Shown: one piece after another, positions 1 through 46,831 of the stretch
Layout of the letters: the number at the start of each line of letters is the position of its first letter
How positions within the stretch are numbered: position 1 is the stretch's first letter
DNA from: a bacterium
GTDB lineage: Bacteria; Electryoneota; AABM5-125-24; Hatepunaeales; Hatepunaeaceae
Direction: 5' to 3'
Length of the DNA: 46,831 nt
NCBI GenBank assembly: GCA_025774605.1
Contig: JALGVR010000012.1
Span: 1 to 46,831, forward strand
Position numbers and translations under genes: made by a program
Notes under the pieces: generated by a model
The model's input: only the letters and a program-made list of their open reading frames with translations
What the model was told of the DNA's origin: nothing
The model's database searches: none

Positions 1-67
1 CCGCGAAGGCGGGAATCCAGATAAGCATTTGATATTACGTAAGTTGCCTGGATTCCCGCCTTCGCGG
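1..67. repeat. REP-like palindromic intergenic repeat (20-bp perfect inverted repeat, 27-nt spacer)
   Basis: ccgcgaaggcgggaatccag (1-20) is the exact reverse complement of ctggattcccgccttcgcgg (48-67); each arm also contains a nested cccgc..gcggg hairpin. Left end may be cut by the window edge. Confidence 0.8.
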
Positions 68-152
68 GAATGACAGCATCTTTCATACGCTTTTTTACTC
101 AAGTAGGTACTACTGTATAATAGCGTCACCTTCAAATAATAAATCATCCCGC

Positions 153-833
153 TCACGTCTCTTCCATCGCCTCGATCGCCTCCCTGGCGATCAGGGTGTA
201 TCGTTCATCGCGTCCTCGGAGGAATTTTTTGAACGCCATCATCCATAACGTTTTGATCAGTATCTGGAAATCAAACACAAACGACCGGCGCTCCAGGTAA
301 TCCAGAATCAGTTCCATCTTGATCGGCAGGATAACCTCGATGTAGGCGCGCTCCCTGTCAACCACGCCGACCAGCAGCGCCTCCTCGTCGATGAAGCGGA
401 GCGTAACCGGATCGGTGACACCGGGCCGGGTATCAATAACCCTGCGCCATTCAGGTCGATAGCGATCCACGTAGCGGGGAACCTCGGGCCGATACCCCAC
501 CAGGCTCATGTCACCGACCAACACATTCCACAATTCGGGCAGCTCATCGATTTTCGTGCGGCGGAGCCATTTGCCCAGCCCGGTTATGCGCGGGTCGTCG
601 CCGCCGGTGACCAGCGGCTCGGCTCCCTGATCGTTCGCGACCATTGTACGGAATTTAAGCAGCGTGAACGGCTTGCCGTAACGTCCAATTCTCACCTGGC
701 GAAACAACGCCGGACCCGGCGAGGACAGTCTGACGATCAGACCGACAATCAGAAGGAGTGGAAAGAGTGCAATCAAGGCAACAGCTGAAGCGCTCATATC
801 AAAGATACGTTTGGTCGTCTCATAGCGGATCAC
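153..833 (-). CDS. Undecaprenyl-phosphate sugar phosphotransferase / bacterial sugar transferase
   Basis: KRIFDMSASAVALIALFPLLLIVGL, SPGPALFRQVRIGRYGKPFTLLKFRTM, KIDELPELWNVLVGDMSLVGYRPE: hallmark Bac_transf motifs. Confidence 0.9.
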   Translation of the reverse strand: MIRYETTKRIFDMSASAVALIALFPLLLIVGLIVRLSSPGPALFRQVRIGRYGKPFTLLKFRTMVANDQGAEPLVTGGDDPRITGLGKWLRRTKIDELPELWNVLVGDMSLVGYRPEVPRYVDRYRPEWRRVIDTRPGVTDPVTLRFIDEEALLVGVVDRERAYIEVILPIKMELILDYLERRSFVFDFQILIKTLWMMAFKKFLRGRDERYTLIAREAIEAMEET

Positions 834-880
834 GTTTGGCTTACCTCCCGTAAATAAGCCGCTTCTCTGCGAAAATCACT

Positions 881-1960
881 TCAAGCCTTACTCGGGTCGG
901 ACCGCTTCACTGCAGCATCCATACTTCGCTTCAAAGCCTCCAACTCTCCCTCGAGCTCCTTCAGGCGCCGCATCAACCCGGGTATCTGACCGATACCGGC
1001 GTCCCTCTTCAATGCCTCCAGATGCGGTCTTGCCGGGTAGCCGGATATCATTCCCTTGATATCACAGGATTTGGTAACGCCGGCTTGGGCGCCGATGATC
1101 ATACCATCACCGATATCGACATGTCCGACGATACCGACCTGACCGCCCATCATCACCTTCGAACCGATACGCGTAGATCCGGAGATGCCGGTCTGCGCGG
1201 CTATAACCGTATTCCGACCGATCTGAACGCCGTGGGCAATCTGGATCAGGTTGTCAAGCTTGCTGCCGCGGCCGATAAGGGTTGCCCCGATTGTCGCCCG
1301 GTCGACGCAGCAGTTCGCGCCGATCTCCACGTCGTCCTCGATAATCACCTTACCGACCTGCGGTATTTTATGATAGCCACTCTCATCCGGTGCATAGCCG
1401 AAGCCGTCGAAACCGATAATCGTGCCGTCGCCGATGACCACGCGATCGCCTATCTCCACCTCGCGACGAATAACTGCGCCGTATCCGATCACACATTCGC
1501 CGCCGATCGTGACATCCCGACCGATGCAGGCGCCGCAGGCTATGGAACAGCCATCCCCGATCTTCGCACCGGCTGCAATTTCCACAAACGGCGAAATCCG
1601 AACGTTCTCACCGATCTGCGCCGACTCGTGAACCGCGGCGCGCTGATCAATGCCGGTCTCACGATCAGGCGCCTCTGTCCGGTACAGGATTTCGAGCGCC
1701 CGCTGAAAATCGATGTAAGGTTTGTCGGAGATGATGCGGGTGATCCCGGGCGGTGTTTTTTCATCAGCCGCAACGATTATCGCACCGGCTCTCGTGGCTG
1801 ACAACTCTTTACGGTAACGGGGATTCGACAGAAACGTCAACTGATCCGCTTCGGCGTCCCTGATGGTCGCCATGCCGGTCAGGATCAGGTCGGATCTCCC
1901 CTCAAAGCGGCATCCCAGACGCTTGGCCAGTTCGCTGACGATAATAGTGTTTGCTCTCAT
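881..1960 (-). CDS. lpxD: UDP-3-O-(3-hydroxyacyl)glucosamine N-acyltransferase
   Basis: Hexapeptide-repeat protein; LpxD-like N-domain plus GFGYAPDESGYHKIPQVGKVIIEDDVEIGANCCVDRATIGATLIGRGSKLDNLIQIAHGVQIG. Confidence 0.95.
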   Translation of the reverse strand: MRANTIIVSELAKRLGCRFEGRSDLILTGMATIRDAEADQLTFLSNPRYRKELSATRAGAIIVAADEKTPPGITRIISDKPYIDFQRALEILYRTEAPDRETGIDQRAAVHESAQIGENVRISPFVEIAAGAKIGDGCSIACGACIGRDVTIGGECVIGYGAVIRREVEIGDRVVIGDGTIIGFDGFGYAPDESGYHKIPQVGKVIIEDDVEIGANCCVDRATIGATLIGRGSKLDNLIQIAHGVQIGRNTVIAAQTGISGSTRIGSKVMMGGQVGIVGHVDIGDGMIIGAQAGVTKSCDIKGMISGYPARPHLEALKRDAGIGQIPGLMRRLKELEGELEALKRSMDAAVKRSDPSKA

Positions 1961-2045
1961 CTTATATTGTCACCTCTCTTCCCCCACCCGGCATGACCCC
2001 GCATCCCGTCGAAGCCAACCCAGCGGTAAATAGAGAACCCTTCAA

Positions 2046-2648
2046 TCATTCCTGCAGTTGTTCCAAGACCTTGTCTGTGATGTCGAACTCCGGTTTAACG
2101 TACACTATGTTCCCGGCCATCGTATCGAACACAACATCAAATCCCTCAGCCTGCGCAACCTTCCAGATCGCATCGTTCACCCGCGCATCAATCGGCTCCA
2201 TAAGCTCGAGGCGCCGCTTGATGTAGAGGCTGTTCTCATCGTACCAGGTTTCGTGACGGAATTTCTGCAGGGCGCGCCGGGCATCGACCAGTTCATCCTC
2301 CAACTGCTTTCTGCGTTCCGAGCTGAGAATAAGCTTCAACTCCTCCAGCTCCTCCTCCTTGCGGGTAATTTCCTTCTCCATGTTTTCCGCCTCTTCGAGC
2401 CATTTCCGGTTGTCGTTCCGCAGGGTGTTGTCGGCATCCCTGTAATCGGCGTATTTTCTGGAAATCTCATCAGAACGGATATAACCCATTTTCAGCCCGC
2501 CGGACGACCAGGGCAATATGCCGCCTCCACCGCCCGAGCCCCCGCCTGTACCGCGGCCGGTTGAAGCGCATCCGGACAGCATCGAGAAGAGGAACAGAAA
2601 CGCCAGACTCTTCAGAACAGGATTTCCCATTTCAAAAGTCCGCTTCAC
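2046..2648 (-). CDS. OmpH/Skp-family periplasmic chaperone-like lipoprotein
   Basis: Lipobox LSGC after hydrophobic stretch, Gly-rich linker, coiled-coil Skp-like core, C-terminal 'YVKPEFDITDKVLEQL'. ATGA overlap with the upstream skp paralog. Confidence 0.8.
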   Translation of the reverse strand: MKRTFEMGNPVLKSLAFLFLFSMLSGCASTGRGTGGGSGGGGGILPWSSGGLKMGYIRSDEISRKYADYRDADNTLRNDNRKWLEEAENMEKEITRKEEELEELKLILSSERRKQLEDELVDARRALQKFRHETWYDENSLYIKRRLELMEPIDARVNDAIWKVAQAEGFDVVFDTMAGNIVYVKPEFDITDKVLEQLQE

Positions 2649-3184
2649 TTGTCCTGTAAACGGCGCAGTAATTCATCGGTGATGTCGTCGGGATTCTTGG
2701 CATAGACAATAGTGCCGTTGCTGCCGTCCAACACCAGATCGTACCCCTGCTCCTCGCCGAGTTCCTTGATGGTGCCGTTCACCACTTCAAGCACTTCCGA
2801 CAGCAGCTCCATGCGCCGCTTGTTGAACCGCTCCTGTTCAGCCGACATCTGAGCCTGAAATTGCTGCTGATACATCACCTTCATCGAATCGATCTGCGCC
2901 TGCAGTTCACGCTTGCGTTTTTCGCTGAACGTGGTCTGTCCGGCCTGTAATTTCCCCTCTCTTTCGGAGATATCCTCCTGCAGAGCTTCCATCTTCGCCT
3001 CCCAGCCGGCGCGGTCGGTCTGCCAGCCCGCCACTTCACGATTTAACTGCTCTTCAGCGCGCCGGAACTCGGGATAGGTCTGCATGACCAGTTCGGAATT
3101 CACCACCCCGATCTTCAGATCCTGACCAAATGACGCGCCTGATAATATCAATATTGAAACCAGAAAAAGTGCGGTCTTCCTCAT
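2645..3184 (-). CDS. skp: OmpH/Skp family outer membrane protein chaperone
   Basis: Signal peptide, KIGVVNSELVMQTYPEFRRAEEQL, coiled coil, DLVLDGSNGTIVYAKNPDDITDELLRRL; lies next to bamA. Confidence 0.85.
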   Translation of the reverse strand: MRKTALFLVSILILSGASFGQDLKIGVVNSELVMQTYPEFRRAEEQLNREVAGWQTDRAGWEAKMEALQEDISEREGKLQAGQTTFSEKRKRELQAQIDSMKVMYQQQFQAQMSAEQERFNKRRMELLSEVLEVVNGTIKELGEEQGYDLVLDGSNGTIVYAKNPDDITDELLRRLQDK

Positions 3185-3264
3185 TGTTCCTCCAATTCCC
3201 GGCGGATTGGACAGCAGCTGTCAACCTGCCGGTATATTTACTGTTTGGAATTTTGCTTACGTGA

Positions 3265-5565
3265 CTAAAACGTCCTGCCGAACTGGAAGTGAGGTATCCA
3301 GCCCGGCTTTCCGCCTGAAACATCGGGGTCGAAACCGTAGCCGTAATCGAGCCCGATCAAGCCGATCATCGGCATGTAAAGCCGGATGCCCAGACCGACC
3401 GAGCGCCTCAAATCGAAGGGATCGGTTCGGTCGAAATTGAGCCATGTGTTGCCCGCCTCCGCGAACGCCAGACCGTAAATGGTCGGATTATCAACCATCT
3501 GAACCCTGAGCTCCAGGGAAGTCTTCAACTGGGATTTACCGCCGGCAGCCGAAGCGCTGCTCGTTGACGGCGGTCCGACGCTGCGCTCCTCATATCCCCT
3601 GAGCGATGTCCCGAGCGAAATGCCACCGCCGCCCATGTAGAAATACTCCAGATGCGGTATGTCATGCTGGTCGCCGGACAGCGCCGCCAAAAACCCGTAG
3701 AGGAAATGATTGTAAAGAACCAGTCTTGGCAGAAGGGGCGTGTACCACTCCACCGAGAATGTGTGTTTATGATACCTGTCGTCACCTGTCAGCAGACCGC
3801 CGGCAAGCTCGGTTGTCAGACTCACCACAGACCCTCTGGTCGGGAATTCAGCGAAGTCGCGGCTGTCCCTGCTGATGATCTGGGTCAGCGAACTCGACAC
3901 ACGGGCGGTCGAATCAACCTGACTCTTCATCGCCGCATCAATATCGACGTTACGGGAACGCTCGACCCGGTATATCCAATCACCCCGGAAATAATCATCA
4001 GGCCAGTCGAAACGCCGCCCCAGCCTGACCGAGCCTCCGATCAGCTTTTCGGTGAAGCCCTCGGTCCAGCGCCGTTTTACGTTGTAGAATGAGCCACCCA
4101 CCAGCGTCTCTGTGTCCAGGAACCACGGCTCAGTGTAACTGATGGAAAACGCCCCGTACTGCTTGCCGAAATTCCAGTCGCAACTGAGCATCTGCCCGGT
4201 GCCGAAGAGGTTCGGGGCGGAGAAACCGAGCGCGCCGATCAGGCCGTCCCTCTCGCTGTAACCAGCGGAGACATTTGCCTGGTCCGTGGCTTTCTCCTCG
4301 ACCTTGACCCACAGATCGACCTCGTCATCGCTGACGTCCTCCAGGTCGGGTTGAATGTCGGCGAAGTAGTTCAAGATAGCCACTTCGCGCACCGACCGCC
4401 GCAGCTTGGACACGTCGAACGTGTATCCCGGTTTAATCACGAACTCCCGCCGGATGACCTTCTCATGCGTCTTGGTGTTGCCGGTGATATGGATCTTGCG
4501 GACGCTGAATCTGTTGCCGGTTTCAAGGTGAAAGTGCACGTCGAGCGTGTCGCCGCCGGCCGGTGTCAGCGTGGGTTGAACCTGCGCATAAATATAGCCC
4601 CGATCATAGAAGAGTGATCCAAGCCGATCCCTGACCGTTATATCATATTTCTTCTGATTATACACTTCACCGGGCTTGAACAGCAACCGGCTCCTCAGCT
4701 CATCCTCGCTGAACAGATCCGAACCGCTGAAATCTATCTTGCCGAAGTAGAGACGAGGTCCCTCCTCAAGAGTAATGTCGAGGAACATCCGTTTCTTGTT
4801 GTCGGAATACCAGATGGTGTCCGAAACCACGCGCGCGTCCTTATACCCGTGCTCGCGGTAGAAGGCGATCAGATCTTCCAGATCCTGTTCAAATTTCTCA
4901 CGATGAAATTTACCCGAGCGGAAGAGCGATTTCGCATGGGTGTTCTTCATCTGTTTGCGCAGTTTTTTGTCTGAAAAGGCTTCGTTGCCGTTGAAAGTGA
5001 TCTTTTGGATGCGCACCTTCCTGCCTTCGGATACGCGAATGTAGAGACTCGCCAATCCCGCTTGGGAGCCATCCCGGATCTCCACGATAATATCGGCAAG
5101 CAGATAGCCCTTGTCCTTGCACAACTGGCGGATCTTGCGCTTTAGCCTGATCGGATCGGATGGTTTAACCACCTGTCCGCGATTGAGATCGACAGCCTCT
5201 TCAAGCGCGTCCTTGCCGATCTTCCTGCCGCCGCCGATGTCAATAGACTCCAGGCGGGGATACTCAACCACCCGTACCAGCAGAAATACACCTTCCCCTT
5301 CCTGCTTCTCCGCGACGATCTTGACATCCGAGAAGAGATTCAACTGCCAGAGCTGACGAATGGCGTTCTGTATCATCTCACCGGTCAGAGACTCGCCGAC
5401 CACCAGACCGCTGGTGGCAACGATAAGACCGGTGTCCGTTCGATCGTTGCCCTCGACATTCAGACCGAAAAGCTTGAACTGTTCAACCTCCTCCGCCGGT
5501 AATTCAACCGCGATCAAACATAGCAGGCAAAGGGAAGCTATAGCTGTCTTTCGTAGAAAATGCAT
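3265..5565 (-). CDS. bamA: Outer membrane protein assembly factor BamA
   Basis: 766 aa; POTRA repeats (VEGNDRTDTGLI, ITFNGNEAFSDKKLRKQM, ITGNTKTHEKVIRREF), C-terminal barrel with GYEERSVGP and terminal F. Confidence 0.95.
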   Translation of the reverse strand: MHFLRKTAIASLCLLCLIAVELPAEEVEQFKLFGLNVEGNDRTDTGLIVATSGLVVGESLTGEMIQNAIRQLWQLNLFSDVKIVAEKQEGEGVFLLVRVVEYPRLESIDIGGGRKIGKDALEEAVDLNRGQVVKPSDPIRLKRKIRQLCKDKGYLLADIIVEIRDGSQAGLASLYIRVSEGRKVRIQKITFNGNEAFSDKKLRKQMKNTHAKSLFRSGKFHREKFEQDLEDLIAFYREHGYKDARVVSDTIWYSDNKKRMFLDITLEEGPRLYFGKIDFSGSDLFSEDELRSRLLFKPGEVYNQKKYDITVRDRLGSLFYDRGYIYAQVQPTLTPAGGDTLDVHFHLETGNRFSVRKIHITGNTKTHEKVIRREFVIKPGYTFDVSKLRRSVREVAILNYFADIQPDLEDVSDDEVDLWVKVEEKATDQANVSAGYSERDGLIGALGFSAPNLFGTGQMLSCDWNFGKQYGAFSISYTEPWFLDTETLVGGSFYNVKRRWTEGFTEKLIGGSVRLGRRFDWPDDYFRGDWIYRVERSRNVDIDAAMKSQVDSTARVSSSLTQIISRDSRDFAEFPTRGSVVSLTTELAGGLLTGDDRYHKHTFSVEWYTPLLPRLVLYNHFLYGFLAALSGDQHDIPHLEYFYMGGGGISLGTSLRGYEERSVGPPSTSSASAAGGKSQLKTSLELRVQMVDNPTIYGLAFAEAGNTWLNFDRTDPFDLRRSVGLGIRLYMPMIGLIGLDYGYGFDPDVSGGKPGWIPHFQFGRTF

Positions 5566-5618
5566 ATCATTTCATTGTAAACAAAAAATTCAAAAGAAAC
5601 AAGATATGACGGCCGAAA

Positions 5619-8600
5619 TCACTTGAACGTGTAGCTAAAACGGAAAAAGATCCTGCTGTCGTCAACCTTGGTCAGGCTGTCATATTCGTAACGGTAGTTG
5701 AGGATTAGATTCGGTGAAATCCGGTACAGCCGCAACAGGAGATCCCATGAATGTACGACGCCGATTCGAGTGACGTAATATGCGTCCGTCGAGCTTAAAA
5801 GCGAGCCGGTGTAGGAGAGATAGATATCCCGGGACAGATATTTCCCGACGGTCAGCCGGGAATGATCGAGTGAACGAAGGTAGTGATAGTTACTGCTGTT
5901 CTCGCTGCCTGTATCATTCTCAGTTATCCAACGTTCGGTCAGATAGTTCTGTGCTATCCGATTGTCGATGTATACCCTGTCCACGCCCAGCCAACGCTCA
6001 ACCTGACGCTCAAGGCTCCTCGTCCAGCGGCGGATCGGCGTCACGTCTGCGATCAGTTTACCGCCTATGTCAACCAGTTTATCGGGAAGCATTTCAGGTG
6101 AAAACCCCAACATAGCCAGTATTTGCTCCTGTGAATGATGCTGATCGTCCTCAAACACAAAGGAGATCTCATTCCACCGACCCCTGTCCTGTCCGTAGTG
6201 TTGACCTTTTTGCGACGCGTCAAGTGCCGGCTCCTGACCTGTCTTGCGTATCACCCACCTGATCTCGCGCATCATGCCGGTCGTATCGATCACGTTGGTT
6301 CTGACGCCACCGTAAAAGATCGGTTCAAGCTCCCATGGATTGAAGACAACCCCGATCTTGTCAACATCAAAAGACAGGTCAAGATACTCGACGCTGCCCT
6401 TGCTGGAGGTCAATTCGCCGCGGAGATGGAGCGTATCCTGCAGCGATCCGCTGAAGTACAACCCCTCGGGATTGTCGTCTATCACCAGGTCGACATAGGC
6501 TTTGACATCAACATTAAGTAAAGTGTTGGCCATCAACTGCCGGTCCGACTTGCCGAATCCTGAAATCTCCCGATCATACCTGCACACCTGGTAGGGAATA
6601 ACGCGTCCGTCCCAACGCATGCGCTTCAGCAAGCCCAGCAGCGAGCGCACAAAGGGCGATGGTTTCCCGCCTCCAGTGAGAAACGGGTAGGTCAGCGTGG
6701 ATCGCAGGAGCCTGATCTCCCCCGTACCCAGGGGGCGCGCGGCCGGACCGTGGAACTCGAACGGTCCTCGCCCACCGGCTCCGGAAAACCAGAGGTATCC
6801 GCCCCAATCCGGTCTCATCAATGAAGGAATGACCGCCCAGATACCCTCCCGAACGGTGGCGAACTGCAGGATCCCGAAATCATAATCCCCGACAACAATC
6901 GCTTCCTCATGATGGAGGGGTCGGCGATTGCTGAAGTAAAACGGACGACCGTTGCCCGATCCTTCAAGCTCATTGATCTGAATCACTCCGTTCGTATCAA
7001 GTTCCACGTCCACCTGCAGATCGTCAATCTTCCTGACCACGTTCTTCAAGCGCAGGGAACCATCCGACAGCCTGAATCGACCTTCGGTCAATCGCGGATG
7101 AGACAGGTCACCCCCGATTTTCAGGTACAGTTCGCCGTCGCCCCGCGGTTCCGAGAAGAATCCGGTCAACCTGGGCAGCAACCCCAGAAGCCTTCCCCTG
7201 ATGGAACCGGAAACGTCTATCGCTCCCTTGCGTGAGAGCAACACCTCTCCGGAAAACCCGCCCGCGACATCTCCCCAGTCGATCACGACCGAATCCAGTT
7301 CGAGGAAGGACCTTCCTTCATCAACGCCGGAAATCCTGAAGTCACCATGCAGGCTGTCATATCGAAGAGGTCCGATCCGCCCGGGCGAAATTGAAAGCCT
7401 GGCATTCACCTCGGGATTCGGTTTTCCCGTTCCTGACAGGTTCACATCGATATCCGCCTGTCCTGAAACCGGACTCGGGTTCCCGGTCAAGGTCTCGAAG
7501 AGCGAGCCTATCTCCACACCTGTACCGGTCAACTGGAAATCATACCGGCGGCTGATACGGTTCATCTGTCCGGTTATGTCAAACAGTCCCCTGACATCCC
7601 GGCCGATGTTAAATTGCTCCAGGATATATCTATCCCCTTCGGTCACGCTCCTGAGGTTCATCCAGTACCCGGGTGCACCCTGAACAATGACCGAAGTGAG
7701 GTGAAGATCGGCGCTGATATCCGGATGCCCGAACGGGCCGTCCGCCTCGATGCGGGCGTTGATGTTACCCTTGAATCGCTCGGCGTATCGAGGCAAAACC
7801 AGTCGAAGCGCGGAAGCCGCCGGGAAACCGTTGAAACTGAGGACCAGTGAATCAAATGTCGATTGCTTCAGGTCCAGCGCTCCATTCAGATTGAGCAGCT
7901 TCACAGCCTCGAGGCTGTCCAGAACCGTGAACTTGTCAAAACGCACCCGCCCGTCCTCATATCGCCCGTCGGTCGTGAGTTTCAAGATCAGCGAATCGGG
8001 ATAATCCAGACAGAGTTCTCCACGCCACTGCAGTGAATCATTACGCCCCATGCAGCTCAAACCCAGGCTCCCTCCAAATCCTTCCGCAGCGTCGGGGATG
8101 ATGAATCTGACGAGATCCAGCAACGGCAGACTGTCGGCATCGCAGGCAAACTCCTGAACCTGAAAGCGCGGATGCCGGCCCGCACCGGCATGATGGGCGA
8201 CAGGGCGCGTCAGGGTGAAATGACCGTTAAGAAAGCTCCGTCCCGTCGCAACATCGAACAGATTCACGCTCTTAACCATCAGCCTTTCGGCGTCGTACTG
8301 CGCCTTAATCCCCCCCCCTATCAGATCGCCCTCTCCTGTTTTAAGACGCAGATCACCGTCAGCCCGCCACGTTCGACCCTCGTGCACAACCAGGCCGCGG
8401 TAGGAGCCGTTTCGCCTGCTGGAAAGCGATTCCCACGTCACCCGGTACCTGAACCGGTCCCATGATCCGTCCGCCGTCAGACCGAGCGAATAATCGTCCA
8501 GGAAAACCGGCAGGTAGCGGTCATCCAGTACACTGTCCAACAGCCGATGGGGATCCTTCGCGCTGAGCTTCAGAGCGGTTGAGTCGCCTATATCCTCCAC

Positions 8601-10082
8601 CGTCAAGGATATTCTGCCGATGCGCTGCGGTGATGTGACGGTGATATTGACATCGTTACCGTAAAGGTCGTATTTTCCGGTCAGTTGCCTTTGTCCGCCC
8701 GAATCCCTCAGTTCACAGGCGCCCAAACCGCGCCAAACCCCGCCATGTCGCCTCAGACCTCCGGCCATCGACAGCAGTGCAGGTTTTCCGCCGGGAACGT
8801 CGGGACCGTCCGATTTCGTCCATTCCCTGTTATAGACGAAACTCAGATCGGTTGAATCACTGAAAAGACCGATCCTGCCGTCCAGCTTCATCGCGCCGCC
8901 GAAAATGCGGGCATCGCACTTCCCGATAATCACCGCGCCCGCTCCATATTCGGCGTCCACTGCGAATTCATCGAGTTTAAGCCGTGCGACGTCAATCTCT
9001 CCGCCCGATAACGCGGCATGCCCTCCCCAGACATCACCGTCACCGGAGATGACCGCACTGATCACCGGCAAGCCCTTCAGCTCGGGCAAACAAAGCTTTT
9101 CACCGTCAAGCCGCTCCAGATCCAGAACAGTGCGTGGAATCTCGACCCGCCAGACCGGCTTGAGCAGGTCTTCAACCTCAAGCTCAAACGGCAGAGGAAG
9201 TCCGTTAACGGTGAACATCCCGTTCATATCAAGAGTGTTGCCGAACAGCTCCCCTTTCATACTGCCGTCGGACAGACTGACCTTGTCCCTGAAAATGCCG
9301 GAGATATTTTCACCTGACACCCTGCCCGTGATCCTGAGATCATCAGCGCCCCTGATTTCGAGCTGAATTGACAGGTCGCCGCGGTTAAACTTAAGACTCT
9401 TCAGCTCTTCCGGTGGAGTCCAGCCTCCCAGATCACTGATCAACGCCTGGGCACCAACTATAAACCCGCCACCGATCAGGTCGGCAAAGCCGTTGATCTC
9501 GAACCTCGCCTCCGGCAGCCTGCGAATCTTGCCCTCCATGGTCAGAATAACGTTGGATATCTCCGAAAAATTGGCGTTGCCGGTGATGGAATCAACCAGT
9601 ACATGCCCGGTCGCGCCCAGGGTCACAACCGCGTTGTCGACCATGATTCTCTGGACTATCTCCAATCCGCCAAGCCTCTTGAACGGAAATGGCTGATAAC
9701 TGAATCCCGGGCTGCCGGTACTGTCCGCGGTCGATCTCAGAATGCTGAGTCGGGGCGAAACCATCTCGATTTCCTTGATGACTCCGGCTTTCCCAGCGCG
9801 GGATAATATCAGGCTGGGAAGAAAGGTCTTTATCCTCACCTGTTCCACTGACAGGTTCACCGACGGGGAAAGCTCGAAACTGACATTCCACAGGTTGAAA
9901 CCTCTGAACTGTGGAGATATCCGGCCGATTTGAAAGGATTGATTTATATGGGAATGGAGATAATCCAGCAGGGCGGCGCGCGTGCGCGCTTCACCGCCGA
10001 ACAGGTACCAGGATAAGAATCCTGTCGTTGTAAGAAAAGCTGCGATTACGAGAGCAGCCAGAGCTATCGTTCGTAATTTCAT
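5619..10082 (-). CDS. tamB: TamB-like translocation/assembly module protein (AsmA-like beta-helical domain)
   Basis: Very large beta-rich protein with N-terminal TM, C-terminal region 'LSFDVDKIGVVFNPWELEPIFYGGVRTNV...', 'QEQILAMLGFSPEMLPDKLVDIGGKLIADV'. Track ORF begins at 10148; the ATG at 10082 (MKLRTIALAALVIAAF) is the likelier start. Confidence 0.8.
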   Translation of the reverse strand: MKLRTIALAALVIAAFLTTTGFLSWYLFGGEARTRAALLDYLHSHINQSFQIGRISPQFRGFNLWNVSFELSPSVNLSVEQVRIKTFLPSLILSRAGKAGVIKEIEMVSPRLSILRSTADSTGSPGFSYQPFPFKRLGGLEIVQRIMVDNAVVTLGATGHVLVDSITGNANFSEISNVILTMEGKIRRLPEARFEINGFADLIGGGFIVGAQALISDLGGWTPPEELKSLKFNRGDLSIQLEIRGADDLRITGRVSGENISGIFRDKVSLSDGSMKGELFGNTLDMNGMFTVNGLPLPFELEVEDLLKPVWRVEIPRTVLDLERLDGEKLCLPELKGLPVISAVISGDGDVWGGHAALSGGEIDVARLKLDEFAVDAEYGAGAVIIGKCDARIFGGAMKLDGRIGLFSDSTDLSFVYNREWTKSDGPDVPGGKPALLSMAGGLRRHGGVWRGLGACELRDSGGQRQLTGKYDLYGNDVNITVTSPQRIGRISLTVEDIGDSTALKLSAKDPHRLLDSVLDDRYLPVFLDDYSLGLTADGSWDRFRYRVTWESLSSRRNGSYRGLVVHEGRTWRADGDLRLKTGEGDLIGGGIKAQYDAERLMVKSVNLFDVATGRSFLNGHFTLTRPVAHHAGAGRHPRFQVQEFACDADSLPLLDLVRFIIPDAAEGFGGSLGLSCMGRNDSLQWRGELCLDYPDSLILKLTTDGRYEDGRVRFDKFTVLDSLEAVKLLNLNGALDLKQSTFDSLVLSFNGFPAASALRLVLPRYAERFKGNINARIEADGPFGHPDISADLHLTSVIVQGAPGYWMNLRSVTEGDRYILEQFNIGRDVRGLFDITGQMNRISRRYDFQLTGTGVEIGSLFETLTGNPSPVSGQADIDVNLSGTGKPNPEVNARLSISPGRIGPLRYDSLHGDFRISGVDEGRSFLELDSVVIDWGDVAGGFSGEVLLSRKGAIDVSGSIRGRLLGLLPRLTGFFSEPRGDGELYLKIGGDLSHPRLTEGRFRLSDGSLRLKNVVRKIDDLQVDVELDTNGVIQINELEGSGNGRPFYFSNRRPLHHEEAIVVGDYDFGILQFATVREGIWAVIPSLMRPDWGGYLWFSGAGGRGPFEFHGPAARPLGTGEIRLLRSTLTYPFLTGGGKPSPFVRSLLGLLKRMRWDGRVIPYQVCRYDREISGFGKSDRQLMANTLLNVDVKAYVDLVIDDNPEGLYFSGSLQDTLHLRGELTSSKGSVEYLDLSFDVDKIGVVFNPWELEPIFYGGVRTNVIDTTGMMREIRWVIRKTGQEPALDASQKGQHYGQDRGRWNEISFVFEDDQHHSQEQILAMLGFSPEMLPDKLVDIGGKLIADVTPIRRWTRSLERQVERWLGVDRVYIDNRIAQNYLTERWITENDTGSENSSNYHYLRSLDHSRLTVGKYLSRDIYLSYTGSLLSSTDAYYVTRIGVVHSWDLLLRLYRISPNLILNYRYEYDSLTKVDDSRIFFRFSYTFK
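8172..8191. repeat. Short REP-like palindrome embedded in-frame in tamB (ATGCCGG-CCCGCA-CCGGCAT)
   Basis: Perfect 7-bp inverted repeat around a 6-nt loop within the ORF; minus-strand translation HHAGAGRHP. Confidence 0.55.
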
Positions 10083-10099
10083 AACGCCCAACCGGGCGG

Positions 10100-10834
10100 C
10101 TAAAAACCGGGTTTCATCCTGCCGAAGGGATCGAAAACCCTCTTCCACTGCGGATCGTAACCGCCAGCCTTCAGCGTAACAGCCGGAAGGCGGCTGTCAT
10201 TACGATCACCCAGAGGTCGGCAACGAAAAACTGATTTCACCACAACTCCCGCTACACCGCGGCTGCCGGTGAAGAAATGTCGCATGTCATATCCCGCCAC
10301 ATCCTTGATGCAGCGCCCGCCCAACTCAATCACCTCACCGGATGGCAGCACCACGATCAAACCCAACAGGCTTTGAATCCATCCTTCCCGCTGGTCGAGC
10401 GCCGGGCGTGAAGGGATCGCCGCCAGACGTCCTCCAATCGTACCGCGCTCAAACCGTTTCAATGCGGATACGTAAAAACCCGCATCGTGCAGCTCGGAAT
10501 TGACGTGTGAAATCTCCCAACCGGAGCTGACAATCAGGGTTTGATCCCCCCTGGATATCTCCAACTGGTCCTTCAACAGGTTGACAAGCAGAATCAAGGT
10601 GTCGCGGCCCGGATTGAATTCATCCGGAAAATCGCTCCCGCTGCCGACCACCATAACCGAACCTGAATAACCCTTCAACAGCTTGGACACCTCTTCAATG
10701 GTTATTGGAGCGACCGCCGGAAAGGCTCCATGAACCCAGCGATCGGCGCCCAGTATAGAGCTCAGCCGCAGGCGAAGCTCGTTGATCCGTGCCGGATCGT
10801 CGGGCGGTGTTTTTCCCGAACTCGCATAGTTCAT
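10100..10834 (-). CDS. FAD-binding (PCMH-type) oxidase, GlcE-like, unusually short
   Basis: VVGSGSDFP, TLIVSSGWEISHVNSEL, GTIGGRLAAIPSRP, GRCIKDVAGYDMRHFFTGSRG; ends directly with FDPFGRMKPGF. Confidence 0.75.
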   Translation of the reverse strand: MNYASSGKTPPDDPARINELRLRLSSILGADRWVHGAFPAVAPITIEEVSKLLKGYSGSVMVVGSGSDFPDEFNPGRDTLILLVNLLKDQLEISRGDQTLIVSSGWEISHVNSELHDAGFYVSALKRFERGTIGGRLAAIPSRPALDQREGWIQSLLGLIVVLPSGEVIELGGRCIKDVAGYDMRHFFTGSRGVAGVVVKSVFRCRPLGDRNDSRLPAVTLKAGGYDPQWKRVFDPFGRMKPGF

Positions 10835-11580
10835 TTCATCACCTGGTCGCTTGTCTTGCCGAAACGACGCTCACGCTGCTGATAGATGGCGATGCAGTTG
10901 TACAGATCCCGACGGGAGAAATCTGGCCAGAGCCGGTCGGTGACGACGATCTCGCTGTACGCCACCTGGTAGAGCATAAAATTGCTGAGCCTGAATTCTC
11001 CGGAGGTTCTGATCAACAGGTCCGGGTCAGGCAGCTCAGAAGTGTTCAGATAACGTTTGAACGATTCCTCATCCACCTCGGCAACGCGGTCTTTCAACAC
11101 CCGGTTGACAGCCTGCACTATCTCCCGACGTCCCGAATAGCTGATGGCTAAAACCAGAATCAGCCTCCGATTGTCCTCGGTCTCGCGTATCGCCTTCTCC
11201 AGCGCTTCCCGCGGCGCGGGCGGCAGTCCGGTCAGATCACCGATTACCCGCAGGGACACCTCGTTGCGCTTTAGATCTTCAAGCTCCTTGTTGATTGAAT
11301 CGAGCAGCAGTTCCATCAGGGCGGTGACCTCGAGACGCGGTCTGCGCCAGTTCTCGGTTGAGAATGTGTAAAACGTCATAACCTCGACGCCGATCTCAGG
11401 ACCCGTTTCCACCATGGTTCGCACGGTCCTGACGCCCTGGCGGTGTCCTGCGATGCGGGGCAGTCCCCGCTTGAGCGCCCAGCGACCGTTGCCGTCCATG
11501 ATAAACGCGACATGGCGCGGTATGGAACCGCTGGAAACGATCTGCTCCTTCAGAGCATCTTCGTCCTTACGCCTTGACAC
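10831..11580 (-). CDS. uppS: Isoprenyl transferase (undecaprenyl diphosphate synthase)
   Basis: HVAFIMDGNGRWALKRGLPRIAGHRQGVRT, TFYTFSTENWRRP, DLLIRTSGEFRLSNFMLYQVAYSEIVVTDRLWPDF. Confidence 0.96.
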   Translation of the reverse strand: MSRRKDEDALKEQIVSSGSIPRHVAFIMDGNGRWALKRGLPRIAGHRQGVRTVRTMVETGPEIGVEVMTFYTFSTENWRRPRLEVTALMELLLDSINKELEDLKRNEVSLRVIGDLTGLPPAPREALEKAIRETEDNRRLILVLAISYSGRREIVQAVNRVLKDRVAEVDEESFKRYLNTSELPDPDLLIRTSGEFRLSNFMLYQVAYSEIVVTDRLWPDFSRRDLYNCIAIYQQRERRFGKTSDQVMK

Positions 11581-11614
11581 TTACCCGCGTCCCCTTCGTT
11601 GTGGATTGTGGATG

Positions 11615-12142
11615 CTATTCGGCACCCTGAATCGCTTTAAGCTTCTGTTGCATCAGTGAGCCCTTGTCGGGCTGGTCGGTATTGAAGTATGCGCCCATGA
11701 GCATTTTTATGACCCTCGTGTTGTCGGGTTCCAGCTCATGAACCTTCTCGAGGTAGTCCACCGCCTCCGACCACTGCTGATTGTTGTAGAGGATTATCCC
11801 GATATCGAGGTTGGCGTTATAATCGTTGGGGTTTCGCTGAAGCACCTCCTCGTATATTTTCATTGCCTGATCAAATTCCCCTCGACGAGCGAACATCACA
11901 GCCAGGTTCTTCTTAAGCGTCATATTATCGGGAAGTCTCTCCAACGCCTTTTTGGTGACATCCATTGCCAGATCATCCTTTTTCAGTGCATCAGCGGCTT
12001 CAAGCTGGACGTCCACGGCCCGCAGGTACGAACTGGTGTCGTCCCTCGCCAGATCGATGGCATCCATAAGCTCAGTCGCCCATTTTGACGCCTCCTTATA
12101 TTCGCCTCTTGCACGATGAACCAGCATCTGGACTTCACGCAT
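11615..12142 (-). CDS. TPR-repeat protein (possible 3' half of a split gene)
   Basis: TPR motifs (AMKIYEEVLQRNPNDYNANLDIGIILYNNQQWSEAVDYLEKVHELEPDN); no signal peptide. Confidence 0.7.
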   Translation of the reverse strand: MREVQMLVHRARGEYKEASKWATELMDAIDLARDDTSSYLRAVDVQLEAADALKKDDLAMDVTKKALERLPDNMTLKKNLAVMFARRGEFDQAMKIYEEVLQRNPNDYNANLDIGIILYNNQQWSEAVDYLEKVHELEPDNTRVIKMLMGAYFNTDQPDKGSLMQQKLKAIQGAE

Positions 12143-12629
12143 GGAGATCTCGATACAGGTCGATATTTCCCGGATCGACCATTATCGCCGTGTCGACGTT
12201 GGCGAGCGCAGTCGCGTGCCTCTCCCTGTCCGCCGCCGCCAACGCCTCCTCATCATCACCAATTTCAGCCTTCTTTTTCTCCCAGGCTGCCGAATCCAGG
12301 GCGGCCACCCCCCGGTTGACATAGCGGGCATATATCATCCTGCGGCTCTGTTTGATCCGATCAGCGAACTGATCCGATATTTCAAGCGATTTGCTATAAC
12401 TTTCAGACATCTTTTGCCAATCATTCAACTGTTCGTAACAGAGTCCCTTCAGGAAGTATGCCTCCGCGCTAACGGAATCGCGGGCGATCTCGCTGTCGAG
12501 TGATCTGATCGCCCGGTTCCAATCCTTCTCGTTGATTGATATACGCGCCGTTCTAAGCTCCGGGGATATACATCCTGCCATCACCAGTGCGCTTAAAATG
12601 CCGAGCAGCGATATTCTGAAACAATTCAC
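12135..12629 (-). CDS. TPR-repeat lipoprotein (possible 5' half of a split gene)
   Basis: Signal peptide with lipobox LVMAGC; TPR motifs; overlaps the next ORF by 8 nt (ATGCGTGA). Confidence 0.7.
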   Translation of the reverse strand: MNCFRISLLGILSALVMAGCISPELRTARISINEKDWNRAIRSLDSEIARDSVSAEAYFLKGLCYEQLNDWQKMSESYSKSLEISDQFADRIKQSRRMIYARYVNRGVAALDSAAWEKKKAEIGDDEEALAAADRERHATALANVDTAIMVDPGNIDLYRDLHA

Positions 12630-12680
12630 TTTTCCCTCCGCTAAATACTTATTAATCAGTGTGATAATTAGTCACACTGT

Positions 12681-12748
12681 GTCATTCTGAACGAAGTGAA
12701 GAATCTTGTTATACGACCTCTGAGATGCTTCACTGCGTTCGGCATGAC
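12681..12748. repeat. Imperfect palindromic intergenic repeat
   Basis: gtcattctgaacgaagtgaagaatc (12681-12705) vs gatgcttcactgcgttcggcatgac (12724-12748): 25-bp arms with about 4 mismatches; a further partial copy 'cgttcggcatgaca' follows at ~12761-12774. Confidence 0.7.
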
Positions 12749-12835
12749 TTTTTTGCTATTCGTTCGGCATGACATCCAACAGTTGAAACCGTTGTCCGCA
12801 CCCCTTAATAATTGTCCCTGATGATATCCCGGCGT

Positions 12836-13870
12836 TCAAGCGAAATTAAACGGCGGGTGATGTACTCCCTTCTCTGTGATAATCCCGGAAATCATCCGCG
12901 CCGGCACGATGTCAAAAGCCGGATTCCATGTGGACGTATCCGCCGGAGCAATCCCCCTCCCTCCGCAGGTTGCCACTTCAGCAGGCGCCCGCTCCTCGAT
13001 CGGAATGCATCCGGCATCCGGGCAATTGCGGTCAATGCTGGACTCGGGCGCCGCCACGTAGTAAGGGATATCGTGCTCCCCTGCGGCGAGGGCGAGCTGA
13101 TAACTGCCGATCTTGTTCGCCGTATCGCCGTTGGCGGCTATCCTGTCCGCACCAACGATACACAGATCGACCCGACCGATCGCGCACAGATACGCCGCCG
13201 CCGAATCGACTATCAATGTAAACGGTATACCGGCGTTTTTCAACTCCCAGGCGGTCAATCTCGCTCCCTGCAGAAGAGGGCGGGTTTCACAGGCGTAAAC
13301 GTGTATCTTCCTCCCCATATCATGCGCCTGATAAATTGCCGCAAGGGCTGTGCCTTCACCGGCGGCAGCCAGAAAACCGGTGTTGCAGATCGTCAGTATA
13401 TTCGCGCCGTCCCCGATCAGTCTTGAGCCGTTCCCGCCCACGGCGCGGCAGCGAGCGCGGTCATCCTTAAGGATCTTCCGTGCATCCTTCACCACCGTTT
13501 CAACGAAATCCTCCTCCTCCGTTGCCTGCGTGGCAACCTCCCGCATCCGCTCGAGCGACCATGACAGGTTGACCGCCGTCGGGCGTGTGGCGTAGAGTCC
13601 ATCGATAGCCGACAACACCTTGCGCTGAGGGTTGGAAGTGCGGAACTTCACCGCGGTCGCCGCCACGGCAAGCGCCGCGGCAACCCCGATCAACGGCGCG
13701 CCCCGCAGCCCCAGGCCCTTAATCGCAGCAGCGATCACGCGCCAGTCGTCGGTTTCCACGATCTTCAGCTTTCCCGGCAGCAGGCGCTGGTCAATGAACC
13801 TGATCCTGCCCGCCTTCCAGTCGATTGACCGGCGCGGCGGCAGCGTCAACTTTTCAACAGATCCGTTCAA
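12836..13870 (-). CDS. mtnA: S-methyl-5-thioribose-1-phosphate isomerase
   Basis: IKGLGLRGAPLIGVAAALAV, LTICNTGFLAAAGEGTALAAIYQAH, CETRPLLQGARLTAWEL, IVGADRIAANGDTANKIGSYQLAL. Confidence 0.95.
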   Translation of the reverse strand: MNGSVEKLTLPPRRSIDWKAGRIRFIDQRLLPGKLKIVETDDWRVIAAAIKGLGLRGAPLIGVAAALAVAATAVKFRTSNPQRKVLSAIDGLYATRPTAVNLSWSLERMREVATQATEEEDFVETVVKDARKILKDDRARCRAVGGNGSRLIGDGANILTICNTGFLAAAGEGTALAAIYQAHDMGRKIHVYACETRPLLQGARLTAWELKNAGIPFTLIVDSAAAYLCAIGRVDLCIVGADRIAANGDTANKIGSYQLALAAGEHDIPYYVAAPESSIDRNCPDAGCIPIEERAPAEVATCGGRGIAPADTSTWNPAFDIVPARMISGIITEKGVHHPPFNFA

Positions 13871-14781
13871 AACTCAACCATCGATCGGAAAAGCCTGAAC
13901 CTCTCCTCGATCTCATTTACGGTAAGGCTCTTCAACCGGTTCAGACCGAAATCTTCAACCGCGAACGAAGCAGCTACCGTTCCGTAGACCATCGCCCGTC
14001 GGAGGTTGAACATGCCGATATCGTCCGTTGCCGCCAGATAGGCGATCATGGCGCCGGCAAAGGTGTCGCCCGCGCCGGTCGGATCCTTGGGATGGGCGAC
14101 CGGAAACGCCGGACAGATGAAGATCGAGCCGTCATTCCCGACCAGCAAGGCACCATGCTCACCCTTTTTGACAACAACATACCGGGGACCTGTCTTCGCA
14201 AGCTCAAGCGCGCCGGCGAGGGAGGACTGCCGTCCCGTGAGGAGGGTGATTTCCTCGTCATTGACGATCACCAGATCCACTTTGCCGATCATCTTATCGA
14301 CCTGATCGCGCACCGTATCAATCCAGAGGTTCATGGTGTCAAATGCGACCAGGCGCGGATCGGTCATCTGTTCAAGAACCTGCAGTTGAAGGGCGGGATG
14401 AATATTCGCCAGCAGCAGGTAGCGCGCCTCTCTTGCCGCAAGGGGCAGTCTGGGCTGAAAGTCCTCAAACACGCCCAATTCGGTGCTGATGGTGTCCCGG
14501 ATGTTCATGTCCTCGTGATAACGACCCTCCCAACGGAAGGTGTCTCCCGCCTTGACTTCGAGCCCGTCCAGGTTTACGTTGCGATCATGCAGAAAATCGT
14601 ATTCATCCATCGGAAAATCATCACCGACCACCGCCACGACATTGACCGGCGCGAACAACCCGCCGACCGCGCTGATATAGGAGATCGACCCACCGATGGC
14701 ATCCTCCACCCTGCCGAACGGCGTGTCAAGCGTATCCAGCGCGACCGACCCCACAGCAGTAACCTGTTGAACTTGCGACAA
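13867..14781 (-). CDS. PfkB-family carbohydrate kinase
   Basis: GSVALDTLDTPFG, LLANIHPALQLQVLEQM, VVVKKGEHGALL, KDPTGAGDTFAGAMIAYLA. Confidence 0.9.
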   Translation of the reverse strand: MSQVQQVTAVGSVALDTLDTPFGRVEDAIGGSISYISAVGGLFAPVNVVAVVGDDFPMDEYDFLHDRNVNLDGLEVKAGDTFRWEGRYHEDMNIRDTISTELGVFEDFQPRLPLAAREARYLLLANIHPALQLQVLEQMTDPRLVAFDTMNLWIDTVRDQVDKMIGKVDLVIVNDEEITLLTGRQSSLAGALELAKTGPRYVVVKKGEHGALLVGNDGSIFICPAFPVAHPKDPTGAGDTFAGAMIAYLAATDDIGMFNLRRAMVYGTVAASFAVEDFGLNRLKSLTVNEIEERFRLFRSMVEF

Positions 14782-14842
14782 ACCATCCTCTATATTTGAT
14801 TTCGATATTGCGATCCGTCATTTCGGGCGGTGGACGCGACCG

Positions 14843-16498
14843 CTACATAACCTCCGGCGCGCCGACGCCCATCAGTCTCAGCCCGCCCGACAAAACGCCC
14901 GCCACCCCCCGGCACAACATCAACCGGGCGGCGGTTGTGCGTCTGTCGTCACCGATAACGCGGTGACGACTGTAAAACAGGTGAAAACCGCGCGCCAGCT
15001 CGGTCAGATAACTGGTCAGCGGATGCGGTTCGATCCCGCGCACAATGGATGCCAGTGTCCAGGGGAACCGCGCCAGCGCCCGCAGCAGATCCGTCTCCTC
15101 ACCCTCCGTCAGTATACTCAAATCGACATCCTCATCAGACTCCTTCGCCCCGGGCTGCCTGAGGATCGAGCAGATCCTGGCGTGAGCGTATTGAACGTAA
15201 TAGACCGGATTATCCTCAGTGTGCCGCCTGGCGAGCTCCATGTCGAAATCGAGATGGCTGGTGATCCTGCGCATCAGGAAGAAGAACCGAGCCGCATCGA
15301 CGCCGACTTCATCGATAAGCTCGTCCAAGGTAATGCCCACGCCGGCGCGCTTGGACATCTTGACCTCCACGCCGCCGCGCTTCAGGTTCACCTGCTGAAC
15401 AATGATCGGGTGGAAGAACTCCCGCGGCAGCCCTATCGCGGCAAGGGCGGCGCGAAGCTGGACTATGTGACCGTGGTGATCCGGACCCAACAGGTCAACG
15501 GCCTTTACGTAGCCCCGGCCAAGTTTGTTCAAATGATAGGCAATGTCGGGCACGACATAGGTAAACGTCCCCTTGGACGTCTTGATCACACGATCTTCAC
15601 TGTCGCCGAATTCGCTCGCCTTGAAATGAACCGCTCCGTCTTTTTCATAGGTCTTGCTTCTCTCGACAAGGCTGTTATATGCACCTGTAACCTGAGAATT
15701 TTCTTCGTCATACAGCTCAGACTCAAAGAACCACCTGTCGAAGGTAACGCCGAACCTCTGCAGTGTTTCCTCCTGGTTTTTTCGAATCTTAAGCGCGGCG
15801 GATCTTCCGACATGTTCTTCATCCTCCAATCCGGCGGAACCGGATAGTCCGTTCTCGTCGATCAGAGCCTGTGCCACATCGACCAGATATTCCCCGTGAT
15901 ACCCACCCTCAGGAATTTCAGCCGTCTCGGCGCCTGTTTCGATCTGTTTTATCCTCGCTCTGACCGAAGCGCCGAGCTTGCGCACCTGTCCGCCTCCATC
16001 GTTGACATAGAACTCGCTGTCAGCCTGGAAGCCGCGCTTCCTGAAAATCCTGACCAGCGTATCGCCAACCGATGCCGCACGGGCGCTGACGATGTTCAGT
16101 GGACCGGTCGGGTTGGCGCTGACGAATTCGAACAGCCAGCGTGCTCCGCCACCCTCATCAGACGAGCCGAAACCTTCGGGGGCCGTTACTATATCCTTCA
16201 ACAACTGATGGAAGTATCTCCCGGGAAGCGTGAAGTTCAGAAAACCGGGACCCGCCACACTCACGGATTCAACCCGGTCGGAATCGGTCGGAAAACCGGC
16301 AGCGAGCTTCTCGGCAAGCTGCTGCGGCGGGGTGCCGGTCTGCTTGGACGCCGTCAACGCCACATTGCTGGACAGGTCGCCGTGTTCCTTTTTCCTGGGG
16401 ATTTCGAGGGCTATCTTCGGATCGGATATTCCAACGCTGTGACACAGATCGGCGAGTATCGGGACGATGTATTCTTCAATCGTTTCATTCATCGTCAT
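14843..16498 (-). CDS. argS: Arginyl-tRNA synthetase
   Basis: FVSANPTGPLNIVSARAASVGDTLVRI, DLLGPDHHGHIVQLRAAL, KMSKRAGVGITLDELIDEVGVDAARFFFLMR. Confidence 0.96.
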   Translation of the reverse strand: MTMNETIEEYIVPILADLCHSVGISDPKIALEIPRKKEHGDLSSNVALTASKQTGTPPQQLAEKLAAGFPTDSDRVESVSVAGPGFLNFTLPGRYFHQLLKDIVTAPEGFGSSDEGGGARWLFEFVSANPTGPLNIVSARAASVGDTLVRIFRKRGFQADSEFYVNDGGGQVRKLGASVRARIKQIETGAETAEIPEGGYHGEYLVDVAQALIDENGLSGSAGLEDEEHVGRSAALKIRKNQEETLQRFGVTFDRWFFESELYDEENSQVTGAYNSLVERSKTYEKDGAVHFKASEFGDSEDRVIKTSKGTFTYVVPDIAYHLNKLGRGYVKAVDLLGPDHHGHIVQLRAALAAIGLPREFFHPIIVQQVNLKRGGVEVKMSKRAGVGITLDELIDEVGVDAARFFFLMRRITSHLDFDMELARRHTEDNPVYYVQYAHARICSILRQPGAKESDEDVDLSILTEGEETDLLRALARFPWTLASIVRGIEPHPLTSYLTELARGFHLFYSRHRVIGDDRRTTAARLMLCRGVAGVLSGGLRLMGVGAPEVM

Positions 16499-16893
16499 TC
16501 GAGCCCTTTGACCTGCACGCGCGGCGCATCACCCCACAATCGTTCCAGCGCATAATACCCGCGGGCGTCCGATTGAAAAACATGTACCACCAGGTCGATA
16601 TAGTCCAGCAGCACCCAGCGATAGTTCTCGGTTCCCTCGGTATGTCTCGGTTTCCAGCCTATCTTGGTAAGTTCCTCCTCAACATACTGATAAATCGCCT
16701 TCACATGGACGTCGACCGCGCCGGAGCAGATCACAAAGTAATCGCAGAAATCCGCCACTTTTCGTAGATCGAGAACTATGATATCAATCGCCTGCTTCTG
16801 GGTGGCGAACAACGCGGCGCGCCGGGCAGCGGTTCGAGAGGTGAGCTTTTTCTTAACGACCAATAGATAACTTTCCGTTGTCTTTACCCACAA
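16495..16893 (-). CDS. rsfS: Ribosome silencing factor (Iojap/RsfS); start uncertain
   Basis: DIIVLDLRKVADFCDYFVICSGAVDVHVKAI, WVLLDYIDLVVHVFQSDARGYYALERLWGDA. 5' end overlaps the upstream ORF, so an internal start is possible. Confidence 0.93.
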   Translation of the reverse strand: MWVKTTESYLLVVKKKLTSRTAARRAALFATQKQAIDIIVLDLRKVADFCDYFVICSGAVDVHVKAIYQYVEEELTKIGWKPRHTEGTENYRWVLLDYIDLVVHVFQSDARGYYALERLWGDAPRVQVKGLE

Positions 16894-17470
16894 TAAGCGT
16901 CAGATCGATTTCCGGTTCCGGCATAAGGTTAAGCCGTTTGATGCGAGTCTCGCTGAGTCCCAGCAGGCCGGCCAGTTCTCTTGCCGCGGTCAGGTTTCCG
17001 GAGCGGTCCAATATCCGGCTGTTGTGATAGTCCTGCCGGTCGGCGTTCCCCACATCCACAACATCATACCCGTTTTTATCCAGCCATTTACCGATACGCC
17101 CGGCAATACCGGCCACGCCGCAACCGTTCAGAACCTGCAGTCGTATCGGAGACGGCTCAATCTCATCAGCCTTCACCAGGCTTTTGGCGGTCTCCAGCGG
17201 CGGAGCCTCGGGTTCGGGCCGAGTAACGGTCTCCTTTTCCGCAACCTGCGCTGTGGATCGTTGCGGTTCCGTGGTCCGCTGAGTTGTCTCAACCGCCGCC
17301 TGTGGCGGGACCGCGAGCGATTTCTTGAGATCGGCGACCTCGACCCATAAACCGATGGTCATCACCACCTGTACAATGATAAAAAACAACAGCAGATTTA
17401 ACCTGATGATGAGGCCTGAGCCGGCGGCATCGGTCGAGTATTTGATTCTACTGCGTGGGTTCGGTGACAT
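16853..17470 (-). CDS. LytR C-terminal (LytR_C) domain protein, single-pass membrane
   Basis: N-terminal TM; RLQVLNGCGVAGIAGRIGKWLDKNGYDVVDVGNADRQDYHNSRILDRSG. Confidence 0.8.
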   Translation of the reverse strand: MSPNPRSRIKYSTDAAGSGLIIRLNLLLFFIIVQVVMTIGLWVEVADLKKSLAVPPQAAVETTQRTTEPQRSTAQVAEKETVTRPEPEAPPLETAKSLVKADEIEPSPIRLQVLNGCGVAGIAGRIGKWLDKNGYDVVDVGNADRQDYHNSRILDRSGNLTAARELAGLLGLSETRIKRLNLMPEPEIDLTLIVGKDNGKLSIGR

Positions 17471-17545
17471 CTCAGACCTTATAATTACATGAAAAAGACC
17501 GAGCGCGCGGCATCGGTCTCAATCTCTCGTATGCTGGCAATGAAT

Positions 17546-18010
17546 TCATCGCTTCAGCAACGGAGATACATCACCCTGGTATGGACTGTTCATGTATAAC
17601 AACCTCGGTGACTGCAACAGTTCAAAGTGAAGATAAATATCCTTGCGCGGACGATAGTCAAACGCAAATCCTCCAATAAAACTGTTGTAATCGGCAGGAA
17701 TACCCATATTACCTGAATACCGGCTATTTTGAAAACCGAGCAGGAACGTCAGCGAAACCGGATCTGAAAGCTTGTATCCTATCGTGGTCGCATAGAGGCT
17801 TCGGGCGATCGAACCGCCGGAACCGGAAGATATCCCGAATGATATATTATGCTGCACAGTCAGCCTTGATCGATCGAGGAGGTTAAACGCGGATCCTGAC
17901 CTGCCCCCAAGCCAATCCCTGAAGCCCAGTTGATTCCTCTCCACGGTCGGCTCGGCATTCGCTGTCATGCAACAGATTATAATTCCCAAGATCAATACTC
18001 TTTTCACCAC
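17546..18010 (-). CDS. Secreted protein of unknown function, possibly a small outer-membrane beta-barrel
   Basis: Signal peptide (VLILGIIICCMTANA); alternating amphipathic strands. Confidence 0.6.
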   Translation of the reverse strand: MVKRVLILGIIICCMTANAEPTVERNQLGFRDWLGGRSGSAFNLLDRSRLTVQHNISFGISSGSGGSIARSLYATTIGYKLSDPVSLTFLLGFQNSRYSGNMGIPADYNSFIGGFAFDYRPRKDIYLHFELLQSPRLLYMNSPYQGDVSPLLKR

Positions 18011-18085
18011 AACTCCTCGAGATTATATTTCGGGTGAAGGTTCCCGATTGCTAATTTTAATAAATCAACCGGCGGTTGTCAACAG

Positions 18086-18832
18086 TTAATCGCCGCGACG
18101 TAAAATAAGTTTCTGCTCCAGGCGCGAAAGTTGCTGCGGCGTGTTCACGCCCGCCACCTCCAGCGGATCTTCAACCAGGAATGCAGCCAGCGGCTCGTTG
18201 CTGTCGGCGAGAACGGAAATCGTATCGGTCAGGTAGTACTCACCGGCGGCATTGCGGTTGCTTATCCGGTCAAGGGCTTGAAACAACGGTTCAGTTCTGA
18301 AGAAATAGACGCCGGAGTTGACCTCGTCCGATTTGAGCATGCCCGTTCCGACGTCCTTCTGTTCAATGATGCTCAGCAACTCCCCGCTCTCCCCCCTTAT
18401 AATTCTGCCATATCCGGTTGGATCTTCCGGCTTGAAGGTGAGCACGGTGGCCGCGGCGCCGCTTTCCCTGTGCAGCGACCAGGCGCGTTCGACGGTGGTC
18501 GGCTGGAGGAGGGGAACATCGCCGGAGAGAATCAGCACGTCTCCGCCAAAACCGGCCAGGTCACGCCGGCACGACTTTATCGCGTCCCCGGTGCCCAACT
18601 GTCTTTCCTGGACAACCCATTCGACATTCAGCCCGCGTGTCGCCTCTCTCACCAGATCACTCCCGTGACCGATCACCAGCAGAATGCGTTCGGAACCGAC
18701 GCTGCGAGCCAGCTCGATGACGTAATGCACCAGCGGTCGTCCGGCCAGGGGATGCAGCACCTTCGGCAGATCGTTCCGCATCCGTTTCCCCTTTCCCGCC
18801 GCCATGATGATCGTGGCAAACGTGTCGCTCAT
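18086..18832 (-). CDS. Nucleotidyltransferase similar to the GlmU uridyltransferase domain (no acetyltransferase domain)
   Basis: TIIMAAGKGKRMRNDLPKVLHPLAGRPLVHYVIE, QLGTGDAIKSCRRDL, VLILSGDVPLL; 248 aa, no left-handed beta-helix domain. Confidence 0.85.
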   Translation of the reverse strand: MSDTFATIIMAAGKGKRMRNDLPKVLHPLAGRPLVHYVIELARSVGSERILLVIGHGSDLVREATRGLNVEWVVQERQLGTGDAIKSCRRDLAGFGGDVLILSGDVPLLQPTTVERAWSLHRESGAAATVLTFKPEDPTGYGRIIRGESGELLSIIEQKDVGTGMLKSDEVNSGVYFFRTEPLFQALDRISNRNAAGEYYLTDTISVLADSNEPLAAFLVEDPLEVAGVNTPQQLSRLEQKLILRRGD

Positions 18833-18836
18833 GGTA

Positions 18837-19733
18837 TTATACGCTTACACCTTTAATTGGTTTCGTTCCCGAACCGGGCCCGATTCGAATATTGTCAATC
18901 AATCTGGTCCTGCCGATGAAAGCCGCCAGCAGTATCTGCACGCTTCCGCCGACCTCCGACCTTGGCTCCAGGGTCATCGGATCAACTGCGGACAGGTATT
19001 GAACCTTGATCTTCAACAACGGGTTCAATATCGTCAACATCCCGTCCCTGATAAGTCCGCAATCATCAACCCCGTTCTCGCCCTGCCTTCTCGCCCATTC
19101 GAGAGCCGTTGGTATCCGAACGGCTAACTCGCGTTCTTCCGCACTTAAATAAGCGTTTCGACTCGACATCGCCAGGCCGTCGCTCTCCCTGACCGTCTCC
19201 CCGAAAACAAGCTCCACCGGCAGATTAAGGTCTTCAACCATCCGCTCGACGACCCTCGCCTGCTGATAATCCTTCAGCCCGAATGCCGCCACCGAACAGC
19301 CGGTCAGATTGAACAGCCTGTTTACCACCGTCGCCACACCGCGGAAATGACCGGGCCTGAATTGTCCGCACAGCGGTTTCGACAGCTTTTCAACCTCGAT
19401 ATAGGTTTGAAAATCCTCGGGATACATCTCCTGTACATCGGGTATGAAAACCAGATTGCAGCCGTTTTCCGCCAACAGTTCCAGGTCATGGGCTTCATCG
19501 CGGGGATATTTATCCAGATCTTCACCCTCACCGAACTGAATCGGATTGACAAAGATGCTGGCTGCCTTCCGGTCACATCTTCCATCCAGCAGGCGCAACA
19601 GACTCAGATGTCCCTCATGTAAACAGCCCATCGTGGGCACCAACCCCACCCGGACTCCCTCGCGTCGAAGTTTAAGGGCATGGGAAGACATCTCCCGCAG
19701 GGATCGGATTATTTTAATACCGCTTTTCATCAC
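18837..19733 (-). CDS. panC: Pantothenate synthetase
   Basis: VGLVPTMGCLHEGHLSLLR, SIFVNPIQFGEGEDLDKYPR, FGLKDYQQARVVERMVEDLNLPVELV, GLAMSSRNAYLSAEER. Confidence 0.97.
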   Translation of the reverse strand: MMKSGIKIIRSLREMSSHALKLRREGVRVGLVPTMGCLHEGHLSLLRLLDGRCDRKAASIFVNPIQFGEGEDLDKYPRDEAHDLELLAENGCNLVFIPDVQEMYPEDFQTYIEVEKLSKPLCGQFRPGHFRGVATVVNRLFNLTGCSVAAFGLKDYQQARVVERMVEDLNLPVELVFGETVRESDGLAMSSRNAYLSAEERELAVRIPTALEWARRQGENGVDDCGLIRDGMLTILNPLLKIKVQYLSAVDPMTLEPRSEVGGSVQILLAAFIGRTRLIDNIRIGPGSGTKPIKGVSV

Positions 19734-19929
19734 TCCCGGTCAAGTCGTCCGGTCAGTTAAACAGGACGAGTTCTTTGGAAATATCCTGTAATACACTTGC
19801 ATGTCATCCCCGCGTACCAGTTCGTCGGCTTTATCAAAGGCGAATAACTCTACATATTAAAGAAAAACAGATACGCAAGTCAAGTTATATCTCTTTTTAA
19901 TCATTGGCGACAGTTCATAACCAAATTAG

Positions 19930-19958
19930 TTGACAATCCCGATTCCAATTCGTACTAT
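19930..19958 (+). promoter_or_regulatory. Sigma70-type promoter upstream of the arsR-family gene (TTGACA-N17-TACTAT)
   Basis: ttgaca at 19930-19935, 17-nt spacer, tactat at 19953-19958. Confidence 0.75.
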
Positions 19959-19984
19959 ATATGTACTTATGAATAGAGGTTGAT

Positions 19985-20347
19985 ATGTATTCCACGGACG
20001 CAAGCGGCGGGAGTCACATCCCCGCACCCGAGAAGATCGAGCGGATTCAGCATGCGCTGAGCTCGGCGACGCTACTGCGCAATATGGCCGAGATATTCAA
20101 GGTACTCTGCGATCCCACCCGGCTGAAGATCGTGCTGGCGCTCCAGGAGTGTGAGCTTTGCGTTGCTGATATTTCCGAGTTTACTGATCTTCCTCAATCA
20201 TCAGTATCGCATCATCTTAAGACATTGCGCCAGTCACGGCTGGTCGATTACCGACGACAGGGAAAGATGGTGTTTTATTCACTGGCGGACAACCATGTCA
20301 CAGCTTTGGTCGCGGTCGCCAGAGATCACGCCAAGGAGACAATTTAA
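19985..20347 (+). CDS. ArsR/SmtB-family metal-sensing repressor (SmtB/CzrA alpha5-type ligands)
   Basis: LCDPTRLKIVLALQECELCVADISEFTDLPQSSVSHHLKTLRQSRLVDYRRQGKMVFYSL wHTH; C-terminal DNHVTALVAVARDHAKE places D, H, H, E at i, i+2, i+13, i+16. Confidence 0.92.
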   Translation: MYSTDASGGSHIPAPEKIERIQHALSSATLLRNMAEIFKVLCDPTRLKIVLALQECELCVADISEFTDLPQSSVSHHLKTLRQSRLVDYRRQGKMVFYSLADNHVTALVAVARDHAKETI

Positions 20348-20352
20348 ACTAA

Positions 20353-20374
20353 CGTATGAACATAAATTCATACG
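20353..20374. promoter_or_regulatory. Perfect inverted repeat CGTATGAA-CATAAA-TTCATACG, candidate ArsR/SmtB operator
   Basis: 8-bp perfect arms with 6-nt spacer between arsR stop and DUF302 start, immediately followed by the aaaggag RBS. Confidence 0.6.
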
Positions 20375-20386
20375 AAAGGAGAGTTA

Positions 20387-20797
20387 ATGAAAGTTACATC
20401 GGATTACGCGATTGAGATTAAAACCGGTCTCGCCTTCGACGAGGTGATAGAGCGGCTGAATGAATTCCTCACGGAGGAAGGGTTCGGCGTGCTCACCGAG
20501 ATCGACGTTAAAACCACGCTTAAGAAAAAACTCAACATCGACCATAAGCCTTACAGAATACTGGGCGCCTGCAATCCACAATTTGCGAACCGGGCGATCA
20601 AGGCAGAGCCGTTGATCGGCGTGTTGCTGCCCTGCAACATCGTTGTATGGGACGACGACGCAACCAGAACCGTTGCCGCCATGGAGCCCGACATCATGGC
20701 AAGGATTACTAAAAATCCGGAAATCGCCGCCATTGCCGGTGAGGTTTCGGAGCGGATACACCGGGTGATCGACAGGATCGGCGAGTTGAACGGTTGA
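20387..20797 (+). CDS. DUF302 domain protein
   Basis: SDYAIEIKTGLAFDEVIERLNEFLTEEGFGVLTEIDVKTTLKKKL...YRILGACNPQFANRAIKAEPLIGVLLPCNIVVWDD. Confidence 0.9.
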   Translation: MKVTSDYAIEIKTGLAFDEVIERLNEFLTEEGFGVLTEIDVKTTLKKKLNIDHKPYRILGACNPQFANRAIKAEPLIGVLLPCNIVVWDDDATRTVAAMEPDIMARITKNPEIAAIAGEVSERIHRVIDRIGELNG

Positions 20798-22800
20798 TGA
20801 CCGGACCGGAAAAAGCCTCTTCCTGCAGCGCGCCCGGTAAAGGAGCATCCTGTACTTACTGTGCTTCAGACTCTGCGGCCGCTTCAATCCCCATTTCAGA
20901 CGGGGAGGGTAAAAGCGGCGCCGAGGCGTTGAAAGACCGTATCAAGCGGCGAAGACTGTTCGAGGTCGGCGGTGGATTGATGCTCGTGCTGGCTGGTGGT
21001 CTCAGCAGGGGAATGATCCCCGCGGAGGTGATTCCATCCATCATGCTTGTCATGGGGATGATAATCGCAGGCTATCCCATTGTTCAGGCGGGTATTAAAG
21101 CCGCATTGAAGCTCAGGCTGGACATCAATTTCCTGATGACCGCGGCGGTGGTGGGAGGATTGGCGATCGGCGAATGGTCGGAGGCGGCAGCGGTTGTAAT
21201 TCTGTTCGCGATTGCCGAAATGTTGGAGGATTTCAGCCTGGATCGCTCGCGGCGTGCGATCGAAAAACTGATGGAGCTGGCGCCGTCCGTCGCGCTCGTC
21301 ATCAGGGATAATACGGAAGTCGAGGTGCCGGTTGCGGATCTTCAAATTGGCGATACGGTGCTTATTAAACCGGGAGTCTCCGTTCCGGTTGACGGGACAA
21401 TCGTCTCCGGTCGGTCATCGCTGAATCTGGCTGCAATAACAGGTGAATCAATGCCGGTATCCTGCCGGACCGGTGACCGGGCGCTTAGCGGAGGCATCAA
21501 CGGGGAAGGTTCGCTGATCGTAAAAGTATCCAAGAAACCGGACGAATTTACGATCAACCGAATTATCAGCCTGGTTCAGAAGGCGCAGGAGGAAAAGCCC
21601 AGGATCCACACGATCGTGGAGAGATTCGCCGCATATTACACGCCGATAGTGGTGGTCCTGGCTGCAGCCACAGCCGTAATTCCTCCAATCCTCTTCGACG
21701 GCGCCTGGAACACCTGGATCTACCGGGCGCTTGCCATGCTGCTCATCTCATGTCCCTGCGCGCTGGTCATCTCAACGCCGGTGACCATCGTATCGGCACT
21801 GGCGAACGCCGCCCGCCGCGGCGTGCTTGTCAAGGGCGGGGCGTTTCTCGAATCCTTATGGAGAACAGCGGTGTTCGCCATGGATAAAACCGGCACCCTG
21901 ACCGGCAGCGAGCTCTCCGTCCGGAAACTGTACCCCGTCAACGGCGCGACATCGGACGGTCTCCTGCGCCGGGCGGCGACGGTCGAGTCACACAGCGAGC
22001 ATCATATCGGAAGGGCGATCCTCGATCACGCCCGCAGCAGAAAGGTCGAATTCGGAACGCCGAATAACTTCGCATCCTATCCGGGCCGGGGCGCTTCAGC
22101 AGAGGTTGACGACCAGGAGGTATTCGTCGGCAAACATGACCTGTTCGAGGAGTTGGGCATCTGCGACGAATCGATCCATCCTCTGCTCAAGGAGGTGGAA
22201 GCGTCCGCAGGAACCACCGTGATGGTCGGCAGCCGGAAAAAACTGGACGGCGTTATATCGGTGGCAGACAACCCGCGCCCCGAGGCTGCCGAAACCCTGC
22301 AGAGATTAAAGGACGCGGGCGTCGAACACATCGCTCTGCTGACGGGAGACAACAGGCGCGTAGGCATGGCGGTGGGCAGGTCGATCGGCTGCGACGCCGT
22401 CCATGCCGGACTGCTGCCGGAAAACAAGGTTGAGATCGTCAAGGATTTAAGAAGCAAATACGGCATGGTGGTCATGGTCGGCGACGGGGTCAACGATGCG
22501 CCGGCGCTGGGCGCGGCCGACATCGGGATCGCCGTTGGAGGCGCCGGCAGCGACGCCGCGCTCGAGACCGCCGACATCATCCTGATGGGCGACAGAATCG
22601 ACCGTCTCCCCTGGCTGCTGAGGCTTTCACGCAGAACTCACCGGCTTATAATCATGAACATTGTTGCGGCGATAGGAATTAAAACCGGTTTCCTGGCGCT
22701 GGCTGTTACAGGACTGGCGACCTTGTGGATGGCGGTTTTCGCTGATATGGGCGTGACGCTGCTGGTGGTTTTCAACGGAATGAGAGCGCTGCGGAAGTAG
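20797..22800 (+). CDS. Heavy-metal translocating P-type ATPase (Zn/Cd/Pb type, P1B-2)
   Basis: LISCPCALVIS, AMDKTGTLTGSEL, MVGDGVNDAPALGAADIGIAVG; last-TM motif K...TLWMAVFADMGVTLLVVFNGMRAL. Track start 20794 is TTG; ATG at 20797 overlaps the DUF302 stop (TGATG). Confidence 0.95.
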   Translation: MTGPEKASSCSAPGKGASCTYCASDSAAASIPISDGEGKSGAEALKDRIKRRRLFEVGGGLMLVLAGGLSRGMIPAEVIPSIMLVMGMIIAGYPIVQAGIKAALKLRLDINFLMTAAVVGGLAIGEWSEAAAVVILFAIAEMLEDFSLDRSRRAIEKLMELAPSVALVIRDNTEVEVPVADLQIGDTVLIKPGVSVPVDGTIVSGRSSLNLAAITGESMPVSCRTGDRALSGGINGEGSLIVKVSKKPDEFTINRIISLVQKAQEEKPRIHTIVERFAAYYTPIVVVLAAATAVIPPILFDGAWNTWIYRALAMLLISCPCALVISTPVTIVSALANAARRGVLVKGGAFLESLWRTAVFAMDKTGTLTGSELSVRKLYPVNGATSDGLLRRAATVESHSEHHIGRAILDHARSRKVEFGTPNNFASYPGRGASAEVDDQEVFVGKHDLFEELGICDESIHPLLKEVEASAGTTVMVGSRKKLDGVISVADNPRPEAAETLQRLKDAGVEHIALLTGDNRRVGMAVGRSIGCDAVHAGLLPENKVEIVKDLRSKYGMVVMVGDGVNDAPALGAADIGIAVGGAGSDAALETADIILMGDRIDRLPWLLRLSRRTHRLIIMNIVAAIGIKTGFLALAVTGLATLWMAVFADMGVTLLVVFNGMRALRK

Positions 22801-22832
22801 GAAACTACAATTCACGAATTGCCAATCGCAAA

Positions 22833-23237
22833 TTACGATTCTCCCTCGCTCCAGTTACTTTCAATATTTTGGACATCCTCGGGCAACGGTTTGGGTCGCA
22901 GATCAGCATCGATGTTGACCATGATCGCGCTGAAACGAAACGCCTCCGACGTCCGGTCTATCCTGGGATCGTGTATCATGACTCTCAGTTTCACGCTTAC
23001 GCTGCTGCGCCCGATCCTGTATCCTTCACCATAGAACTCCACCAGGTCGCCTACCCTGACCGGCGCCAGGAAGTCAATATCCGACATGTGAACGGTGACC
23101 AGGTTGTCAGACTTCACCAGCTTCCTGCACCAGATGGAGGCGGCGATGTCAGCCCAGGCAAGCATCCGTCCCCCGAACAGTATATCCTTCGTGCCCACGT
23201 CGGAAGTGAGGCAGATTTCACGGGTTATCAGTTCCAT
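22833..23237 (-). CDS. Acyl-CoA thioesterase, hotdog fold
   Basis: DILFGGRMLAWADIAASIWCRKLVKSDNLVTVHMSDIDFLAPVRVGDLVEFYGEGYRIGRSSVSVKL. Confidence 0.88.
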   Translation of the reverse strand: MELITREICLTSDVGTKDILFGGRMLAWADIAASIWCRKLVKSDNLVTVHMSDIDFLAPVRVGDLVEFYGEGYRIGRSSVSVKLRVMIHDPRIDRTSEAFRFSAIMVNIDADLRPKPLPEDVQNIESNWSEGES

Positions 23238-23309
23238 TATCAGGTTGTGTCCTATTCCTCAAACTGATTGCTGAACATGGACGACTGAAGTCTCCCCTCC
23301 CCGGTCTTT

Positions 23310-23765
23310 CTATTTGACCGCAAACTGCCCCATCTTGATCACATCGCCGCCGGCGACCTTCACCACGACCTCCCACTTGCCGACAGCCTCCGGACCGATG
23401 GTCTTGTAACTCCAGGTTCTCCAGTTTTCAGCCTTGCCGACCTTAAGATCGATCGTGCTTACAAGTTTCCCGTTCAGATACCACAGGTGCTGTATGGTCG
23501 CTTCATCCAACCGGCAGTTGATGTCGGTGAAGCAATAGATCCGTTCAACATCTTGCGGGAAATCTTCGCCGGGATTGACCGGAGTACGATCCTTGACGTC
23601 CTCGCAGAACGTTATGGAATTAACGGAGATGTCACCGTTCGGTTGCAGTTCACTCTTCCCGGTGGTTGATTCTTCCTCATCCGCAATTAGAGTAAAAGGG
23701 AACGATACAAGCAGGATACATAGTAAAAACAGCGCTTTAAATGTTATAAAATGATTTGATTTCAT
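23310..23765 (-). CDS. DUF2914-domain secreted protein
   Basis: Signal peptide; ITFCEDVKDRTPVNPGEDFPQDVERIYCFTDI...HLWYLNGKLVSTIDLKVGKAENWRTWSYKTIGPEAVGKWEVVV. Confidence 0.8.
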   Translation of the reverse strand: MKSNHFITFKALFLLCILLVSFPFTLIADEEESTTGKSELQPNGDISVNSITFCEDVKDRTPVNPGEDFPQDVERIYCFTDINCRLDEATIQHLWYLNGKLVSTIDLKVGKAENWRTWSYKTIGPEAVGKWEVVVKVAGGDVIKMGQFAVK

Positions 23766-23825
23766 TTCGTATCACCCATGGTTAAAGATGTTTGAAACCA
23801 ACCCCAATAAGAAATATCGACTGAA

Positions 23826-25115
23826 TCACGCACTCTTGCGCTCAGGCTTGGAATGAATGATCTTCGGTTCCTCATCGCCGCTGACTACTCCCGGCGAGAT
23901 TACAATCTCTTCGACGTTCTTCATGTCAGGCAGGTCGTACATCAAATCGGTCATCACCTTTTCCATGATGCTCCTGAGGGCGCGCGCCCCCGTATCCCGC
24001 TCCATCGCCCGGTCAACCATCTTCTCCAGCGCCGCATTCTCGAAAGTCAACCTGGCATTCTCCATCTCGAACAGCTTGATGTATTGCTTGGTCAGCGCAT
24101 TCTTCGGTTCCAGCAGGACAGACTTCATCGCCTCGCGACTCAGACGGTCAAGCGGCGTAATCACCGGCAGCCTGCCGATGAGTTCGGGGATCAGACCGTA
24201 ACGCAGAAGGTCTTCCGGTTCGACCGCCGAAATCAGCTCGTAGTATCCCATCTTGCGTCGTCCCCGCACCTCGGCGCCGAATCCCATCCCCTTTTTGCCA
24301 ATCCGGCTCTGCACGATCCTGTCGATGCCCTCGAACGCCCCTCCGCAGATAAAGAGAATGTTCTTCGTGTCCAGTGAGAGCAGTTTCTGTTCGGGGTGTT
24401 TTCTGCCGCCTTCCGGCGGAATGTTGGCAATCGTGCCCTCGAGGATTTTCAACAGCGCCTGTTGAACGCCCTCGCCGGATACGTCACGGGTGATCGACGT
24501 GGATTGATCCCTCCTGGCGACCTTGTCGATCTCATCGATGTATATAATGCCGATCTCGGCCTGCGCAACGTCTCCGTCCGCCGCGTGGTACAACCGCACC
24601 AACACATTCTCCACGTCCTCGCCGACATATCCCGCTTCGGTCAGGGTCGTAGCGTCGGCGATGGCGAAAGGCACATCGAGGAAGCCGGCCAGCGTCTGGG
24701 CGATCAGTGTTTTCCCGGTGCCGGTCGGGCCGATCATCAGGATGTTCGACTTTTCGATCTCAACGTCGTCTGCCAGCGTCTGGGCGGTGATGCGCTTGTA
24801 ATGATTATAAACCGCGACCGAGATCCTCTTCTTGGCGTCATCCTGTCCGACCACATATTCCGACAGCTTCTCAAATATCCGGCTCGGCTTGGGTATCCGG
24901 CGTCCGAGCGCGGTTCGCTTCTGCGCCATGGCTCGCTTGATGATCTGAGCGGCTCCGGCAACGCATACGTCACATATCGCCACATCCTTCCCCTTGACCA
25001 TAACGCGTGTCAGCTCAATCGATCTGCCGCAGAATGAACAGAGTTCGGTGTTGTCCGGTTCGACAAATGGCTCCCGAGGCTCCTCAGGAGGACGATCCTG
25101 ACTGTCGTCACTCAC
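23826..25115 (-). CDS. clpX: ATP-dependent protease ATP-binding subunit ClpX
   Basis: Zinc finger CSFCGRS...[69 protein letters not shown]. Confidence 0.97.
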
Positions 25116-25741
25116 TTTTTACCCTTCTTGTCCTTGGATTCAAGCTTGGCGGAGGCATCGACGCGCTGAAAGATGACCTTGTCAATCAGACCGTATTCTC
25201 TGGCTTCTTCGGCGGTCATTATATTGTCGCGATCGGTGTCCTTGGCGATCTTCTCTATCGGCTGGCCGGTGGCTTCAGCAAATATCTCGTTAAGCCGATC
25301 GCGGGTTTTCAAAAGGTTTCTGGCATGTATATCAATGTCGGACGCCTGCCCCTGCATGCCGCCCATCGGTTGATGAATAATAACCTTTGAATTGGGCAGC
25401 GCCGAGCGCTTCCCCTTCGTCCCCGCGGTCAACAGCAACGCTCCCATCGAGGCGGCATTCCCGATGGCGATGGTGGCGATATCAGGCTTGATGTATCGCA
25501 TGGTGTCGTAAATCGCCAACCCTGAAGAGACCACTCCACCGGGGGAATTTATATAAATCGAGATATCCTTGTCGGGATCCTCTGCCTCGAGAAATATGAG
25601 CTGCGCTATCACCAGGCTGGCCACGTTGTCGTCTATGCCTCCGGCGATAAAGATAATCCGCTCCTTCAACAACCGTGAGTAGATATCATACGCTCTTTCG
25701 CCTCGACCAGTCTGTTCGATCACCATTGGTACTAAATTCAT
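25112..25741 (-). CDS. clpP: ATP-dependent Clp protease proteolytic subunit
   Basis: [66 protein letters not shown]. Confidence 0.97.
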
Positions 25742-25790
25742 TGAATTCCTCTAAAGATTTTTGACCTGTTTCCCGTGAAAGGTACTTTAC

Positions 25791-27140
25791 CTATTCCTCA
25801 AGTTGCGATCTGCTCAACCGGAAAAATTCGTCGAGATTCATCGTTCGCTTTTCAATATCAGCGTTGGTGATGAGGAAATCCATGACATCCCTGTCGATCA
25901 TACGCTTCCTTAACGATTCGATGCCCCCCTCTGTTTCAATCTTTTTGCGTATCTTCTCCACCGGTTCACCGCTTTGTTCGGCATACCGCCGCAACTCGGA
26001 CTCCACCATCTCATCCGTAACGGTGATCTCTTCAACCCGGGCGATCTCATTGCGCAGCTCAACCCAGCGGAGATCCGCTTCAGCCTCCTGCCGGTGTTGT
26101 TCGATGAATTCATCACGATCATCCTCGCTGATGCTGACATTGGCTGCGATCTGCTTCAAGGTCGAAGCGATCAGCCCTTTTGAGATCTGGAACGGGTTCT
26201 CCTCAAGCAGTCTGTCCGTGATCGCCTTCTCCAACATCTGACGCCTGGCGGATTCGACATAGCTCATTATCTTGAAGCGGATCAGTTCACGGAGCGTCTT
26301 GAGCGAATCGATCGCATCATCCACGCTCCTGGCAAAATCATCATTCAGCTCCGGGAGCTCGGCTATCTCGACTTTTTCAGCCTCCACCGACAGGTAACGC
26401 TCATCGGTGCCGAAATCCAGGTCATCCTTCTGTCCGGGTGTAACGATATGCGGTTGAACCGGCGCCATTGACAGCGTGCCGGCGTCCTGCCTTGTTCGAA
26501 TTATCCGCTTTTCGCCGGCCCTGATTCCCAACAGCTGTTCATCGCTGCCGACGCCAAGCTCGTCCATACCGAACTCAATGACCTTCTCCTCAACCGGCCG
26601 ACCTATCAATTGAAGACCGGAGGGATCAACATCCTGAACCTTCAGTGTCAGGCGCGCTTCGGGAGGCGCCGGATCATCGATCGATCTCATAAGCGCATGC
26701 TTGCGACGCAGGGCTTCCAGTTCGTTGTCAATATCGGTATCGCTGATCTCCACATCATTGACGACGACCTTTAATCCTTTGTAATGAGTGAGCTTTACAT
26801 CAGGAGCCAGGGGGAATACCGCCTTGAAGTGCAGCGGCTTCTCCTCGCCGTATTCGATGAGTTCGATATTCACGATACCCGCCGGTTTGAGCGATTCCTG
26901 TTTTACCGCTCTGGCGAGGAAATCTCTGGCAAGTTCATCCGCCTTCTCAGACATGATCTCCCTGCCCCAACGTCTGCGGATCAGATCCAAAGGTACACGT
27001 CCGGGGCGAAATCCGGGTATGTTCACCTCCCGACGAAACCGGCTGATCGCATCAGTAAAAACAGCGCCGATATCCACGGCGGGAACCGCTATGTCGAGTG
27101 TAGCCTCCCCTTCCGGCGATATGTTCTTGTTAATCTCCAA
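25791..27140 (-). CDS. tig: Trigger factor
   Basis: VNIPGFRPGRVPLDLIRRRWGREIMSEKADEL; gene order tig-clpP-clpX. Start codon appears to be TTG. Confidence 0.92.
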   Translation of the reverse strand: MEINKNISPEGEATLDIAVPAVDIGAVFTDAISRFRREVNIPGFRPGRVPLDLIRRRWGREIMSEKADELARDFLARAVKQESLKPAGIVNIELIEYGEEKPLHFKAVFPLAPDVKLTHYKGLKVVVNDVEISDTDIDNELEALRRKHALMRSIDDPAPPEARLTLKVQDVDPSGLQLIGRPVEEKVIEFGMDELGVGSDEQLLGIRAGEKRIIRTRQDAGTLSMAPVQPHIVTPGQKDDLDFGTDERYLSVEAEKVEIAELPELNDDFARSVDDAIDSLKTLRELIRFKIMSYVESARRQMLEKAITDRLLEENPFQISKGLIASTLKQIAANVSISEDDRDEFIEQHRQEAEADLRWVELRNEIARVEEITVTDEMVESELRRYAEQSGEPVEKIRKKIETEGGIESLRKRMIDRDVMDFLITNADIEKRTMNLDEFFRLSRSQLEE

Positions 27141-27246
27141 CCCGTATCCTGTTATGTTTGTTTACCGGTGTTATTCTCGATTTTGCGAAACTTAAATTTA
27201 CAAACATCCCGCATCCAAAGCAACCATAAGCTGTCATTTCATTGCG

Positions 27247-27257
27247 GATCACCTCCT
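27247..27257 (-). promoter_or_regulatory. Extended perfect Shine-Dalgarno (AGGAGGTGATC) in the tig leader
   Basis: Minus-strand AGGAGGTGATC-CGCA-ATG AAA TGA; complements the consensus bacterial 16S 3' tail GATCACCTCCT. Confidence 0.5.
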
Positions 27258-27281
27258 CTTTAGCCAATTTTCATTGAGCGC

Positions 27282-29579
27282 TCACTTCTCGTCCAGGGAA
27301 CTGTTCCTCCATGCCACCGGGCTCTCTCCCGATACGACCCATGTTCCCTTGCGGATGTTTTTATCGTCCTCGAACAGCAGATAACTGTACTTGCCGTAAT
27401 GCGGCAGCTTTCTCGTACCCCCGACGATATCCGCATCGGGAAGCGCCAGGGTATAGACGAGCGTCTTTTCGGAGTCCTTCGGATTGCGTTCGATCATGGT
27501 CGCAGTCAGTTTCCCCCCGCGGAACTCCTCGCGCCTGAACCTTATCCCCGCCGGCAGCGGCCGCTCCTCCCGCCAGCGCGGCGCGCGTGAAGGCAGGTAT
27601 GCCAGTCTCGACGGATCCATCGAGAACGTGGAGAAGACGCGGTTGATCTCCGGATCACCGAACAGCCACACTGATTTCTTCTCCATGTCAGGTGTGAACT
27701 CGGCATCCGTCACCACCTGCTGACCATCTGACTTCAGGCTCTCCGCAATCCGTCTGAATTCGTGGACTTTCAAGCCCTGGGACGGTATGACCAGGATACC
27801 GTCGGCATCACCGAAAAACTCCGCAAGCGTCAACGGCATCTCCCCCGGATATACCTTTCGGAACAGATCAAACGCCGGGTCCAGTTGCAATGTCCTGATC
27901 TCGCCTCCCCCCGTAAGCTTGACGGCCTGACGCGGATTCTCGATGAACACCTGATGATACACGCTGCCGATATCCGACAGAACCCTGATCGGGAGCAGGT
28001 ACTTGTACGGTCTGCCGTCCGCAGCGGTGGTGACCACCTCAAACTCCGCTTTCCACCCGCCTTCCAGGTTTTCGACAACCATGTTCTCAATCGCCAACTC
28101 GGGTGCACCGGTGCGGTAAAGCCACTGGTCGAAAAACCAGTTCAGTTTCTGTCCGAGTCGCCGCTCGAACTCCTTTCGCCATTCACGCCAGCCGATCGGC
28201 TGCCATTGATACTTGCGATAGGTCTCTCCGATCACCTGCATGAAAATCGCCTCGTCATACTCATCGAGCATTCTGCGCAACATGTGAAAGATCATCATCA
28301 CCTTGCCGTAGCCGATCGCCCTGTCAGCGGGATTTGACCTCTCCGCGAACTCAACCACGGGATAGTCGTTGTCCGAATTGACATAGGCGGCGTAGTCGCG
28401 CAGCTGGTTCATCCGATACTCCACCGCCGCCAGGCTGTCAGCTTCCTCCTTGTACCTGTAATCCGCCAGGTAAACGGTCAATCCTTCGCACCAGTTGCCC
28501 TGCCGGTAATCGACCAGCAGCGAGTTCCCCATCCAGTTGTGGGTGATCTCGTGTCCGAGTGAGGTTCGCTTGATGAACGGCAGTCTCAGTACTTCGCTGC
28601 CAAGCAGTGTCCAGCCGGGCATACCGTATCCCGAAGGCAGGAAGTTGTCCACAACGGCAAACTTGGGGAAGGGATACGGTGCAATCAGGTCGGAATACTT
28701 GTCGATATATTTTATGCATGACTCGAGGTATCCTTCCGACAGCCCGGCTTGTTCGGGAAGAAAGTACGTCATCACCGCAACGCCGTTGTGGTCGACCTTC
28801 TCCACCACGAACGGTCCGGCGCTGAGCGAGAGCGCGCCGGTGACGACATCCGAGGTATGGGTGACCTCCACCCAGCCGTCCCGCTCCAGCGCACCTCCCG
28901 GCATTCCATCGGTTACGCAATTCCATCCCTCGGGCAGTCTCACTGTAATTTCATAGGTCGATAAAACATCCGGCAAAGTCGGATACCAGTAGGCTGAAGG
29001 CGACAGGTATATCCCCTCCGGACCGATCGTACCGTTGACCTCGAAGGCTATCTTTTCCCGTGAGAACCGGCGGTTGTCCGGTTCAACGTACAATGACCCC
29101 GAAAAATCGACCTTCAGCACAAGGGGTTTGGCTTTGAAGGCCCGTTTCAACTCCTTTCCCTGTGATTTACTGGACGTCTCAGTCGTCCAGAGCAGGGCGC
29201 CGCGGGCATCCCAGTCACCGAAAACGCCGTAATCAGGGGAAACGGACCCGGGGTCATCCAGTGGTCGGCTCGTCAGACTGACCGGAGCTCCTCCAAGCTC
29301 GGCGTTTCCGACGGAGAAATCCTTGTTCAGAAGGAATCCGGCGACCTTCACCCCCCTGCGCGGCAGGGTCAGACGCGCCGTACCTTCAATGGTGTGATCC
29401 TCCAGGTCGAAACTAACCGACAGCCGATGGTGTTCGACAGGTTGCCGTATGACAGTTCCGGACTTTGCCAGGATAGAGCCGCCGCCCAGCATAAGAATAA
29501 TTATGGGAATCAAAGGCTTCACGATAATCTCCGGTTTGAAATATGTATTACGGGAATGATAAAACTTGTTTGAACCCAT
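27282..29579 (-). CDS. M1-like metallopeptidase (gluzincin), secreted
   Basis: Signal-like N-terminus; HEITHNWMGNSLLVDYRQGNWCEGLTVYLADY (HExxH...E). Exact start uncertain. Confidence 0.85.
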   Translation of the reverse strand: MGSNKFYHSRNTYFKPEIIVKPLIPIIILMLGGGSILAKSGTVIRQPVEHHRLSVSFDLEDHTIEGTARLTLPRRGVKVAGFLLNKDFSVGNAELGGAPVSLTSRPLDDPGSVSPDYGVFGDWDARGALLWTTETSSKSQGKELKRAFKAKPLVLKVDFSGSLYVEPDNRRFSREKIAFEVNGTIGPEGIYLSPSAYWYPTLPDVLSTYEITVRLPEGWNCVTDGMPGGALERDGWVEVTHTSDVVTGALSLSAGPFVVEKVDHNGVAVMTYFLPEQAGLSEGYLESCIKYIDKYSDLIAPYPFPKFAVVDNFLPSGYGMPGWTLLGSEVLRLPFIKRTSLGHEITHNWMGNSLLVDYRQGNWCEGLTVYLADYRYKEEADSLAAVEYRMNQLRDYAAYVNSDNDYPVVEFAERSNPADRAIGYGKVMMIFHMLRRMLDEYDEAIFMQVIGETYRKYQWQPIGWREWRKEFERRLGQKLNWFFDQWLYRTGAPELAIENMVVENLEGGWKAEFEVVTTAADGRPYKYLLPIRVLSDIGSVYHQVFIENPRQAVKLTGGGEIRTLQLDPAFDLFRKVYPGEMPLTLAEFFGDADGILVIPSQGLKVHEFRRIAESLKSDGQQVVTDAEFTPDMEKKSVWLFGDPEINRVFSTFSMDPSRLAYLPSRAPRWREERPLPAGIRFRREEFRGGKLTATMIERNPKDSEKTLVYTLALPDADIVGGTRKLPHYGKYSYLLFEDDKNIRKGTWVVSGESPVAWRNSSLDEK

Positions 29580-29999
29580 TTCAAGGAATTATCGATATAA
29601 TTGGCTGCTTGAGTATTGAAAAACATCACGGCAGCCCGGTTGTTGTCAAGGGGTGGGAGAACGGGGCTCGGCGCCCGTCCCTGAAAACGACGCCTGCACA
29701 GCGTTGGACGGGTACGGGGAACCATCATCCTGGATGAAAATCTCGAAAATCTGTCAAAATAAACCGCATCTCATGTATCAGCCGCACTCCCTGACAACTT
29801 TGGACATGACAGGCTGCATCCCGCAACCTCCCGATGATAATTCCCGGCAAATCCCTCCTGAATACGCCTCGATTCACCTGCGATGTGTGCTTGAAATCAC
29901 ATTCACTCGTGGGGATTTTAAGTACATTGGTCGTTCAGGTCACTGACGGGGGTACGAGATTTCCAGCCTGAGACGTTATCACGAACATGTGATTCTGAC

Positions 30000-30029
30000 G
30001 GCTTGATGCGATTTTTTTTTTATCAAGCC
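30000..30029. repeat. Inverted repeat ggcttgat-N14-atcaagcc with T-run in the loop
   Basis: Perfect 8-bp arms 30000-30007 / 30022-30029 in the intergenic region upstream of the giant gene. Confidence 0.5.
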
Positions 30030-30072
30030 TTATTTTGGGTTGCATTCCGCTCTGGAAATTGTATATTGTGCG

Positions 30073-30149
30073 CTTAAGGTACAGGTTGTCCGCACAGGCG
30101 CCATTAGCACTACTCACCACACCTCCAAATATCCTTAACGTACAGGTTG
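30073..30149 (+). repeat. Direct repeat cttaa[g/c]gtacaggttg upstream of the giant gene
   Basis: cttaaggtacaggttg (30073-30088) and cttaacgtacaggttg (30134-30149): 15/16 identical, 61 bp apart. Confidence 0.6.
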
Positions 30150-30229
30150 AGGAATTCTGATACTTAAAAGAGCCATATCATGCACCTCGCGCGTTGCTTT
30201 AAGTCATCAAATTTACAAAGTTTAAATAA

Positions 30230-33200
30230 ATGAGCTTGGAGAAGCGTATGAAGCGTTTCGCTATTCTTTCCGGTCTGCTCGCAGTCGTTTTGACCCTGAC
30301 GAGCAGCACAGCTATGGGACAACATTTTGAGCCTGTGGTCAATGAAGGCTCTTCCCACTCCCTTATCATACAATCCGCCACCATCGATGGTGTCGAATTG
30401 GTTGAAAACGACGAGATCGGCGTTTTCACCCCGGCAGACATATGCGCCGGCGCTGTCGTCATCGAGGATGAAGCGCCATATGGTCTGGCTGCCTTCGGTG
30501 ACGATCCCGAATCCGAAGAAATCGATGGATTCCTGGGCGGCGAAGTTTTCGCCTTCAGATTCTGGGATGCCTCCGCCGGTGAGGAGCTGGAAGCCATGGC
30601 ACAGTTCGGCGAAGGACCAGAAGTCTGGGAATTAAACGGCGTCACCGTATTAACCAGGTTGTTCTGGTATGAAGAGCCTGTGCCGCTGATCGACCTCTCC
30701 GCCGATGAACATGACTTCGGCGTGATGGGTATCGATCAGACCATTGGGTGGACTCTGACAATCACCAACATCGGCACGGGCGACCTGACTGTCAGCGAAG
30801 CCACCCTTAACAACCAGGCTTTCAACACCGACTTCGATGGTGAATTCACTCTGGAGCCGACCGAGAGCCACGATATGCTGGTAACGTTCACTCCTCCGGA
30901 TGCCGACGAATATAATGGTACCCTTGCCATTTCAAGCAACGACGAAGAGAACGATGAAGTTAGCGTCACGCTTCACGGAACGGGCACTGAAGACATCACG
31001 CCGGACATCACCCTGTCCGGTTATGAGATCGACTTCGGGGAATGGCCCATCGACTGGAGCCGCAACCGCGTATTGACCATCACGAATGAAGGAACCGGAT
31101 TGCTTACCATCAGCGATTTGGATGTCGATCCGGACGTCTTCACAACCGATTGGAACGAAGAGGATGTTGAGATTCAACCTGCTGAATCGTTCGATCTTAC
31201 CGTCACTTTCACTCCTGATGAAGATCAGACCTACGAGGGTGAGCTGACCATCACCTGCGACGATCCCGACGAGGAGATCGTGGTCGTTGACCTCCTGGGA
31301 ACAGGCACCATGTTCGAGGATCACTTCCACCACATTCGTTCAGGCACCAGCCATTCGCTGCTGGTCCTTGAGGCAAGCATAAACGGTGAAGCGCTGGTCA
31401 CCGGCGATGAGATCGGCGTCTTCAATGATGACGGCGTCTGCTCCGGTCACGGCGTTGCCACGGGAATCATGGATGGAAGAGGGGGGACTCAACTCGGTTT
31501 CGGCGCCTGGCAGGCGATGGACGACATCCCCGGATTCAACATGGGCGATACAATCCGATACCGCATCTGGGATCTCTCCGCCGAGTTGGAGATCGTTGCG
31601 ACCGTCCACCGTTATCTGCAAGGCGGGCCGCGTTTCCAGGGTCAGGACGGTTTCAGCGTCGTCGACTCGCTCTACGCCAATACCGCCGATGAGCCGGATA
31701 TCATGGTTTCGCCTGTTCTGATGGACTTCGGACAGGTGGGTACCGGTTATTCCAGCACCCAGTACGTCCGCATTCGAAACGTTGGCGCAGACGTGTTGAG
31801 GGTAACCAATATCGAATCGACGGAACCTTTCTTCGAACCGAATTTTCAGGTTGGTTTCATTGTCAGACCCGGTCGTCAGGTTTACGTCGGCGTAACGTTC
31901 ACCCCCGAGGAGATTCAAACCTATGACGCCATTCTCGAGATCACGTCCGATTCGCCGGACGAAGAGCTCGTGGAAGTGGAGTTGACCGGCGAGGGTATAG
32001 AACCGCCGGCAATGATCGAAGTAAGTGAAACATCGCACAACTTCGGAATAATACCGGTCGGGTCAGACCTGTCATGGGAGCTAATAATTTCCAACGCGGG
32101 CGGCCTGGACCTGACCATCGACAGCTTGACCTCCGACAACGACGTCTTCACGACCGATTTTCCGGACGAAGGCGTTGTACTTGGCCCGGACGAGAACACC
32201 GCCGTCCAGGTTACATTCAGTCCCGAGGACAATATCTTTTACATGGGCGCGCTGACTATCTATAACGATGATCCGGATGAGGAAGATCAGGCGCTGGAAG
32301 TCGACCTGGCGGGACGCGGTGAATACCTGCCCGTGATCAGGGTGCGACCGTTGCGCGTCGATTTCGTAGACGTTGAAATCAATACCGAGGAGACGGCTGA
32401 TGTCACCATCATCAACGACGGCGGCGCCAACCTGGTCGTCTCGGACATCAGCGTCAGCGGGCAGTACTTCTCCGTGGACTTCGAGGGTGAGTTCGAAGTT
32501 GAACCCGAGGGCGAACACGACTTCCAGGTTCACTACAACCCGACGGAAGTGGGTGACCACGACGGCACCATAACCATCACGTCCAACGATCCCAATCAGC
32601 ATGAGAAACTGGTTCCGGTTTCGGGTAATGCCATCGAAACGCCGGAACCGCCCGAAGTGGTCAACCCCATTGACGATGTCCAACTAGCAGAGGATTTTGA
32701 TCCGTACGTTGTTGCGGACCTGGACGACGTATTCATGGATCCCAACGAGGACGTACTGGAATACAGCGTCCAGAGCAGTGACGAAAACCTGATCGTGGAG
32801 GTTCAGGACGGACACCTGTTGTACATGGACAGAGTGGAGAACTGGTTCGGAACCGCCACGGTCACCGTTACGGCCGATGACGATCCGGGCGGCGGACGCG
32901 ACCGCGGTCCCGTCAGGGGATTACGCTCGATCAGCGGCAACGGCTTCAACCCGCGCCGCGACCTGACGGCCCAGGATGAATTCGATGTCGAAGTGACCGC
33001 CGTCAACGACGCTCCAGAATGGATCGACGTCCCGGATGCGGTCGAAGATGACGAGGGGGCGCTGATCGAACTGACTCTCGTTGGCGAAGATGTAGACGAA
33101 GATGATCTTACCATAACATACCAGTCGGACGATCTGCCGGAAGCGGTTGAATTTTCAGACAACGGCGACGGCACAGCCGGCTTCACCTGGCAGACCACCT

Positions 33201-36200
33201 ACGATGACGCCGGTGATTATTCAGCGACCTTCACCATCTCGGACGCCGAGTACGACATAGCCACCGATGTCGATTTCACCATCAACGACGTCAACCGCGC
33301 TCCGGTCTGGGATTCCCTGCCGGAGGAAATCGAGCTCGACGAAACCGATATCCTTGCCGCCACCTTCGAGGGGCACGACCCGGACGGCGATGACGTTCAG
33401 ATCAGTTACGCGTCCGACGACCTCCCGGAGGACAGGATCGACTTCATCGACAACGGCGACGGCACGGCGGACATCGTGTGGCAGACGAACTACGACGACG
33501 CCGGTACGTACCACGCAACCTTCACCATCTCGGACTACCAGTACGACACGGATCGCGATGTCACCATCACCGTTCACAACGTGAACCGTTCCCCTGAATG
33601 GACCGAAGTTCCCGAACCGATCAGCGTCGAGGAGGGCGAAGTTGTTGAATTTACGGTGGAGGGTATCGATCCGGACAACGACGATTTAACCATCGACTAC
33701 GATCCCGGCGCCGACCCCGCACTCCCCGGAGACGCCTTCACAGACAACGGCGACGGAACCGGTGATTTTTACTGGGTCACAACGGACGGCGACGACGGCG
33801 AATATCGCGCGACCTTCACGCTCTCGGACGGCGAAATGGAAGTTGATGCTGAGGTCATCATCGCGGTCGGCGATGTCAACCATCCGCCAACCTGGGAAGA
33901 AATCCCCGACCAGGTGGAGGGCGACGAGAACTCGACGATCGAATTCACCGTCACAGGCGTCGATCCCGACGAAGACCCGGTGACGCTGACCTATTCCTCC
34001 GATGATATTCCTGATGACGCGCAGTTCACCGACAACGAGGACGGCACCGGGACATTCAGCTGGGAAACCGGCTTTTACGACGCGGGCGAATACACCGCCA
34101 CCTTCACGGTTTCCGACGAGACATATGACGTCAGCCACGACGTCACGGTCACGGTCAACAACGTGAACCGCATGCCGGCATGGTTCTCGATCCCCGAAGA
34201 GACCATCGTGGTTGACGAGGGCGACCAGATCCAGTTTACCGTTGAGGGCGACGATCCCGACGAGGATGATGAACTTACGATCACGTACAACTCCGACAAC
34301 CTGCCCGAAGCAGTCGAATTGGATGATCACGGCGACGGAACGGCAACGTTCACCTGGCAGACATGGTATCTCGACGCGGGCGACTACACCGTAACCTTCA
34401 CCCTCAACGACGGCACGGACGAAGCCGTTTCGGATGAGGTGGCGATTACCGTGAACGACCGCAACGCCCCACCGGAGTGGACGGATGTGCCGGAGAGGAT
34501 CGACGCCGAAGAGGGCGACCTCATCGACCTCACCATCGTCGCCGAAGACGTGGACGAGGATCAGATTACGCTGACGTTCCGCTCGGACGATCTTCCTGAA
34601 GATGTACATTTCACGGATCACGGCGACGGCACCGGAACATTAGTGTGGCAGACCGATTACCAGGACGCCGGCGACTACCTGGCAATATTCACAGCCTCCG
34701 ACGATGAGTTCGACGTTGACGTTGAGGTTCCCATCAGCGTCGGCGACGTCAACCAGGCCCCGGTGTGGGATTACGCACCCAACCAGGTTTCGCTCGCCGA
34801 GGATGAAGACTGGTCGCTGACCGTCGAAGGCTCCGACCTCGACCTGGACGAGCTCACGATCGAATACAGTTCCGATGATATACCTGAAGCCGCCGAGTTC
34901 GTCGATCACGGCGACGGCACCGGGACGCTGAGCTGGCGTCCGAGCTTCGACGACGCCGGAAATTATCAGGCGACCTTCACCATCTCCGACGGCAACTTCG
35001 ACGTCTCCACAATCACCGAGATCGAAGTTACCAACACAAATCGTCCGCCGGTCTGGGACGATTATCCGATGGACCCGATTGATGTAAATGAGGATGCGCT
35101 AGTTGAATTCGTGGTCTCCGGTCATGATCCCGACGAGGAGGGTGTCACCATAACATACAGCACACACGACCTCCCCGAAGTTGTGGAGTTCAATGACAAC
35201 GGCGACGGCACCGCCGACTTCTCGTGGCAGACCGCCGCAGGCGACGAGGGAGACTATACGGCAACGTTCAGCATGACCGACGGGGATCTCAGGGTTGAGA
35301 TCGATGTCGAAATAAGCGTCTCCCACATCAACCATTCCCCCTTCTGGGTCGATGTCCCGTTCGAAGTACACGCCGATCCCGATGAACGATTCTCCATCGA
35401 TGTCGTGGGGGATGACCCTGATGAGGGCGATGAACTGGAGGTGTCCTGGTCAAGACTGGGCGAAATGCCGCCCGGGTCGATCCGGCGGTTCACCGATCAC
35501 GGTGACGGCTCGGCAACGCTTGAGCTCCAGATCGACGAGGTCGGAACTTACGGGGTCGCATTCCACCTGCGGGACGGCGAATTCACCATCGACGCGGATG
35601 TCGTCATCACCATCGGTGATGTAAACCGACCGCCTTACTGGGTCACTGATTTCCCGTTGAATTACCGCGTGAACGAGAACGCCCTGATCGAGTTCTCCGT
35701 CGCCGGTGAAGATCCCAACGAGGATGACGATCTGACCATCGTTTTCAACTCCGACGATCTGCCCGAAGACGCGCAGTTCACGGACAATGAAGACGGTACC
35801 GGCGACTTCGCCTGGCAGACGACCTACGACGACGCAGGTCACTATACCGCCACATTCACGCTCTCGGACGGTGAATACGAGAGGACCGGCGAAGTAACCA
35901 TCACCGTGAACGACATGAACCGTTCACCTGAATGGACAGTCCTGCCCGGCTCGTGGGCGGCGGACGAGAACACGCTTATGCAGTTCGATATCAGCGGTGA
36001 AGACCCGGACGGCCAAGATTTAACGATCACCTTTACGTCCGAAGACCTGCCGGACGCCGTTGAATTCACCGACAACGGCGACGGAACCGGCAGATTCTCC
36101 TGGGCTGTCACCTACGATGACGCCGGGCGATACACCGCTTCCTTCACACTCTCCGACGGCGAACTCGACGTGACCCGCGAGACGTCAATCCGGGTAAACA

Positions 36201-39200
36201 ACGTCAACCGGGCACCGACCTGGGATGAATACCCCCACGATATGACCGTGGACGAGGGCGATCTGGTCAACTTCCGTGTAATGGGCAGCGACCCGGACAA
36301 CCAGGAGCTGACCCTGTCCGCCGAACCGCTCGATATGCCCGAAACCGTGGAATTTATCGATAACGGCGATGGAAGCGGGCAGTTCACCTGGCTGACGAAC
36401 TACACCGACGCCGGTCGCTACTGGGTCAGGTTCACCATTTCCGACGGCGAACTGGAGGAGACGATCGCCATCCGCATAAGCGTCGACAACGTCAACCGCT
36501 CGCCGTATTGGACATTCGTTCCCGAACAGGTGAGCGGCGCCGAGGACGAGAACATCTCGTTCAACGTGGCCGGCGCCGATCCGGACCTGGAGGACGAGCT
36601 GACCATCAGCTACGCTTCCGGTGATCTGCCCGAGGAGGCTTCGTTTACCGACAACGGCGACGGCACGGGCGGCTTCACGTGGCGTCCGGACTTCGACCAG
36701 TCCGGCGAATATACGGCAACATTCACCTTGAGCGACGGCGAATTTGAGGTGCAGGCGGAAGTGCCGATCAGCGTGGAAAACAGCAACCGACCGCCGGTCT
36801 GGACCGATGATGTCTCTCTGGTTCGCGTCGACGAGGACGGCGACCTTGAGCTGACGGTCACCGGTACCGACCCCGACGGCGACGACCTTTCGATCGAATA
36901 CCAGTCGGATGACATCCCGGGCCGAGAGTCCGACTTCACCGACAACGGCGACGGAACCGGAACACTGACCTGGCACCCCGGCTATGAGCAGGCGGGAGAA
37001 TACACCGCCGAGTTCATTCTCTCGGATTACGAGGGTGCGATACCGGCCAGAAGGATCTCCATCATTGTGGATGATGTCAATCGCCCGCCCGAATTTGTGT
37101 CGTTCCCCGAAGATGTTATCGCTGTCAACGAGGACAGTTGGGTGGCGTTTTCGGTTGAGGGCGGTGATCCCGACGGCGACAACCTCATCCTGAGTTACGA
37201 GTCTGATGACATCCCCCAGGCGGCCATCTTCAGAGACAACCGAAACGGCACGGGGACATTCACCTGGCACACCGGATATGATGACGCCGGAGATTACACG
37301 GGCACAATCACTTTGTCCGACGGCGATCTGAGCGTAGCGGCGGACTTCCAGATCAGCGTTGAGAACGTCAATCTTCCGCCCGAATGGACCAGCGTTCCCG
37401 ATGAGATCGAAGGAATTGAGAACACGACCATAGATTTCATTATACAGGGCGCAGATCCGGATGACGACGACCTCGCCATTACATTCACGTCCGATGATCT
37501 CCCCGAGGAGGCGCGCTTCCTTGACTTCGGCAACGGCGCCGGCAGGTTCTCATGGCGTCCCAATCTGGTTGACGCGGGTGATTATACAGCCCTGTTCAGT
37601 CTCTCCGACGGCGAATTCGACGTTGAGGCCGAGGTTGAGATTACAGTGGCAAACCTCAACCAGACTCCCGCCTGGGCTGAATTTCCCGATGATATCGTTG
37701 TCGATGAGGGTCAGTATATAGAATTCATGGTCGTCGGTATGGATTCGGATCCATCCGACGAACTGACCGTTACATTCAGCTCCATCGAGCTTCAGCCGGT
37801 GGCGCAGTTCACCGATCACGGCGACGGGAGCGGAACGTTCTCATGGCAGACCACCTTCGAGGATGCCGGTGAATACGTCGCCACCTTTACGCTCTCCGAC
37901 GGCATGGATGACATTTCCGGGGACGTGAACATCACCGTCAATAATGTGAACCGTCCTCCCTCATGGATATCTGTCAACAACAACCAGAACGAGCTGAGGG
38001 TTGACGAAGGCGATATCGTCCGCTTCACCGCGCGCGGCTATGATCCGGACGACGACGACCTCACGATCACCTTCGACCGCGACCTGTTACCCGATGAAGC
38101 GGAGTTCACCATTCAGGGTCCCGGGGTGGCGCTGTTCGTCTGGCAGACGACCCACGAGGACTTCGGCGTCTATGACCTGACCTTGACGCTATCCGACGGC
38201 GAGTATGAGGATAGTTTTGATATGCAGCTCCTGGTCGGCGACGTCGACCGCCCGCCGGTCTGGACAAGGATGCCCGACAACCTGCGGATCGACGAGAATG
38301 CCCTGCTCCAGTTCCAGGTGGTCGGAAGGGATCCCGATGACGATGAACTGACGCTCGAGCTTTCCTCGGACGACCTGCCCGACGACGTCGAGTTCACAAT
38401 CGATTACAACGGCGCCGGAACCTTCCGCTGGGAACCCGGGTACGGCGATGCTGGGGAATACACGGCGACATTTACGCTCTCCGACGGCGAAAACAGCATC
38501 GTGAGCGATGTAAACATCGTTGTCAATGACATCAACCTTCCGCCGTACTGGGTCGTGATCCCTGATGTGGCGGAGATAAGGGAGGATGAGGAATTCATCT
38601 CCTTCAACGTCGAAGCAGCCGATCCCGACGGGGATGAACTTACCATATCGTACAGCTCGGACAACCTGCCCGAGGACGCGAGATTCGGTGATTTCGGCGA
38701 CGGCACAGGCAACTTCGTCTGGCTGATCACATACGACGACGCCGGTCATTACACGGCGACATTTACGGTCTCGGACGGTGAATACGAGGTTACAGAGGAC
38801 GTGACGATCAACGTGATCAACGTCAATCGCGAGCCTTCCTGGACTGATGTTCCCGAAGAGATCCGCGTCGCTGAAAACGAACTTATCCTGTTCACCGTGG
38901 AAGGTTCCGATCCCGACGGGGACGATCTTCTGATCAGCTATACCTCCAACGGCATCCCGAGGGGAGCGACGTTCGTGGACAACTACGACGGAACCGGCAC
39001 CTTCAGGTGGAATACCACGTATGCCGATCAGGGTGATTACATCGCCTGGTTCACGCTGTCCGACCGCGACTACGACGTGGTGGCTGAAGTCCCGATCACG
39101 GTCACCAACGTTAACAGGGCGCCCCGCTGGACAGATTATCCCGATGACATGACGGTTACCGCCTTCGGCGATGAACCGACGGATATCCGGGTTCAAGCCG

Positions 39201-42200
39201 TTGATGATGACGGTGATCAGATCATTTATACATGGCGGTTCATCGGCGACGAGCTGAATGACGCTGATTTCGAGGTCGTGGACGGCGCGGCGGTTCTGAC
39301 CATCAATCCGACCAGGTTCGAGCTCGGTGATTACCAGGTCAGGTTCGCAGCATCGGACGGAAGACTGAGTACCCGCCTGGTGATCGATATCAACGTTGTC
39401 AGCCAGCATTTCATACTGGAGGCTGCAACCAACCGTCAGCATACGGTGCGCGTCGAGAGCATCAGCAACTACCTTGACGAGAACGACCGTGACAATCCGG
39501 ACGTTAACGATGAGATAGCCGCCATCACTCCCGATGGAATCGTCGCCGGCGTCTACCGGTTCGGAAACGAGAACGCCCCCTGGATAATGACGACGATGGG
39601 CGCTACTCAGGACGCGGCGGGCTTCAGACCGGGAGAAGGCTTCACATTCCGTTATTGGGATTATGACGTCGGCATGGAGAACGGCGCCAACGCCACCCTC
39701 ATCGCCGGCGACGAAACCTGGCGCATCGACGGCTTCTCGGTGTTCGAACTGGTGATCGGACCCGGACTGGCCGCTGACGTCAAAAGCCTCGATTTCAACC
39801 TGGTCAGGGTGGACGATCAGGCCTCAGATGAGATCACCTTCCTGTCCAACGGAACAGCTCCAGTCGAAGACCTCAGGCTCGCCGTCGCGGGAGACGGTTT
39901 CAGTGTTGACGACGAAGGTCCGGTCACGCTTGAACCGGGCGAGGAATGGACGGTCACCGTCACCTTCGCGCCGGATGAATTCGGCGAATTTGACGCCGTA
40001 TTAAGTGCAACTTCGGAATTTACATCACTTGAAATTCCGCTCCATGGAACCGGTGTCGAGATGGGGCACTTCGTCTACGACATAACCTCAGACTTCCACA
40101 TGATCGAGGTGCTGGATGCGGACGTCGATGTCGATCACGAGATAGGCATCTTCAACCCGACCGGATTGTGCGTGGGTGCGGTGATAATCCGCGGGCACGG
40201 TCCATGGAACCTTTACGCCTGGGGCGATGATCCGGAAACACGAAACATCGACGGCTTCCGTACCGGCGAGGAGTTCGAGTTCAGGCTCTGGGACGGCCAG
40301 GAGGAGACCACCGCACTGGTAAACTATCATTACGGACCCCACACCTGGGCCTCCGGCAGTATGACGGCCGTCTCGCTTGTCACCGGAGAACAACATTTCA
40401 ACTGGATAGCAACCCAGTCCGTCCACAACCTGACGGTGGGTTCGGTCGACTTCTTCGGTGAAGAGCTTGCTGCCGGGGATGAGATCGCCGTGGTCAACCC
40501 GCGCGCCCTGGTTTCCGGCGGGATGGTGGTTGACGGCGGCGACATGGAGTTCGCGGCTTACGGGGACAATCCGGAGACCGACTACTTCACCGAGGGCTTC
40601 CTGGCGGGTGAACACATCTATTTCCGCGTCTGGATCAGGGACGAGGATCGTGAATACCTCGCCCGTCCTGAATGGACAAACGGACCGCAGGTATGGACAG
40701 AGGACGACGCCAGCAGCTTGAACCTGACGGTCACCCGTGAAAACGCCGCGCCTGTATTCAGTCCGCATGATGACGTTTCCGGCACCGAATCCCAGGAGCT
40801 CAGCTTCACGATTACATCCACGGATTACGACGGCGACGCCATCAGCCTGGCGTTGACCGGAATCGATCTGCCGGAATTTGCGGCATTCAGCGATCAGGGC
40901 GACGGCAGCGGCACGTTCACCTGGACACCGGGACCACTGGACGCCGGTGACCACGTTGCCGCCTTTACCGCATTCGACGGCTGGTCATGGCGCGAGTTCG
41001 AAGTCGCCATCAGGATATCGAACCTCAACCATGCACCGGTATTCGAGGAAATAGGCGACCGGCAGGTTGCCGAAGGCGAACCGCTATCCATCCTTATCAA
41101 GGCTGAAGACAGGGACGGCGACCAACTCAGCTATTCGGTACAGTTGGCCGACGGTATGGAGGGAGCCTATATGATCGGACCGCTGATGCGCTGGACGCCC
41201 GACTACGGCCAGGCCGGAGTGTACGAGGACGTTCTCTTCAGGGTTACCGACCATGGTCAGCCACCCCTCCACGCCGAGGAGAGCATCACCATAACCGTGA
41301 CCGAAGGCAACCGTGCTCCGGTGTGGAGCGATGTGGCTCCCACCGTGGTAAATGAGGGGGCAACCGTCAACATGACCGTTACAGCCACAGACGAAGACGG
41401 TGACGAATTGGCGCTGAGCGCCGGCGATCTGCCCGAAAACGCCGACTTCACCGACAACGGGGATGGAACCGGCACATTCGTCTGGCAGACCGACCACGAA
41501 TCGGCGGGAGTCTATAATCCGTACTTCGAGGCTGACGACGGCAATACAACAGTCGGCATGACGGTTGAAATCACTGTGAACGACGTAAACCGCAGACCGT
41601 TGTTTGACGATATCGACAACCAGGTGGTGAACACCGGCAGCACACTCGACCTGCGGATCAGCGCCGTCGATCCCGACGAAGGTGACCAGGTCAATCTGGT
41701 CATGAACGCCGCCAACCTGCCTCCACGAGCCAGCTTCAGAGATCTCGGCGAGGGCAGCGCCCGCCTGGTTTGGACACCGGGACGGGCGGACAGGGGAATC
41801 TATCCGAACATCACCTTCAGCGTCGCAGACGCCTCCGGCGCATCCGATCAGGCAAGGATAACCATTACCGCCCGGATGCTGGACGTGACCGGTCCCGTTA
41901 TCACCGATCTGTCGCCGGAGAACAGGCAGATACTGAGGGTCAACGAAGTCTCGGTCAGCGCAACCATCACGGATGCGGCGTCAGACGTGGAAGCGGTCGA
42001 ATTCAGCTTTGACGGCCAGGCGATGGATGACTTCGATTTCGACGCCGAGTCTGGTGAATTCAGCTGGTCGCCGGATGACGCGCTTGCCGAAGGAGAACAC
42101 AGTTACACCATCCGGGCTGAAGACAGTGCGGGCAATGTCAGCCGGGTTACGGTTCTCTTTGTGGTCAACAGCAGTGCCGGCGCAATCGGTCTGGATGACC

Positions 42201-45200
42201 TCGACCGGTACACAACGCTTGAGACGGTCGACTTCACCGGTCTCGCCGAGCCTTTCCTCCACCTCGAGTTGTGGCGGAACGGCGAACTCCTGCGGGAAAT
42301 CGCCGCCGGACGCCGCGGGCATTTCCGCTTTGCCGCCGTCGAGCTGAATCCACGCGAAAACGTATTCATCCTCGCCGGCTACGACGATGCGGACAATGCG
42401 GCTCCCAACGATACAATCGAGATCTACCTCGATCTTGAGGCGCCGGTGATCGAAGTGTCAAGTCCCGGACGTTTCACCGACGACGCGACGCCCCAGATCC
42501 AGGTTCAAATCACCGATATCGGTGTCGGCATGGATGAGGACGAGGGCGCGTACCTGTCGCTGGACGGTGAGAATATCGGTGACTTCGTCCTCCGCAACGA
42601 ACTCTTGACCTACAACGTACCGGAAGATCTCGAAGAGGGTGAGCATTTCTTCAACCTGACGGCGGTCGACCTGCTCGGCAATTCACCCGAAGAATCGTAT
42701 GATATACCGTTCTTTGTTGATACCGAGCCCCCTGCTGTCATTCATCCGTTCTTTGAGGGCGGGATCGAGAACATCGGCAACCGCGCCCCGGAGATTCACA
42801 TCGCCGTCAACGATCCGGCGCCGACCAGCGGGATCGCCGGCGACCAGATCGTTCTCACGGTTGACGGCTTCGAGCGCGATTTCACCTGGAATGAAGTCGA
42901 AAACTCCGTTTACTTCGACTTCAGCATCGGTGAATTCGATCTGCTCGAGCCGGGACTTCACGAAATCGAGTTGACCGTTTCGGATCTGGCCGGCAACGAG
43001 ACCACGGCGACGGGCGAATTCAACATCGGCAACTACGATGACAACAATCCGCTCTATTTCGAAAACATGAACCCGCCCGACGGCAGCGTCGCGGGTGTTG
43101 GCGGAGGCGGTTTCGAACTGATTCCCTACCGCTTCGACGTCGATACGATCTCATTCGTCGCCAGCGATATTGATGCCGGCGTCGATTGGGATACGATCTG
43201 GCTCCGAATCATCGCCCTTAACGATCCCGACGACCCGGATGATGACGATACGACGATCATAGACAACGGGGAACTGGTCTTCCAGATACCTCCGGGCCGC
43301 GTCCTGGCGCCGATGTGGTACACGCTGCCCGGGCAGGAGCGCGCTCCGGCTGAAATGCCCGGTCTCGAAGAGGGCATCAACCAGATAAACGCCTTCGGCG
43401 CCGACGACAACGGCAATGAGGGTGAAGGACAGTGGGAGTTCTTCTTCGACGCTTCGGAACCTGAACCACCCGAGCTTGATGATCCCGACAACTACTACGT
43501 GAACACGCCGGAGGTCAGCGTCAGCGGCAGAACCGGCGATGACCTGCCGGAATACCCGGATGGTTACGACGATATCGTCACCGTCCGGATTTACCGCAAC
43601 GGTGAATTGACCGTTGAAGAGCTCGTTGATTTCAACTCCGAATTCACCGTATCAGGCGTCCTTCTGGTCGAGGGCAGGAACATCATCGAAGCCACCTGCG
43701 TGGACGGAGGCGGCAACGAATCGATCTACAGCGATCCGATTGAAATGTTCCTCGACATGATGGTTCCAGGCATCGTGAACTTCGAGGCTCAAGACGGACC
43801 GCACATTGCGGATGATACGCCAATCTTCACCGCCCAACTGGTCGATAACGGCTCCGGCATCGATGCCGATAACATAACGCTGCTGGTTAACGGCGAGGAG
43901 GTCGCAGGCGAGTTCGCTGACGGCGTATTCAGCGCCGAGGTCCAGGATGCGATGGATGAAGGGGATTACACCGCCGGACTGACCGTGCTGGACATGGCGG
44001 GCAACGAGACGAGCGAGGAGTACGAGTTCGACATCGACCTGCAGGCCGTAGCTGTTCCCGAGTTCACCCTGACCGCATACACCAGCGTCGATCAGGTGCA
44101 TCTGACCGGAACCGGTCAGGTCGGCACCGAGGTTGTTGTTTACCACCTCGAAAACCCCGATGACGAGCTGAACGAAGATTCGGAGATCGGTCGGGTTTCG
44201 CTGGCGAATGAGGCGGAATTCGAATTCACCCGCACCATCGCAGACCTGCCCGATGTATCCTATATCAGGCTGGTGGCGGTGAACGAGGCTGAGGTGGAGA
44301 GCAGTCCGACCGATCCGCAGGCGCTGACCGTTGATCAGGATGCTCCGGAATTCACGGAGGCTTCACCTGAGGATGGCGCCGAAGTGAATGCTGAAGAGTT
44401 GGCTGAGATCCGGATCAATGTTTCGGACGAGCTCGCCGGCGTGGACGAAAACGGCTTCACGGTAACGCTTGACGGCGATGATGTCGATGACTTCACCTAT
44501 GCCGACGGCGTTTTGACCGTCGACGTCAGCGATGTCGAATTCGGCGACAACAGTACGGTTTCGGTAACGGTCATCGGCTGTGACCTGGCGCTGACGCCCA
44601 ACATCGCCAACATGAGCTGGCAGTTCGTCACCGTCATCAACGATCCGCCTGTTGTGAACGTTCCCGACAGAGACTTCGATGAAGACACGTATCTGTCGAT
44701 CAACCTCCAGGATTATATCAGCGATCCCGACAACACGTGGGAGGAGCTGACCATCTCCGGAGAGATCACCGAAGGCGGCGATAATGCGGAACTGACGATT
44801 GACGACGAAGGAGTTCTGCACCTGAACGCTGACGACAACTGGTTCGGCGACCTGACGATCGAAGTCAGAGCCGAGGACTCGGGAGGTTTGTCCGATGCCG
44901 GCACAGCCGATATAACGGTCAATCCGGTCAACGATCCGCCGGTCATGGAGGATCCCGGAATCGAGGTCGCCATGGAGGGCGAGCTGTTCGAGCTCCAGAT
45001 CAACGCGACCGACATCGATCAGGATGAGCTGACCTTCACGGACAACACCGACCTGTTCAACATCACCGCGGACGGTATGATCTCATTCGAGCCGACGCGC
45101 GAGATGCGAGGCATCAACACGATAACCATTACGGTCACCGACGTCGCTGACGCCAGCGATGAGGGTACGCTTCAACTGGTGGTCTCACCCGGCATGAACG

Positions 45201-46831
45201 CCCCGACACTGGCTGCCGGTATCGCCGACCAGAACTTCCTCGAGGATGACAACATGAGATTGATCACCAATCTTTACAACAACTTCGAGGATCCGGACGG
45301 TGATGAGCTGATCTTTACGGTAACCCCCGATCAGGACTGGCTGACGGTTAACCTGACCGATGAGGCTGACCTTTACCTGCAGCCCGAACCGGATGAAAAC
45401 GGCATCGTTGAGGTCGCCGTATCCGCCACCGACGGAGTGGGTGTCGCCGTCGATACATTTGTAGTGGATGTCGCGGCGGTCAACGATCCACCCCACCAGG
45501 TTCGCCCGATGCCGCTCGAAATCACCATGAACGAGGACGATACGTTCGTGGTCGCCGACCTCGACTCCATCTTCGAGGATATCGACGAAGGCGTACTCAG
45601 TTACTACACCGAGGGCGGTGAGAATCTCGGAGTCATAATCGACGCCGATAACATCCTGTCCATCAACCCGCTTGAAAACTGGTTCGGTTCCGAGATGTTC
45701 ACGCTGTTCGTGGACGACGGTGTCGGAGACAGGCTGGGCGGACCGGTCAGGCACCGCAGCGACCTGAACGACGCCTGGTCGTTCGGTTCCAACTCACCGC
45801 GTCGTGATGAGGCGATGTCGATCGATTTCACCGTCGATGTCATCGATGTCAACGACGCACCGCTGGTTCCGAACCCGATCGGTGAAGTTCAGGTCGACGA
45901 GGACGCCGGGCCGTGGACCATTGCCGACCTTGACACCATCTTCTTCGAGCCTGACGGTGAGATGATGTCCTACACCGTCGTGGCTGACGATCCGCTCCAA
46001 ACGTTCATCAGCAACGAAAACATCCTCAGTCTGAACGCACCGGCCGATTTCTTCGGCGCCGGTCTGAACGTCACCATCACCGCCGAGGATGCAAGCGGAT
46101 CCCAGACGCCCGATGACTTCACGGTTGATGTGCTCAACATTCCCGATCCGCCCGAGGTCATTCAGCCGATCGACGACAGGGCGTACGACGAGGACAGCGG
46201 ACCGTGGACGATCATCGATCTGGATGAAGTCTTCTTCGACAAGGACGGCGATCCGCTCGCCTACTCAGCCGAAGTAAGTGATCCGTCGGTCGAGTGGAGT
46301 ATCGACGCGGACAACGTGTTGATCCTCACCACACCCGAGAACTACAACGCCGAGGATGTGGAAATCACCGTGACCGCCGATGACGGCGAGGCGGGCGCTG
46401 GCTCCGTTTCGTTCGGCAATTCCCGGGCAGTGAGGAGAGTTGATCGTGATGCCGGCCCTGTCCGACTCCTTCGCTCTATCGGCGCCGACCACAACTCCGC
46501 CTTGAGCTTCGGCAGCGGTTGGAATGCACAACAAGACACCCGGGCACGCCGGGATCTGCAGGTTGAAGAAGCTTTCAGCCTGACGGTCGTGCCGGTCAAC
46601 GACGCGCCGACCGTGGACGATTACCCGGTGGAAGTCGTTCCCAACGAGGGCGAACTGGTGCAGTTTACCATCACGGCTTCAGACGTGGACGGCGACGCCC
46701 TGACATTGTCAATGACTGACGACGACGGCACCATCGAGCGCGGCGCCCAGTTCGAGGACGCCGGTGACGGCACCGCCAGGTACACTTGGCAGACCGACTT
46801 CGAGGATGCAGGGAACTACTACCCGGTGTTC
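30230..46831 (+). CDS. Giant secreted multidomain Ig/cadherin-like repeat protein, 3'-truncated by the window end (5,534 codons visible)
   Basis: ATG 30230; MSLEKRMKRFAILSGLLAVVLTLTSSTAMGQHFEP signal peptide; frame checked at many sites (e.g. 33290, 39968, 45842) and still open at the final codon 46829-46831. Not in the supplied ORF track. Confidence 0.95.
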   Translation, partial: MSLEKRMKRFAILSGLLAVVLTLTSSTAMGQHFEPVVNEGSSHSLIIQSATIDGVELVENDEIGVFTPADICAGAVVIEDEAPYGLAAFGDDPESEEIDGFLGGEVFAFRFWDASAGEELEAMAQFGEGPEVWELNGVTVLTRLFWYEEPVPLIDLSADEHDFGVMGIDQTIGWTLTITNIGTGDLTVSEATLNNQAFNTDFDGEFTLEPTESHDMLVTFTPPDADEYNGTLAISSNDEENDEVSVTLHGTGTEDITPDITLSGYEIDFGEWPIDWSRNRVLTITNEGTGLLTISDLDVDPDVFTTDWNEEDVEIQPAESFDLTVTFTPDEDQTYEGELTITCDDPDEEIVVVDLLGTGTMFEDHFHHIRSGTSHSLLVLEASINGEALVTGDEIGVFNDDGVCSGHGVATGIMDGRGGTQLGFGAWQAMDDIPGFNMGDTIRYRIWDLSAELEIVATVHRYLQGGPRFQGQDGFSVVDSLYANTADEPDIMVSPVLMDFGQVGTGYSSTQYVRIRNVGADVLRVTNIESTEPFFEPNFQVGFIVRPGRQVYVGVTFTPEEIQTYDAILEITSDSPDEELVEVELTGEGIEPPAMIEVSETSHNFGIIPVGSDLSWELIISNAGGLDLTIDSLTSDNDVFTTDFPDEGVVLGPDENTAVQVTFSPEDNIFYMGALTIYNDDPDEEDQALEVDLAGRGEYLPVIRVRPLRVDFVDVEINTEETADVTIINDGGANLVVSDISVSGQYFSVDFEGEFEVEPEGEHDFQVHYNPTEVGDHDGTITITSNDPNQHEKLVPVSGNAIETPEPPEVVNPIDDVQLAEDFDPYVVADLDDVFMDPNEDVLEYSVQSSDENLIVEVQDGHLLYMDRVENWFGTATVTVTADDDPGGGRDRGPVRGLRSISGNGFNPRRDLTAQDEFDVEVTAVNDAPEWIDVPDAVEDDEGALIELTLVGEDVDEDDLTITYQSDDLPEAVEFSDNGDGTAGFTWQTTYDDAGDYSATFTISDAEYDIATDVDFTINDVNRAPVWDSLPEEIELDETDILAATFEGHDPDGDDVQISYASDDLPEDRIDFIDNGDGTADIVWQTNYDDAGTYHATFTISDYQYDTDRDVTITVHNVNRSPEWTEVPEPISVEEGEVVEFTVEGIDPDNDDLTIDYDPGADPALPGDAFTDNGDGTGDFYWVTTDGDDGEYRATFTLSDGEMEVDAEVIIAVGDVNHPPTWEEIPDQVEGDENSTIEFTVTGVDPDEDPVTLTYSSDDIPDDAQFTDNEDGTGTFSWETGFYDAGEYTATFTVSDETYDVSHDVTVTVNNVNRMPAWFSIPEETIVVDEGDQIQFTVEGDDPDEDDELTITYNSDNLPEAVELDDHGDGTATFTWQTWYLDAGDYTVTFTLNDGTDEAVSDEVAITVNDRNAPPEWTDVPERIDAEEGDLIDLTIVAEDVDEDQITLTFRSDDLPEDVHFTDHGDGTGTLVWQTDYQDAGDYLAIFTASDDEFDVDVEVPISVGDVNQAPVWDYAPNQVSLAEDEDWSLTVEGSDLDLDELTIEYSSDDIPEAAEFVDHGDGTGTLSWRPSFDDAGNYQATFTISDGNFDVSTITEIEVTNTNRPPVWDDYPMDPIDVNEDALVEFVVSGHDPDEEGVTITYSTHDLPEVVEFNDNGDGTADFSWQTAAGDEGDYTATFSMTDGDLRVEIDVEISVSHINHSPFWVDVPFEVHADPDERFSIDVVGDDPDEGDELEVSWSRLGEMPPGSIRRFTDHGDGSATLELQIDEVGTYGVAFHLRDGEFTIDADVVITIGDVNRPPYWVTDFPLNYRVNENALIEFSVAGEDPNEDDDLTIVFNSDDLPEDAQFTDNEDGTGDFAWQTTYDDAGHYTATFTLSDGEYERTGEVTITVNDMNRSPEWTVLPGSWAADENTLMQFDISGEDPDGQDLTITFTSEDLPDAVEFTDNGDGTGRFSWAVTYDDAGRYTASFTLSDGELDVTRETSIRVNNVNRAPTWDEYPHDMTVDEGDLVNFRVMGSDPDNQELTLSAEPLDMPETVEFIDNGDGSGQFTWLTNYTDAGRYWVRFTISDGELEETIAIRISVDNVNRSPYWTFVPEQVSGAEDENISFNVAGADPDLEDELTISYASGDLPEEASFTDNGDGTGGFTWRPDFDQSGEYTATFTLSDGEFEVQAEVPISVENSNRPPVWTDDVSLVRVDEDGDLELTVTGTDPDGDDLSIEYQSDDIPGRESDFTDNGDGTGTLTWHPGYEQAGEYTAEFILSDYEGAIPARRISIIVDDVNRPPEFVSFPEDVIAVNEDSWVAFSVEGGDPDGDNLILSYESDDIPQAAIFRDNRNGTGTFTWHTGYDDAGDYTGTITLSDGDLSVAADFQISVENVNLPPEWTSVPDEIEGIENTTIDFIIQGADPDDDDLAITFTSDDLPEEARFLDFGNGAGRFSWRPNLVDAGDYTALFSLSDGEFDVEAEVEITVANLNQTPAWAEFPDDIVVDEGQYIEFMVVGMDSDPSDELTVTFSSIELQPVAQFTDHGDGSGTFSWQTTFEDAGEYVATFTLSDGMDDISGDVNITVNNVNRPPSWISVNNNQNELRVDEGDIVRFTARGYDPDDDDLTITFDRDLLPDEAEFTIQGPGVALFVWQTTHEDFGVYDLTLTLSDGEYEDSFDMQLLVGDVDRPPVWTRMPDNLRIDENALLQFQVVGRDPDDDELTLELSSDDLPDDVEFTIDYNGAGTFRWEPGYGDAGEYTATFTLSDGENSIVSDVNIVVNDINLPPYWVVIPDVAEIREDEEFISFNVEAADPDGDELTISYSSDNLPEDARFGDFGDGTGNFVWLITYDDAGHYTATFTVSDGEYEVTEDVTINVINVNREPSWTDVPEEIRVAENELILFTVEGSDPDGDDLLISYTSNGIPRGATFVDNYDGTGTFRWNTTYADQGDYIAWFTLSDRDYDVVAEVPITVTNVNRAPRWTDYPDDMTVTAFGDEPTDIRVQAVDDDGDQIIYTWRFIGDELNDADFEVVDGAAVLTINPTRFELGDYQVRFAASDGRLSTRLVIDINVVSQHFILEAATNRQHTVRVESISNYLDENDRDNPDVNDEIAAITPDGIVAGVYRFGNENAPWIMTTMGATQDAAGFRPGEGFTFRYWDYDVGMENGANATLIAGDETWRIDGFSVFELVIGPGLAADVKSLDFNLVRVDDQASDEITFLSNGTAPVEDLRLAVAGDGFSVDDEGPVTLEPGEEWTVTVTFAPDEFGEFDAVLSATSEFTSLEIPLHGTGVEMGHFVYDITSDFHMIEVLDADVDVDHEIGIFNPTGLCVGAVIIRGHGPWNLYAWGDDPETRNIDGFRTGEEFEFRLWDGQEETTALVNYHYGPHTWASGSMTAVSLVTGEQHFNWIATQSVHNLTVGSVDFFGEELAAGDEIAVVNPRALVSGGMVVDGGDMEFAAYGDNPETDYFTEGFLAGEHIYFRVWIRDEDREYLARPEWTNGPQVWTEDDASSLNLTVTRENAAPVFSPHDDVSGTESQELSFTITSTDYDGDAISLALTGIDLPEFAAFSDQGDGSGTFTWTPGPLDAGDHVAAFTAFDGWSWREFEVAIRISNLNHAPVFEEIGDRQVAEGEPLSILIKAEDRDGDQLSYSVQLADGMEGAYMIGPLMRWTPDYGQAGVYEDVLFRVTDHGQPPLHAEESITITVTEGNRAPVWSDVAPTVVNEGATVNMTVTATDEDGDELALSAGDLPENADFTDNGDGTGTFVWQTDHESAGVYNPYFEADDGNTTVGMTVEITVNDVNRRPLFDDIDNQVVNTGSTLDLRISAVDPDEGDQVNLVMNAANLPPRASFRDLGEGSARLVWTPGRADRGIYPNITFSVADASGASDQARITITARMLDVTGPVITDLSPENRQILRVNEVSVSATITDAASDVEAVEFSFDGQAMDDFDFDAESGEFSWSPDDALAEGEHSYTIRAEDSAGNVSRVTVLFVVNSSAGAIGLDDLDRYTTLETVDFTGLAEPFLHLELWRNGELLREIAAGRRGHFRFAAVELNPRENVFILAGYDDADNAAPNDTIEIYLDLEAPVIEVSSPGRFTDDATPQIQVQITDIGVGMDEDEGAYLSLDGENIGDFVLRNELLTYNVPEDLEEGEHFFNLTAVDLLGNSPEESYDIPFFVDTEPPAVIHPFFEGGIENIGNRAPEIHIAVNDPAPTSGIAGDQIVLTVDGFERDFTWNEVENSVYFDFSIGEFDLLEPGLHEIELTVSDLAGNETTATGEFNIGNYDDNNPLYFENMNPPDGSVAGVGGGGFELIPYRFDVDTISFVASDIDAGVDWDTIWLRIIALNDPDDPDDDDTTIIDNGELVFQIPPGRVLAPMWYTLPGQERAPAEMPGLEEGINQINAFGADDNGNEGEGQWEFFFDASEPEPPELDDPDNYYVNTPEVSVSGRTGDDLPEYPDGYDDIVTVRIYRNGELTVEELVDFNSEFTVSGVLLVEGRNIIEATCVDGGGNESIYSDPIEMFLDMMVPGIVNFEAQDGPHIADDTPIFTAQLVDNGSGIDADNITLLVNGEEVAGEFADGVFSAEVQDAMDEGDYTAGLTVLDMAGNETSEEYEFDIDLQAVAVPEFTLTAYTSVDQVHLTGTGQVGTEVVVYHLENPDDELNEDSEIGRVSLANEAEFEFTRTIADLPDVSYIRLVAVNEAEVESSPTDPQALTVDQDAPEFTEASPEDGAEVNAEELAEIRINVSDELAGVDENGFTVTLDGDDVDDFTYADGVLTVDVSDVEFGDNSTVSVTVIGCDLALTPNIANMSWQFVTVINDPPVVNVPDRDFDEDTYLSINLQDYISDPDNTWEELTISGEITEGGDNAELTIDDEGVLHLNADDNWFGDLTIEVRAEDSGGLSDAGTADITVNPVNDPPVMEDPGIEVAMEGELFELQINATDIDQDELTFTDNTDLFNITADGMISFEPTREMRGINTITITVTDVADASDEGTLQLVVSPGMNAPTLAAGIADQNFLEDDNMRLITNLYNNFEDPDGDELIFTVTPDQDWLTVNLTDEADLYLQPEPDENGIVEVAVSATDGVGVAVDTFVVDVAAVNDPPHQVRPMPLEITMNEDDTFVVADLDSIFEDIDEGVLSYYTEGGENLGVIIDADNILSINPLENWFGSEMFTLFVDDGVGDRLGGPVRHRSDLNDAWSFGSNSPRRDEAMSIDFTVDVIDVNDAPLVPNPIGEVQVDEDAGPWTIADLDTIFFEPDGEMMSYTVVADDPLQTFISNENILSLNAPADFFGAGLNVTITAEDASGSQTPDDFTVDVLNIPDPPEVIQPIDDRAYDEDSGPWTIIDLDEVFFDKDGDPLAYSAEVSDPSVEWSIDADNVLILTTPENYNAEDVEITVTADDGEAGAGSVSFGNSRAVRRVDRDAGPVRLLRSIGADHNSALSFGSGWNAQQDTRARRDLQVEEAFSLTVVPVNDAPTVDDYPVEVVPNEGELVQFTITASDVDGDALTLSMTDDDGTIERGAQFEDAGDGTARYTWQTDFEDAGNYYPVF
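30323..30667 (+). other. GDEIGVF module copy 1
   Basis: HFEPVVNEGSSHSLIIQSATIDGVELVENDEIGVFTPADICAGAVVIEDEAPYGLAAFGDDPESEEIDGFLGGEVFAFRFWD. Confidence 0.75.
30689..31309 (+). other. Two ASH/Hydin-like (choice-of-anchor D-type) Ig modules
   Basis: IDLSADEHDFGVMGIDQTIGWTLTITNIGTGDLTVSEATL...LVTFTPPDADEYNGTLAISSNDEENDEVSVTLHGTG, and a second copy. Confidence 0.75.
31310..31690 (+). other. GDEIGVF module copy 2
   Basis: HFHHIRSGTSHSLLVLEASINGEALVTGDEIGVFNDDGVCSGHGVATG...LGFGAWQAMDDIPGFNMGDTIRYRIWD. Confidence 0.75.
31691..32640 (+). other. Three ASH/Hydin-like Ig modules
   Basis: PDIMVSPVLMDFGQVGTG..., AMIEVSETSHNFGIIPVGS..., LPVIRVRPLRVDFVDVEINTEE..., each ending in T(I/L)xSxxPDE...V.L.G. Confidence 0.75.
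33002..39400 (+). repeat. Tandem array of 22 cadherin/He_PIG-like units, ~291 bp (96-99 aa) each
   Basis: Unit starts at VNRxPxW or equivalent: 33002, 33290, 33581, 33875, 34163, 34460, 34748, 35036, 35327, 35621, 35915, 36203, 36491, 36782, 37076, 37367, 37655, 37946, 38243, 38531, 38822, 39110. Core: D.DEGDL..F.V.G.DPDGDDLTI.Y.SDDLPE.A.FTDNGDGTG.F.WQT.Y.DAGDYTATFTLSDGE..V...V.I.V. Confidence 0.92.
39401..39765 (+). other. GDEIGVF module copy 3 (diverged)
   Basis: SQHFILEAATNRQHTVRVESISNYLDENDRDNPDVNDEIAAITPDGIVAGVYRFG...DAAGFRPGEGFTFRYWDYD. Confidence 0.65.
39766..40057 (+). other. ASH/Hydin-like Ig module
   Basis: GPGLAADVKSLDFNLVRVDDQASDEITFLSNGTAPVEDLRLAVAGDGFSVDDEGPVTLEPGEEWTVTVTFAPDEFGEFDAVLSATS...IPLHGTG. 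Confidence 0.7.
40067..40735 (+). other. GDEIGVF module copies 4 and 5
   Basis: HFVYDITSDFHMIEVLDADVDVDHEIGIFNPTGLCVGAVIIRGHGPWNLYAWGDDPETRNIDGFRTGEEFEFRLWD and QHFNWIATQSVHNLTVGSVDFFGEELAAGDEIAVVNPRALVSGGMVVDGGDMEFAAYGDNPETDYFTEGFLAGEHIYFRVW. Confidence 0.75.
40740..41870 (+). repeat. Second, shorter block of four cadherin/He_PIG-like units
   Basis: ENAAPVFSPHDDVSGTESQELSFTITSTDYDGDAISL...FSDQGDGSGTFTWTPG; NHAPVFEEIGDRQV; NRAPVWSDVAPTV...FTDNGDGTGTFVWQTD; NRRPLFDDIDNQVV. Confidence 0.75.
41880..44340 (+). other. Bacterial Ig-like 'D..GP.I....P' block (Big/FN3-like modules)
   Basis: TGPVITDLSPENRQ, LEAPVIEVSSPGRFTDDATPQIQV, TEPPAVIHPFFEGGIENIGNRAPEIHI, MVPGIVNFEAQDGPHIADDTPIFTA: heterogeneous Ig-like modules. 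Confidence 0.6.
44640..46831 (+). other. Distal cadherin-like block ('NDPPVV...DEDT' type), continuing past the window
   Basis: NDPPVVNVPDRDFDEDTYLSINLQDYISDPD, NDPPVMEDPGIEVAMEGE, NDPPHQVRPMPLEITMNEDDTFVVADLDSIFEDIDEG, NDAPLVPNPIGEVQVDEDAGPWTIADLDTIFF, PDPPEVIQPIDDRAYDEDSGPWTIIDLDEVFFDKDGD. Confidence 0.75.

Follow-up and report, generated by a model that had tools for sequence, protein, structure and literature searches.

A giant cadherin-like protein of Candidatus Electryoneota bears a T9SS type A sorting tail

In the established scheme, T9SS cargo of type A exits via SprA while attached to PorV, and PorU cleaves and anchors it (PMC11205867, PMC10994853); in Flavobacterium, type A cargo likewise passes via PorV and PorU (PMC11205867). 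Type A tails in F. johnsoniae lead to static anchoring or release, whereas the type B tail of SprB leads to motion on the gliding track, and SprB fitted with a type A tail no longer moved (PMC12618676). We investigated a giant open reading frame that runs off a contig of a bacterium from the family of Ca. Hatepunaea (phylum Ca. Electryoneota, FCB group). The DNA analysed, hereafter the window, is the entire contig C61 (46,831 bp) of a draft genome of 2.83 Mb in 175 contigs. This affiliation, together with the BamA and TamB matches within the window, agrees with the uncultured diderm origin proposed in the first-pass annotation. Our literature search found no paper naming Hatepunaea, and the Electryoneota paper PMC10439189 makes no mention of giant, secretion, adhesi-, cadherin or attachment.

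Firstly, we asked whether the frame is a gene. The ORF listing of the window contains a stop-free frame on the plus strand from 30230 to 46831 (5,534 codons, open at its 3′ end), and our stop counts confirmed that this single frame runs to the last base, as had been claimed. It is not a product of chance, since the remaining five frames over the stretch contain 41 to 339 stops each and the GC content by codon position (0.63/0.39/0.72) has the pattern of coding DNA; for random sequence of equal composition, ln P of such a stop-free stretch is about −198. The giant open frame is a real gene, and the long antisense ORFs lying over it are a by-product, antisense frame 0 having 41 stops only. The frame runs off the window simply because contig C61 of the draft assembly ends there. 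The start, previously placed at ATG 30230, lies more probably at ATG 30248, six codons further inside, since a GGAGA Shine-Dalgarno motif and an ATG reading MKR are common to four genera.

30238–30242, plus strand: Shine-Dalgarno-like GGAGA, 5′ of the likely true start, invariant in four genera
30248–46831, plus strand: window part of the giant ORF, 5,528 of the 5,853 codons of the joined frame

Secondly, we searched for the end of the gene. The final 30 bases (46802–46831) match the end of contig C56 exactly and occur in no other place in the assembly. The joined frame continues mid-module, within a cadherin-like module, on the minus strand of C56 from 15873 to its stop at C56:14866; C56 supplies a C-terminus of 335 aa, and the protein counted from ATG 30248 reaches 5,853 aa. 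The join is based on the 30-base overlap and on collinearity with orthologues. The C-terminal signal, which had been expected beyond the window, turned up there in the form of a T9SS type A sorting domain. At the site of the join, the orthologue of genome G003, itself on a single contig, has one module and aligns straight through, and that of genome G006 has two, one more than G003. Since G006 has this additional module, the joined protein may have lost one module of about 97 aa at the join.

The sorting domain occupies the last ~85 residues, where TIGR04183 scores 31.2 bits (cut-off 23) and Pfam Por_Secre_tail 27.8 bits (cut-off 27); the C-termini of the orthologues carry similar tails, judged by eye. 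At the other end of the protein, a charged MKRF precedes what is by hydropathy its most hydrophobic stretch, and this charged start and hydrophobic core, kept in four genera, support the Sec signal peptide predicted at first sight; the mature protein probably begins at about QHFEP. The genome encodes T9SS parts over cut-off, namely SprA (776 bits), PorU (599) and PorV (270), the PorU and PorV genes being adjacent on contig C90, and a PorZ-like protein that matches over its full length at 184 bits, below cut-off. GldM had no match in the genome, by a search equally silent in control genomes and hence no proof of absence, and the type B tail TIGR04131 had none either, in a search that was silent in control genomes too. 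An RTX/T1SS adhesin was rejected, since the Pfam scan of the whole giant protein revealed no RTX family and the C-terminus carries the T9SS tail. A sorting domain, a predicted Sec signal peptide and genes for translocon, shuttle and sortase are all present, so that export of the giant protein as a T9SS type A cargo is strongly supported, the route itself being one that we infer. The 2.8 Mb genome contains 117 type A tail matches, nearly all above the curated cut-off, which makes T9SS secretion a major investment of this genome.

Thirdly, we established the domain architecture of the protein, which reads as follows within the window.

30248–30319, plus strand: predicted Sec-type signal peptide (MKRF start and hydrophobic core; sequence, hydropathy and MKR start in four genera)
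30347–30652, plus strand: DEIGVF module copy 1, an unclassified beta module (AlphaFold2 pLDDT 95.5)
30692–31306, plus strand: two ASH/choice-of-anchor-D (HYDIN-like Ig) domains (Pfam scan)
31340–31663, plus strand: DEIGVF module copy 2
31694–32614, plus strand: three ASH/HYDIN-like Ig domains
33005–39403, plus strand: main rod, 22 consecutive cadherin-like modules of ~97 aa (Big_9, He_PIG, Cadherin_4/5)
39428–40720, plus strand: second cluster, with DEIGVF copies 3 (39428–39745), 4 (40091–40372) and 5 (40412–40720), copies 3 and 4 being separated by an ASH-like domain
40742–42169, plus strand: five more cadherin-like modules, the last one weak
42170–44638, plus strand: Ig-like domains of Big_13, Big_7 and Big_6 type, boundaries approximate
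44639–46831, plus strand: Cadherin_5/Big_9 modules up to the contig end

The Cadherin_5/Big_9 modules are followed by a final domain and then by the T9SS tail. With a mass of 642 kDa, a pI of 4.05, 21.9% D+E and seven cysteines, these domains and the sorting tail, the protein is indeed giant, secreted, acidic and modular, as first described. The earlier statement that it consists entirely of Ig/cadherin-like modules holds for the rod and the Ig modules and has to be amended for the five unclassified DEIGVF beta modules and about six ASH/choice-of-anchor-D domains. Big_9, Cadherin_4/5 and He_PIG were all over the Pfam cut-off. Three modules of the rod were modelled by AlphaFold2 at a pLDDT of 95.7; in Foldseek, the best match of this model had an E-value of 1.2e-17, with cadherins at about 1e-13 and Ig chains also matched, and a sequence comparison of the rod with the PDB retrieved the cadherin CELSR1 (1.6e-26). 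The modules share a mean identity of 45%. The rod has conserved DPDxDD and VNRxPxW features, which appear to resemble the acidic calcium motifs and the linker motifs of cadherins. The Pfam scan recognized no enzymatic domain and no polysaccharide-degrading, toxin or transmembrane parts, and no ligand-binding domain of known specificity was recognized in the protein.

The DEIGVF module (~105–120 aa) is present in five copies in the giant protein and in 72 in total over the window and the related loci compared. It had no match in Pfam or NCBIfam. Its AlphaFold2 model is all-beta; sequence searches against the PDB found nothing, and a Foldseek search of the model against PDB and viral structures gave no match with E ≤ 0.001. 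In a scan that scored at most 53 candidates, the nine genomes of the family each contain from 19 to at least 53 copies, as against 0 to 13 per genome in other families of Electryoneota, with one exception at at least 53; outside the phylum, 2 of 42 genomes have one copy each. On these counts, the module is strongly expanded in the family Hatepunaeaceae.

We next compared the protein with its orthologues in other genera of the family. Two are complete on single contigs (5,952 aa in G006 and 5,833 aa in G003) and a third, in G008, is truncated where its contig stops. Full-length identity to G006 and G003 is 53–54%, even along the protein and collinear from end to end, and only one indel of at least 25 residues was found, of module size (91 aa), against G006. 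Three genera (those of the window, G003 and G006) have 22 modules in the main rod, and the fourth has 23. For both orthologues the module-to-module diagonal scores above all 20,000 permutations, which argues for an old array whose order has stayed intact since the genera split. That module count and order were kept across genera suggests that reach matters. Upstream of the gene, the following elements were located.

30040–30067, plus strand: candidate promoter TTGCAT-16 nt-TATATT, from the four-genus alignment, ~180 nt before the start
27282–29579, minus strand: M1-peptidase-like protein (765 aa), divergent neighbour of the giant gene
25791–27140: tig, conserved upstream context with the M1-like gene, as are the next two
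25112–25741: clpP
23826–25115: clpX

TATATT is invariant in four genera and the TTGCAT-like part is kept in three; a generic promoter scan of the plus strand gave nothing credible. From this alignment, TTGCAT-16-TATATT is a candidate promoter whose transcript would have a long 5′ leader. A direct repeat, CTTAA(G/C)GTACAGGTTG, lies 3′ of it at 30073–30088 and 30134–30149 and was not found upstream of the orthologues. In G003, clpX-clpP-tig-M1-like peptidase stand divergent from the orthologue in unchanged order, and in G008 tig and the M1-like gene were seen beside it. Other genera have the M1-peptidase-like protein in synteny, at ~60% identity. Neither the Rfam scan nor the tRNA scan of the window gave a hit.

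The genome encodes about ten giants, this one included, and their module types overlap. One relative is complete, with 8,938 codons and a T9SS tail (C108:3041–29854), as is a giant of 5,454 codons, also with a T9SS tail (C151:332–16693, minus strand), and several further fragments lie elsewhere in the genome. A 114-base overlap of the ends of contigs C56 and C151 places the 5,454-codon giant downstream, probably at ~16 kb and on the same strand as the giant of the window. Together, the giant open frames listed encode some 36,000 aa and take up close to 4% of the genome. Relatives elsewhere in the family reach 9,396 (open), 10,055 and 10,816 codons, so that the size first singled out as exceptional is real and at the same time less exceptional than implied. 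A second giant family is represented by frames of 7,301 and 7,312 codons in two genera (G006:C4 and G003:C137), and only a 5′ fragment of it was found in the genome of the window (C147).

Our preferred reading, to which we give a probability of roughly 0.62, is that the protein is a T9SS-exported, rod-shaped and static fibre of cadherin-like modules, anchored at the surface, adhesive or cohesive and probably stabilized by calcium. The N-terminal signal peptide would direct Sec export, PorV at the SprA translocon would recognize the C-terminal type A domain, and PorU would cleave this domain, leading to covalent anchoring to surface LPS or to partial release. Since a type A tail goes with static or released cargo and a type B tail with mobile cargo, a static fibre held at its C-terminal end is expected. 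From there, the 22-module rod and ~30 further Ig-like modules would carry the N-terminal DEIGVF/ASH head outward, over ~0.1 micrometre for the main rod if extended and perhaps 0.2 in all, and there the protein would most likely serve attachment or cell-cell cohesion. A giant adhesin or surface fibre, as suggested by the first-pass annotation, is still the most likely reading; its adhesive part we infer by analogy.

The same tail also suits a protein that is released: PorU would cut it off and the rods would assemble extracellularly into a network, sheath or coat. Type A domains can lead to release (PMC12618676), a coat built by co-assembly would be in keeping with a genome that has some ten giant relatives whose module types overlap, and copies of the DEIGVF module have multiplied greatly in the family; however, PorU and a PorZ-like protein are consistent with anchoring and the Pfam scan recognized no known polymerization domain, and we consider a matrix protein unlikely, though worth keeping in view. 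An SprB-like adhesin that is moved along the cell by the T9SS/gliding motor appears quite improbable: a comparable size (SprB has 6,497 aa; PMC9870892), T9SS export and an FCB-group phylum speak for it, but the tail is of the type that stopped SprB from being moved (PMC12618676), and neither TIGR04131 nor GldM was matched, in searches silent in controls.

A factor of predation or symbiosis is very improbable. Giant ORFs of Omnitrophota have been linked to a host-dependent life (PMC10066038), but they are described as poorly conserved with few annotated domains, whereas the present protein is conserved and full of known modules, among which nothing polysaccharide-degrading, toxic or membrane-spanning was recognized. 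Scarcely credible, finally, is an assembly artefact, that is, a frame created by collapsed repeats or chimeric joins. The draft is fragmented, the protein is complete only once two contigs are joined, and the join sits near the sole place where one orthologue carries an extra module. Against this, no exact repeat in the giant ORF reaches 31 bases (the longest has 26), its modules thus being too diverged to mislead assembly; two independent single-contig orthologues are collinear over the full length, in the same order and across the join; and the 30-base overlap is unique. Misassembly inside the ORF, the event named at the outset as fatal to the gene, is hence unlikely, and the artefact reading is already largely refuted, except for the module count at the join.

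In a bolder and less likely reading, DEIGVF may be a new beta-domain family acting as the ligand-binding or self-assembly unit of family-specific giant T9SS fibres, and rods of a length fixed by selection (22 modules) may be spacers of defined reach in a coat of several proteins. This undescribed module is a target for structure and binding work. More generally, a dangling open frame has become a testable hypothesis, and giant surface proteins of a little-studied uncultured phylum are tied to a defined export route, the T9SS, by type A tails.

The giant protein belongs to a known kind, and the system itself is not new. With type A cargo of Bacteroidota (TIGR04183/Por_Secre_tail) it shares the Sec signal, the type A domain and SprA-PorV-PorU, and differs in belonging to Ca. 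Electryoneota and in being ~5,850 aa of Ig/cadherin-like modules in which no enzyme domain is recognized. SprB of Flavobacterium johnsoniae is similar in size class, in being a T9SS cargo and as a presumed surface filament, but its tail is of type B and it travels on the gliding machinery (PMC12618676, PMC9870892), whereas the tail here is type A. MpAFP (RTX/T1SS; PMC4083281) and the 7,651-aa adhesin of the Gram-positive Mobiluncus (PMC10619420) resemble it in their long arrays of ~100-aa Ig-like modules and presumed role of reaching out, and differ in export and anchoring; the repeats of MpAFP are described as identical copies, whereas the modules of the present protein are diverged and fixed in order. 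The giants of Omnitrophota (39,678 aa in Velamenicoccus; PMC10066038) are also extracellular proteins of an uncultured phylum, but they have transmembrane helices, few known domains and poor conservation, in contrast to the protein described here, a T9SS cargo built of known modules and conserved across genera.
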